Assembly (NCBI GenBank): GCA_030278955.1
Contig: JAOANR010000003.1
Location: forward strand, 23,087,050-23,151,049
Origin: Hygrophila difformis
Taxonomy: Eukaryota > Streptophyta > Magnoliopsida > Lamiales > Acanthaceae
DNA: 64,000 bases
Direction: 5' to 3'
Shown: positions 1 through 64,000 of the stretch, piece after piece
Layout of the letters: every line of letters starts with the position of its first letter
Numbering within the stretch: the stretch's first letter is position 1
The notes under the pieces: generated by a model
What the model was told of the DNA's origin: nothing
Database searches by the model: none
What the model saw: only the letters and a program-made list of their open reading frames with translations
Made by a program: the position numbers and the translations under genes

Positions 1-172
1 TTCTTGGAATTCCATATAAATTATAGAAACTGTACAATATAAACTGTGCAGTGCAAGAAAGATAATTTGGCAGTTATCATTACAAGTGTTTTGTAAAATG
101 TCAAAGGTCATCACACTCAAACAACTGACGAGGGAAAGGGAAATGTGCAAGAAACTCTTCTATTGCATGTAC

Positions 173-757
173 CTGTGAATCCAAAAAAGTACAGGCAGAC
201 TCCAAAGCAACTTCAAGCGCTCTGAACTCAAATGGCAAGTAATCAGGGGATGTGTTTCCAAACAGACTATCAAAATTCCTACTTCCTCTCCTCCTGCTTA
301 TTTCTGGACTCTCCGATCGCCAAACATCACTTTCTCTTGCAGTGTGCAATCGCTTCTGCAGCTCTGCTACATACTGTAACACATAACCGTCAAGGCAGTT
401 TAACAACAAAACCTCGTCTGCAGTGATGATGCACCGAATCTGCTCAAGATTTACTACAATTGCCTTTTCTCGTCCAAGAATAGTTGAGGGGTAAACAAAT
501 AGCGGGTCCAATAATCTAAGATCACGCGCAGGAAGATCACAACGACGCATCATTGAAAATTTGTCAACCTCAATCACTTGGGAATTCCCATATACATCAA
601 CGCGTATCCATGATCGAGTGCCTTGCCCACGCTTTTTCAGGTCTGAAACATCTACTCCCTGAAGCCGACCAGCAGTGGTTGGCCTTTGTGAAACATCTCT
701 CACAGATATAGTTACTGTAGATGTTGACGGGAGTAGACGCTCTTTGAAACTTGCCAT
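173..757 (-). CDS. MRS2/CorA-like Mg2+ transporter, first coding exon (partial gene)
   Basis: This exon encodes the N-terminal cytosolic domain of a plant MRS2 (MGT) magnesium transporter, a CorA-type channel subunit of internal or plasma membranes. Family hallmarks are visible: GQGTRSWIRVD, NSQVIEVDKF, MRRCDLPARDLRLLDPLFVYP, ILGREKAIVVNLEQIRCIITADEVLLLN, and SPDYLPFEFRALEVALESAC near the exon end. The ATG at 757-755 gives MASFKERLLP, which matches how the family starts. A 3' splice site (pyrimidine tract plus CAG at 778-780) lies just upstream, so a noncoding first exon and a leader intron are likely. The exon ends in ...LDSQ at 173, followed by a GT donor at 172-171, phase 0. The rest of the coiled-coil domain, the two transmembrane helices and the GMN signature would lie left of the window. 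It is closest to the MRS2-1/MRS2-5/MRS2-11 type; the paralogue cannot be fixed from one exon. Confidence 0.92.
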
Positions 758-2030
758 TTCCAAAGACGAACCCTCAACTGTAGGAAAGAAAAATCAATAA
801 TGAAACATGTGTCTGAATATTACATACGAACCTCATGGAACAACAGGATGTTCTATGTAATTGCAGAAAACAAAATTCTTACTCTTGTAGCACTTTCTCA
901 GTTTCTCTGAAGACCTTCTACAGCTGTTCACGGAGTGAGGTTGGCACGTTCCTTGGTAAAGTATAACTGTAAATCAAAATTTTATGTAATGAACTAATGA
1001 TTTCAGACATTTTTTAGTATTATCATCTATTCCAGAATATATACGCGTATATATACAAGAAAATGCACTGATCCATTCCATTGCTTTTGAGAGAATTTCC
1101 TCTCACTTTCACATGTTCCATCACAGATAGTATAAAAATTGAACTCTTTATTCCAATTCATCAAAAATCTCATCAAGGACAGCAAGATATGTAAATATCC
1201 CATCCTTAAAAACCAAACCACCTATAAACAAGAAACGCCAATCTCTGGCGTCGGCAGACAGAATCTTTGCAAAAATAAAATATTTGCGGCAAGATTTGAC
1301 GTGAAATAGAACTGGAGTCAATAAAGCTGCCAAGAACACTCATTTTCCACTCTTCCCCTTTTACCTCCTCAAATGCGCCACCCAAAAGAGCAGAGTTCAA
1401 TGAATGCAGAATTTCCGCCATCCAGGAGCACATAAAATTAAATTATCCAAAAAACAAGGTAAACAGTATATACGCCATTATAACGATTCCTTCAACGAAC
1501 CACCACAATCCACAAACAAATTCTAAAAAATTACCACTGCATCCATGAAATCTGCGGAGTGTACCAAAGATCAAGTCATTGAAACATAAAACTAACAAAC
1601 ATACACATAAGACACCGCCATACGCAATCAGCAACAGCCTACAAGATTATACGGGTAAAAACAGGGGAAGGGTGTGGGATTAACAATGCACCTAAAGAAT
1701 AGAAGCAAATCGTGAATCGGTGGACGGCGGTGCGACAACATGCAGCGGAGAAGGAGAAATCTGAAGGGCAAGAATGAATTGGAAATGGGGAATTGGCAAA
1801 TGGTTATGCGTCTCGTCTGCTCCGAGCAGAGTTGCAGTTTAGACAACCGAAGATTGAAGAGAACCACCGTAATAGTATAATCGCAAGCGGAACAAACAAA
1901 TCCCAAGTGTCGCTTTCAGTCCCATCAATTTTCATTATTTTGTTAGTGGTCCCTGAAAAAATTACTACTACTACTATTCTATTCGGAAAAACCCAAAAAT
2001 TTTTCTTAGGTAAATGAATCAAATATTTTT
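758..2030 (-). promoter_or_regulatory. Probable 5' leader, leader intron and promoter region of the MRS2-like gene
   Basis: No convincing coding ORF is present here. An acceptor (TTTCTTTCCTACAG read on the minus strand) at 778-791 precedes the coding exon, implying an upstream noncoding exon. Pyrimidine-rich minus-strand sequence around 1690-1850, typical of plant 5' UTRs, contains a possible donor (TTTAG/GTGCATTG) near 1672-1680. The exact exon and transcription start are inference; transcript data would be needed to place them. Confidence 0.4.
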
Positions 2031-2099
2031 CTTTGATCTGTAACTCAATTCTGAATTAACCGAAAATTTGATATTTATGTTCGATTTAATTTAATATTT

Positions 2100-2240
2100 T
2101 TTTAGGTGAATATCTGGGTATTTCAAGTCTCGTTGGACCCAAGACTAATCCCTCGAGAATTCGGGTGGGAGAACCAATCCGACATTTGATTAAGCTGTTA
2201 GAGTCTCATACCACCCAGACGAACTGCATTTGGTGAGTCG
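2100..2240 (-). mobile_element. SINE-like remnant
   Basis: Read on the minus strand, this stretch runs through a GGTTCTCCCACCC box-B-like word and ends GATATTCACCTAAAAAAA. The same TGATATTCACCTAAAAAA ending is found on the tRNA-derived element at 17424-17497. Box A is poorly preserved and no target duplication was found, so the call is weak. Confidence 0.3.
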
Positions 2241-2307
2241 ATTTGATATTTAAATTTTTTTTCTTTTAAAACATTGATACTAAGTGTCGGCAAATGGTGT
2301 ATAAAGT

Positions 2308-2889
2308 TGTTATCACCCAAAAATATTTAAGCCCACAATAAAGGCCCAATACGCATCGGCCCAAGTTGTTAAGCCCAACCCACATTGCTGCATAGGAATT
2401 ATCGAGCAAAAATAAGAAGGCGGATAAGGACTGAGGGCAGTTTCCCCGAGATTGAAGGTGGAGGAACGTGACATTATAGGGAGTTTGGCAGTCTGGCTTG
2501 AAGCATTAACCACGCTAGCAAGAGAAGGGCGCCACCATCCGGAGAAGATCGTGGTGACATTAAGACAGAGCGTCATTGGTGGGACGGTTCCTTGGAGCAG
2601 ATTGGGGTAACGTCTGGAGTAGGGCTGGAGAGGTGACTCCTTATAAATACTAGATGCAGCAACCAAGGAAGGGAGCCTCAACTCTTCTCAAAAGAAGCCG
2701 CACTTATATTTTTTAGCTTTCTGCACTTTCTTTTCTGCAAATTCCTTTATGTCATTTTTCCATTCCGCACTTTAATTTCTTTATAGCTTTCTTTAAACTC
2801 TGTAATTCGTTTTAGTAATTCCTTGTAATTCTCTTGATATTCATCAATCAAACAGAGGTCTTATTCCTCAAACATTTTTATGGTTAACA
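2308..2889 (+). repeat. 5' LTR of gag-only element copy 1
   Basis: 582-bp LTR bounded by TGTTA and TAACA. A TATA box (TATAAATA) lies at 2642-2649, a likely promoter start for the element. It is near-identical to 5915-6571 except for a 75-bp duplication present only in that copy. Confidence 0.93.
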
Positions 2890-2941
2890 AATTGGCACGC
2901 CCAGTGGGATACGAGTGGAAACCATATCTGCTTAGGAGTGT

Positions 2942-4525
2942 ATGCTACTTAGATCTGGACGAGTAGTAAGGGACTTAACACAAAAATTTGAAGAGATGTC
3001 GCTGCATGATGAAACACCAGTAAGGACACCTTCTGAGAACACCGATAATGCGGTGACTACTTCTCAACCTCCACAAGAGATAATGCAAGTCCCAACCCTT
3101 TCGGAGCAGATGCGACTATCGATAACAGAATCGATGGCCGAATTCATGCCTTTACTTACAAGGCACCTTATGGACGTGTTGCGGCCTGCTATGGCCGATC
3201 AGACTGACAAGATATGTGGATCCCTGCGTACTTCGCAAGAGGGCTCCATTCCAGCAAATGGCACGAATGTGCCATCAAGCATCACAGGGCCGTATGGCGG
3301 CCCGCAGAGGACTTGGGGGACTGCTTTTGGCCAGCCGCCACTCTCGGAGTTTGGAGGACTGGCGAGTCTGCCCCCATTTCCTTCCACTCATACTTTTACT
3401 CCTGCGGCACCTAACATGCCGAATGTTTGTTATGCGGCGCCTCCCATGATGTATGCTTCATCGGGATACTTGATGGCGTCCAACGCTGTACCAATGGCGA
3501 TTCCTTGTGCATCTGGCATAACACCACGTCAGCCAACGGCACAACCATTTGGAGTATCGGCTCCCATCCCACCGGCCGCCATCACTACTCTAGGTGCTGG
3601 AGGAGGACACATGCCACAGGTGGCTGCAACACCACTAGCCGCCATATACCATCATCAGGGCGCCAACACACAAGCAACCATGAAACATCATGCCGCCAAC
3701 CCTCTTCCGGTCGCCAACCCTCTCCCGGCCGCCAACCCGCATCCGGCCGCCATGGCTCAAGTCGCCAACCTACACCCGGCCGCCATGACTGCTCAGGCTG
3801 CCAACCCTCTCCCGGCCGCCATGTATCCTCAAGCCGCCATGCCTCCTACACAGGCACCCGCGGTGTCACCCGAGTTGTTGGCAGATATGATGCAAGAACA
3901 CTTCGAGATTCAATTAAGGTCGATGGAACGGCCCACGTACAGGAAACCATACCCGGATTGGGTAGACACTATGCAGCCTTACCCTAGAGGCTTCAAAATG
4001 CCCGAGTTCACCACGTTCTCGGGAGACGATGGCAAATCAACAGTAGAACACATGGGCAGGTTTACTGCTCAATGTGGCGAAGCAGCGACCACCGATTGGC
4101 CGAAGCTAAGGTTGTTCAGCTCATCTCTGACTGGGCCTGCCTTTGCTTGGCTTGCGTCCTTGCGGCCTAATTCTATTCAAAATTGGGTTGATCTCGAGCG
4201 GGCGTTTCATGACAGATTCTACACTCCTCTATCACAGGTTAGTCTTGCAGATCTCACTAATGCCAAACAATTTTCCGATGAGGCGGCAAGTGCTTTTATT
4301 AATAGATTGCAGCACCTTAAAAGCCGATGTACTATGGCAATCCCGGATAAAGAAATAGCCAATATAGCAGTGGCTAACATGTTACCGAGATTAAAAGAGC
4401 ATTTAATTGTGCAGGATTCCACTGATCTTGCCCAACTGGCCGAGAAAGCGGCCTGCTTGGAAAAGTTCCTTGAGAACAAAACGAGAAGCGTCTACCTACA
4501 CACGAGACTCGTTTTGAGAAATTGA
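2942..4525 (+). CDS. Retrotransposon gag protein, C-terminus frameshifted
   Basis: 527-codon gag-like ORF. The N-terminal third has a helical stretch (ITESMAEFMPLLTRHLMDVL). The middle (about residues 200-310) is low-complexity Ala/Pro/Asn repeats (AANPLPAA, PAAMAQVAN) produced by GCCGCC repeats in the DNA. The C-terminal part (about 345-520) is a retrotransposon gag domain: PRGFKMPEFTTFSGDD, LRLFSSSLTGPAFAWLASL, WVDLERAFHDRFYTPL, AASAFINRLQHLKSRC. No CCHC zinc knuckle is present. Compared with the related copy at 9948-10586, a 1-nt deletion near 4478 shifts the frame, replacing the last roughly 40 residues with an aberrant tail; the ancestral frame would have run to the TAG near 4600. The ATG at 2942 lies 52 bp after the LTR. 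Confidence 0.85.
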   Translation: MLLRSGRVVRDLTQKFEEMSLHDETPVRTPSENTDNAVTTSQPPQEIMQVPTLSEQMRLSITESMAEFMPLLTRHLMDVLRPAMADQTDKICGSLRTSQEGSIPANGTNVPSSITGPYGGPQRTWGTAFGQPPLSEFGGLASLPPFPSTHTFTPAAPNMPNVCYAAPPMMYASSGYLMASNAVPMAIPCASGITPRQPTAQPFGVSAPIPPAAITTLGAGGGHMPQVAATPLAAIYHHQGANTQATMKHHAANPLPVANPLPAANPHPAAMAQVANLHPAAMTAQAANPLPAAMYPQAAMPPTQAPAVSPELLADMMQEHFEIQLRSMERPTYRKPYPDWVDTMQPYPRGFKMPEFTTFSGDDGKSTVEHMGRFTAQCGEAATTDWPKLRLFSSSLTGPAFAWLASLRPNSIQNWVDLERAFHDRFYTPLSQVSLADLTNAKQFSDEAASAFINRLQHLKSRCTMAIPDKEIANIAVANMLPRLKEHLIVQDSTDLAQLAEKAACLEKFLENKTRSVYLHTRLVLRN

Positions 4526-4599
4526 AACACGATAAAGGGGAAGACGAACCAACAGTGGTGGCCAATGCAATAACCTTGGGTCGTAAAAACCCTGGATAG

Positions 4600-5760
4600 T
4601 GTCCCTGGAACGCCATCAACAGCGGCCTTGGAGGCCGAGTAGTTGGTGAATTAGGACGGCGGCCTGACCAAGGATGGCGGCCCGGTTCGTGGCTGAGGTG
4701 GCAGCCTTCAGCAAGATAGGTGGCGACGCTGCTTGGTGATGGTGGCGGCCTGCAAGTGAGTAGCGGCCGAGGGTAATGGCGGCGTTCGTGTTGACTGGCA
4801 GCCCTAGACCAAGGTGGCGGCACCTCTGCTCGATGATGAAGGCGGCTCCCGGATGCTCTTCAATGGCGGCACAATAGGGATGGCGGCACTCCGGGCTGGC
4901 TGGCGGCTCTTGGGACCGAAGCTGGCGGCGCTCGCGATCAAGGCTGGCGGCCAAGGGCAGGCTGGCGGCTCGCAAGGTTGGCGGCCTGTGGGGGAGCTGG
5001 CGGCGGACGAAGACGATGGCGGCGTGTCCCTCGGGTTGGTGGCTCCCTTGTTGGCGGCAGGCAGGCGATGGCGGCACTCAGGGAGCTGCTGGCGGCGCTC
5101 CTCATGATGGCGGCCTCCGCGATGCTGACGGCTGTGTTCGAGGCTGACAGCTCAGGAGGTGGTTGGCGGCCCGCAAGATGTTGGCGGCCGAAAAGGAGCT
5201 TGAATGGCGGATGCTTCACGAGGGATGACAACGTGACCTTGGAAAGGACGAATGACGAAGCAGCGGGCGTTGATGATGGTTGCTCACTCCAAAGGCGGCT
5301 GAGCAGGGAGTGCTAACGGCGTCCGGAGCGAGGCTGATTGGCGCCGGAAAGATGGCGGCTGAGACACTCAAATAGTGCCTGGAGTGATAGGAATGGTGCC
5401 TGGTGCGATGTGTGGTGCCTTGATGTGAAAGGTGCTTGAGGGATACAAATATTGCCTGAAAGGAGGTGAATGATGTCAGTCGTAATGCATGTGGCGGCTT
5501 GATTGGGTTAATACACAAACAATCCAATGGCGGCTTGAATTTTAAAATAAACAAATTAAAAAAAAGAAGAAAGAGTATTGTGGCGGCTTGCATGAAGATA
5601 AAAAAAAAAAAAAAAAAAAAAAAGACAAAGGTGGCGGCTTCAGAGGTTGCAAGTGGCGGCATGCCAATTTATTTTGCCATGACATGCCAAGGTGGCGGCT
5701 TGCCATGACAAAGGTGGCAGCTTGTCATGGCATGGCAATTTATTTTATTCTGGCGGCGGC
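4600..5760 (+). repeat. TGGCGGC-rich noncoding tract of copy 1
   Basis: About 30 copies of GGCGGC, mostly as TGGCGGC, occur at irregular 15-60 bp spacing from just after gag to about 5756, with otherwise dissimilar sequence between them. Many are followed by T, giving GGCGGCT, the reverse complement of the plant GCC-box AGCCGCC. The ORFs that cross the tract are in several frames and low in complexity, so I do not call them genes. A run of about 23 A lies at 5600-5622. Confidence 0.75.
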
Positions 5761-5900
5761 ATGCTTTTATTATAATATATATATATACTATAAATAAAAT
5801 AAAATTAAGACCGATATGCATGGTTTCTCAATTTCGAGTGCCGACGGTGCCATTAACAAAATATGTGTGCATTTTCAGTCTCAGTTCCATCGACTGAAAG

Positions 5901-5914
5901 TGCAAGGGGGCATC
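5901..5914 (+). other. Polypurine tract of copy 1
   Basis: TGCAAGGGGGCATC immediately precedes the TG of the 3' LTR at 5915, the expected place for the plus-strand priming tract. The equivalent GCGAGGGGGCATC precedes the 3' LTR of copy 2. Confidence 0.65.
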
Positions 5915-6571
5915 TGTTATCACCCAAAAATATTTAAGCCCACAATAAAGGCCCAATATGCATCGGCCCAAGTTGTTAAGTCCAACCCACATTGTTGCAT
6001 AGGAATTATCGATCAAAAATAAGAAGGCGGATAAGGACTGAGGGCAGTTTCCCCGAGATTGAAGGTGGAGGAACGTGACATTATAGGGAGTTTGGCAGTC
6101 TGGCTTGAAGCATTAACCACGCTAGCAAGAGAAGGGCGCCACCATCCGGAGAAGATCATGGTGACATTAAGACAGAGCGTCATTGGTGGGACGGTTCCTT
6201 GGAGCAGATTGGGGTAACGTCTGGAGTAAGGCTGGAGAGGTGACTCCTTATAAATACTAGATGCAGCAACCAAGGAAGGGAGCCTCAACTCTTCTCTGGA
6301 GTAAGGCTGGAGAGGTGACTCCTTATAAATACTAGATGCAGCAACCAAGGAAGGGAGCCTCAACTCTTCTCAAAAGAAGCCGCACTTATATTTTTTAGCT
6401 TTCTGCACTTTCTTTTCTGCAAATTCCTTTATGTCATTTTTCCATTCCGCACTTTAATTTCTATATAGCTTTCTTTAAATTCTGTAATTCGTTTTAGTAA
6501 TTCCTTGTAATTCTCTTGATATTCATCAATCAAACAGAGATCTTATTCCTCAAACATTTTTACGGTTAACA
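5915..6571 (+). repeat. 3' LTR of copy 1 with internal 75-bp tandem duplication
   Basis: 657 bp, bounded by TGTTA and TAACA. Two direct 75-bp units (6221-6295 and 6296-6370) each carry the TATAAATA box, whereas the 5' LTR has a single unit. Because both LTRs are copied from one template at insertion, the duplication most likely arose afterwards. Confidence 0.92.
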
Positions 6572-6621
6572 AAAGTATATGAAAAAAATTTAATTTTAAT
6601 GACTATATTTACTAATTAATT

Positions 6622-6790
6622 AACTGGGGATGATGACATAGCCCAAGTGGTTAAGTCACCTGACTTCTAACGGAAGGTTGGAGGTTCGATACCTACCGGC
6701 CCCTATCCCTCCCTTTTATTCCCCTTTATAATTGTGTGGCATGGGCTCCCACGACCCATTTCCAGGTCTTCAATGGCTCCTCCAAAAAAA
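6622..6790 (+). mobile_element. tRNA-derived SINE
   Basis: The head carries RNA polymerase III promoter boxes: box A TAGCCCAAGTGG at 6639-6650 and box B GGTTCGATACC at 6683-6693, about 33 bp apart. The body ends in CTCCTCC plus a short A tail (6784-6790). AATTAATTAA sequence on both sides (about 6613-6622 and 6791-6800) fits a target duplication. The head is tRNA-like, but the folded arms and 3' end of a real tRNA are absent. Confidence 0.75.
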
Positions 6791-6857
6791 ATTAATTAAT
6801 ATAGATATATTTATAAAGTATTTAAGTTTAACCATGAAAAATTAATTCTATTAGGTA

Positions 6858-7116
6858 CTACCTCTGTTGTTAATAATTGCTCAATTTTTGTATTAATTCG
6901 GAGATACATATTTAAATTTTAATAACTCAAATTTTATACAAGTAAAAATTATTTTAAAAAAATGATATTCTAAACCTACATTATTAGATGAATACAACAA
7001 TATATCACTTGACAATTTTTTTAACCTTATATAGCTATATAAAAAATTTGATTTAAGTTACTCGATGAATAGTAAATACTATGTAAAATTGTGTAATTGT
7101 ATCAAAACAGAAGAAG
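6858..7116. mobile_element. Degenerate Stowaway-type MITE
   Basis: Flanked by TA (6856-6857 and 7117-7118). The ends CTACCTCTGTTGTTAATAAT and, inverted, CTTCTTCTGTTTTGATACAA are imperfect terminal inverted repeats of the CTCCCTCCGT Stowaway type. It is AT-rich, with no coding capacity. Confidence 0.6.
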
Positions 7117-7194
7117 TATTAAATTAGCTTATAGAATAGTTCAATTTGATTTGATAATATTAGAAAATTTTAACAAATCAAATCAAATACTATG

Positions 7195-7537
7195 GGTCTG
7201 TTCTGCACGCATGCAGCGTTTGGAAGCTTTTGAGAGCTTTAGCTTTTATTTCAAAACAATAGCCCTGTCCTGCACGCTAGCTTTTGAAGGCTTTAGTTAT
7301 GAATTGCAGCTCTGAAAAGCTCTACAATCGGAAGTTACGCTCAGTAGCTTTTGGGAGCTTTCGAAAGCTAGTTTGCAAATTTAATTAATTTTTCTCTTCA
7401 AATTATAATTTATAACATCTACAGCTACTTGTACATAATACTTATGTAAAAACTAATAGCTACAGCTCCTAAAGCTCCTAACAACTACAACTCACAGCTA
7501 CAGCCTGCAGTTATAACTCTATGTGCAGAACGAACAC
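7195..7537. mobile_element. hAT-like MITE
   Basis: The left end GGGTCTGTTCTGCACGCAT and the inverted right end GTGTTCGTTCTGCACATAG form imperfect terminal inverted repeats. The interior has AGCTTT/AAAGCT words that pair across the middle. An exact 8-bp target duplication could not be found, so the superfamily call rests on the end sequence only. Confidence 0.5.
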
Positions 7538-7983
7538 TATATTATTAAAAACCATTAGCTTACAACGTTGGACCTACCCAACGTGTTAAAAAGAATACAT
7601 ATCATCTTGGACTCGGATTAGGTTAGTAGGGTTTGAGTATTTAATTTTAAATTTAATTAGAAATTTTGAAATTGGAAATGCGCGAAATTAGTGGTTAACT
7701 GTTAACTTATTATGTGAGTAATAATTAGTTTAAATTAGCTGCTTGACAATTTCGAGAGTCGAAACTAATTTTTTGCCAAGAATAAGCTAAAATCCGAAAT
7801 GCTGCTATTTGCAGCGGTTTCAAAAAGAGCTGATTAAATACCGTTTAAAGTTATTTTATCTCTTTAAATAAGCTAATTTATCTTAAATTCTCTTATAAAA
7901 CAGCTGATTGGTTTAGCTGATTTGGCAAACAGGGCCAATAATTCCTAAACTTCCAAACTAAATATCTAAATTGTAGATATATA

Positions 7984-8421
7984 TTCCCCATGTTCTCATA
8001 AAATTGAAACATATACATAGTTATTATTTTTTGAGTAACTTTGGTTCAATTTTTTAACACATTTATATAAGATAAAACACAATCAAGTGTGATCTTGTTA
8101 GATTCGTTTAATCGCGCAGTTTTAGAATTTATATATTTTTTTAATACTCCCTCCGTCCCATTACAATTGTCTTATTACTGTTGGACACAAAAATTAAGGT
8201 AGAGTTGATATGTGAGTATATGATGGGGTCCACATAGTTGTTGGAGGGGAAAATTATTACATTTGTGATCGGACATCCAAAAATAGTAAGTAGGACATTT
8301 CAGTTGGGACGGAGGGAGTAATTTTTACTTTTACACAAATTTAGATGTATTAAGCGTTAAAAATGTGTATTGAATTGCGTGAAATACAGAAATATTTTCA
8401 TTTTTGGAAAAGCCGAGGGAG
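7984..8421. mobile_element. Older Stowaway-type MITE, host of a nested MITE
   Basis: The right end GCCGAGGGAG is followed by TA (8422-8423); the left end is decayed (TTCCCCATGTTCTC after TA at 7982-7983). The inner words TGTGATCTTGTTAGATTCG and GTTAAAAATGTGTATTGAA match those in the MITEs at 15735, 16654 and 22641, so this is the same family. It is split by the MITE at 8147-8318. Confidence 0.55.
8147..8318. mobile_element. Stowaway MITE nested in an older Stowaway
   Basis: The terminal inverted repeats CTCCCTCCGTCCCA and TGGGACGGAGGGAG (the latter slightly imperfect) are flanked by TA on each side (8145-8146 and 8319-8320). 172 bp, noncoding, classic Tc1/mariner-type Stowaway. Confidence 0.85.
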
Positions 8422-8470
8422 TATTATTTTTAAATTAGATTGATCCGTCTCAAAGAAATAGTAATATATC

Positions 8471-8958
8471 TGTTAACCCAATAAAATAAATGTTGAGGCC
8501 CATCAATTTCTGGCCCAAATTGCTAAATTGCTCGACCCAGTCCATAAAGATATATCCGGTAGAAGAGGCTGAAGAAGGATACAATCTAGAGAGGATCACA
8601 GAGTCAGCAAGATGAGGCGCCATGGAAGGAAAGAAAATCGCGATGGAGTGCCACCCAAGGAAAGAGAATCACGAAGAAGCTTGGGGGAAGATGTCATGGG
8701 CCCTGAGGAAACCCTAGGTTCCCCACCCCTATATAAGGTGAATGTGGCACCAAGGCAAAGCATCTCCAACACTCTTTAAAGAGCCACATTTACTTATTTT
8801 ACTTTCTTTACAGCTTTCTGCAATTTTACTGCTTTCTGTTTTCAATTCCTTTACTGCTTTCTTTCAATTCCTGTATTTTCCTTTCAGCAGTTTTGTAATT
8901 CCTTCAACATTCATCAATCATAGAGAGGTTCTATTCCTCCAATATTTCACTGTTAACA
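8471..8958 (+). repeat. 5' LTR of copy 2
   Basis: 488 bp with a TATATAAG promoter box at 8730-8737. The pair partner is 11983-12475. Confidence 0.92.
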
Positions 8959-9011
8959 AAGTGGCAGGCCCAGTGGGACCCGAAGTGGAAACCATATCCG
9001 CTCTGAATAGT

Positions 9012-10586
9012 GTATGCGTCTCAGATCGAAAAGTTGTTGATTTGACAGAACAATTTGAGGATATGTCTCTACAAGAGAAGACGTCGGTGCGAACGCCATT
9101 TGAGGACGCCATTGAGACGGCGAGCTCCTCTCAACCGCTACAGGGGATTATGCAGGCCCCTACATTGTCCGAGCAAATACGGCTATCGATAACTGAATCG
9201 ATGGCCGAGTTTATGCCTTTACTCACGAGGCACCTAATGGATGTTTTGCAGCCTGCCATGGCCGACCAAACTGACCGAATATGCGGTTCCTTGCGTGTTC
9301 AGCAAGATGGAGTTGTTCCGTCAAACGGCACTACTGTGCCACCAAGCACCCCATACCCGGGGTCGTCAGGAGGCCAACATCGGATTTGGGGAACCACACC
9401 TGGCCAGCCGCAACTCCAGGAGTCCGGAGGCGTGACCAGTATGTTCCCATACTCCTATCAGACTGCTTATGCCTTTGCAGCACCAAGCATGCCGAACCTG
9501 GGTTACGCGGCACCTCTCGTGCCGATCTATGCTCCATCGAGTCCTTTGATGGCAACCAGCGCTACACTAGGGCTGTACGACGGTCGGACCTAACACGGCG
9601 CCACGACATGCGGCACCTCATGTGCCGAACATTCCAACCACACCCTATGTGGCGGCGCCTCTAAACCGTGGTTGGATGCCACCAACCCTAGGGGGGCAGG
9701 CGCCACAGTCATGTGGAGTGGCGGCGGCAACCATTGCACCAGCCGCCATACCTACTCAAGCTGCCATAGGAGGGCAGGCACCACAACCATGTGGAGTACC
9801 CGCGACACCTGCCGCTCAAGCCGCCATACCCCCTACGCAGGCACCAGTGATCTCACCCGAGTTACTCGCGGATATGATGCAGCAGCACTTCGGGATTCTG
9901 TTGAAGCCGATGGAGCGGCCCATGTATAGGAACCATATCCTGACTGGGTGGACACCATGCAGCCCTACCCAAGGGGTTTCAAGATACCTGAATTCACCAC
10001 CTTTTTGGGAGATGATGGCAAGTCCACTGTAGAGCATGTGGGAAGGTTCACGGCTCAGTGCGGGGAAGCAGCAACCGATGACTGGCTGAAAGTAAGACTG
10101 TTCAGCTCGTCCCTCACCGGACCTGCCTTCGCATGGTTTGCTTCTTTGCGGCCTAACTCAATTCAAAATTGGGCCGACCTCGAACGGGCATTCCATGATA
10201 GATTCTACACTCCATTGTCACAGGTAAGCCTTGCAGACCTTATTAATGCCAAACAATATGCCGATGAGGCGGCAAGTACTTTTATCCGTAGATTACAATG
10301 GCTCAAAGGCCGATGCCCCATAGCAATCCCGGATAGGGAAATAGCCAATATAACAGTGGCTAATATGTTTCCGAGACTAAAAGAACATTTAATTGTGCAG
10401 GATTCCACTGATCTTGCCCAGCTGGCCGAGAAAGCGGCCTGCTTGGAAAAGTTCTTTGAGGAACGACATGAGAAGCGTCTACCTATGCACCGGACTCGTT
10501 TTGAGGAATTGAAACACGATAAAGAGGAAGACGAACCAAGGATGGTGGCCAAGGCAATAACCTTGGGTGGTAAAAACCCTGGATAG
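9012..10586 (+). pseudogene. gag pseudogene of copy 2
   Basis: Homologous along its length to the gag at 2942-4525. Relative to copy 1, a net 5-nt loss just after the ATG at 9012 puts that start out of frame. The next segment reads open to 9593 (FEDMSLQEKT, ITESMAEFMPLLTRHLMDVL). The frame then breaks in the Ala/Pro repeat region and again before 9948. The gag domain is open from 9948 to 10586: PRGFKIPEFTTFLGDDGK, LRPNSIQNWADLERAFHDRF, EIANITVANMFPRLKEHL, ending in a basic/acidic tail that copy 1 has lost. At least three frame breaks make it nonfunctional as a single protein. Confidence 0.85.
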
Positions 10587-10599
10587 TGGCCCTGGGACG

Positions 10600-11800
10600 C
10601 CGTCGACAGCGGCCTTGGAGGCCGAGTAGTCGGTGACTGAGGATGGCGCCTGGCTGAGTATGGCGGCCTGACTGAGGATGTCACCCTGGCTGATACTCGA
10701 ATAGCGGCCCGGAGTGGAGCAGCGGCGGCTGACAACCCTAGAGCGGCGGCGGAGCCAGCCCCGAGGCACGGCGGAGCCCCGAGGCACGGTCGATGAGCTC
10801 CGAGGCACGGCGGATGAGCTCCTAGGCACGGCGGAGCCCCGAGGCACCAGATGAGCTCCGAAGCGCGGCGGAACCCCGTGACACGGCGGCCTGGGAGGCG
10901 AGGCGGCCCCCGAGGCTTGCGGATGGCGGCCCTCGGATGGTAACGGCGGCCCTCGGGAGGATGGAGGCTGGCACCAAGCATCCGGATGGCGTCTCGCGAA
11001 GTAGGGATGGCGGCGGCTTGATGGCGACCCAGCTCCGGAATGAACGCGGCGGCGCTCCTCAACGCGGATGGCGGCCCTCTCAAGGAATGATGGCGGCGGC
11101 CTCCGGAAGCGATGAGGCTGGCGGCTGGGGCCCTGATGGCGGCTCCCCGGGTGATGATGGCGGACGGAGAGGATCTTGATGGCGGCCCAAACCCTCCTTG
11201 GCGATGGCGGCTCTAGCGGATGGCAGCGGCCCTCGGGTGGCGGCCGGGAATTGGCTGGCGGCCCTAGGCAGGGCAAGTGGCGGCTTGGAGCAGAGGGATT
11301 GCGGCCTGCCAAGTGGATGGCGGCAATGCTCGGATGGCGGCCTACCCCGGGTGGCGGCCGTGCACTGGTGATGGCGGCCTCCGAGAAAAGTCTGGATGGC
11401 GGCTCCCCCGGCTATGGATGGCGGCGCTCGAGGTGTCCGAGGCAAGGAGGGTGGCGGCCCAAGAATCCGGGTGGCGGCTCGTGCAAGGAGATGGCGGCTC
11501 TCTTGAGAACGGTTGGCGGCCCTAGGAGAGATCCGGATGGCGGCGATGGTGAACTCGGAGACGGCGGCTGGCTGCGCTCACCAACTCCCGGAAGGGTCTT
11601 GATGGCGGCTCAGGAATAGAGACGCGATGACGGCGGCGGCCTGTGCCGGATATGCGATGACGGCGGCCTGACTTCTGAGGGAAGGTGGCGGCAGGGAGCT
11701 GACTCGTTGATGAAGGCGATGGAGTAGACACGGATAGGCTCGTGGATGGCGGCACTGTGTGGAGCACCCTGAGCAAGTGGCGGCACACCTGAGACCGAGT
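10600..11800 (+). repeat. TGGCGGC-rich noncoding tract of copy 2
   Basis: Denser than in copy 1: several dozen GGCGGC words, mostly ATGGCGGC or GTGGCGGC, spaced about 12-35 bp, ending near 11783. The intervening sequence is not alignable by eye with copy 1, so the motif and spacing, not the sequence, are what the two copies share. A short subrepeat of GAGCTCCGAGGCACGGCGGA type lies at about 10760-10870. Confidence 0.75.
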
Positions 11801-11982
11801 GGGGAGGCCGGAGAAGGAAAAAGAGAAGAGAAGATTTGGAAAGTGAGTCAAAATTTTGGAAAATTGCCAAAATTTGGGGGAAGTGGCTTTTATAGGGCTA
11901 GGCTTAATGGGCCAAAACTCAAACCCTAAGTTTAAAGCGCACAAATTTGTCTTAAATCAGACAAAATGCGCGAGGGGGCATC

Positions 11983-12475
11983 TGTTAACCCAATAAAATA
12001 AATGTTGAGGCCCATCAATATCTGGCTCAAATTGCTAAATTGCTCGACCCAGTCCATAAAGATATATCCGGTAGAAGAGGCTGAAGAAGGATACAATCTA
12101 GAGAGGATCACGAAGTCAACAAGATGAGGCGCCATGGAAGGAAAGAAAATCGCGATGGAGTGCCACCCAAGGAAAGAGAATCACGAAGAAGCTTGGGGGA
12201 AGATGACATGGGCCTTGAGGAAACCCTAGGTTCTCCACTCCTATATAAGCTGAATGTGGCACCAAGGCAAAGCATCTCCAACACTCTTCAAAGAACCGCA
12301 TTTACTTATTTTACTTTCTTTACAACTTTCTGCAATTTTACTACTTTCTGTTTTCAATTCCCTTTCTGCTTTCTTTCAAGTCCTGTATTTTTCTTTCTGC
12401 AATTTTGTAATTCCTTCAACATTCATCAATCAAAGAGAGGTTCTATTCTATTCCTCCAATATTTCACTGTTAACA
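11983..12475 (+). repeat. 3' LTR of copy 2
   Basis: 493 bp with a TATATAAG-type promoter box near 12241-12248. It carries a 5-bp duplication (CTATT) near the end that is absent from the 5' LTR. The purine tract GCGAGGGGGCATC (about 11970-11982) precedes it. Confidence 0.92.
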
Positions 12476-12514
12476 ATATCAAAAGAAATGAAAGAGAATT
12501 TTTAAAAAGCCATA

Positions 12515-12690
12515 AAATGCTGGCCACCTTGGCCGAAGCATGGGGAGTATTTCTAAGTCTTCAACTTGCATGAGTTAGCGGTTTTCGTAAGGTAGCAGTC
12601 GAAGTGGATAACAGAGAGGAGGTAGTAGTGGATATCATTATCATTAACGGTGACCTCTATCGGATGGGAATGCTGACGAGATGATTAGGA
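12515..12690 (+). pseudogene. Fragment of a plant RNase H-like (LINE type) domain
   Basis: The translation reads LAEAWGVFLSLQLA, then after a stop GFRKVAVEVDNRE and VVDIIIINGDLYRMG. This resembles the AEL.G...GL.LA...G.....VE.DS......I core of the RNase H domain at the C-terminus of plant LINEs. It is short and broken, with no other LINE sequence adjoining. Confidence 0.45.
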
Positions 12691-13375
12691 ATGGAGTGTA
12701 CGACTCATAATATTTTGTGCATACTCGATCGACTTATATCTCTATATAGTTGAGCTTTGGAGAGAGAAAATTTAGTATCAACTTTCGAATGCTATTTGGA
12801 TAACTTAGATGTCTGCATAATAAGGTTTATCTAGAATTGTAATTAAATGGGTTTTAGTTTCTTACTAGTACAATTTATCATGTACTCTCAATATAGTTGG
12901 ATAATTGTTTAGTCTTGTCCTTGAGCACTTAACTTTTTTGGCTGTGAGTAAGAAAAGATGAATCTTTTGTCTGGTAACATTTTCAATCGGGGACCGTCCA
13001 GAAATCACACCAGTCCAAATAAAATGAATGTGATGTTCTTTTCCACCATAGATTTTCAGAACAAAATAAAATTTATTCCACTCCACAAATTACAGGTGCC
13101 ATGGATGAAATTAACATTGGTAAAATTTCATTACCATTTGTACTCTACCAACAGGCAGACGATACAGAAAACGTCCATAAAGAAGACACTTCATAACATC
13201 TGCTGCACTGCACATCCTCTATCAACAATTTTCAGACAATGCATGATTTTGCATCAATTACATACTGTAATAATGTACATACTACATAGTACTAGTATTA
13301 TATATACATATAAGGGATATCAACCAACACATGTTGAAGAATTGATATCATCAGCATTGATTGATGGCCAGTTAG

Positions 13376-14435
13376 TTAGATGTAAGGATTGATATGAGAT
13401 GAGTAGTCGCGAATACCGGCTCCTTCCCACCCCATCCACTCCTCCCACATGTCCCAATCCTCATCACACATTCCCCTCATCGTGTCGTCCGCCGCCCCCA
13501 CATTGTAATTGTAATCCTCATACATAGGAGGAGTATCTATTTGCTGCGTCTCGCCTCTCAAATTGCTCATCACCGCCTGCATTGTTCCATTTTTGTTTGT
13601 TTTGAGTTAAAACTCCAAGCAACATGAACAAGTTTGATGATTCATTAGATATGACTAGTCTTTGACGCCTAAGCGATGAATCTACGTCTTTTTCTTACAC
13701 ATTTTGTTCTTAAATCCTAAAATATATGCTATCAAGAGACAAGACTCTCATTTCTCTCCTATTTTCTGAGACCATCATCATCTACATTGTGTTTCTCCGA
13801 CAAATTAAAAAAGACTCAACATTTGGTTCAAACTTCTACCAGATAGGATGATTCCACACAGCAATTCTATTTGAATCATATATAATAACAAACTCTTGAT
13901 GCTTAAAATTAAAATCAACAAATTAAAAAAAAAATAAATAAAAGCACTTTCATAGCCCTTATTGCACAATGCAAACAAATGATGAAATGAAGATATTTAG
14001 CATTTGAAGCAACATAATACTTACATCATATGCTTCATTGATTTGGTGAAATTGGACAACACAATTGCTCCCTCTGCACACATCTGGATGATACTGCAGT
14101 CAAGAAATCCAAAACGTAGTGAATAAAAAGGGCATCAACAACCAGAACAGAGACTCTATGAAACAAATTACAGAGAAATGTCTTCAAAATGTAGCAAAAA
14201 GGATTATTACCTTGAGAGCAAGTTGTCTAAACGCCTTCTTAACCTCGGATTCAGATGCACCAGGAGCGATCCTCAAAGTTCTGTAAGAATCATCAACAGC
14301 AGTCGAAATACAAGAAACCCTAAATCCATCTTTCTTGTTCTTATTGTTCCTCACATTTCTCATTGAGGAGGAAGAATCCTTAAATTGTATCCAAGAGCCG
14401 GACGCAGACCCACAACCCACGACAGCAGCTGCCAT
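13376..14435 (-). CDS. Chloroplast J-protein, DnaJ8 (J8) type, three exons
   Basis: Small plastid-targeted DnaJ-domain co-chaperone, expected to stimulate stromal Hsp70. Exons: 14211-14435, 14025-14093 and 13376-13576; introns of 117 and 448 bp, both phase 0, with GTAATA/CTGCAG and GTAAGT/ATGCAG borders. The 164-aa product compares with about 163 aa for Arabidopsis J8. Residues 1-47 form a Ser/Asn/Lys-rich transit peptide ([15 protein letters not shown]...). The J domain starts [20 protein letters not shown] and carries YHPD (the HPD catalytic motif) at the start of exon 2, then CRGSNC and QINEAYD. The conserved tail [20 protein letters not shown] ends the protein. I chose the ATG at 14435 over an in-frame upstream start because it gives a normal transit peptide. 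A TATA-like TATTTAAGG lies about 260 bp upstream (14695-14703). No lesions are seen. Confidence 0.93.
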
Positions 14436-14603
14436 TTTTCTCTTCTTTCCCTTAAAACAAGAAGGCCCAAATCTGTAAAAATCCCCAAATTGAATCGTAG
14501 AGGCAAGAAAGTCTAGATCTTTATGAAATCCCACAAACAATTGAGCAAAGTCAGGACCCAAATTCCAACGATTATGTGAGGACAGTAGGTTGAAAATTTT
14601 CAC

Positions 14604-15124
14604 GATTCAAAGAGATGGGAGACTAGGTGAAATCAGAAGCGCAGAAATGATTCGGTAAGGCAATGATGATATGGAAAAGGGCAGACAAGGAACCCCTTAA
14701 ATAACTAAATTAAAACAGATAATTCAAAGATCGATGTGGCGTCGCGAAATGTAAGACGTGTGGCGTTTTTTGAATTGTAAAGGTGACACCTTTTGAAGCA
14801 TTCTTGGAAAGTGATGAAATAGAAAACGGGGAAATTGGACGCTTATGGAGGGAATTCGAACACGTGTATTTGGTGGCGTCAAGCTGATGCGGACATGGGG
14901 GAGCTTATGCTTATCCGAAGGAGGAGGTGGGTGTCGACCCGTCGAGCTTATCCGTCCGAGTCAGCCACTGTACTACTTGGGGATACCTTATAGGGACCTT
15001 AGGAACAATTATATTTAAGCATAATTAGATTCTTCCGGTAACTTTTGTCTGTGACTGGATCTATGCATGTCTCTTTCCTTTTTCATTGGTAATAGACTAA
15101 TAGTATACGTATTGTTATATAATA
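14604..15124. other. Intergenic, probable promoter side of the DnaJ8 gene
   Basis: No gene is visible. On the minus strand it holds the presumed leader and TATTTAAGG box of the DnaJ8 gene; beyond that only unremarkable AT-rich sequence precedes the Stowaway MITE at 15125. Confidence 0.4.
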
Positions 15125-15606
15125 CTCCCTCCGTCCTGCGAAAGTTGACGCGTTTCTTTTGGGCACGGTAATTTATGTAGTGGGGTTTAATGGTTAAAGT
15201 GTTGTGGGTATTTGTGTTTAAAATTTTAATGAATTTTCACTTTACTTATTGTTTAACTTTGACTTAATATTATGGTAATGATTTAATTAGAAAAAATTAT
15301 TCAAGTTTGGTCTTGTTAGAATCGTCTAGGTGTCTAGTTTTAGAATATATATTTTATATAATTTTTATTTGTACCTATTTTGAGATATGAAGAATTAAAG
15401 AAATGTAAGGGATTTGTATAGAAAAATAAAAGTGTATTAGGAGTTGTGCAGAATAGTTAAAGTAATTACTTTTAATGGGTTTTTAGAAACCATTAAGATT
15501 CTAATTATATTTATATTAATTTAATTTATCTAAAAAAGGAAACGTGTCAAATTTCGTGGGACAGCTCAAAAAGGAATACGCGTCAACTTTCGTGGGACGG
15601 AGGGAG
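15125..15606. mobile_element. Stowaway MITE with long inverted ends
   Basis: TA on both sides (15123-15124 and 15607-15608). About 29-bp terminal inverted repeats start CTCCCTCCGTCCTGCGAAAG and, inverted, CTCCCTCCGTCCCACGAAAG. At 482 bp it is long for Stowaway but has no transposase ORF. Confidence 0.88.
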
Positions 15607-15734
15607 TAGTATTAGTATTACCCCAAATGAGCGAAAATGGTATATGATAGCCATATTTGACGAATAAGAAATACTACACATTCAAAGTTACTTGAATTTT
15701 ATATGAAATAATTATTATTCGCCAAATATTTGTA

Positions 15735-15994
15735 CTACCTCCGTCTCAGTATATTTGTTACGAATGGTTTTTTGACACTATTCACTGTTTAACTTTTATT
15801 TGAATTTTTATCATAGCTATGTAATAAAAAACATAGTCAAGTGAGATCTTGTTAGATTCGTCTAATCTTGTAGTTTTAGACAATTAAATTTTTATAACTT
15901 TTCGTTGTACACAATTTAAGTTATTAACCGTTAAAAATGTGTATCGGCATACGTGCTGGGTGGGTCCGTAACAAAAATAGTGAGACGGAGGAAG
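15735..15994. mobile_element. Stowaway MITE, 260-bp family, copy A
   Basis: TA-flanked. Ends CTACCTCCGTCTCAGTATAT and, inverted, CTTCCTCCGTCTCACTATTT. A same-length copy in opposite orientation lies at 42376-42635. Confidence 0.88.
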
Positions 15995-16653
15995 TATATA
16001 ATTAATTCACCAATAATATAACATAAAATATTAATTGTTCAAATTTTGGTTATTAACACCAATAGTTTAATGTTTAACCAGTAGTGTATTATTTAAATAT
16101 ATACTCTAATATTTATCCAATATGTTGACCAAATAATGTATTTAAATTACTAAAAATTACGACATTACGTAAATTAATTATCACACATATTTTTGGATAA
16201 TATCTTTTCATTAGATGTAGATAATTGTATTAAATAGATATACTATTTACATCTATAAAATTATGTAAATAATTCTTTTAAGTATACAATATTTAGTAAT
16301 CTACAGTTTAACCCAAAATTTAAGTAAAAAGTAATACCCGGTATACGTCCAAAAATTTTAAGTAAAAAGTGTCTTTAGACCGAAAAAATAATAATCAAAT
16401 AAAAAAATAGTAGTATATAAAACTTCTAATTCAAAAATATCATAAATAAATAAATTAATTATATTACATAATTAATGGACATATAAGATTAATTCAACAA
16501 ATTAATGTTAAGCCCAAGTCTGCCCATTATTAACTAAAAAAAGATCTTCAAAAAAACTCAAAAAATTAAATGTCAAGCCCATTATTAGCCCATCACTATT
16601 CATAGCATCAGGAGGCTTTATATAGTATAGATAACCTATTAGCTATGGATATA

Positions 16654-16909
16654 CTCCCTCCGTATCAAAATATTTTTGACATTGGAATAGTTGATACTAT
16701 TCACATACAAACTTCACTTAACGTTTTATCATAGTCATATAAGTTAAAATATAGCCAAGCGAGATCTTGTTAGATTCGCCTCGTCGTGTAGTTTTTAAAT
16801 ATTAAACTTTTCGAATTTTTACTTGTACTAAATTTGAGTTATTAGTGGTTAAAAATATGCATTGATTTGAGTGAAAGTAGGAATGTCAAAAATATTTTTA
16901 CTGAGGGAG
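16654..16909. mobile_element. Stowaway MITE
   Basis: TA-flanked (16652-16653 and 16910-16911). Ends CTCCCTCCGTATCAAAATAT and, inverted, CTCCCTCAGTAAAAATATTT. It shares the interior GCGAGATCTTGTTAGATTCG with neighbouring Stowaway copies. Confidence 0.85.
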
Positions 16910-16911
16910 TA

Positions 16912-17423
16912 ATATATTATGTTAAAATTGCAATGAACTTTAAACAGCTCTAACTTCAAAACATCGCTGAGATGACAAAATAATGTCGCTGAATTGCATT
17001 GGCTCCGTCGCTGAATTATGTATGTCATGTCGCTGAATTGTATAACATAGGTAAAATTACGAAACTAACCCTACAAATGATATCAACCGTTGGATGATGA
17101 AAATGATCAACAGCTGCGGACGGAGTCCGCACATCCGTACCTCCATTTATCCGCATCATAAACTTACCCTTTATGTGATTATATATAATAAGCTATGTAT
17201 AGGGCAAGTATATCTAGATTTATAGTATAATTTAGTAATAGCAAATAGAATAACAAAGAGCAAATGTATAAAAGGGAAGAAAAGCTAGCACAATAGTAGT
17301 AACTTGATTCTTTTATTTCTACTCCAGAATGCATACAATGAAGTTAAATATATAGCCATTTAAACCGCCTTACTGAAGGACAATTTTACTAATTAAAACA
17401 ATTACTTAACATCCTACTAACAG
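16912..17423. other. Gene-free stretch with a short GTCGCTGAATT repeat
   Basis: No ORF or RNA gene is supported. Between about 16960 and 17045 the word GTCGCTGAATT occurs three times with a fourth, diverged copy. The inverted word TTTCAGCGA recurs at 17534 and 21436, so a small dispersed repeat may be present here, of unknown class. Confidence 0.3.
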
Positions 17424-17497
17424 AAGTTGGCTTGAGTGGATGGGGCTCTAGTCGCTTAAGCATGGTCTCGGGTTCGAGTCTGATATTCACCTAAAAA
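17424..17497 (+). mobile_element. SINE head fragment
   Basis: Box A-like TTGGCTTGAGTGG at 17427-17439 and box B GGTTCGAGTC at 17471-17480 have tRNA-like spacing. It ends GATATTCACCTAAAAAAGG, an ending shared with the remnant at 2100-2240. No tRNA cloverleaf can be closed, so it is not a tRNA gene. Confidence 0.5.
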
Positions 17498-17572
17498 AGG
17501 AGTTGTGTGTATTTCAACGATGAGTTGTGTGTATTTCAGCGATATACCATTTACAACCTTTTTTTTTTTTTT

Positions 17573-17892
17573 AGAGAGAAACAACAATATGAATTCAACT
17601 AACTATACCGAAGTTCCATATCAAGGGTTTCCTTTTATCAGTCCACCATGACAGGCAACCCCGAAAACCACTTGTGGATAGAGCCTTCTTCAACGACATT
17701 ACAATCCCTCAAATTAACATCATGCTGAGGCAACAAATTCAACTCTGTAAGCGAGTATTCATTTCTAGTCCAGTTTGTATACCAAAAGGATGAAAATCCA
17801 TCACCAACTTGGAAATGGATTCTGTCCTATATATAATAACTTCCCAGCTTTAATAATAGACCTCCAAATGATTGAACTTGTCAATTTCTGAG
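17573..17892 (-). pseudogene. LINE ORF2 internal fragment
   Basis: Minus-strand translation gives SSIIWRSIIKA, then after a frameshift VGDGFSSFWYTNW and KWFSGLPVMVD, which is the region before the RT zinc-binding domain of plant LINEs. It stops and is followed by an A tail, so it is either a prematurely polyadenylated LINE RNA or a piece joined by template switching. Confidence 0.5.
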
Positions 17893-17912
17893 GATTTTTT
17901 TTTTTTTTTTGG

Positions 17913-20857
17913 TTAAAGCCGAAGCCAGTAAAATAGAAGAGGAAAATTGAAAGGGAAAAAATACAAGGAAAGGAAAAAGCAAAGAGACCAACACTAGACC
18001 CTCGGGAACCAAGTTCCCGCTGCGTCGGCACCTAAAGCACTACGAACAAAATCCGGGGATGCGCCCAGGTGGTAAAAAAACTTCTCACCCGAGGCTCCAC
18101 GATTAGCTAAGCAATCCGCAACTGAATTTCCTTCCCTGAGGACATGAACAATGGTGCAGGAGTCGAATGATTCCCAAATGGATTTCACATGCAGCAGCAG
18201 AGGAGCTAGGGGATGAAGGGAGTCCCATCTATCCAGTGTATCAATAATAGCCAAAGAGTCTGAGTAGTAGGTTATCTCCTTGAGTCCCATCTTCTGAGCA
18301 TATTCCAAGCCATAAACCATACCTGCTAGTTCAGCAAAAACATTGGTAGCAAGTCTGAGGTAGCCACAACCACCAATGCCCCTTACTGTTACGAATAACG
18401 AAGCCGTAGGTCCCCAATGAGCTACCATTCACATTGAGAATATGGCCCTGACAGTTCCTCATATTCCATTTGACAAAGCGGGTCTCCTTCTGGGGTGTGA
18501 TCTGCCTGGAAGCGGTTCTCTTCATTTCATTAGCAAAGAGGTGGATATCCCTCTTAATTCTCCAGGGAGGTTTGATTTTTCCATTGAAGATCCTGGAGTT
18601 ACGTTCGATCCATATACTCCAAATTGCACTATGAAAGTAATATCATACCTGGACACCATTGTCTGTAGAAACTTCCTCAATTTCTTCTTTGGAATTTGAT
18701 CACAATCATTAGGTATTTAATGTTCACCAATCGCCAGACCTGGGCAGTCCAGACACAGGAGAAAAGACTGTGGCTCCATACATCAATATCATTACCACAT
18801 AGTGAACACGGGGGGAGGATGCAAGGTTTCTTTGAAATCGGATGTCATTGACCGGCAAAGAGTTATGGCAAATAAGCCATAAAAGCAGGCAGATCTTTTC
18901 TGGGAATCCAATGTGCCAAATCCACTTCCATCCTCCCCGGACTCACTTCTGGAATTGAGAAATTTATATGCTGATTTAACAGAGTAATGGCCCTGGCGCT
19001 GTCTGCCAAAATCCAGAGATCAGGCATGCCATCCTACAGCACGGGGGGAGGTTCGGATGTAATCTGTTCCAGGAGTGCTGTTGGAGGGTTAGAGTATATC
19101 CCATGCCTTTTCCAGCCGTCCCCCTCAACAACATCTTTTACTCTCAATTCACTATCATGTATATCAATGAATGGTAGCAAGGGACCAATCCGTATACCTT
19201 TCCATCAAGGTGAGAACCAAAGTGAAGAGTTCCCATTACCAAGTCTAAAAGAGAAGCCTTCCCTAATGTGAGGGAGGACTTTATTTACTACCTTAAGCAC
19301 ATTGGACCGATTATAATGGCAGGAAGTGAACTGAAGAGATTGAGAACTATAGGTACCCTCTAGGAGTTTAACTGAAGGCTTGGTGGGGGTGTGAAGTAGT
19401 CCCCAAATGAGTTTGCCTAGCATAGCAATGATCATAGTACGGGCCCGACGCAGCCCCAGACCTCCCATCATTCGCGGCATTGTCACAGCTTCCCAATTGA
19501 CTAGAAATAGGCCTTTGTAGTGCATGTCTTTCCATAGGAATCGTCTTACCCTTTAATCAATGGCTTGGCATATGGTTTCCGGGACCCAATGAAGTTGCAT
19601 ATAAGATGCTGGGATGGCCGAAAGAACCGAACGACAAAGGGTGAGCCTCCCGGCCTTGTTAAGGAGCTTGTAAGCCCATCCTTCCATTTAGGAATCCAAC
19701 TTATCCAGGATAAATGAAAAATTAGAGTATTTTTATCTTCCTGATAGCATAGGAAATTCAAGGTAGTTCCCCAATTGATTGACAGCAGGAATACCAAGTG
19801 TGGAGGAGATCCACTGCTTGTCCATCTCAGATGTGTGGTGAGAAACAAACAGTGAGGATTTGTGCGGGTTTAGGTTGAGCCCAGACATTCTCTCAAACTC
19901 TTTCAGAATATTAGTGATACAATTGATACAAGATTTATCAGTAAATGAGCATATGATCAAATCATCAGCAAATAGGAGGTCTGAAATCCCCTCACCTCCA
20001 CTGTGTAGCCGAATGGGCCTCCAAAGAGCAGTGTTGACAGCATGAAGAATCATAATAGATAACTTTTCCATGACTATTAGAAATAAGTAAGGTGAGAGAG
20101 CTTGCCCGGGGCAAAGTTTTCTGAGGGCTGGTCGTTCCATAATACCGAATAGACAGGGGGAGGTCATGCATGATATAATGAGCTTTATAGCCATCTCAGG
20201 GAAGTCCATTTCACACAAGCATGATTTGAGAAATTCCCAATTGACGTTGTCGTACGCCTTCTCAATATCAATCTTTAGAATAATGCCATATATTTCGATT
20301 TTTAATTTTGACATGTGCCCCAAAAGCTCTTGAAGAGTTACGGAATTATCTATGGTTCCACGCCCCAGGAGGACGGCCTAAAATGTTTGAAGGAATGGGG
20401 AGGCGTGACTTTGGGGATGAGGCAGATCTGGGCCTTAACAATAGATTTCTGAAATTCCAGCCGAGAAAAAGCATTGCGAACAAGATCAACTACATCATTT
20501 CCAATGATGTCCCAATACAACTTGTAGAAAAGTCCCGGGAATCCGTCCGGCCCCGGAGCGGAGAATGCATTAATGTCATTGACCACAGTAGCAACTTCTT
20601 CTGCAGTCACTTCTCTGCATAAACTCGCAGACTCTACCACTGTCATGGATGGAAGAATAGGAGGCTGTATGTTATTGTCCGAGCCAACATTGGAGTCAGG
20701 CTGAACAGGCTGAAGCTCAGATGACTTAAACAGGTCCATAAAGAATGTCCGGGCATGTCCCTTAAGTGAATTTTCATCCTCACACCACGTCCCATCCGCA
20801 AGGAAAAGACCATGAATTCTTTCCCTGTGTTTCCTATTTTTTGCTTTAGCATGGAAG
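17913..20857 (-). pseudogene. LINE ORF2 pseudogene: RT and RNase H
   Basis: Order on the minus strand: FHAKAKNRKHRE at the 5' break, the RT N-terminus with SAPGPDGFPGLFYK (20350-20739), and RT palm with LKIDIEKAYDNVNWEFL, GQALSPYLFLIVMEKL and the catalytic LFADDLII (19733-20323). Then come GGLGLRRARTMIIAMLGKLIWG and FRLGNGNSSLWFSPW (19205-19525), and RNase H with FAELAGMVYGLEYAQKMGL, YYSDSLAIIDTL and VLREGNSVADCLANRGA (17994-18428). The product ends GTWFPRV at 17994, followed by a pyrimidine-rich 3' UTR and A tail. Frameshifts and stops separate the segments. Translation across the hAT insertion target restores ...KYFHAKAKNR, confirming LINE sequence on both sides. Confidence 0.88.
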
Positions 20858-21406
20858 CAAGGTTTTAAATATTGGTATCGCTGTCGATTTTGGACATATA
20901 AATTTATGGAAATTTCAAAAATATTTAAAATTTCGGGAGAAATTTTGGAGATATTTGCAATTTTTTAGAAAACCACATCGAGTTCCCGAGAGGATGAAAA
21001 TGAAGATATTCCAAAATAACTCATCTCTGTTGCTATATAAACTAGCGATATGCTGAAAATACTCATTTCATGATATACTATATTCATAATATTGTTGATA
21101 TCATGAAACATATTGATTGACTTAAAATCGATGACATAATCAACATGTGTAGAAGAATAAGTTTTATTTTTTTAAATTTTTTTAAAAAAAGATATTTTTA
21201 AAATTTAGAAAAAAAATATTTTTTTTTTAAAAAAAAAGTAAAAATTTCGGGAAATATCGGTTAAATTTCGGGTTTCGGGAAAAATTTCCGGAATTTCCTC
21301 CGGAAATTTTGCAAAAAATATTGTAGGCAAAATTTCGCTTTGAGGTGTCCCGAAACCCGAAATTTCGACCGAAATTTCGGGATTTCGGTTGAAATTTAAA
21401 ACACTG
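20858..21406. mobile_element. hAT-like MITE inserted in the LINE
   Basis: The ends CAAGGTTTTAAAT and, inverted, CAGTGTTTTAAAT are hAT-type. The flanks CATGGAAG (20850-20857) and CAAGGAAG (21407-21414) form an 8-bp target duplication with one mismatch. The interior is a set of short AAATTTCGGG/CCCGAAATTT words in both orientations, able to fold back. No transposase. Confidence 0.72.
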
Positions 21407-21428
21407 CAAGGAAGTATTTTACAACCTT

Positions 21429-22037
21429 ATATGTATTTCAGCGAGAGACTATTATATATATTTTCTTGGACAACTTTATCCTTCTCCATTTACAATCCTT
21501 GGATGTAAATGAACGGTTGTGATTGATGCCTTAATATGCTGCGGATTCCATGATTGCAACATAACCGAACCCTAGCATTAATCAATACAATACATTATAA
21601 TATAATACACCCACATTAAATAATATAATACAGTACATCATAATATAATACAGTGTCCCAAATATGCCCTAAACATACTCGAGAAACACAAAATTTAGTA
21701 ATTTACTATAAAAAATGATCTAACCTGAAAACTCAAAATTCAAATAATCTTTAGACACTAGAAATCCAAACTATATGAAACTCAAACAAACTTAAAAAAT
21801 AAAGTCCGTTATCACTTCTGTCGCATTTGAATAATTGACATTGAATAAAATTTGCAAAAGTATACGATAAACATTAAACGATATCACGTAAATAAAAAAA
21901 TATAGAAAATTAGATTTTAACATCTAACTTTATATTCTCAAGTTAACAAATATATAGTGAAATAAGATTATTGGATTATTGTGTTCGAGTTATTAGGCGA
22001 GTTCAAAATTAACACCCCTATCTCTGATATACCACAT
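21429..22037. other. AT-rich gene-free stretch
   Basis: Nothing recognisable apart from short AATACA/TAATATAATA microsatellite-like runs near 21590-21660. Confidence 0.4.
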
Positions 22038-22478
22038 AGTCTGTTTATTTTGACTTATTTTTTCACCTTTTGACTTCTGCTTCGTTCAAAATTCCTTTCG
22101 AATTTTTTGTATAACTGTTTGTTTTGACTTTTTATAAAAGGAGAAACAAAAATTAAAATTCTATATTTTTTTTAAAAGTAGGTAGGAGGTTACTTTTAAA
22201 AAAGGAGAAGTCATTTTATGAATAAAACTATAAAAATATCCCTATTCAAAAAGGAAATAAAATAAATTCTAAACATCCTTACAATATTTATGTCAATTTT
22301 AGTGATTTTAATATATCAAAAGTCTTTCTACGTACAATTCATCAAAATATATTTCCGTTGAAAAACAACTTTAATAATATTCATCCAAATAAATATTTGA
22401 GCTGCTTTTGCTTTTGAATTCTCCTTTTTTTTTTCTTTACTTACTTCTCATTTTTCTCAAAAATCAAAACAAACAGGC
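22038..22478. mobile_element. Possible hAT-like MITE
   Basis: The left end AGTCTGTTTATTTTGACTTA and the inverted right end GGCCTGTTTGTTTTGATTTT are imperfect inverted repeats of a type common in plant hAT MITEs. The target duplication is not clear. Confidence 0.4.
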
Positions 22479-22640
22479 CATAATCTAATTTTTAGAGATT
22501 TTTTCTTTTTAACTAGAACGGACTAATTGGAGGATCCTTGTCCATTAATTGAATACATAAGGACACAAAATATACAAATTTGATAAATAGACTAGCAAAA
22601 TTTAATGGGTCTTGGAATGCCAACGGAAGCACTGAATATA

Positions 22641-22650
22641 CTCCCTCTGT

Positions 22651-22681
<31 letters not shown>

Positions 22682-22924
22682 GCAAAATTTGAGATTTTTT
22701 TATTGTTCACATATGCACACTTTGACATAAAGTTTTATAATTGTTATACAAATTAAAATATAGCCAAGTGAGATCTTGTTAGATTTGTTTTGTCTTATAG
22801 TTTTTAAATATCGAACTTTTAGAATTTTTATTTGTATCGAATTTAAATTAATAATGATTTAAAATATGTATTGAACTGTGTACAATATAGGTTGAATAAC
22901 AAGTTTAAAAAAAAAGGGAGGGAG
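22641..22924. mobile_element. Stowaway MITE with poly-T expansion
   Basis: TA on both sides (22639-22640 and 22925-22926). The ends CTCCCTCTGTTTTTTTT and CTCCCTCCCTTTTTTTTT are eroded by long T/A runs. The interior AGTGAGATCTTGTTAGATTTG is the family core. Confidence 0.7.
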
Positions 22925-22989
22925 TATATGTTATTGAAAGGTTTGGTGCATTGACCTATCCATTTGGCCTATGTTTGGTGGATCCATCC

Positions 22990-23320
22990 ACCCCCCTTTG
23001 GTTTTTTTTCTTTTTTTTTTTTCCATCAGGTCTTGTCTTGGTTTGTGTCTCATCTTTTTTTGATGTTTTGTGTTGTTTCATCCTCGTTCGTTTCTTGGGT
23101 TTCGATTTTTGTTTTTGTTGATAAAGAAACGAGAAAGGGTAACAGAAGAAACATGGAGGATCGGAGGGTTATGTTGGGTAGAGAGTTGGAGTTGCGTCAT
23201 TGATGAAGAGCATGAAATTAAAGACACTCCGATCCGATTGAAGACTAGATAAAAATATTTCAAAGAAGAAGAATCAGCGCCCGCCCACTTTAGCAAGCCA
23301 GTCTGCAATTTCGATCCAGA
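22990..23320 (-). pseudogene. Possible 3' end of a LINE
   Basis: Minus-strand translation has EIADWLAKVGG, like the C-terminal ADWLA...G of a LINE RNase H, followed by a pyrimidine-rich tail and T runs at 22998-23022 on the plus strand that could be an A tail. It is short and unsupported by other domains. Confidence 0.3.
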
Positions 23321-23626
23321 GGATTTTTAGGCAAACTTGTCAGAAGATTCAGCATGAAGATAGATGAGCATGAATCAAATACTATAGTATATTTCATATG
23401 GGATAAATTTCATCATAGAGCTGACTACTGTATAACAACGAGAGATCCCCCAGGTGACTTTATTAGAGAGGACATCCTTAACTTCAAAATTGGCATCATT
23501 CATTATCATATATGGACGGAACTGAAAGACCCAAAAACCAGTGACCTAGCTAATGCTAGAATACAGAAACCAGAGCTACTGAAGACGTCTGCGTGTTTGA
23601 AGAAACAGGCATAGGCTTAGTTCTGC

Positions 23627-23817
23627 TGTTAGTCTATCAGGGCTATATTGTCATTTCCTTTTTAGTTGCTATTAGTGAATAACAAAAAGCGCAACAACGC
23701 TTTCTTCTCAATTGTATTTAAACACTTTCATCCTTGTGTAACCCGCCAATTCCCCAATCAATAACCACCTCCGTTTATCAATTCTCTGTGTTTGCTCCTC
23801 TGTTATCGCTCTCAACA
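23627..23817 (+). repeat. Presumed 5' LTR of the copia element
   Basis: 191 bp from TGTTAGTCTATC to CTCTCAACA, ending exactly at the primer-binding site. There is no second LTR to compare, so the left border is inferred from the TG start and inverted ends. Confidence 0.55.
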
Positions 23818-23829
23818 TGGTATCAGAGC
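23818..23829 (+). other. Primer-binding site, initiator Met tRNA
   Basis: TGGTATCAGAGC, the standard plant copia primer-binding site, immediately after the LTR end. Confidence 0.9.
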
Positions 23830-23899
23830 CTAGCTAATCGTCCCTCTTCGCTCTTGATTTTTCAACTTCTGCTTGATTGTTTACCTCTTACGTCCTTCA

Positions 23900-25616
23900 A
23901 TGTCGACCGATCTACAATCGAACACCGCAAACACTGGAAACACAGATGCTCAACAAGTGCTTGATGAATTGCTTCTCACTTATGACGATCAGCCACATCT
24001 TCAACTAACTACCTCTCTGTTAGATGGAACGAACTGGTCTACATGGAAAGTTGCGGTAGAAACCGCACTTAATATTAAGGTAAATGATTGTTTTATTGAT
24101 GGATCCTTTCCTGCTCCTCTTGTTATCGATCCTTTGTTTAAATCGTGGAAGCGCGTTGATAATTTGGTGCTTTCCTGACTATGGGTGAACACGGTTTGGG
24201 TTGGTGCGGTTTCGTACCAAACCCAAACCAAACCGCAAAAAAACGGTTTGGGAAAAAATCAAAACAAACCAAACCATTTTAGCATTTCAAACCAAACCAA
24301 ACCCAAAAAAACGGTTTTGTGCGGTTTGGTTACGATTTTAACTGAAATTTTAAAAAAGAAAAAATCCTATGAATTACAGTCATAAGTATAACAGTCCAAA
24401 CTCTAAAATGCTAATTAACAGTTTAAAAAAATATAAATTCACTGTTTACAAGCCAAATACTTAATAAAACTAGAACTATTAGAAGCTCTTGGAATAAAAT
24501 AAAACTACAGTTATAAATACATAGACAATGATTCGAAAGCTAGTAAATTGAATCTTGATCTTGTTTGATTTTGTTACTCAAAGCTAAATAACCTATAGAA
24601 TAAGAAAACAACAAATTATATAATTGATATTAAATATATAACAATGAAACAAAAAAAATAAATCAAGGGTTCAAGACACTTGAAGTGAAGTTGAAAAGCA
24701 AAGAAAGGAAGGGAGGAAAAAACAGAAACGACGAAAAAAAACTAAAGAAGTGATTTGAATATATATATATAAATATATTTTTATTAAATATATATAATAC
24801 GGTTTGTAGTTTGGTTTGATTAAATTTTTTTCCAAACCAAACCTAAATCGCAAACCACGATTTTTTTTTAAAAAACCAAACCATAAATTTTAAACCGCAA
24901 ACCAAACCAAACCTTCAAATTATGGTTTGGTTTACGGTTTGGTCTGGTCTAGACCGCACTCTGAACAACCCTATTCCTGACTGCGTAATTCTATGACTGT
25001 AGAGCTCTCTCGTCAGTTTATGCACAATTATAGTGCTTTTTCGTTTTGGACTGTTTTGAATAATTGCTATGAAAGAGTGAGTGGACCTTAGATTGTTATG
25101 CTTATGAGGAAATTGGTGAACTTCACTCAAGGATCCAAGTCTGTAACTAGTTACTTTACTGAGTTGAACATGATGTGGAGTGAATATCGTGTTCTCAAAC
25201 CTTTTTCAATTGACAATCAAGAGTTGTTGACGCTTCTAACCAAGGAAGACGACAATGATCTATTGGTGCAATTTATCATTTGATTAAATGATCAGTATAC
25301 TCACACTGGTAATCAAATTCTGATCATGAATCTGTTGCCTTCAACTAGCACATCATATGAAATGGTTTGTAGTGTAGAAACTCAAAAAGGTAGTCAAGGT
25401 ATTGATGTGCCTGCTGGCCTTGCTTTAGCAGTCAATGGGAGAACTGGACCTAATTCCGCAAACAGAAGAAATGGCGTGTTATGTAGTTATTGCAAAAAGG
25501 CAGGTCATACGAGGGAGAAATGCTACCAACAAAACAACTATTTGTCAGCACTGTAAGAAATCAGGTCATGTAAAGGTTTTCAAGTCACAGGGATTATTCC
25601 AGACTGGTATAAGAAT
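23900..25616 (+). pseudogene. copia gag pseudogene (UBN2-type) with two zinc knuckles
   Basis: Starts MSTDLQSNTANTGN at 23900. LLDGTNWSTWKVAVETALN is the UBN2/gag N-terminal signature. The frame is split at 24180 by the hAT-like insertion and resumes at about 24983 with SMTVELSRQFMHNYSAFSFW. Later segments include LVNFTQGSKSVTSYFTELNMMWSEY and, near 25482-25523, the CCHC knuckle CSYCKKAGHTREKC. A second knuckle, CQHCKKSGHVK, lies in another frame shortly after. Several stops and frameshifts are present even without the insertion. Confidence 0.85.
24181..24974. mobile_element. hAT-like non-autonomous element in copia gag
   Basis: The target duplication TCCTGACT is perfect (24173-24180 and 24975-24982). 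The ends ATGGGTGAACACGG and, inverted, ATAGGGTTGTTCAGAG are related hAT-type termini. The subterminal regions carry repeated GGTTTGG on one side and CCAAACC on the other, making a foldback. About 794 bp, no transposase. Confidence 0.78.
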
Positions 25617-25814
25617 ATGAGTGATAAAAGAAAGGGAAAGTCAGTGGTTGGAGCAGCATTCACCGCTTCTAATCCTGACTCTGAAGGAAACAACAAATCT
25701 GCAGATACTTCAAATGGTTCTTCTGATGCCAGGATTAAAAAAATTAGTAGAGATGATCATTTCCTCCAACAACATGATTAAAGAGCTAATGAAAGCTCAG
25801 ACTGGAGTTCGTTG

Positions 25815-26412
25815 GTGGTGTTAGGTGTGTATAACTTTGCAGGTAGTTCCTCTACTTCTTTTTTCCTTGGCCGTCAGTGGTTGTTGGATAGTGGTGCAAG
25901 TTGTCATTTATGTGCTCACATATCCATCTTAATTGACCCTCAGCCCTTTGTTTTATCTCATCCTATAATTCTACCAGATGATACTCTTAAATCTCCTTCA
26001 CATATAGGTTCAATAAGGCTGACAGATAAACTTATTGTCCCTCATGTCTTTTTGTTCCTGGAGTTGTCCTAATCTATTGTGCATCGGTCAATTGACAAGG
26101 AATTATACTGTGTAGCCATATTTGATGCAACTTCTTGTATGTTGCAGGACCTGACTTCTAAAAGGACTTTGCTCAAAGGAACATTACATAATAAACTCTA
26201 TACATATGGTTGTAAGTCAAATAAATCCACTTCTCTTAATTGTGATTCTACCATTGCCTGTAATTCTGATACTTCTGTCGCTTGGCATATATAGCTGGGA
26301 CATCCATCTACTTTAATCATGTCTAAACTTGGTCTCTGATAATAGTCATTTATGACTGTCACACTCGTCCAAATTTGTGTCCAAAGTGACAAAATCTGAT
26401 CAGTTTTCCTTA
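25815..26412 (+). pseudogene. copia protease and GAG-pre-integrase fragment
   Basis: WLLDSGASCHLC (25880-25915) is the copia aspartic protease active site with the usual DSGA. Downstream, in shifted frames, AWHI-stop-LGHPST and a further piece ending TKSDQFSL match the GAG-pre-integrase domain (WH.RLGHPS). The sequence then leaves copia homology. Confidence 0.75.
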
Positions 26413-28221
26413 AGAAAAGAACAAAAGATGAAAAAGATTGCCTGAAATTAGGAAAAGATTAAGATCAGAGTAAGAGTACAAAATATGAGAAAATAGTAGT
26501 GAAATGGTGAAAAATGAGAAAGAATTATCTTACGCCATAATTCTTCTCAGGAACTGACCTACGCTTTGTTATCAAGCAGGAAAATGCAATGTGAAAGAAG
26601 GAAATAACATCACGAGGAATGGAGCTGGAAAGAAGAATAAAGGTTGGAAAGATTACCTACGCCGTGAGCGAAGAAAAAGGAAATATCGCGAGGAGTGTAG
26701 GAAGTAACTGGGCAAAGTTTGTGAAGAATGTTGAAGACTGAAAACTCTATGCTATCATCATTCCACAAAGCGTGAGAGAAAAGTCGGAACTGGAAAACAA
26801 AGTGAATAAGCTGAAGGATGGAAGCAAAAGGAGATGGGACGAAAAAGAAGTAATGTTCATGCTTTAAACCGAAAAAGAATAGGAAAGTCAATTGACAAAG
26901 CGCAGGAACAAGAAAAGGAAATTGAAGGAAAAGAAGACCACGCTATATCAGAACGAAGAATTCTAACAAAGCGTAAGGCGAGGAAATAAGTCCAATTGAA
27001 GAAGCAGCGAGAGTGACAGTTATTTTCAAGATGACGGAAGGCGGTTAGCTACAAATATCTATAAATAGGAGCCCAGAGTTCAGCTCTAGGCATCGGATAC
27101 ACACTTCATAGTTCTCCCGATCAAATTACAGCTTTCAGTAGGTAGGTTAGATTAGTTTCATTCCAATTTCGTATTTCCAATTCCATCTTACAATTCTGTA
27201 ATTGTTCTTCAAATTCATTCTTTGTAATTCATAGATTAGATTTAATATCGCATTAATAAAAGTAGATTATGAATCTCCTGGAGAAGAATTCTGCAATCAG
27301 AAAGTATTTCGATTCAATCCAAATGCCGATCGATTCATCATCTTGCTTACTTCATGTTCATCGATTCAATGTCGCATTTTCTGATGAAATTTAGATTTCC
27401 AGGTGTATTTAATTCTTTTACTGTTTTCATTTCCTTATGTTTGAAGGTGAATCATGCTTCAGATAATCTGTTCTTATTCTGAATCTTAATTTTTCTATCG
27501 TAGTAGTTGAATGACTTTTTAAACAATTGAATTTGAGATAGATATCATCAAAAATATTAAACTCCTGAAAAACTTAAGGCTGATCGTAGATTTTTGTTCT
27601 ACTTAATAGGATTGACGAGTCCTGCATCCAGGGATGAAATTTCTCATTGCCTTTATTAAAACCATAAACTTGAGTGATTTAAGAAATCTGGTTCTGAATC
27701 TCTTGTTCAAACTCTTTATTTTGCTAAGAGATGGTAGAATGACTGGTAAAATTCTGGAAATTGAACTTTATGGAAATTAGCAGATCGCATCATTAATTCA
27801 GTCATGTTATTTTTCTAATCATAATCGTTTCCACAATCCATTTTTTTTAGAATTTCAGGATCTGCATTTCAAGCATGCTACTGTTCTCAGTAAAATGTTT
27901 AAGAAATTAGTCTGAGTAGCTGCTACTTTAGTTGAGTTTTGATTACTTTTATGATTGCTATTGATTAAGCGAAATGACCCTCACCATGTTCTTGAAAGAC
28001 CTACGCTGTGTTAATCATAGCGTGACAATTTTTCAGAACGAAAACTGAAATTCACATGCTGAATCAAGATGATTTCAAGATAAATCTCTCTATATTCTTA
28101 AACAAATATTGTGGGAGGATCTTACCTATGAACACTACATTTTATAATATGTTTCTCCAAAACTCACGCTCTGATTCATTTAAAAAGAGCGAGAGAATCC
28201 TCTAAACAGCACCAGAATAGG
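26413..28221 (+). other. Unassigned repeat-like stretch with an LTR-like promoter
   Basis: No coding ORF is supported. At 27060-27070 TCTATAAATAGG is a good TATA box, followed by pyrimidine-rich leader-like sequence (CTTTCAGTAGG, ATTCCAATTTCG, CATTCTTTGTAATTC) resembling the R-U5 part of plant LTRs. The segment from TGTCAC at 26357 to GTGACA at 28022-28027 has matching inverted ends but no clear 5-bp duplication. A solo or truncated LTR is the best guess. Confidence 0.3.
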
Positions 28222-28226
28222 TTTGG

Positions 28227-30680
28227 TTTCAACATTGGGTTCTTTAAGAAATTCTGGGCAGAAATAAAAGGTGACCTGCTCGATATATTTAGGAGGATGG
28301 AGATGGAGGGTACACTTCCTACATAGATTGGTAAATCGTTTATATCTTTAATTCCGAAAGTTGAAAATCCTTTGGACTTGGGAGAGTATAGGCCGATATC
28401 GTTGGTGGGTAGTATTTACAAAATAGTGGCAAAGGTGTTGGCGAGGAGATTGAAGGAAGTTCTGGACAATTTGGTTGGTGCCTCTCAGATGGCTTTTGTC
28501 AATGGGAGACAAACTACGGATGGGGTCTTAGTTACTGCGGAAGTGATTCATTCAACCAAAGCTTCAGGAAAGCGGGGTTTGTTATAAAGTTAGATTTTGC
28601 AAAGGCCTATGATAGCGTTTCGTGGAATGCACTGTTAAGAGTGTTAGAAGTGATGAATTTTGATTCAAAATGGATTGGGTGGATCAAGGAGTGCATCTCT
28701 ATTGTCTCCGCAGCATTGTTCATTAATGGGTCTCCTCATTTATTCAAGATGGAAAAGGGACTTCGACAAGGAGATCCTATCTCTCCTTATTTGTTTGTAT
28801 TGGTTGCAGAGATATTAAACAGACTATTGAAGAGAGCTGCAGAATTGGGTCTATTTAGAGGACTGGATGCAGGGGGTGGAGGTCCGATTGTCTCCCATTT
28901 ACAATACCCTGATGATACGATATTGTTCTGTGAAGGAGAGTTGGACCAGGTTTTACTAATGAAAAGAATTCTAAGGTGCCTTGCTCTTACCACGTGTTTG
29001 AGGATAAATTATGGAAAGTGCAACTTAATAGGGATCAACAGTCCACAGGCCATGGTGGTGGAAGCGGCTGAGCTTCTTGGATGCTGTGCGGGAGACTGGC
29101 CATTGAAATACCTTGGTGTGCCTATTGGTCGTCGGATTAATGGGGCTGAAATATGGAAACCAGTGTTGGACAAGGTTGAAAAACGTTTGCCAGGGTGGAA
29201 AGGGCGTATGTTATCACAAGCAGGGAGGCTTTGTCTGATCAAGTCGGTAGTAAGTTGCTTACCGACCTATTTTCTTTCAATCTATAAGGTGCCGAGAGTG
29301 ATATCAGAAAGAATTGAACTCCTGAAAAGAAGATTTTTTTGGAACGAGTGGGAAGGGAGGAGGAGGATTCACACAGCTTGTTGGGAATCTATTTGTTCAC
29401 ATAAGGAGGATGGGGGGGTTAAATATTTGGCAAGCACAGTGCTACAATGAGGCTTTACAAATGAAGTGGAAGTGGCGGTTTGAGAGGGAAAATGGGCTAT
29501 GGAAAGAAATCATCGATGCAAAATATTACGGGAATAGTTCTCCTTTGATCCCGGCGATGAGGTCTGATAGGTCTGTCTGGGGGAGGATCTGCAGTGCATG
29601 GGAGAGTTCGGGTCGGTGGGGCAGGATAATAAATTTTCCATACAAGTAGGTGATGGCAGTCGCACGAAATTTTTGCTCGACAAATGGGTGGAGGGAGGCC
29701 TGACTTCGAAGGATTTATTTCCCAGAATCTTTGCCCTTGCATTGAATAAAGATGGGGCGATCGCGGATTTCGGGAACTGGAGTGGGTTGGAATGGGAATA
29801 GAAAGTTGATCTGAGACGGCCGTTGTTTGAGTGGGAGTTAGAAGTATGGAATGGTATGTTGCAAGTACTGAGAGGTCAGGTTGTGAATTGCTTTATGGTT
29901 GATAGAACTTGCTGGTTAAAAGAAGGGAATGCGTGCTTTACAATTAGATCATGCTGATTCCGTAAAGAGGGTGAAGCAGATATAGGGAGAAGATGGTTTT
30001 GAAACCATTTGTGGAAGATAAAGTGCCCGATAAAAGCTAAACTATTGGTGTGGAAAGCGGTAATTTGCGCATTGCCTGTTCGTGACGTCTTGGTATGGAG
30101 AGGCTGCTCTCAGGTAACAAATATACTTTGTCCATGTTGTGGTAGAGAGATTGAGACAGTGGATCATCTTCTGTGTAAGTGTGAAATGGAATGTTCATTA
30201 TGGTATAAAGGAATGGCTTATTTTGGAGTAGTGGGGGTGGTGCCTGGCAAGGTCGGGTTATTAATGGAATGGTGGGTTGATGTAAATTCATGTCATGGCC
30301 GCAGGGAAGCTTGGTGCATGATGGGAGTTGCAATTGTGTGGACGGTGTGGAAGATGAGAAATGAGACTGTATTTAAGGGCCAACTTTTCATATGAAATTG
30401 ACAGAAGATGTAATAAGGTGGAGTGCTGGAAGTTGGTGGCAAATGGTGAGTGGAGGATTCCATGTTAACACGGCCAATCTTGATACGAGTTTTTCAGGGA
30501 TTCTGATTCAATCAACTAGCAGACGTTCAAAAGAAAAATGTCACGGCTTAGTTTGGGAACGTCCTAGAAGGGAATGGTGGAAAATTAATACGAATGGTTC
30601 ATCCCTGGAGAACCCCGGTCCGGCGGGCGTTGGAGAAATGATCGGAGATGAGAATGGTGAGGTGATTTTTATACTATCTG
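28227..30680 (+). pseudogene. LINE ORF2 pseudogene: RT, zinc-binding region, RNase H start
   Basis: Domains in order: RT with SLIPKVENPLDLGEYRPISL (28350-28410), KLDFAKAYDSVSWNAL after a frameshift near 28586, GLRQGDPISPYLFVLVAEIL, and a catalytic box read as YPDDTILF where FADD is usual. Then PLKYLGVPIGRRINGAEIW, the linker GGLNIWQAQCYNEALQMKWKWRF, and VGDGSRTKFLLDKWV. The zinc-binding RT C-terminal domain follows, WKIKCPIKAKLLVWKAV...CPCCGREIETVDHLLCKC (30009-30180). RNase H starts WWKINTNGSSLENPGPAG (30575-30640) and is cut at 30680. Several stops and shifts occur (28316, 28586, 29450, 29648, 29800). The Ala/Asp-to-Pro change in the RT box would also be inactivating. Confidence 0.88.
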
Positions 30681-33254
30681 TGTAACACCCCGGTTTTTGA
30701 TAACCCAGGTCGGGGTGCCACCGCCACACCTCCCTAGTAAGACACGGTTTCTCCGGCTTACTAAAGAGATGCAAGGCTAGGTATTGCAGTATTTAAAACA
30801 TTTAAAGCATTCAAACAGCCCATACAATATAGTTCGAAAATAGTAATATCATAGCGCAGCGGAAATAATATTTAAGTATAGTATTGCAGCGGAAAATGTA
30901 AATAGGGCCGACATGGCCAAAACACGGGTTAAACAGACCCGTTCATAATATGGTCTAAAGTACGAATTTAAAAACAAAATATTGTTTCCCCAAAATCCCA
31001 TGCATGAATCGTGCTCATACATGCTCATTCCACATAATCGGTAAGAAAAAGGAATAAAAATGGTTTGGTCAGCACAACTTGCTGAGTAAGTTAACACAAG
31101 CATGATCGTAGGGTTTAAAAGCCATTAATTTAATAAAAGCATGATAATAACATAGTATTCAGTTTAATCTAAGAAACTATCCAATTGCATAATTTATTTC
31201 AGGGCTTTATTTAACAACACATTTCGCATGATTTAAACTAATAGCCATAATTTAAATAAAGCATTTAAATAATTTAATTGGACATAATTTAATCTAATTT
31301 AATTTGATTTAATATCCCCATTACATCCCAGATTTGGTATTTCAAAGTTTCACGATAGCATCGCGATGTCAACAAGTTTAGCCGGTAGCCCGGCGGCCGC
31401 AACCGTATCAGCCATACCCAGTACCACTCCGGAGCCTCGGGAAACCCATGTGGATATTCTCGAGAGTGTAGGCTCTATATTTCGCCGTTTTGGCAATATC
31501 ATATTTCAAGTTTAGCGCGCGGGGTCACCATCGTCCGTTAAGGCACGAAGTGAATCGTTAGGGGGCACCCTGCAGAGCACTCACCCCTAATTTTAATTTA
31601 TCAAGTTTGTAAGGGGATTTAATTTTCAAAATCTGATTTAAAATTCATTTATTTAAGAATAATATTTCAACTTATTTCAACCCTAAAGGTTAATTCCATG
31701 TTTCAACAAGATTTCAAGATTTGATTTCCGGTAAACCACAGTTTACTCTAAAATTCGTCTAAAATCAGATTTAATTCCAAAAATTCCAAAATTTCACGGC
31801 TGATACAGAAACGTCGAGATCTACAACTTTCGTGTTTTAACTTTCTCAATCCGAGATACCGAAATAGGTCAGAAATACCAATTTTCACAGAAGCATAATT
31901 CTGTCCGAATTTCCTATGTCACAGTTTAAAGATTTCGAATTCTCCCATAGCAATTCAACTCCAAATTTGATGAAATTTTACAGAGACCATCTTAAGACAT
32001 TTATCTACAACTTTCATGTTCGGTCAAAGATCTAAATCGGTCTGGAACCTATGTCAAAAACGTGATCAAGATCAAACCTAAGTTCTGTCAAGAATTTCAA
32101 GATCTAGATTCAAGCAGTTCGGTTTCGGTTGGTTTTCAAATATCAAATCATCTCTAAAAATTCTGAAAATTTTACAGTAGATAGATTTAAGACTTAGAAA
32201 CGTTTTTCATGTTTTAAGTTTTTCCGTTTGAAGTCGTTTTAAGGTTCGGAAAAATTAGACAAAACTGTTGCGCTGGTAGAAAACATAATTTGACAGATTT
32301 TCGATTCCTTGTTTAATCTTTTAGTTTGGAGCGTTTTAATTCATCCCAAAACCATGTAAGAGTTAACTTACAGATTAATCGTCATCCGGGGTCGTCTATT
32401 TCGGAGGCGTGGCTTCCAGTCCACCGTTTCTCCTCTCCGTTCGTCGGGTTCTACGATCTAGATTCAATTCGAGGTGTAGAAGGGAAAAGGAGAAGATTAG
32501 GATTCGTTTTCGAATCATATATTGAACATGGATTGGATCGGGACTTACCACAACGTCGGAGATCTTTGAAATTTTGTCCAACAGTCCAAGCTTTGGTTTC
32601 GTGCCTCCGACGACTCCGAATTTAGGGTTTCGAATGTGTAGAGAGTTGTAGGGTTTTGTAAAAGTGTTCGGAGCTTTCACGGGGGTTTATTTATAGATAT
32701 CTAAGACTTAGGGCGTCCAAGATCTGACCCTAAGGGTCTTGAGTCGAGAGACGTTCAACCGAAAGTCGAAAAATCCGCGTTCGGGCGAGAGATTCGCGCA
32801 ACGGGCGAATCTGTCAAGTGGCGCGGGGTTGGCGCGCCTTTCGCCTAAAAACCGCGCGGCCAGCGCGCGACTTATGCCTGGACTTCGGTCCGGGCGGGTC
32901 GTGCGATCCGTCGTGCTTTTCCGCCTCTCTTTCGGGTTTCTATCCCTCTATGTTCCCGGATTCCAATTTCCGGACTCTCTTCGGGTTTACGAAATAGGAA
33001 CCCCGTATAATTTATGGTTGGACTCGAGTTCTCGAGTTCATTTATATCGGATACCCGTGTAACGACTTATTTAACTTTATTTAATTTTAATTTTTTTTGT
33101 TTATTTAAATCTCTTTTAATTTCATTTCCTATTTCCTCTATATTTATTTATTTAATGTATTTGCTGACTTATTTGCTTATTTATTTATTATATTTATTTA
33201 TTATATTTATTTATTTCTTTATTTATTTATGTTGTAAAATTCTCAGGTATTACA
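30681..33254 (-). repeat. Tekay-like element, LTR (left on plus strand; 3' LTR of the element)
   Basis: 2574 bp. Contains a TTTATTTATTTA-rich stretch near 33090-33235 and a GC-rich block (GCGCGGGGTTGGCGCGCC) near 32820. Short ORFs here are on both strands and not conserved features. Confidence 0.92.
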
Positions 33255-33270
33255 GTCTACCCTCCTTAAG
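33255..33270 (-). other. Polypurine tract of the Tekay-like element
   Basis: On the minus strand TTAAGGAGGGTAGAC abuts the TG of the element's 3' LTR. Confidence 0.65.
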
Positions 33271-33548
33271 AATCAACTTCGTCCTCGAAGTTGTGTTTCG
33301 GCTTTTCTCGTGCTAAGGTCTTTTGTTTATTTTATTATTTTGCGACTGAACTTAGAATTAAGACTTCCAAGCTGCCTACGTACCCGGTGAAGGGATCATG
33401 CCATAACGTAGTTCAAAAGTGTACGAAGATGCACGAAAAAATAGGTGGGGTATGACGTCCTCTCTCCCTTAGGATTGCAGTTATGTCCCCATAACTGTGT
33501 CGGTATCGGTTTGGAACAATGTCGGGTAGCGTTCTCTCATGTCGGATT

Positions 33549-36500
33549 CTACTTCCCAAGTTGCCGTCTCACTTTCTGATTCGACCAAAGAACCTTGATC
33601 ATTTTGACGGTTTTGCTTCTCGTTACTCGTTCCTTAGTGTCGAGAATACGCACTGGGACTTCTTCATAAGTCAAATCCTCATCGAGCTCAATTATCTCCG
33701 GTTGAAGTACATGTGTCGGGACCGGCACATACTTCTTTAGTTGTGAGACATGGAAGACATTATGAACTCGATCTAATTGTGGCGGTAAAGCCAGTCGGTA
33801 AGCTAAATTCCCGACTCGTTCTAGAATTTCGTAAGGTCCTATATATCGAGGACTTAACTTTCCTCGCTTGCCAAAGCGCATCACCCCCTTCGTGGGTGAT
33901 ATCTTTAGCATGACCCTATCTCCCACTTGAAATTCTAGGTCTCGTCGTCTCACGTCGGCATAACTCTTTTGACGGTCTTGAGCGGCTTTCATCTTCCCTT
34001 GAATCACTTTGATTTGTTGAGCCATGTCTTCGATAAGTTGTGGTCCCACTACCACGGACTTATCGTTTTCTTCCCAGCTCAACGGGCTTCGGCACTTTCG
34101 TCCATACAACGCCTCGAAAGGTGCCATGCCAATGCTAGCATGGTAGCTATTATTATAGGAGAACTCAATTAAGGGTAAATGAGATTCCCAATTCCCTTTG
34201 AATTCCAACACGCATGCCCTCAGCATGTCTTCTAGTGTTTGAATTGTCCTCTCGGTTTGTCCATCCGTCATCGGGTGGAATGCGGTGCTCATTTTGATTT
34301 GAGTACCGAGAGCTTTTTGTAACTCCGTCCAGAAATGAGAGACAAATCTACTGTCTCTATCGGAAATGATATCATGTGGTACCCCATGTCGTCGTACCAC
34401 ATTATCAATGTAGGCTCGGGCCAATTGGTCCATAGTCCATGTGTCCTTCATCGGGATAAATATGGCTGTCTTCGTTAGCCTATCCACAATCACCCAAATC
34501 CTGTTTATGCCTTTAGGTGATCGGGGTAATCCCGAGACAAAGTCCATCGAGATGCTATCCCACTTCCAACTTGGAATCTCTAGTGGTTGCATCAATCCTA
34601 AGAGTTTATGTCGCACTGCCTTGACCTTTTGGCAGGTGAGACATTTCGCCATGAAGTTCGTCACTTCCTTCTTCATTCCCGGCCACCAATAGATCTTCTT
34701 CAGATCTTTGTATAGCTTTTCACCTCCGGGATGTACGGAATATGGCGTGTTGTGCCCTTCCTCCATCAACCTTTGCTTCAACTCGGCACATTTAAGGGGC
34801 ACACAACATCTCCCTTTAAAACGGATGCTTCCATCCTCGTGGACAGCAAATCCTATTGCCTTTCCTTCGGCAATATACCCTTTTATCTTTTCGAGTTTCG
34901 GGTCGCCCGGTTGGGCGAGTCGAATCTCGTCCAGTATTGGAGTTTCTACGACCATGGCATTGATCGTTTCTCTCACTGTGCCAGGATGCACAAGTTCTAA
35001 CTCCAATCTTGCCAACTCCATGTACAATGCCTGCGGAATTACCAACGAGTTCGTCACGTGTTGGGTTTTCCGACTTAGGGCATCGGCTACCACATTCGCC
35101 TTCCCCTCGTGGTAGGCTATCTCTAAATCGTAGTCTTTAATAAGTTCCAACCACCTTCGCTGTCTCAAATTCAACTCCTTCTGAGTGAATATATATTTCA
35201 AGCTCTTGTGGTTGGTGAACATTCGACACTTCCGCCCATAAAGATAATGTCTCCATATCTTTAGAGCGAAAACGACCGCTGCCAACTCCAGGTCATGTGT
35301 CGGATAGTTCTCCTCGTGAGGTTTTAATTGGCGTGATGCATACGCTACGACTCTCGAGTCTTGCATCAAGACGCAACCTAAACCTTCATTCGAAGCATCA
35401 CTGTAAACTTCAAAGTCACCATTCTCTGATGGTAGTGTTAATACGGGTGTGGTTGTGAGTCGTTTCTTCAGCTCTTGAAACACAGTCTCACAAGCCTCTG
35501 TCCACACGTATTTTACTCCCTTCTTAAGTAGCTGGGTCAAAGGTCGTGCGATTTTAGAAAAATCCTTCACAAATCATCTATAGTACCCGGCTAAGCCAAG
35601 GAAACTCCTTATCTCGGTTTGGCTCTTGGGAGTTGCCCATTCAGTTACGGCAGAGACTTTTGCCGGATCCACTGAAACTCCATAAGCGGATACTATATGT
35701 CCAAGAAATGCTACATCCTTCAACCAAAAATCACATTTGGACAGTTTGCCGTATAGCTGATTCTTTCGCAAGGTTCCTAACACTTGGTGCAAGTGCTGGG
35801 CATGCTCCTCCTCGTTTTTCGAGTAGATCAGGATGTCATCAATGAATACCACTACGCACTGATCTAACAGCTCTCGAAATACATTGTTCATGAGGTTCAT
35901 GAACATTGCCGGAGCATATGTTAACCCAAAGGATAACACTGTGAACTCGTAGTGACCATATCGAGTCCGAAACGCCGTCTTCGGAATGTCTTTCTCGGCA
36001 ATTCTCAACTGGTGATACCCAGATCGTAAGTCGATCTTCGAGAATACTGAAGCTCCCTTCAGTTGATCAAATAGATCCTCAATTCTCGGCAAAGGGTATT
36101 TATTCTTGATGGTCACTTGGTTTAATCCTCGGTAATCTATGCAAAGACGTAGTCCTCCGTCTTTCTTCTTGACAAATAAAACAGGTGCTCCCCAAGGGGA
36201 CGTACTCGGTCTTATATACCCCTTTCCTAACAGCTCATCGAGTTGGTCTTTTAACTCCTTCATTTCCACTGGTGCCATCCGGTACGGAGCTTTTGAGACA
36301 GGCTCTGTCCTCGGAATGAGATCTATAGTAAACTCAAGATCTCTCTCAGGTGGCATGCCCGGAACGTCCTCAGGGAACACGTCCGGGTATTCTCTTACCA
36401 CTGGTATGCTATCAACCTTGTTCTCTTCCGCCTCAAGGTTGTGCACATAGCACGCATATAGTTCATACCCCTTACGCATCAAGTTACTTAGTTTAAGTGC

Positions 36501-37133
36501 ACTAACGATTTTGTTACTCTTCTTAGGGGGCTGAGAGTAAAAGATAACTCTCTTTCCCCTACTTTTTGACAAGGTGATCTTTTGCTTTTGGCATTCGATC
36601 ACCGCCTTATACTGGGATAACCAATCCATCCCCAGTATGATGTCAAAGTCTCTTAAGTTAAATTCTACTAAGTTCGCGAAGAATTCTACGTTCTTTATCA
36701 CTATAGGAATTCCGTTATATCGTTTAGAGCAAGATACTACTTCTCCAGAAGGTAATTGAATTCCTAAGCTAATTCTCTCGCACTTAGGTAGATCTAACTC
36801 AGGCACTATTCTTGATGCTATAATTGAGCAACTAGCTCCAGAATCAAACAGAACTCTAAGGGGCGCATTCAAAACATAAAATGTACCTGCCATCACTTCT
36901 CCTTGAGCAGGCACGTCCGCTTGATTAACCACGTTAAGCCTCCCCATAGGGCGTCCCTGATTGCCCTGCTGGTTCGCATTCGGCTGCTGATTTTGTTGTT
37001 GGTTTTGATTCTGAGGGGGCGGAGGTCGTTGGTTCTGGTTCTGGTTCTGCGGCCTATTTTGAGGGGGTCTGTACCCTTGGTTGTTCCCGTTTCGCCCGTT
37101 TTGATTTTGAGGCTGTTCTTGCCCCGTGACCAA
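33549..37133 (-). pseudogene. gypsy pol: protease, RT, RNase H, integrase, chromodomain
   Basis: Reading leftward: a Gln/Asn-rich linker ([10 protein letters not shown]), protease [19 protein letters not shown] with [35 protein letters not shown] and the catalytic [13 protein letters not shown] reads [13 protein letters not shown] where VMPFGLTNAPA is usual. RNase [19 protein letters not shown], and [10 protein letters not shown] where TDHKSL is usual, a change at a catalytic-region Asp. Integrase: ITCQ-type CLTCQKVK zinc part, [41 protein letters not shown], so the DDE residues are present. A C-terminal chromodomain begins [13 protein letters not shown]. An in-frame TGA (35571-35573) splits RT from RNase H, at a place where RRFVKDF is conserved. 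A 1-nt frameshift near 33585 breaks the chromodomain; its conserved TWE continues in another frame. Confidence 0.9.
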
Positions 37134-38209
37134 ATCGTCCCTTTTTGTTATGTTTTCGATCCTGGTTCGGCAATCCCGTCAAACGTGACCCATTCGACCA
37201 CATCGGAAACAGGCGCCCTGTTGCGGGCATCCCCTTGCCAGATGGGGTCGTCCACATCTCGGGCAAGGTGGTACCGGATCTTCTTGGTTGAACCTTCTCC
37301 CAGTGTTGTTTTGTTGGGGCCTATTCGACCCTCTGCGCTGTTCGTTCCTTCCATTGTTGTTCTCACTTCTCGAGTCCCGGTTTCTCTTGTCTTGGGGACC
37401 CCTGCTGGACTCCCCACTCACCCTTCTCTTCAGTTGCTGCACACGTGCTACCGCCACAGCGCGGTCGTACACAGCTTGCAAATCGAGGTAGTGTACCCCC
37501 GCGATCACCTCGCGAACCGACAGGTTCAATCCCATCTCGAACTTCTGTGCCTTTTCCGCGTCAGTAGGCACTAGCCTTGGTGCGAACCTCACAGCTCCTT
37601 GAAACGTGTGTAGTATTCCTGCACAGTTTGGCCTCCTTGCTTCAGCGACAGGAACTCTTCGTACATCGCTGATTTGGTACACAGGGGATAGAATCGATCC
37701 CTGAGCATCTCCATCATTTCCGCCCATGAGAAGGGCTCGTCATCCTCCGTCAGTTTGGCTTGCGTCGCCTGCCACCAGTCGTCAGCTTCGCCTCCCAAGT
37801 AGTATGAGGCGACATGCACTCTTTCTCCCTCCGGACATTTAACTGCTCCCAGCAGCTTGTCGAAGGTCCGGATCCACTCCTCTAGTTTAGCTGGATCCTC
37901 CTCACCAGCGTAGTGGGGCGGCTGGTAAGGATTCACCATCACCAGGTAGTTAGGACGAGCTTGGGGCGGAGGTACCGCCGCAGCTTGACCCTGGTTGACT
38001 TGCGCGTTTCCGAGCGCAATCAACACCTCCTCTATCGTCCTAAGACGATCGCCCACATTGTTCGGTGCGGGGGCGTCCTGCGCACCTTGGGGTTGTTCCT
38101 CTACAGGTGGGGCCGGTTCCGTGACATTTGGAGGTATTTCGGTAGGTGTTTCAGTAGTGGTTTGGGGAGTGGGTTGAGTTCTTCCTCTTCCTCTTCCTCT
38201 GGGTGCCAT
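37134..38209 (-). pseudogene. gypsy gag with CCHC zinc knuckle, frameshifted
   Basis: Begins MAPRGRGRGRTQPTPQ at 38209 (basic N-terminus). The gag domain includes YAGEEDPAKLEEWIRTFDKL, GEADDWWQATQAKL and WAEMMEMLRDRFYP, ending QEYYTRFKEL. A 1-nt deletion near 37592 creates a stop at 37589, and the domain continues in the next frame (RFAPRLVPTDAEKAQKFEMGL). The knuckle region reads CPRCGRPHLARGCPQQGACFRCGRMGHV and then a TGA interrupts the CCHC just before RDC near 37180. Without these two lesions gag and pol would be one open frame. Confidence 0.88.
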
Positions 38210-38480
38210 TCTGGTACAAATAGGGTGGATTAGGACTTGTGAATTTAACATATAGTCTAAGCAATTTCTATAAATGTATATGTGTTTTGTAATTTAGCAC
38301 GTGGTGCTCGATCGAACTAAGAAGCGTCGTACGCCTCGGGGTTTTATTTTAATTTGTTTTATTTCGAATTTTTTTTTTCGATTTATTATAAATAAATCAG
38401 GCATTTTATTATCTCAAAAGAAATTTTAGTACAAAGGTAGAAATATTTTCCTAGCAAAATAGTATCTAAAAATAGAATCT

Positions 38481-38816
38481 CTAGCGTCTCAAGACGTCCT
38501 CCGGTGGGGTAGCAGGATCCTCCTCCGGGTCTTCCTTCTCCGAACTCGGCGGCAGTAGATCGTCAAAGATAGTGTTCAAGTCTTGCCCATGGGCATCGAT
38601 GTGTTCCTTCAGTATTAAGTTTTGTGTAGTGAGGGTTTGGACTTGGCGTTCGAGTTGGTTTATGCGGTAATGATCCGCCTCTCTCAAGTTGCCCATGTGG
38701 TGTAAATTGGCCTCCAATTGAGCCATACGGTACTTCATTTGCTCTAGGGTTTGGTGGGAATCAAGATGAACGCTCATCATCCTGATCATCAACTGCATCA
38801 CGTCTTGACTAGCCAT
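38481..38816 (-). CDS. Extra ORF upstream of gag in the Tekay-like element, coiled-coil
   Basis: 111-codon ORF lying between the primer-binding site and gag, on the coding strand. MASQDVMQLMIRMMSVHLD is followed by heptad-like stretches (LEQMKYRMAQLEANLHHM, INQLERQVQTLTTQNLILKEHI) that predict a coiled coil, and an acidic, Pro-rich end (SSEKEDPEEDPATPPED). I recognise no family. It is intact although gag-pol around it is broken. It could be a self-assembly or RNA-binding accessory protein or simply the N-terminal part of a longer ancestral gag; function unknown. Confidence 0.55.
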   Translation of the reverse strand: MASQDVMQLMIRMMSVHLDSHQTLEQMKYRMAQLEANLHHMGNLREADHYRINQLERQVQTLTTQNLILKEHIDAHGQDLNTIFDDLLPPSSEKEDPEEDPATPPEDVLRR

Positions 38817-38847
38817 CTAGCGCAAGCAAGAGATCTAAGTTAATATT

Positions 38848-38983
38848 CGCCAAGATTCTAAGTTCAATTTCGCAAAGATTCTAAGTTCAACGTTGCCAAG
38901 ATTCTAGGTTCAAATTCGCCAAGATTCTAAGTTCAATTTCGCCAAGATTCTAAGTTCAAGTTTTGCCAAGATTCTAAGTTCAT
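38848..38983 (-). repeat. Six-copy 22-24 bp tandem repeat in the element leader
   Basis: Unit CGCCAAGATTCTAAGTTCAA with small variation, six units, between the extra ORF and the primer-binding site. A looser AATAATAGTTTAAAA repeat follows at about 39110-39240. Confidence 0.85.
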
Positions 38984-39245
38984 AGAAGAGATGCAATATA
39001 CAAATGCAAATGATAATCCCCCCCAAAAATAATTTAATGCACCATATATATATATTTTTTTTCCATGGGTTTTAAAATAAAAATTTTCCATGGAAATAAT
39101 ACTTTAAGATTTGAATAATAGTCAAAATATTAATAGTAGTTTAAAATAATAAAGGTTTAAAAATAATAGTTTAAAAGTAATAATGGTTGAAAAAAATAAT
39201 AGTTTAAAAATATTAATGGTTTAAAATAATACTTTAAAAATAGCC

Positions 39246-39258
39246 GGCTCTGATACCA
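39246..39258 (-). other. Primer-binding site of the Tekay-like element
   Basis: TGGTATCAGAGCC on the minus strand, three bases inside the LTR at 39262. Confidence 0.9.
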
Positions 39259-39261
39259 ACT

Positions 39262-41824
39262 TGTAACACCCCGGTTTTTGATAACCCAGGTCGGGGTGCC
39301 ACCGCCATACCTTCCTAGTAAGACACGGTTTCTCCGGCTTACTAAAGAGATGCAAGGCTAGGTATTGCAGTATTTAAAACATTTAAAGCATTCAAACAAC
39401 CCATACAATATAGTTCGAAAATAGTAATATCATAGCGCAGCGGAAATAATATTTAAGTATAGTATTGCAGCGGAAAATGTAAATAGGGCCGACATGGCCA
39501 AAACACGGGTTAAACAGGCCCGTTCATAATATGGTCTAAAGTACGAATTTAAAAACAAAATAATGTTTCCCCAAAATCCCATGCATGAATCGTGCTCATA
39601 CATGCTCATTCCACATACTCTGTAAGAAAAAGGAATAAAAATGGTTTGGTCAACACAACTTGCTGAGTAAGTTAACACAAGCATGATCGTAGGGTTTAAA
39701 AGCCATTAATTTAATAAAAGCATGAAATAACATAGTATTCAGTTTAATCTAAGCAACTATCCAATGCATAATTTATTTCAGGGCTTTATTTAACAACACA
39801 TTTCGCATGATTTAAACTAATAGCCATAATTTAAATAAAGCATTTAAATAATTTAATTGGACATAATTTAATCTAATTTAATTTGATTTAATATCCCCAT
39901 TACATCCCAGATTTGGTATTTCAAAGTTTCATGATAGCATCGCGATGTCAACAAGTTTAGCCGGTAGCCCGGCGGCCGCAACCGTATCAGCCATACCCAG
40001 TACCACTCCGGAGCCTCGGGAAACCCATGTGGATATTCTCGAGAGTGTAGGCTCTATATTTCGCCGTTTTGGCAATATCATATTTCAAGTTTAGCGCGCG
40101 GGGTCACCATCGTCCATTAAGGCACGAAGTGAATCGTTAGAGGGCACCCTGCAGAGCACTCACCCCTAATTTTAATTTATCAAGTTTGTAAGGGGATTTA
40201 ATTTTCAAAATCTGATTTAAAATTCATTTATTTAAGAATAATATTTCAACTTATTTCAATCCTAAAGGTTAATTCCATGTTTCAACAAGATTTCAAGATT
40301 TGATTTCCGGTAAACCACAGTTTACTCTAAAATTCGTCTAAAATCAAATTTAATTCCAAAAATTCCAAAATTTCACAACTGACTCAGAAACGTCGAGATC
40401 TACAACTTTCGTGTTTTAACTTTCTCAATCCGAGATACCGAAATAGGTCAAAAACACCAATTTTCACAGAAGCATAATTCTGTCCGAATTTCCTATGTCA
40501 CAGTTTAAAGATTTCGAATTCTCCCATAGCAATTCAACTCCAAATTTGATGAAATTTTACAGAGACCATCTTAAGACATTTATCTACAACTTTCATGTTC
40601 GGCCAAAGATCTAAATCGGTCTGGAACCTATGTCAAAAACGTGATCAAGATCAAACCTAAGTTCTGTCAAGAATTTCAAGATCTAGATTCAAGCAGTTCG
40701 GTTTCGGTTGGTTTTCACATATCAAATCGTCTCTAAAAATTCTGAAAATTTTACAGTACATAGACCTAAGACTTAGGAACGTTTTTCATGTTTTAAGTTT
40801 TTCCGTTTGAAGTCGTTTTAAGGTTCGGAAAAATTAGACAAAACTGTTGCGCCGATAGAAAACATAATTTGACAGATTTTCGATTCCTTATTTAATCCTT
40901 TAGTTTCGAGCATTTTAATTCATCCCAAAACCATGTAAGAGTTAACTTACAGATTAATCATCGTCCGGGGTCGTCTATTTCGGAGGTGTGGCTTCCAGTC
41001 CACCGTTTCTCCTCTCCGTTCGTCGGGTTCTACGATCTAGATTCAATTCGAGGTGTAGAAGGGAAAAGGAGAAGATTAGGATTCGTTTTCGAATCATATA
41101 TTGAACATGGATTGGATCGGGACTTACCACAACGTCGGAGATCTTTGAAATTTTGTCCAACAGTCCAAGCTTTGGTTTCGTGCCTCCGACGACTCCGAAT
41201 TTAGGGTTTCGAATGTGTAGAGAGTTGTAGGGTTTTGTAAAAGTGTTCGAAGCTTCCACGGGGGTTTATTTATAGATATCTAAGACCTAGGGCGTCCAAG
41301 ATCTGACCCTAAGGGACTTGAGTCGAGAGACGTTCAACCGAAAGTCGAAAAATCCGCGTTCGGGCGAGAGATTCGCGCAACGGGCGAATCTGTCAAGTGG
41401 CGCGGGGTTGGCGCGCCTTTCGCCTAAAAACCGCGCGGCCAGCGCGCGACTTACGCCTGGACTTCGGTCCGGGCGGGTCGTGCGATTCGTCGTGCTTTTC
41501 CGCCTCTCTTTCGGGTTTCTATCCCTCTATGTTCCCGGATTCCAATTTCCGGACTCTCTTCGGGTTTACGAAATAGGAACCCCGTATAATTTATGGTTGG
41601 ACTCGAGTTCTCGAGTTCATTTATATCGGATACCCGTGTAACGACTTATTTAACTTTACTTAATTTTAATTTCTTTTGTTTAATTAAATCTCTTTTAATT
41701 TCATTTCCTATTTCCTCTATATTTATTTATTTAATGTATTTGCTGACTTATTTGCTTATTTATTTATTTATTATATTTATTTATTTCTTTATTTATTTAT
41801 GTTGTAAAATTCTCGGGTATTACA
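39262..41824 (-). repeat. Tekay-like element, LTR (right on plus strand; 5' LTR of the element)
   Basis: 2563 bp, near-identical partner of 30681-33254. The last bases TATTACA are followed by the ATCTG target duplication. Confidence 0.92.
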
Positions 41825-41829
41825 ATCTG

Positions 41830-42149
41830 ATTCAATTGGAACAACAGACTCGAACGAGGCAGAAGTAAGTGCTATAAGTAGAGTCTGCTTGGCGTTGATA
41901 AGAGATCAAGGTTTTCCACTTCCTCAATTAATTTCCGAGAGCGAATTGCAAAACTTGGTAGGCTGGTTGAGAGCTCCTTTGAGATTTCAGAAGCAGTTGA
42001 TCCCCGTGATGGCAATCCTTGGATGCTGTAGAGTAGTGAGGGTGCAACATATACTAAGGGAACATAACAAACTTGCCGATTATTGGGCTAGGCGAGGAGC
42101 AGCGTGTGAAAGCCGAGTTGAAGACTGGAATGAAATTGTGTGCTTTTAA
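41830..42149 (+). pseudogene. LINE RNase H domain, C-terminal part (continues from 30680)
   Basis: Reading resumes in frame across the target site: ...FILS joined to DSIGTTDSNEAEVSAI, then CLALIRDQGF, LISESELQNLVGWL and VRVQHILREHNKLADYWARRG, ending in a stop at 42147-42149. This is the second half of the LINE RNase H domain (the catalytic-site Asp is read as Glu in ISESEL). The 3' UTR and A tail follow to 42320. Confidence 0.85.
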
Positions 42150-42375
42150 GACTGAAAGAGGTCGGAAGAGACATGAGAGGCTGCTTGCTTTCGGTTTTCA
42201 GGAAATGTTTTGTCATTTTTTGTTGTTTTAAACAGAATTGGCGCATTCCTATTTGTATGACTTTGGACGGTAAGTTTTTTCTTTGAAAGGAATTAATGAA
42301 ACTCATTCACAAAAAAAAGGTTTCTTTCTAAAAAGAAACCAAATAAAATTTCTCGCTATATACGTATACCACCTA

Positions 42376-42635
42376 CTTCCTCCGTCTCACTATTTTTGTT
42401 ACGGATCCACCCAGCACGTATGCCGATACATATTTTTAACGGTTAATAACTTAAATTGTGTACAACGAAAAGTTATAAAAAGTTAATTGTCTAAAACTAT
42501 ACGATTAGACGAATCTAACAAGATCTCACTTGACTATGTTTTTTCTTACATAGCTATGATAAAAATTCGAATCAAAGTTAAACAGTGAATAGTGCCAAAA
42601 AACCATCCGTCACAAATATACTGAGACGGAGGTAG
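42376..42635. mobile_element. Stowaway MITE, 260-bp family, copy B
   Basis: TA-flanked (42374-42375 and 42636-42637). Ends CTTCCTCCGTCTCACTATTT and CTACCTCCGTCTCAG. Inverted relative to the copy at 15735-15994 and of the same length, with high similarity throughout. Confidence 0.88.
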
Positions 42636-42639
42636 TAGT

Positions 42640-43880
42640 TTATAAAAGGGGATTGAACAAGCATGCCGTATTCTTAAGAATTTCATAGCGTGAAGTTTCT
42701 ATCTCCCTGTATTACTTTAAACCTGAGGAACACTCTATGAAGAACAACTCCCTCCATGCTGTTCAGACATAGCACGTGGAAAATTCTCAAATTCTCAAAT
42801 TCTTTTTAAGGGAATAATCCCCCTTCATTCTGTCTAGTCCCTGCCTTATATTTTTGGGGCATCCTAGCATTTTACTGAGAGGATTCAGACCCCTAACCAT
42901 TTCTCTATACATATACTACCTATCTATATTCATATTATTTTGGGACTTTTCCCAAATTGAGCAAAGTACACCAGCTTTATATAGTTCATAAATCCACTGC
43001 ACACAAATCCTTATGAATACCAATTCAAACATGCACACAATAAAATTGAGATAAGGATATGAGTTTGTTAAGTCATTATTTACTTAGGAATAATGCTAAA
43101 CAAACTTGCTTTATAGTTGGACATCAAGTACTTGTCGTTTAAAAGGGAAAGATGTTTCAAAATCATCTTTTGTGCTTACAAATTAATGAAAGTTTATAAT
43201 GAATAACTTCCGGGGGTTATAGACAGTTGTGAGATACAAAATCACTTGCTATGAGTAGGAGGCTATCCAATATAAAAATTCATTGATACTGAATCAAGTC
43301 ATGAGACATTGTGATTATTTACAGGGAATTCTCTTGCCAACCACATATTTACAAATCTGAGTAGTCTAGACGAGTCAATGATTTTGATTAGCAAATTCAT
43401 CTTGATATACTCACAAGACTACTATTTCTTAGAGATACTTATTGGAATTATTTTGAGAGATTTGAGTCTCATAAAACCCCTTGAGTGACAGATTTAAATA
43501 CCAGCTTTTAATCTTTGTAGAGGTCAAGATAGGAGTATGAGACTCATTCTAAAATAAATAATACAATGTCAACAATAAGTTCAGACTAGTTCTAGAATTT
43601 TCCACTAAAAAAATTCAAAATCAACAAAAGAATGGTTGGGCGTGGCTTAATCTGGATGCGAAAGAAACAGATTTAGTGGTATTCAGAAAAGCTTATATTA
43701 TGAGATGAGTCTGACCGATCGTCTTATAGTATTAAATATCCCATGATTTCTGAGCTAACATTGTTATGACACTGAATCACAAGTACTCGTCTTGGGAAAG
43801 TGATTTAAGACATAAAGAATTTATCAGCAAACCTTGATAAATGAATTATCCAAATTCATTGAACCTACACACTAATCAAT
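42640..43880. other. Gene-free stretch
   Basis: AT-rich sequence without a supported ORF, RNA gene or clear repeat ends. Confidence 0.35.
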
Positions 43881-43889
43881 TCATCATAA

Positions 43890-44235
43890 AGCGCGGTTTA
43901 CTATTAGCTCAATTGTATTTTCTTCTATGTCATTCTGTCCGCATTATTCATTAACCCGCAAATTTTCACCATATCAACTCATTGTTCTCTTTTGCTTTAC
44001 CTTTGAAATTCGTTTACAGCTTTCATTTAAATGTTTTTGCATTTCAATTTACAGCATTAGGATTTAGATGAAACTTGCTAATAATTGAGTAACCAGGAAC
44101 ACTAATGTTTTAATATCATTGCGGTATTAAATGATTCTACCGCATAACCCTCTAGAGAACGATCCCGACAAATTAAATAAATATTGCTAGCTTGACATCG
44201 TGCGCTTTCGGTACACGATGTTCTTAAAACACCAC
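43890..44235 (+). repeat. Possible gypsy LTR 3' end (U5-like) fragment
   Basis: Contains CCCTCTAGAGAACGATCCCGAC and then CATCGTGCGCTTTCGGTACACGATG. The GTGCGCTTTCGG word is shared with the Athila LTR (CCGAAAGCGCAC at 45393), and 'gaac/gatcccgac ... cgtgc.ctt.cgg' is typical of U5 regions of plant gypsy LTRs. ACATCGTG and CACGATGT form a small hairpin. No full LTR could be delimited. Confidence 0.35.
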
Positions 44236-44299
44236 CCTTTCCTCTATACCAACATCTTAATAAAGGTTAATCAATCATAAGAAAGAAATTCACAGATAA

Positions 44300-45018
44300 C
44301 CATTGTCGTGGGGAGGGGTGGTGAGAGATTTTTCGCAAAAGCTTCAGTCTATTGGACAATGCTAAGACTGATGTTCCCTGTGATGTGTGTCATATGTCCA
44401 AGTTACATAGACTTCTGGAGTGCTTACTTCTTACTTCTGGAGTAAATATCATAAATAGATGCCCTTCTTGCCTCTGCTCATATCATAAATAGATTGTCAA
44501 CTAAGCTCTTATTTTGGGAATCACCATGTGAGATACTCAAGGGTAGTAAACCTGATTTGTCTACTATACTCTTTTGGTTGCCTTAGCTATGTTAGGATCT
44601 AAATCTTTCATTAGGTAAACTTGATCCTAGAGGGCTTAAAGGGGTTAACCTAGGGGTTGCCCCAAATAAAAAAGGGTATAAAATCCTTGTCCTTCAGTCC
44701 AAGAAGATCATTGTGTCAAGAGATGTATTGTTCTATGACACAATCTTTCCCTTCAAAGACTCTACCCCTCAACCAGCTCAGTCATCCCAGAGTAACCTAC
44801 ATGAATTCTCTGGTTCACCCACTGTGGTCCAGGCATATATACCTATCACTGATGTCCCCACTGGACCTCAGATAAATGTTCTCATGTAACTTCTGCTACT
44901 CATCCCACTGATGAGGAAGCATTACATAACTCTAAGGAATCTCTCAGAGATGATTCATCTTCAGGTTCATCATCCACTATGGTGAACCAGCCTTCTGACT
45001 CTTTGAGCATAGAAGTGA
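44300..45018 (+). pseudogene. Ty1/copia remnant, split by the Athila element
   Basis: Translation in broken frames gives SNAKTDVPCDVCHMSKLHRL-like GAG-pre-integrase sequence near 44350-44410. An integrase tail follows, KKGYKILVLQSKKIIVSRDV and FYDTIFPFKDSTPQPAQSS (about 44667-44775). Much of the integrase core is deleted. The sequence stops at 45018, where the Athila LTR begins; the other half would lie past the right edge. Confidence 0.7.
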
Positions 45019-47876
45019 CTGAAACTTTTGACAATTTCCTACACGAGTATTTTCTAAAATATCCCAAGTTTGAATTTATTAAATGAAAAGAGTTATGATT
45101 CGTAGGAAAGGGGTTTAAGGATATATTTCACTTTTTATTACTCATGTGGAAAACTTTGATTTCAAACGGCGCTGTAGTGCTCCCCGGCATGAGACTTTTG
45201 ACAATTTCCTGCCATGAAAATCCTTGCCATGAAACTTTTGACAAGTTCCCACTATATGAGTATTTTGTGAAAATAATAATCCCGGTTTTCAATTTTTATT
45301 TAATGAAACCAATTTATGAAGATGGAGTTGGGATTAGGGATATATTTATAGGTTGTCACGTTTTTATTACTCGTGTTAAGAAACTGTGCCCCCGAAAGCG
45401 CACGGTGTAAAAAATTGCAGTAATTTATAGTAAGACCGGATCGTTCACTGGAGGATGTGCGATAGAAGCAGGGCCCACATCGTTTACTAAGATTTTTCAC
45501 TCGGTTACTCGATTCAAGTTTTGCAATGGTTTCTAACAACTACTTGACAATAAATTAAACTAGATTATGAAAGCAGTAAAATTATTCTACAAAGCATGGT
45601 AAATTTAGTCTAAAAAGCGATTAAATCTATTCTAAGAAAGCAATAAGAATTATGCTAAGAAAGCAGATAAAATTATTCTACGAAAGCAGATTTAAAATGT
45701 GACAGAAGGGACATGGAGAAAATAATAAAGATTGGACAAGATTTAGATGAAACGCAATTAAACTTCCATTTTAATACACAAATCTTTGTTTGGGATAATC
45801 CATCAGTTAGCTAACTCTCATGCTTTCTAGACTATGTTCCCTTTAGCAGACAGGTACTTACAGTCAGAATTTACATGCTCTTAAGACCTCAACATCTAAG
45901 ATACCACAGATTAATAACTGCCCCTGCCGAGGTATGTTATTCCTCCATGGGGGATAAGCAACACCTAACACATCATTAGTTGACATGCCAAGTACTCCTA
46001 TCATCCCCCTTGTCACACCCAAAGTCCAAATCTAATCCCGAACTAATCCATAACTCTTAAACCTTACAACCGGCGGCCAACCTCTAATTCTTCCGAGTGA
46101 CCTCTACGAAAGCATTTTAAAGAAAGCAGTAAAGAAAGCATTTAAAACCTATCACTCGGAAGTCTTGAAAGATCATCACATTCCGTTAGTATAAAAGAGC
46201 CCCCGGTCTTGGTGACCAGGTGCAGATTTAGAACTTCCCAAATATCAGTAAGCCACAGGGCTTATGACATCCAGTTAGTTACGAGATACATACATGAGTG
46301 GAACAGACCTATGAAGATCTATTCCGAATGTACTCACTCGAGACTCAATTTTAGGCTTTGGCGGGAGAAGATAGTAGTTGAAAGAATACTCAACCCTACC
46401 TTAGAAATTAACCAAGGCCTATATGTTGTTCCTCTAATATTAATTATCACATCTTATCCGACACTGATTCGATGCAACACTTAATAAAAGATTTCCAACA
46501 CACAGCAATTTTTAGAAACAAATAGATGTTTGAAAATCATTCCCTAAACAGGTACTAAACACTCAATTAAAACACAGATCCTTTCAGTCTAGGAGAGACC
46601 TAATCGCTGACTCTGCGTCTAAGTTTCTCAAAATCAACCCCCAGTAGAATATGAGTTAGTCATAACTGTCGATTTATCCCTTACTTAGATCTGGATTTTA
46701 TAAAGGAATTTTTATTGGAAATTTATTGTGCAGCATCTGATTTAAATAAAGACTTCTATGTCCAAGGAGAAGGATCTCCAAAATATTAAAGACCACAATA
46801 TCTACATAGTAATATCATGCATACATGTATATAAGGAGTAAAATAAAATATCCCAAAATATATGGTGGGGTTAGACAGAACTTGGTACACAAAGATGGAT
46901 TAGCCCGAGACAAGAAGAATTTGGCTAAAAAGAGTTCCAGAAATAATTGGGGTTATCCGGACTGCAAACATCTGCTATCCGGTTCCCAAGTATTCCAGAT
47001 GGAATGATTGTTAGACAGTAGGGATCCCTTAATGATAGTGATCGCTATCATCGAGAGTCCTACTGTCTATGAGTGAGGAAAAACCTACACGTTTTCTTAC
47101 TACAGTAATGCTATAACAGTGTTGATCGACACTATCTAACAGTACTGTAACTCGAAATTCGGGTTTGAAACTAAGATAAAGAAAAGGAAACTGTATCCGG
47201 ATAGGAGTCAGCTGAGCAGCTATTATAATTCCGGATGGACGAACCGCTTCCACCGACCACTATCCGGACCCTGCAAAATAACAACTAATAATTAATATTC
47301 AGACTACGAGCTAGTTTATCCGTGTGGTAATACCCGCCAACATTAGTCTGATATATTCCTTACTAGCTGTTTCACACAACACGATAAAAAGAAAAGATGA
47401 AATTAAAAGAATATTTTTGTTACTGTGTGAGTGCTAATCACACAATAATTTAGACACTAATGCATTGAGGTGTGTAATGGATAAAGTGGATGTAATGGGC
47501 CTAAGCTCAATACACCTATGCAGCTTACACAACTCAGGAAGATAAAATGTTTTTGAGGTTTTAAAATAGAAGGAAGAAAGCAATTCGATCTATTGGGCAA
47601 AATGCAAATTAGACCGAATTGAGGATGCATGAGGTATGAAATAATACCGTACCCAGTTAGTCCTTGTAAAGTCATGAAGCATCCTCTAATTCGAATTATC
47701 AAAGCAATTCGGTCTAAACCGAATTGGACAATTCGAATTGATGAAGTCATTCCTTCACTCAAATTTGGCTAAGGCATTTACCCCAAAATGAGGGTAATTC
47801 GAATTGCCAATTGAATTCGGTCTAGACCGAATTGGCAGTTCGAATTGGTAAGAGACATAAAATAAACTAAGGCATG
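45019..47876 (-). repeat. Athila LTR, left copy (minimum extent)
   Basis: Matches 61116-64000 throughout, so the true LTR is longer than the part visible on the right. A candidate end is 49913, where ATCAACA is followed by TCCTCACATTT, that is, a TG start preceded on the minus strand by the purine-rich AAATGTGAGGA. This would give a 4.9-kb LTR. Confidence 0.85.
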
Positions 47877-49570
47877 AAGGGATGGAATGCATACAATATG
47901 GTGTACAAGGTCAATTCGATCTATGGGAGCAATTCGGTCTAAACCGAATTCGCACAGACCGAATTGCTTGTGCACCATATGAGAAGAATTTTTGCTATGT
48001 AATTCGGTCTCATGGGCAATTCGGTTTAAACAAACCGAATTGCCTAGACCGAATTGCATATAGATTTCAGATAAGGCATTCAACAAATATTTTTGCCATG
48101 CAATTCCATCCTCATGGGCAATTCGGTTTAGACCGAATTGCCTAAATCGAATTGCCTCAAATCGAATTGCATGTCTTTTCTCACATACAAGATATTTTGA
48201 GCTCACAAGTACATGTTCGGTTTACACTGTGTGGTTCATGATGGATAAGATTTACCAAAACCTTCATCTCACATCAGTGTCACCTCACAGCCACACTAAT
48301 GAGTGTTTTAAGGAAAATAGGCATAATAGGTTACGTGTCTAGCATGTATTGGCATGAAATAAACCTTAATTCTACAAACAAGCAATCAAAGGTTAAAGAA
48401 CCTAACATATTAAGAAAATAAGAACAGCATGCATGAAGGCAAGAACACCTAAATTATCTAAGACAACAATAAACTAATAAAAGAGACGAAGGACAGCAGC
48501 AAAAAAAATATTGAAAATAAATTCTAACAACCCTAAAATTATCTAAAACCTAAGAACACTCATTTGAAGCACTAAGGTATAAGAACAAGCCAAAAACCCA
48601 CTACACATGCATTTATTGAGAATGTAAGTCAACTAAGACATAATAAATGTAACCTAGTTGAAACAAACAAACATTCTAACATTTATTGCTAAGGAAAGCA
48701 TTAAATAAGTGCCAAACACTTGAAATAAAAACCCATTTCTGGATTTCTTCTTGTATTGACACTTGAAAGCAAATAAATAACCCTAAAACCATCATTAGCT
48801 TGAAGGTAGGGTTCATTCTAACTACAAAGCATTTAAAGTTTATGGTAATGGCTACACTAAAGGTCGTAACAAGCTTCTATAAAAATAAACTAAGATCAAA
48901 AGCATTAAAACTACACTACAAGCATAAAAAAAAATAAACTAACTAACTAAACTACCTACCTAACCCTTAAGGGGTGGAGAACCTTCTGCTCTTTCTTTTT
49001 GTCTCCCAGCCAATGTCAAACTGTGTAAGTGTTCGGATTTTTTTTTTTTTTTTTGTGTTGAGGAAGGTCAGCTTTTATACTTCTTCTCAGAACCCTAGGC
49101 CCATCAGGGCCCATCCACAGTGCCATGCATTTCTCACGTGCTCAAAGCTGCAATTTTGAATGTGATTCGGTCTCCTCAAGCAGTTCGGTTTAGACCGAAT
49201 TGGTGAAATGAGGTCTTTCTTCTTGATCTTGAGCATGGAATGTGGTGATTCGGTCTATGAGTAGACCGAATTGGCCTTGTCGAACTGATGATGGCTCCTG
49301 CTTGGCTTCCTTGTTTTGAGGCAATTCGATCTATGCAATCAATTCGGGCTAGACCGAATTGCATATATCGAACTCCATCTTTTCTTTTCTGCTCAGGGTC
49401 TTCTTCTTTTCAAAGTGCAATTCGGTCTAGGGGTCAATTCGGTTTAGACCGAATTGCCACAAACCGAATTGGTTGCTTTTCTCTTCTTCAACACTTCTCG
49501 TTTTCTTCTTCTTTTCTTCAGCAGTTCGGTCTAATAAGCAATTCGGTTTAGGTCGAATTGCGTATAGACC
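47580..49570. repeat. Nested-palindrome array in and beside the Athila LTR
   Basis: About eleven units built on CAATTCGGTCT and its complement AGACCGAATTG. Perfect or near-perfect cores AATTCGGTCTAGACCGAATT or AATTCGGTTTAGACCGAATT occur near 47707, 47815, 47930, 48018, 48118, 49181, 49340, 49435 and 49540. Units cluster at 47580-48190 and 49155-49570. The part up to 47876 repeats in the right LTR (63706-63975). Because the repeat is palindromic it translates as QFGLDRI on both strands; these are not genes. Confidence 0.85.
49071..49080 (-). promoter_or_regulatory. TATA-like box downstream of a palindrome cluster
   Basis: GTATAAAAGC on the minus strand, 75 bp downstream of the cluster at 49155-49570. 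If the LTR extends to 49913 this would be its core promoter. Confidence 0.45.
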
Positions 49571-49906
49571 GAATTGATCTTCAACACTTAACCAAAATTT
49601 CAGTTTGTGGGATTTTCATTCTTTTTCCCATCTTTTTGATTTTTGTGGGCTATTTTATTCTTTTGCCCATCTTTTCATTCTTTTTTCTTTTCTTTTTCCT
49701 TTTTTCATGTTTTTTGGATTTTTCTAACACAAATGCAATTAAAATTGCATATTTTTGTGTCTTTCGTTACCAGCTTATTTTTCTTACAAACTTGCATTAA
49801 TCTGTCGAATTCAACTGCTTTCTTATTGAAATAAGATGGGAATACGGTCAAAATGTCCGTCTCAGACACGGAAATGGATTGGAAATAATGGACAATTTTG
49901 GCCATT

Positions 49907-49924
49907 ATCAACATCCTCACATTT
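49907..49924 (-). repeat. 18-bp recurrent sequence, copy 3
   Basis: ATCAACATCCTCACATTT (minus: AAATGTGAGGATGTTGAT). Identical copies are at 52356-52373 and 54909-54926. This copy has no flanking hairpin. Confidence 0.7.
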
Positions 49925-51621
49925 AATACGGATCGTCCCCGAGCAGTCAGAGTCGGTGCTCCTAGGAGCATGGACTCTGCACATTCAATCCATTTGCGTG
50001 GCTTCAAAAATTTCATTCTTATTATATTGGGATAATACAATCAAAATTACAAGTATTAAACTCTTTTGATTGCAGTGTTTAATGAAATGATACTTCTCAC
50101 TTAGAGGATATGCAAATCACTCATTATTGTTAATTCTTCTTGAATATATGTATAGAAAATTTCATTGGTTTAATTCTTGAATTAAAGCATGACATGAGCA
50201 TTAATCAATCAAAGCAGAGCCTCACATATAGTAGAATCGAAAATTTCACTCACTCTCAAAGTTGGCTTTTAGACAATTCTCTCATAATCAAATTCAAATA
50301 AATTCTCCCATAAGCTTGCAATTAGACCAACTCGCCACCTACTCATTTCCTCAAATCGAGATCCCGAGGTCTTATTCAAGGGTTATAATGGGGCATACGG
50401 TTGTAACATCAGTATGGAAGGAATTCATTGGCTAAAAGTGACACAATTCCATTCCACCTTAACTTGGCATGTTTTTATTTAGAGTCTATGATCATCAACA
50501 ATTCTTTCTTTCTTTTGTTTTTCTTTTCTAATGCATGACATTAGACTTTGTCTAATTTGCTTTGTCAATTGCAACTTTTTTTTTTGACCGGTTCATGGAT
50601 ACCGATTGATACATTTTGATGATCATAACCTATAATGCCTTGATGGAATTGGTTTGTGCACACTTGGGTTCGATTTTCTTGGTCTTTTTATAAGGCTAGA
50701 AAAATATAGTGGTTTCAAAGAAAAATTAGGCTTAAAGGCTCAAAGTGGTTAATCTTAAAGAGAAAATATTTTTGGGTTTGGAATTCAAACGAAGGCCAAA
50801 ATTTTGGGTTTTTCTAAGTGCCTCGATCATATGCTCGGTTTCGGGAATATGGCATGGTCTTGAATCGGTCCCAATTGCAAGTTCTAGTATCCTCTAATCG
50901 AATTGATTTTCACACAACCAAAGAAATAATGAGTAAAAATGACTCGGCTCAGACCTCACATGGTATGGTTTGATCATATCACACCTTTATTCTTAAATTT
51001 AGCCTTTGAAAGATTCTTGCATTTTATTCAATCAAATTCTCAACATGAAAATTTTGTTTTTCTTCCAAGTGATCATATCATTGGATTTTTATAGCTCAAA
51101 ACCTCAAGAATTTATATCATGCATATTTTTAATTGTTTTATCCCAATTTAATAGTTTGAAAATTTCATCCTTAGCCTAAATTCAACATGTGAATTTAGGT
51201 GACAGATTTATGCTCGTTTCATGCCGGTTATTAAAGTGAAAGCAGTAAAGAGATACTGTGAACATGCAAGCATGTTACAGCTTTGTTTTTGGCGTGACAA
51301 TCACTTATTCATCTTGGACTGTCACACATCTTTTTCAAAAATATTTTTGAGAATTCAAGACGAAATTCTCTTGTGAAAAGCAGTAAATGATTAATACCAA
51401 AATACAGCTTCTAACCACCACATCGAGTGGTTTCAAGGTTCGTCTTAAAGCTACGACCCTACATACAGAAACCCATTAATACATTAATTACAGGAGATGC
51501 TATACACTTGGGTAAAGTTTTCACAAGGAGCATTTCAAAAGATCTCCTAATTGAGGTTTCAGTTTAAATTACTCATAAATGACTCTATACAGCTGAGTCT
51601 GTCTTCCACATCCTTCTTCCC
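49925..51621. other. Noncoding interior of the Athila element
   Basis: No supported gene. Downstream of the F-box gene on its strand, so it may contain that gene's 3' UTR and terminator. The open frame at 49705-50040 (minus) shows no recognisable domain. Confidence 0.35.
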
Positions 51622-53795
51622 TTATCCTTGGAAGAAAATCCTGCTCCAGTGGACAAAGTTTGTCAGGCTGCAGGGCAAGCAGTAATCACCCTCGTCATCC
51701 TGATTCTCCAGCACTTTCTGGCAGTAGATCCTGGGTCCTTGGAAAATGAATAGATCAGGAGTCTCCAGGCTTTCCATCAACCATGCAAAGACGTTGTTGC
51801 CCACGTATGCCATGACTGATTCGTCCGTCACCATCTTGTTGATCATTGCTATTCCGTGATCGACCTGTTCCTTGTCCAGCTTGCTAAGCAGCATGAATCC
51901 CCTGACAAAGATTGATGCCTTGTGATTGTCATCAATCCCTGGCTTCAGCAGTTCACAGGCCCTTTCCTCATTGCCTGCTCCGAATGCTTGTAGGGCTGGC
52001 ACGAACTGGAGGTAGTAGTTGCCTGCGTTGACACACTTCTGCATGAGTTCCTCCTTTTCCGCCTCGACTCCTATCTCCCACATCTTAACGATTGTGGTTT
52101 CCAGTTCGCACTCTTGTACACAACGGGGAGATCCCCAGCTGCTTTGAACTTCTTGCACACCCTTCTGGCAGCGAAAACCTTTTTGAGGTCATCCTCTCCT
52201 ATGCGGGAGAGGATTTCTCCTAGAAGTTCCATTGGCAGGTCCAGTAGTTCGAGCCTGTCCTGTTCTAGAGCTGGTCCTGGCAGGATGATGTCCCTGGCGA
52301 AGAGAAATTGGAACTATTTTTAACAAGTTTTTGATAACAGTATTCAAGTTGCAAAATCAACATCCTCACATTTTGAGCTATGCTCTAAATGTGAGTTAAT
52401 TGGTTTTACTTGAATTTATTGAGCTATACCACTTATTAAAAGACAGTGAGTTAGATTACAGACTCCAACTGTTATTACAACTAAAAAGTAAAGGAAATAA
52501 GAGAAGTAAGGGTCTTGGGCCCTTACCAATTTTTCTTAGACTAAAAATAGTCTAAAGATTTTTGAATGGTCAAAGGACCAAAAGAAAGAGTTTTATAGGC
52601 TATTGAGCCTACAAAAGAGAAGTGTATATTTTTGATCACTATAAGAGTAATCAAAAGCATATAAAAAAGGAAGATAGATATTTAATAATGAAGAATTCAA
52701 TACATAAGAAGAGTTATGCAATTACTAGGACAAGGTGATGGACTAAGAGAAAAGAATAAATGAAAATAGAAACAAGCATACACATGCAAAAAGGTTATTT
52801 TTGGATTTTATGGAAAGTGTTGACTTGTTTATTTAATGAAATTGAGGGTGTGAGTGGTCCCCCATTTGAGTTTTTGTTTTGGAAAATGGGTGTTAATGGG
52901 TGAGCAAAGTTGCTACCCTTGTTTATTCCCCACATATCCCAATAATAAACATGTCAACTACTTGAATAAAAACAAAATTCTGTCAACCATTTGTCTTTTT
53001 AGGCAAAAGTGCCATGCCAATAGTGTTTGAAAAACACTTGTCGGGAAAAATTTTGGCATGGTTTCCTCTGTAATACCATGTTTCCAGTGTATGCAAACAT
53101 CAACTTTTCAGTTGAGTTTGTAAGTGGTGGTAACAGGTACCCCACAGGAGCATTTATTCAGAGGGATGCATAATTCAGTACATGCAAACAACAAAACAAC
53201 ATATGAAAATAGTCCATTCACACCAGTATCATGCAAAACTTTGCCAATAAATCATGCTTCAAAAACATAGATTCGGCAACATCATCAACATGCATATCCA
53301 ACAACATTATCAAATATCCAGTAAACAAAATAACACAGTGGTTGCAGGGGAAAATAAACCACTGTGTTTTCCCATTTTCATATCCTCAAAGATTAAACAA
53401 GCAACACGGTATATGCAAGCACTAACAATAGCAACACAAAATCACAAAGATGAGACAAAAACAGATTTTTATGGGTTTTGAAGCCCAAAGTTTTCAAAAT
53501 TGAAGCATCCCCTACACCACAAAAAGCTTAAAACATCAACAATGGTGGTTCGAACTCAAGCAAGAAAAAGCCCTAGTTCGGACTACTCTGTTAAAGCCTA
53601 TTCCGACCACACCCAACTCATTCCGACCACTTTCCGACCACGCTCAACACGAAAACAGTCCTCATTCCCCTCCCCATGACCGATTTCGCAAAAACGAAGG
53701 AAAACCAAAACTGGAATCGCGAAAATGAGAGTGCGAAATCGAAAACAGGACACTTACCCGACACTCTCAGTAGGATTAGACGAATAAGACGCCAT
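51622..53795 (-). pseudogene. Captured F-box gene with repeat-like C-terminal region, two exons, one frameshift
   Basis: Probable F-box substrate adaptor (SCF ubiquitin ligase), of the kind annotated as At2g35280/At1g67623-like. Exon 1 53758-53795 encodes MASYSSNPTESV plus two bases and ends at the donor GTAAGT. Exon 2 starts 52293 after ATTTCTCTTCGCCAG, and the split Gly codon joins in frame (intron 1464 bp). Exon 2 begins with the F-box ELLDLPMELLGEILSRIG...VFAARRVCKKF (about 52240-52140). After a 1-nt loss near 52108 it continues TTIVKMWEIGVEAEKEELMQ, NYYLQFVPALQAFGAGNEER, ACELLKPGIDDNHKASIFVRG, YCQKVLE and DYCLPCS, to a stop at 51622. A TATA box lies 145 bp upstream of the ATG. It sits inside the Athila element on the gag-pol strand, after pol. 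No env features (signal peptide, transmembrane helix) are seen. The exon 1 assignment is inference from splice signals. Confidence 0.65.
52356..52395 (-). repeat. 18-bp recurrent sequence, copy 2, with hairpin
   Basis: ATCAACATCCTCACATTT at 52356-52373, then TGAGC TAT GCTC TAAATGTGAG, so CTCACATTT-GAGC pairs with GCTC-AAATGTGAG around a 3-nt loop (52365-52395). It lies 62 nt upstream of the F-box exon 2 acceptor. Confidence 0.7.
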
Positions 53796-53936
53796 TTTGA
53801 AAGCTTTGGACGGAGTCGAACGAGGTCAATCACTGGCTCGAGCTCTGGTTTCGTGAGGAAGATGAAGTTCGCGAAAGGGGGTTTGGAAAATATCGAAGTG
53901 TGGGAGAGTGAAAGTGAGGGAAAAGAGGGGGAAAAT

Positions 53937-53949
53937 GGAATATATAGGG
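53937..53949 (-). promoter_or_regulatory. TATA box of the captured F-box gene
   Basis: CCCTATATATTCC on the minus strand, about 145 bp before the ATG at 53795 and immediately downstream of the palindrome array at 53960-54600. Confidence 0.55.
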
Positions 53950-53959
53950 TTTGGGATAG

Positions 53960-54600
53960 GGGAGCAATTCGGTCTTATGGGAGACCGAATCATCAATTCG
54001 GTCTAGACCGAATTGATGTGGTCTCCAAGTGCTTGTGAGAGATTCGGTCTCTTAGGCCAATTCGGTCTAGACCGAATTGGCATGGAGACCGAATTGAGAG
54101 AAAACAAGCAAATACTTACTGCAATGCATTTTTTGAAGTCAATTCGGTCTAGACCGAATTGGGCTAGAGACCGAATTACAGCAAGAAGACCGAATTTGGG
54201 TACTTAGGAAAAAGAATGGGAGATGCTCTCTTGTGAGGCAATACGGTCTATATGGGCAATTCGGTCTAAACTGAATTGCCTTATAGATCGAATTGCTCAC
54301 TTGCAAGAATAAAACTAAGGAATCAAAATGACTTTTGTAAGCCAATTCGGTCTATTCAAGGTCAATTCGGTGTAAACCGAATTGATATAGACCGAATTAC
54401 TTACTTGGCCCAACTTACACCAGGATGGAGCATGCGTCTTGGGTAGTCAATTCGGTCTCCTAGGCCAATTCGATCTAGACCGAATTGGCTTGGAGATCGA
54501 ATTGGTTAAAATTCCCAAGGCACACCTCCAATGCGATCTGTTTCAAACAATTCGATGTAGACCGAATTGATCTGAGATACAAAGAAGATCGCATTCAACA
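53960..54600. repeat. Nested-palindrome array upstream of the F-box gene
   Basis: Seven units spaced about 60-120 bp, with cores near 54007, 54067, 54150, 54270, 54371, 54477 and 54556. Most units have the form CAATTCGGTCT, spacer, CAATTCGGTCTAGACCG..., spacer, AGACCGAATTG, so an inner perfect palindrome is bracketed by an outer inverted repeat of the same 11-mer. Point mutations in one arm (GATCT, AACTGAATT) are scattered. The last unit has a diverged outer arm (GATCGCATT/AATGCGATC). Confidence 0.88.
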
Positions 54601-54789
54601 CTTAGATAATTTTTTTTTACCATTTTCTGAAATTATGGATTTTCTTAAAAATTAGCATACTGAAAACACCTATTTAAACAGAAATATTACTCTATTATAA
54701 ATTGCTTGCATAAATTAGGCTGGATTAACACCCTCATTTTACGGATTTATTCCGGATTTTAAATTTCTCTAAATTCCGAAATTACTTTC

Positions 54790-54866
54790 CAATAGATGTA
54801 GTATTAATCCAACCGGGAACCTGGTTTTTGGAGCTTTATCTTTCTTTTTGTTGGTTCCATGAATCC
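54790..54866 (-). pseudogene. Possible remnant of an env-like ORF start with splice acceptor
   Basis: On the minus strand TTATGTCTGTCTTGCAG (acceptor at 54867) is followed by GGATTC and ATG, giving a short basic peptide MEPTKRKIKLQKPG that soon stops. In Athila-type elements an env-like ORF is expressed from a spliced RNA with an acceptor just after pol. Only the start is left here. Confidence 0.3.
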
Positions 54867-54908
54867 CTGCAAGACAGACATAAGAAAATTATTAAATTTT
54901 CTCCAAAT

Positions 54909-54948
54909 ATCAACATCCTCACATTTAGAGTCTTAGTACTCTAAATGT
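54909..54948 (-). repeat. 18-bp recurrent sequence, copy 1, with hairpin
   Basis: ATCAACATCCTCACATTT at 54909-54926. ACATTTAGAGT (54921-54931) and ACTCTAAATGT (54938-54948) form a perfect 11-bp stem with a 6-nt loop. It is about 75 bp after the pol stop codon. Confidence 0.7.
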
Positions 54949-55022
54949 TTAGTTGATTTTTGGATACTTGTCGTTCGAGACGAATAAATATGTAATAAAT
55001 AATTATATAGGTCTATATATAT

Positions 55023-57551
55023 TTATTGAGCATAGGCCGGCTCTGATGTCATTTGGACTTCTTTTTCGGGGTCGAACTGTCCTAGATACTCCTTCAGTCT
55101 CTGTCCGTTCACCACCAGCTCTCCTTTGTCAGTTCGAATCCTGACAGCTCCACTTTCAAACACGTGCACCACTTCGTATGGCCCTTCCCATCTGGATTTA
55201 AGCTTTCCGGGGAACAGCTTCAACCTAGAATTGAATAACAAGACATTTTGGCCAACATAGAAGTGTTTAGATTTTATACGACGATCGTGTAACTTCTGGG
55301 TTTGCTCTTTGTAAATCCTCGAGCTTTCATAAGCTTGCGCACGTATTACCTCAATTTCATTAAGGTCAAACTTGCGTTTACTCTGAGCAACTCGTGGGTC
55401 AAAATTAAGCGTTTTTACGGCCCAGTAAGCCTTGTGCTCTAGTTCTACCGGCAGATGACAGGCTTTTCCAAAGACAAGCCTGTATGGGGACATCCCAATG
55501 GGAGTCTTGAATGCAGTGCGGTATGCCCATAGAGCGTCATTGAGTTTACGCGACCAGTCTTTGCGGGTTATCCCCACAGTGGCCTCGAGTATGTGTTTGA
55601 TTTCACGGTTAGATACCTCGACTTGGCCACTGGTTTGGGGATGATAAGGCGTGCCGATCTTGTGGAGAATCCCACTTCTGCTCATGAGATTTGCAAAAGC
55701 TTTGTTGACAAAGTGGGTTCCTCCATCAGATATGATTACCCTAGGTACACCAAATCTATTGAAAATGTTATTTTTAAAAAATTTGATGACTAGGTGACCA
55801 TCGTTGGTTGGCAGCGCAACTGCCTCGACCCACTTGGACACGTAATCGACAGCTACCAAGATGTAGTGATTCCCATCAGATGTCGGGAATGGTCCCATGA
55901 AGTCAATACCCCATACATCGAAAATCTCAAGGATGAGAATTCCTTTTTGAGACATTTCATCCCTCTTGGAGATATTCCCTAATCTTTGGCATCTGTCGCA
56001 AGCTTTAACAAACGCCTTGCAATCCTCGTAAATGGTAGGCCAATAGAAACCACACTCGAGCACCTTGTGAGCTGTTCGAGTGGGGCCGTGGTGACCTCCA
56101 TATTCCGATTCATGACATTTTTTAGCGATTTGATAAGCCTCGTGCTCAGTTACACATCGTCTAATAATAGAATCTGCACAATGCTTAAAGAGATAAGGGT
56201 CTTCCCAGAAGTAGTCAACTACATCTTGGTTGAACCTTGCTTTCTGTTTCTTGTTCTGGAATGGTGGGGTTATTCCACATGCTAAAAAGTTAGCAATGTC
56301 GGAAAACCATGGACAAGCTTGATCATGAAGGTGCAAGGCAAACAGTTGCTCATCCGGAAAATTTTCATTGACGGCTATCTCTTTTTTATCATTTTCTATT
56401 CGAGACAAGTGGTCAGCAGCACCATTGTCTCTTCCTTTTCTATCTTTTATTATGATGTCAAATTCCTGCAACAAAAGTACCCACCTGATTAATCGAGGTT
56501 TGGCATCTTGTTTGCTGAACAAGTATCTCAGTGCAGAGTGATCGGTGTATACTATGGTTTTCGTACCAATGAGGTATTGTCTGAATTTATCAAACGCGAA
56601 AACCACAACATACATCTCTTTCTCCGTGGTGGTGTAATTGACTTGGGCTTCAGTCAGGGCATGGCTGGCGTAATGAATCACGCAGTGCCTTCCTTCCTTA
56701 TGTTGCCCAAGAACTGCACCCACGGCGAGATCACTTGCATCGCACATTACCTCGAAAGGCATTGACCAATCGGGTGGTTGCACTATTGGAGCAGAAATCA
56801 ACATCTTCTTGAGCGTGTCAAAGGCTCGAACACACGCTTCATTTATTACGAAAGAATTTTCTTTACAAAGCAAATTAGTGAGCGGCTTGGCAATTTTAGA
56901 GAAGTCTTTAATGAATCTCCGGTAAAAACCGGCATGCCCTAAGAAACTCCTAACTGCTTTTATTGAGTTTGGTAACGGAAGGTTGGATATGACTGAGACT
57001 TTGGCCCTATCGACTTCGATACCTGCGCGCGAGATGCGGTGACCCAACACTATTCCTTCGGTGACCATGAAATGGCACTTCACCCAGTTCAAAACTAGGT
57101 TAGTGTCCTCGCATCTTTTTAAAATTTTTGCAAGATTTGTCAGACATTCATCAAAAGTATCTCCATACACAGAGAAGTCATCCATGAAAACTTCAATGCA
57201 TTTTTCGATAAATTCTGAGAAGATAGACAACATGCATCGCTGAAAAGTGGCAGGCGCATTGCAAAGTCCAAAAGGCATGCGCCTGTACGCAAAAGTTCCA
57301 TACGGGCACGTGAAAGTGGTCTTATCATGATCTTCACTAGCTATTACAATCTGATTGTAACCAGAGTACCCATCCAAAAAGCAGTAATACTCCCTCCGGG
57401 CCAACCTCTCCAGCATCTGATCAATGAATGGCAAGGGAAAATGATCCTTCCGCGTAGCGGTGTTAAGCTTCCGGTAGTCGATGCAGACTCTCCAACCGGT
57501 TACTGGACGTGTCGCCACTTCTTCTCCTTGCTCATTAGTCGTTATGCACAT
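55023..57551 (-). CDS. Athila RT-RNase H-integrase polyprotein segment
   Basis: 842 open codons. [22 protein letters not shown] (residues 20-39), [32 protein letters not shown] and the catalytic FMDDFSVYG (122-130). RNase [17 protein letters not shown] (about 268-283), [11 protein letters not shown] and [10 protein letters not shown]. Integrase: HHCC zinc domain (His480 to about Cys521, [10 protein letters not shown]...CDRCQ), then catalytic Asp550 ([10 protein letters not shown]), Asp609 ([11 protein letters not shown]) and Glu645 (GQVEVSNRE), a DD35E spacing. The C-terminal [11 protein letters not shown]-type motif is present and no chromodomain follows, as in Athila. The first codons belong to a frameshifted junction at about 57545; the RT N-terminus lies in the frame at 57542-57733. 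Codon integrity suggests a recent, nearly intact pol. Confidence 0.95.
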
Positions 57552-57733
57552 CCCCCCACATTAGGTACTACCTGCACTGGGCTAACCCATTTGCTGTCAG
57601 ATATAGGATAGATGATACCAGCATCTAAGAGCTTGATAACTTCTTTCCTTACCACTTCTTGCATGTGGGGGTTCAGACGCCTTTGTGGTTGCCTAGAGGG
57701 CTTGTACTCATCTTCCATTAAAATTCTGTGCAT
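57542..57733 (-). pseudogene. Athila RT N-terminus, separated by a frameshift
   Basis: Reads MHRILMEDEYKPSRQPQRRL, VVRKEVIKLLDAGIIYPISD and SKWVSPVQVVP, the canonical start of gypsy RT, before shifting frame near 57545 into the main pol ORF. Confidence 0.88.
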
Positions 57734-57852
57734 GCAAACAGAGGGGCTTATTCCTTTTACATCAGAAATGGTCCATCCAATTGCATGTACTTATTTCTTT
57801 AGAATGTCTATCAGAGCTTTTTCTTTTTCTTGTGTCAGCTTGGCTGACACAA

Positions 57853-59325
57853 TTACCGGTAATTTTTTATGTTCAGCGAGAAAACGTACTTAAGATGATC
57901 CGGAAGTATTTTAAGTTCAAGCTCTGGCGGACATTCAACGGAAGGCAGTAATTTGCGAGAAATGGTTGGGGGTGAAAGATCAGATTTACCTTCAGGACCC
58001 TGTGTCAGTACGGGGTCCACTTCCTCTTCCATGGTGCTCTCTTCCTCCTCCGGAGTGAATTCAACACCGTCGAACTCTTCAAGATCCCCAGTGATAGGGT
58101 CTTCGAAGTGAACAGCGTTGCAGCTTCTTTGTTGCTCAGCACCTCCAGGCGTCAGTACCTGTTTTGAAACTTTGTCCGTCACCACAGTCATAGAGTCTAT
58201 GCTCTCATCCTCACACCTACTTTCTATTACATCAAACATGGAACAAGATCCCTCATTCGGGAATTTCTGCAGCTCCTCCATGTCAAAAGAGACTTCTCTG
58301 TTGTCGACCCTCAGTGTGACTCTTCCAGATGTGGCATCAATCAGTGCACCGCCAGTGGCCCGAAACGGGCGTCCCAGGATAAGCGGCATTTCAGAGTCCT
58401 CTTCAATGTCAAGGATGATGAAGTCAACCGGGAAAAGAACTTGGCCGGTTTTGACTACCACATCCTTGAGGATTCCTACGGGCTTAGTGATTGATCTGTC
58501 TTCCAGTTGCAGTTTCATCTTGACCGGTTCAATCTCTCCGAGCCTTAGGCGAATTGCCATGGCTAGAGGCATCACGTTGATGCTGGATCCCAGATCACAT
58601 AACCGCATGCTCACTTTGGCCTTTCCAATCTGTACTGGTAGCGTGCAACATCCAGGGTCCTCTTTCTTTTCGGGCAGTTTCCTCTGAACTATGGCACTGC
58701 ATGTGCTGTTGAGAATGATCACCTCCTCCTGCTCTACCTGCCTTTTCCCTGAAATCAATTCTTTCAAGAACTTAGCATAGGTGGGCATTTCTGAAATCAT
58801 TTCCACGAGAGGAATGGTTATCTCTACAGACTTTAATCGTTCCAGAAATTTCTTGAATTTAAGGTCATGTTCCTTATTTTTAAGACGTACAGGGTATGGC
58901 ACCCTTGGCATGTACTTATTATTATCAATTTTTGGTGGTAAAGAGAAGGAAGTTGTACCTTCACCCATACCCTTTTCAGCTTCATTTGCAGCTTCAGCCT
59001 GCGTGTTTGCTGTATCTGATTTATCCTTTACCAGCTCAACACCTTCATCTCCTTCAACCTTTTCCTTTTCCTTTTCCACCTCCAATGAAACCTTTACTTT
59101 CATACCTTTCTTCTTTGCAGATCCAACATTTCCCTTCAGAGTCTTGCCTCCCCACAATGTGATTGCCTTGCATTGCGGGTTGGCTTCAGTGCTGCTCGGC
59201 AGTGTTCCTTTTCCTCTGTTCTGCAATTCCTTAGCCAACTGGGTGACCTGCGTCTCCACATTTTTGATTGATGACTGCAACTGCTGGTTTATCTCCCTTT
59301 GATTGGAAATAAACTCAGTCATCAA
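57853..59325 (-). pseudogene. Athila gag C-terminus and retroviral-type protease
   Basis: 490 open codons. The N-terminal part (NQQLQSSIKNVETQVTQLAKEL) is a coiled coil typical of the Athila gag end, followed by a Lys/Glu-rich linker. The protease region (about residues 225-345) has CTLPVQIGKAKVSMRLCDLGSSINVMPLAMA, where Asp-Leu-Gly-Ser replaces the common D-[ST]-GA, and DSEMPLILGRPFRATGGALIDA (the ILGRPFL.T flap motif). It ends in an acidic stretch. In-frame stops separate it from upstream gag and from RT, so it is not continuous with them in this copy. Confidence 0.85.
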
Positions 59326-59799
59326 ATTCTCCAGGCGAGATGGTGGCTTTTAGTTGTATTGCTGATTCTTATCAGGTTGGGCTTGGAAGTTTTGGAAATT
59401 CTGGCCTTTGTTTTGGTTGGGCCTCTGTTGGATATGGGGTTGAAAGTTCTGATTCTGATTCTGGAAGTTCTGCACTCTCTGTTGAACGAATCCTTAGATC
59501 TGAGGTCTGAAGTTCTGCTGAGGGTTTTGGTTTGCAAACTGGTTAGGCTGATTTGGCTGTGTCAACAAATGCGCATTGAGTGCATTGTTGTTGGAATAGG
59601 AGAGGTTGGAGTGGCGGTTTTGGTAGTTCCCTGCGTAATTGCAGCTTTCGGTAGCTAGTTGTTGGCATATGTCAGTTGGATGTGGTCCCTGACACAGGCC
59701 ACAGATTGCTCCCGATTGCTGTGCTTGTACTTGGCTAGATGAGGCTCCTGCCTGAGGAGTACCTGCTCCCTTTCCTTTCTCCATCTGTTTTTCCTTCAC
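59326..59799 (-). pseudogene. Athila gag zinc-binding and Gln/Asn-rich region
   Basis: ICGLCQGPHPTDICQ is the atypical Athila-type zinc knuckle (C..C.G.H....C), followed by Asn/Gln-rich sequence (NYQNRHSNLSYSNNN, QFANQNPQQNF). Stops near 59492 and 59350 interrupt it, and the frame differs from the upstream gag, so an indel lies near 59790. Confidence 0.8.
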
Positions 59800-60820
59800 T
59801 CACAGCAAAAACTTTTCTAGGGGGGTCCACCTTCTTGTCACTGCTGTTCAATACAGATCTATTGACAGACATTGTCTCAATCTTTTCCCAGGCTTGATCC
59901 ATGGGCAAATGGAGTAAATGTCTTCCGCCTGCAGCGTCCAACATCATTCTCCATGGATGGGTGAGCCCTCCATAGAATTTCCTCATTTGCTCCCATGGTT
60001 GATATCCGTGTTGGGGGCATCGCCTCAAGAGGCTGGAGAACCTCTCCTTTGCATCATACAATGACTCGTCCGGCTTCATCTTGAACTCTCCAATTTTCTC
60101 TCGTCCCTCGTCTATCTTAGATTCAGGAAAGTACTTCAACAGAAAGCTCCTCACCAAATCTGCCCAGGTGCTCCTCTGATTTATGGGCAATGATTTATAC
60201 CAATCCCTGGCACCACTAAACAAAGAAAAGGGAAACAACATTAGTCTTATAGCATCAGGTGAGACTCCCTGATTTTTGATTGTATCGCAGAGCTCCAGGA
60301 AGGTTTGGAGATGATCATGGGGATCCTCATGATTTGCACCGCAAAATTGGTTGTTTTGCACCAAGTTGATGAGTGCCGGTTTGAGCTCAAAATTGCGTGC
60401 AGGAAATTGTGCTCTCCCAGGCCTATCCAGATAGGGCTCCACGATGGGCTGCATAAAATCAGCTGTTGCTTGCTGCTATTGATTTCCTTGCTCTGCTTGG
60501 TTTTGATACTGTTGGTGGTAGTTGGGATTCTGTTGGAAAATATTATCGGGATCATGAGGGTTGTTTTGGAACTGGTCCTGATTGAAGGCTTGATTCTGGT
60601 ATTGCTGGTTTGGTATATTTTGGTTTTGTTGGTTATATTGGTTAGGGGGTGGTGGTTGTTGGTGGAATTGCTGGTACTGTTGCTGATTTGGATTAGGTAG
60701 ATTTTCCTCCTCGTTGGCACGATTTAGGTGTTCTACCATACCCCCATCAGCTCCATTACCAGGGTTATTGGGTGGTTGGTCTATTGGTAAGATCGGGGGA
60801 ATGTCCTGGTTTTCTGCCAT
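59735..60820 (-). pseudogene. Athila gag with one amber stop
   Basis: Starts MAENQDIPPILPIDQPPN at 60820. A Gln/Asn/Pro-rich N-terminus runs to a single in-frame TAG (60473-60475), flanked by Gln codons and probably from CAG. The same frame continues with MQPIVEPYLDRPGRAQFP and the retrotransposon gag domain: FELKPALINLVQNNQFCG, HDHLQTFLELCDTIKNQGV, LMLFPFSLFSGARDWYKSLP, WADLVRSFLLKYFPESK, REKIGEFKMKPDESLYDAKE and FYGGLTHPWRMMLDAAGG. These are closely Athila-like (P.SL...A..WL..LP). Ends at a frame break near 59735-59790. Confidence 0.9.
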
Positions 60821-61098
60821 ATCAGATATTTCACTGCTTGTGGTTTCGGGTGAGGTACGAGTCCGGGCTTCCTGCTTTTTCCTTCATCTGGCTTACGCCC
60901 TCAGTTGGCGAGCGGTCCTTTCTATTTCTAGATCGAACGGTAGCTCAGGCAACGTGTCCTTTCTCCTTTGCATAAGCAGTTTGTATCAAGATTTGACAGC
61001 ACCTGCACAACAGGTTAGTAATCGTTCAAGAATATATACAAAAACCCTCTATGAGTAAATCAGGAGTGTAGTTCTCTTAATAAACGGCGCTGCATCCA

Positions 61099-61115
61099 CC
61101 CCGGCAACGGCGCCA
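61099..61115 (-). other. Primer-binding site of the Athila element
   Basis: TGGCGCCGTTGCCGGGG on the minus strand, directly abutting the LTR at 61116. This sequence is characteristic of Athila-type elements. Confidence 0.88.
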
Positions 61116-64000
61116 TGAAACTTTTGACAATTTCCTACACGAGTATTTTCTAAAATATCCCAAGTTTGAATTTATTAAATGAAAAGAGTTATGATTCGTG
61201 GGAAAGGGGTTTAAGGATATATTTCACTTTTTATTACTCATGTGGGAAACTTTGATTTCAAACGGCGCTGTAGTACTCCCCGGCATGAGACTTTTGACAA
61301 TTTCCTGCCATGAAAATCCTTGCCATGAAACTTTTGACAAGTTCCCACTATATGAGTATTTTCTTAAAATAATAATCCCGGTTTTCAATTTTTATTTAAT
61401 GAAACCAATTTATGAAGATGGAGTTGGGATTAGGGATATACTTATAGGTTGTCACGTTTTTATTACTTGTGTTAAGAAACTGTGCCCCCGAAAGCGCACG
61501 GTGTCAAAAATTGCAGTAATTTATAGTAAGACCGGATCGTTCACTGGAGGATGTGCGATAGAAGCAGGGCCCACGTCGTTTACTAAGATTTTCCACTCGG
61601 TTACTCGATTCAAGTTTTGCAATGGTTTCTAACAACTACTTGACAATAAATTAAACTAGATTATGAAAGCAGTAAAATTATTCTACAAAGCATGGTAAAT
61701 TTAGTCTAAAAAGCGATTAAATCTATTCTAAGAAAGCAATAAGAATTATGCTAAGAAAGCAGATAAAATTATTCTACGAAAGCAGATTAAAAATATGACA
61801 GAAGGGACAGGGAGAAAATAATAAAGATTGGACAAGATTTAGATGAAACACAATTAAACTTCCATTTTAATACACAAATCTTTGTTTGGGATAATCCATC
61901 AGTTAGCTAACTCTCATGCTTTCTAGACTATGTTCCCTTTAGCAGACAGGTACTTACAGTCAGAATTTACATACTCTTAAGACCTCAACTTCTAAGATAC
62001 CACATATTAATAACTGCCCCTGCCGAGGTATGTTATTCCTCCATGGTGGATAAGCAACACCTAACACATCATTAGTTGACATGCCAAGTACTCCTATCAT
62101 CCCCCTTGTCACACCCAAAGTCCAAATCTAATCCCGAACTAATCCATAACTCTTAAACCTTACAACCGGCGGCCAACCTCTAATTCTTCCGAGTGACCTC
62201 TACGAAAGCATTTTAAAGAAAGCGATAAAGAAAGCAGTAAAGAAAGCATTTAAAACCTATCACTCGGAAGTCTTGAAAGATCATCACATTCCGTTAGTAT
62301 AAAAGAGCCCCCGGTCTTGGTGACCAGGTGCAGATTTAGAACTTCCCAAATATCAGTAAGCCACAGGGCTTATGACATCCGGTTAGTTACGAGATACATA
62401 CATGAGTGGAACAGACCTATGAAGATCTATTCCGAATGTACTCACTCGAGACTCAATTTTAGGCTTTGGCGGGAGAAGATAGTAGTTGAAAGAATACTCA
62501 ACCCTACCTTAGAAATTAACCAAGGCCTATATGTTATTCCTCTAATATTATTTATCACATCTTATCCGAATCCAAGCGGACACTGATTCGATGCAACACT
62601 TAATAAAAGATTTCCAACACACAGCAATTTATAGAAACAAATAGATGTTTGAAAATCATTCCCTAAACAGGTACTAAACTCTCAATTAAAACACAGATCC
62701 TTTCAGTCTAGGTGAGACCTAATCGCTGACTCTGCTTCTAAGTTTCTCAAAATTAACCCCCAGTAGAATATGAGTTAGTCATAACTGTCGACTTATCCCT
62801 TACTTAGATCCGGATTTTATAAAGGAATTTTTATTGGAAATTTATTGTGCAGCATCTGATTTAAATCAAGACTTCTATGTCCAAGGAGAAGGATCTCCAA
62901 AATATTAAAGACCACAATATCTACATAGTAATATCATGCATACATGTATATGAGGAGTAAAATAAAATACCCCAAAATATATGGTGGGGTTAGATAGAAC
63001 TTGGTACACAAAGATGGATTAGCCCGAGACAAGAAGAATTTGGCTAAAAAGAGTGCCAGAAATAATTGGGGTTATCCGGACTGCAAACATCTGCTATCCG
63101 GTTCCCAAGTATTCCAGATGGAATGATTGTTAGACAGTAGGGATCCCTTAATGATAGTGATCGCTATCATCGAGAGTCCTACTGTCTATGAGTGAGGAAA
63201 AACCTACACGTTTTCTTACTACAGTAATGCTATAACAGTGTTGATCGACACTATCTAACAGTACTGTAACTCGAAATTCGGGTTTGAAATTAAGATAAAG
63301 AAAAGGAAACTGTATCCGGATAGGAGTCAGCTGAGCAGCTATTATAATCCCGGATGGACGAACCGCCAAGGCTTCCACCGACCACTATCCGGACCATGCA
63401 AAATAACAACTAATAATTAATATTCAGACTACGAGCTAGTTTATCCGTGTGGGAATACCCGCCAACATTAGTCTGATATATTCCTTACTAGCTATTTCAC
63501 ACAACACGATAAAAAGAAAAGATGAAATTAAAAGAATATTTTTGTTACTGTGTGAGTGTTAATCACATAATAATTTAGACACTAATGCATTGAGGTGTGT
63601 AATGGATAAAGTGGATGTAATGGGCCTAAGCCCAATACACCTATGCAGCTTACACAACTCAGGAAGATAAAATATTTTTGAGGTTTTAAAATAGAAGGAA
63701 GAAAGCAATTCGATTTATTGGGCAAAATGCAAATTAGACCGAATTGAGAATGCATGAGGTATGAAATAATACCGTACCCAGTTAGTCCTTGTAAAGTCAT
63801 GAAGCATCCTCTAATTCGAATTGTCAAAGCAATTCGGTCTAAACTGAATTGGACAATTCGAATTGATGAAGTCATTCCTTCACTCAAATTTGGCTAAGGC
63901 ATTTACCCCAAAATGAGGGTAATTCGAATTGCCAATTGAATTCGGTTTAGACCGAATTGGCAGTTCGAATTGGTAAGAGACATAAAATAAACTAAGGCAT
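61116..64000 (-). repeat. Athila LTR, right copy, truncated by window end
   Basis: Aligns with 45019-47876. Indels relative to the left copy include an extra GATAAAGAAAGCAGTAAAG-like stretch near 62225, an extra AATCCAAGCGG near 62570 and an extra AAGGC near 63368. The palindrome units at 63706-63975 match those at 47580-47850. Confidence 0.9.

Follow-up and report, generated by a model that had tools for sequence, protein, structure and literature searches.

Host-type domains added to plant Gypsy elements are already known. As far as the accessible text of a screen of 121 angiosperm genomes goes, orchid Ty3/gypsy elements carry an ORF for an AlkB-type m6A demethylase (PMC9289625). Like the element described here, these are plant Gypsy elements of large size that have gained, in addition to gag-pol, a host-type enzyme gene for which an action against host surveillance was proposed, but their additional protein is a 2-ODD protein, whereas ours is an F-box/TPR_27 protein, and a term search of the main text of the screen did not return the word F-box (PMC9289625). 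An F-box gene between the LTRs of a Ty1-copia element was described in flax, in the accessible part of that report as a single insertion and as a transduplication (PMC5142383). It shares with our locus the presence of an F-box gene within an LTR element, but it is one copia insertion, whereas the gene described here belongs to a Ty3/gypsy family, is found at 188 motif places, is under selection and retains a conserved intron. In the accessible sources this one-off is the only F-box precedent found. Within the literature covered, to which preprints and most subscription papers do not belong, an F-box gene was nowhere described as a recurrent or selected, intron-bearing component of a family of LTR retrotransposons.

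The Athila/Calypso/Diaspora lineage is described in the accessible parts of two reports as having env-like ORFs, and splicing of the Bagy2 env was reported (PMC1142308, PMC7264820). The common features with the element analyzed here are the gag-pol layout and an extra sense ORF between pol and the 3' LTR (PMC1142308, PMC7264820); the differences are that the extra ORF encodes an F-box/TPR_27 protein and that the LTRs measure 4.9 kb. Concerning function, F-box proteins acting on AGO1 can serve as a model for a selfish element which turns SCF on silencing: AGO1 is reported to be a target both of host FBW2, by way of SCF, and of polerovirus P0, in the latter case with a reported contribution of autophagy to its degradation. 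The analogy to P0 is imperfect because autophagy is implicated, and P0 is likened here by role and not by sequence.

The window, the whole stretch of 64,000 nucleotides from Hygrophila difformis that was analyzed, had been described in a first-pass annotation as containing an F-box gene carried inside an Athila-type retrotransposon. The F-box segment lies within a complete Athila-like Ty3/gypsy insertion of ~21.0 kb, which is a single element (Table 1). Completeness and length follow from the presence of both 4.9-kb LTRs and of GTGAC at each end; LTR pair and target-site duplication show one complete insertion, and a later, unrelated arrival of 47877-54900, which the annotation had considered, does not agree with them. 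The window element has an LTR pair, a target-site duplication, TG..CA ends and the order gag, then RT-RNaseH-integrase, as expected for Ty3/gypsy. Using 47700-51600 as query against the genome we identified a sister LTR copy at C9:23150874-23153080 that matches query positions 1-2211, and the extent of the LTR was therefore set to 45020-49910. Within the window the alignment of the LTR pair has 2885 columns and an identity of 97.3%, with 49 mismatches among the 2856 columns free of gaps; this dates the insertion to ~0.7 million years if the substitution rate used for dating, 1.3e-8 per site per year, is assumed. The primer site TGGCGCCGTTGCCGGGG is putatively complementary to tRNA-Asp and may in this respect resemble that of the Athila/Calypso/Diaspora lineage. 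A tRNA-Asp primer is given for Calypso and Diaspora in the accessible text on these elements, where the primer site starts 5 bp away from the LTR, in contrast to the direct contact seen here (PMC1142308). The label Athila-like is provisional and rests on primer site and layout, not on a tree.

Table 1. Positions of the features of the F-box element in the window and of one region of the second family (locus named).
Feature	Position	Strand	Remark
Target-site duplication GTGAC	45015..45019	.	second copy beyond window, G000:C9:23153081-23153085
3' LTR, 4.89 kb	45020..49910	-	begins TGATAATGG (49910), finishes TTTCA (45020)
18-mer AAATGTGAGGATGTTGAT, copy across 3' LTR junction	49907..49924	-	polypurine tract expected there
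F-box/TPR_27 gene, whole	53795-51622	-	between pol and 3' LTR
Exon 2, F-box then TPR_27	51622..52293	-	frame broken near 52108
Predicted intron, 1464 nt	52294..53757	-	GTAAGT donor, AG acceptor
18-mer AAATGTGAGGATGTTGAT, intron copy	52356..52373	-	exact; about 60 nt ahead of acceptor
Exon 1, 38 nt: MASYSSNPTESV + two bases of split Gly codon	53758..53795	-	
TATA-like box CCCTATATAT (sense)	53940..53949	-	145 bp above ATG
18-mer AAATGTGAGGATGTTGAT, post-pol copy	54909..54926	-	exact; <100 nt past pol stop
pol: reverse transcriptase, RNase H, integrase	55023..57560	-	open frame 845 aa
gag-pol linker with aspartic-protease-like stretch	57853..59349	-	E 0.011, below cut-off
gag (PF03732)	59735..60475	-	Pfam profile match
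Primer-binding site TGGCGCCGTTGCCGGGG	61099..61115	-	adjoins 5' LTR directly
5' LTR, part inside window	61116..64000	-	extends to G000:C9:23153080
Charged reading region, second family	L064:221-1006 and 997-2319		two inverted repeats CACATTTAGAG..CTCTAAATGTGAG ahead

The extra ORF between pol and the 3' LTR has the domain content F-box/TPR_27. A recognisable F-box ORF on the gag-pol strand had been read from the letters, and a Pfam profile search of the exon-2 translation bore this out with both domains over cut-off: F-box (PF00646) with 27.8 bits (cut-off 20.5; window 52295-52074) and TPR_27 (PF23310) with 29.4 bits (cut-off 27; window 52188-51622). The gene is preceded in the same orientation by gag, RT, RNase H and integrase. 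The designation as SEL1-type F-box protein was right with respect to an F-box and a repeat-like domain, but the label is better given as Pfam PF23310 (TPR_27). Plant F-box proteins with PF23310 are presumably those of the At2g35280/At1g67623 type. The frameshift noted near 52108 is real: the two domains of the broken window copy fall in two different frames, of which the F-box frame stops after '..VYKSANWKPQSLRCGR' and the other carries on to the stop at 51622. The F-box of a further copy (L010) also exceeds the gathering score with 25.7 bits (cut-off 20.5), whereas L029 (17.9), L032 (16.8) and L033 (19.7) stay below it; TPR_27 reaches 29.4-32.3 bits (cut-off 27) in the window and in all four of these copies. 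A profile search of the PDB returned nothing at E 10, and exon 2 of L010 compared with 5.8 billion predicted proteins, a collection which we take to include few plants, gave 182 candidates, none at E 0.001. A structure prediction of the 188-aa piece from the window, made without alignment, was poor (pLDDT 38.9) and was set aside.

The assembly searched for further copies comprises 915 Mb in 246 contigs. A degenerate 26-mer from the 3' end of exon 2 was found at 188 genomic places and its reversed control at none, which is more than chance would give. With the downstream 188-aa piece as query 6237 first-look candidates were obtained, and 120 of the best 150 (window included) were free of in-frame stops. 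Plant F-box gene counts can be inflated by such mobile copies. The annotation had asked whether other family members hold the segment at the same position; this is the case in 18 of 20 fetched close copies, where it lies between integrase and 3'-LTR sequence. Of these 10-kb copies, 18 have the integrase immediately before the segment in the same orientation (exceptions L017 and L026), three of them with a truncated match (L012, L019 and L020), and 3'-LTR sequence follows downstream in 19, the match in L009 ending before the LTR. Among five more diverged copies (5.1 kb each) the integrase was matched in L029 and L031, the region is masked in L030, and L032 and L033 had no match. In L032 the upstream part of the F-box gene comes almost at once after LTR sequence and pol is unmatched in the 5.1 kb fetched; this copy is possibly an internally deleted derivative.

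Approached from the side of pol, an integrase 26-mer was found at 419 genomic places. Within the first 100 of them, 26 are followed in the same orientation by an F-box place 3.4-16 kb downstream, with 23 of the distances falling in the range 3.4-4.1 kb and three in the range 12.6-15.6 kb; 25 of these 26 are recovered when the F-box motif list is used by itself, and a mirror control with the same list recovers none. For the other 74 of the first 100 places no F-box partner was detected downstream. Of the 49 F-box motif places in the range examined, no more than 25 have the exact integrase motif upstream, so divergence or truncation may account for part of the 74. The F-box gene is a regular, but not a universal, partner of the integrase motif. 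A comparison of L031 with L010 yielded dS values of 0.50 for the F-box part, 0.14 for the integrase and 0.09 for RT; with such unequal values the element looks mosaic, pol and the 3' part having different histories. The best 150 scored places are filled by element copies, and only one locus (L051, G000:C10:34087500-34091500) looks like an ordinary host gene. This host-like TPR_27 gene resembles the element gene in a TPR_27 domain over cut-off and, by eye, in an F-box-like exon and C-terminal cysteines, but its F-box-like part is located in a separate open stretch, whereas F-box and TPR_27 of the element share one exon.

The F-box ORF is under purifying selection across copies. For 30 intact copies and 224 codons the ML omega is 0.142 (lnL -4688.66 versus -5011.69 at omega 1), in answer to the earlier proposal to compute dN/dS across copies, and pairwise pN/pS (435 pairs) lies between 0.13 and 0.23 in each dS class above 0.03 and at 0.80 in the three closest pairs. 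In 13 close copies pN/pS is 0.130 for exon 2 (78 pairs), 0.266 for RT-RNaseH (55 pairs) and 0.307 for the integrase (66 pairs). Intron, upstream and downstream segments of the same copies, read in three pseudo-frames each (nine in total), gave 0.62-0.99, and exon 2 read in the wrong frames gave 1.19 and 1.77; intron and flanks are nearer neutral than exon 2. Pol diverges less than the F-box region within the same copies. Exon-2 dS exceeds pol dS, and a check at 4-fold sites gave a divergence of 0.084 for exon 2, the same as in the intron (0.084), against 0.055 for the integrase and 0.046 for RT. The exon-2 frame is intact in 30 of the 41 copies examined, a fraction that, like the 120 stop-free places among the best 150, is biased because the copies were picked by F-box similarity with a leaning to stop-free ones. 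The earlier term transduplication is correct insofar as an F-box gene lies inside the element, but it understates the situation of a resident gene selected at an omega of 0.142.

F-box proteins enter SCF ubiquitin ligases via SKP1 and select the substrate. Since they choose what the SCF acts on, an F-box gene under selection in a mobile element would redirect host proteolysis. On balance we lean towards the view that the resident F-box/TPR_27 gene of this ~21-kb Athila-like family, kept by purifying selection, encodes an SCF adaptor which marks an element-restraining host protein for destruction. The F-box protein would bind host SKP1 and act as SCF adaptor, and this adaptor would bring about the destruction of a host restriction factor. 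Judged by the analogy to polerovirus P0 and host FBW2, the substrate would most likely be a silencing factor or another restriction factor. A host-type, intron-bearing gene kept under selection in a retroelement implies that the element needs the gene, and the substrate of the F-box protein would offer a direct handle on how plants restrain retrotransposons.

A TPR_27 search of the genome returned, among the best 150 of 5039 candidates, mostly a different ORF of 260 aa. A 22-mer derived from this ORF was found at 584 places (up to 2 mismatches; control 5). The sequence of its surroundings described here is one 9.9-kb stretch of a single copy (L063+L049+L064), which matches the window gag with 52% over 128 aa and the protease region with 57% over 187 aa; the window RT, RNase H and integrase found no match in this one stretch. 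The order is gag-protease, four different F-box ORFs in a row (F1-F4) and then a long charged reading region, of which a 441-aa part is without Pfam match. F1 and F3 are frame-broken in this copy; in L050, the other copy for which the array was read, the sequence is colinear at 93%, F1, F3 and F4 are open and F2 is broken. An F-box cut-off is passed by F1, F3 and F4, and the TPR_27 cut-off of 27 by F1 (27.1) and F4 (53.1), with F3 (26.6) just under it, whereas F2 reaches neither cut-off and has no TPR_27 match. Local alignment of the array proteins with the window-type protein gave 31-38% identity, and the four ORFs are 26-53% identical among themselves (F1/F3 53%). For F4 a pN/pS of 0.186 was calculated (45 pairs; 10 intact among 13 fetched copies), and the single pair L049-L050 gave 0.45 for F2, 0.28 for F3 and 0.15 for F4. 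The F-box core and three C-terminal cysteines are among the positions invariant in nine proteins. Taken together, the sequences suggest one old capture followed by duplication inside elements.

Four diverged F-box ORFs in a relative with no pol match in the stretch read fit a diversification of targets. The same purifying selection would be expected if the F-box protein acted on the element's own proteins and tuned the turnover of Gag, integrase or particles, limiting or timing transposition, and gag-protease and the F-box array indeed remain together in the second family. We regard such a self-directed action as unlikely, since a self-limiting gene is hard to maintain by element-level selection and four F-box ORFs in one element with 26-53% identity suggest several or changing targets.

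The proposed adaptor gene contains a predicted intron. The earlier model of a short exon 1 with a GTAAGT donor, an acceptor about 1.46 kb away and a split Gly codon agrees with an intron of 1464 nt at 53757-52294, and this junction is joined in one intronless genomic copy. The TATA box placed 145 bp upstream of the ATG was recovered as a TATA-like box at 53949-53940. Over TATA-like box, 5'UTR motifs, ATG and exon 1, 25 copies can be aligned, the window among them, and 24 of these have GTAAGT. Donor and acceptor occur together in 24 of 26 long copies including the window (exceptions L017 and L025), and 23 of the 26 have, in addition to both sites, a phase-2 exon 1 of 38 nt; an open spliced frame of 236-238 codons is present in 17 of the 24 copies with both sites. 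Across subfamilies the intron is 68-86% alike to that of the window, and the sites and the split-Gly phase are kept.

A probe of 27 bases spanning the spliced junction, with 3 mismatches allowed, which would detect 18 of the 24 copies if they were spliced, gave in the whole genome a single match with one mismatch at C12:58447600-58447626 and none in the control. In the 270 bases read of this intronless copy (L066) the sequence runs without a gap from above the TATA-like box via exon 1 to roughly the 35th base of exon 2. This is most naturally explained by splicing of a long element RNA followed by its reverse transcription, an event that would be rare compared with the copying of unspliced RNA. 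A precise loss of the intron at the DNA level is unlikely because the excision is exactly GT-AG. The aligned TATA-like boxes and 5'UTR motifs would also be compatible with a gene that is an independent unit, expressed only from the internal TATA-like promoter, and with a long element RNA that is never spliced. This we consider improbable: since the intronless copy extends to above the TATA-like box, the intron seems to have been lost from at least one RNA of greater length. The element RNA apparently is spliced, with most copies probably derived from unspliced RNA, and by analogy to retroviral env expression splicing would be incomplete or regulated.

For the adaptor reading this means that the element RNA would be spliced to an F-box mRNA in the way retroviruses make env mRNA, and that unspliced RNA would be the form mostly reverse-transcribed, so that the intron would persist. 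If true, the plant element would have an env-like splicing economy with a spliced mRNA for the extra gene and unspliced RNA for mobilisation. As a tentative extension, we propose that Athila-like elements evolved a counter-defence by way of SCF, in which a spliced and selected F-box gene in the env slot may act against a silencing factor and later may have become a four-gene arsenal in the putatively gag-only relative.

The notion of a passenger, a host F-box gene taken up on one occasion and since multiplied with the element without serving any function, can draw on gene capture by plant LTR retrotransposons, which is known in the accessible text for ORFs then present in one or few copies (PMC7264820), and on the flax copia element with its F-box gene (PMC5142383). 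As it stands it is contradicted, and in our opinion very improbable, by an omega of 0.142 next to an intron and flanks that are nearer neutral, by the splice phase kept across subfamilies and by 188 motif places instead of one or few copies. Domestication of some copies, with purifying selection at the level of the host, has the one intronless copy in its favor and is just as improbable, as 30 intact copies at dispersed places would be many loci for host use and the 13 intact copies whose flanks were read sit in elements with LTR and, with few exceptions, pol sequence.

The 18-mer AAATGTGAGGATGTTGAT occurs in three exact copies on the element sense strand of the window. With 0-1 mismatch it was found at the post-pol site in 19 of 25 long copies, at the intron site in 18 of 25 and at the LTR junction in 17 of 20. 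The three copies may be duplicates of the polypurine tract or scars left where cassettes were joined. By eye, two of the three sites come after an inverted repeat. Palindrome-like repeats based on CAATTCGGTCTAGACCGAATTG are dense at window 47800-49600 in the LTR and at 53970-54570 upstream of the F-box gene, and the 10-mer GACCGAATTG/CAATTCGGTC has 29 matches in the window and 10-34 per copy in the 20 fetched 10-kb copies. A second LTR element is located at window 30671-41828 (minus strand), with an LTR pair of 97.6% identity and gag, protease, RT, integrase and an SH3_Tf2-1 domain. At window 101-793 a match to an MRS2-like magnesium transporter (PF22099, 53.2 bits) was found, which is perhaps an exon of a host gene.
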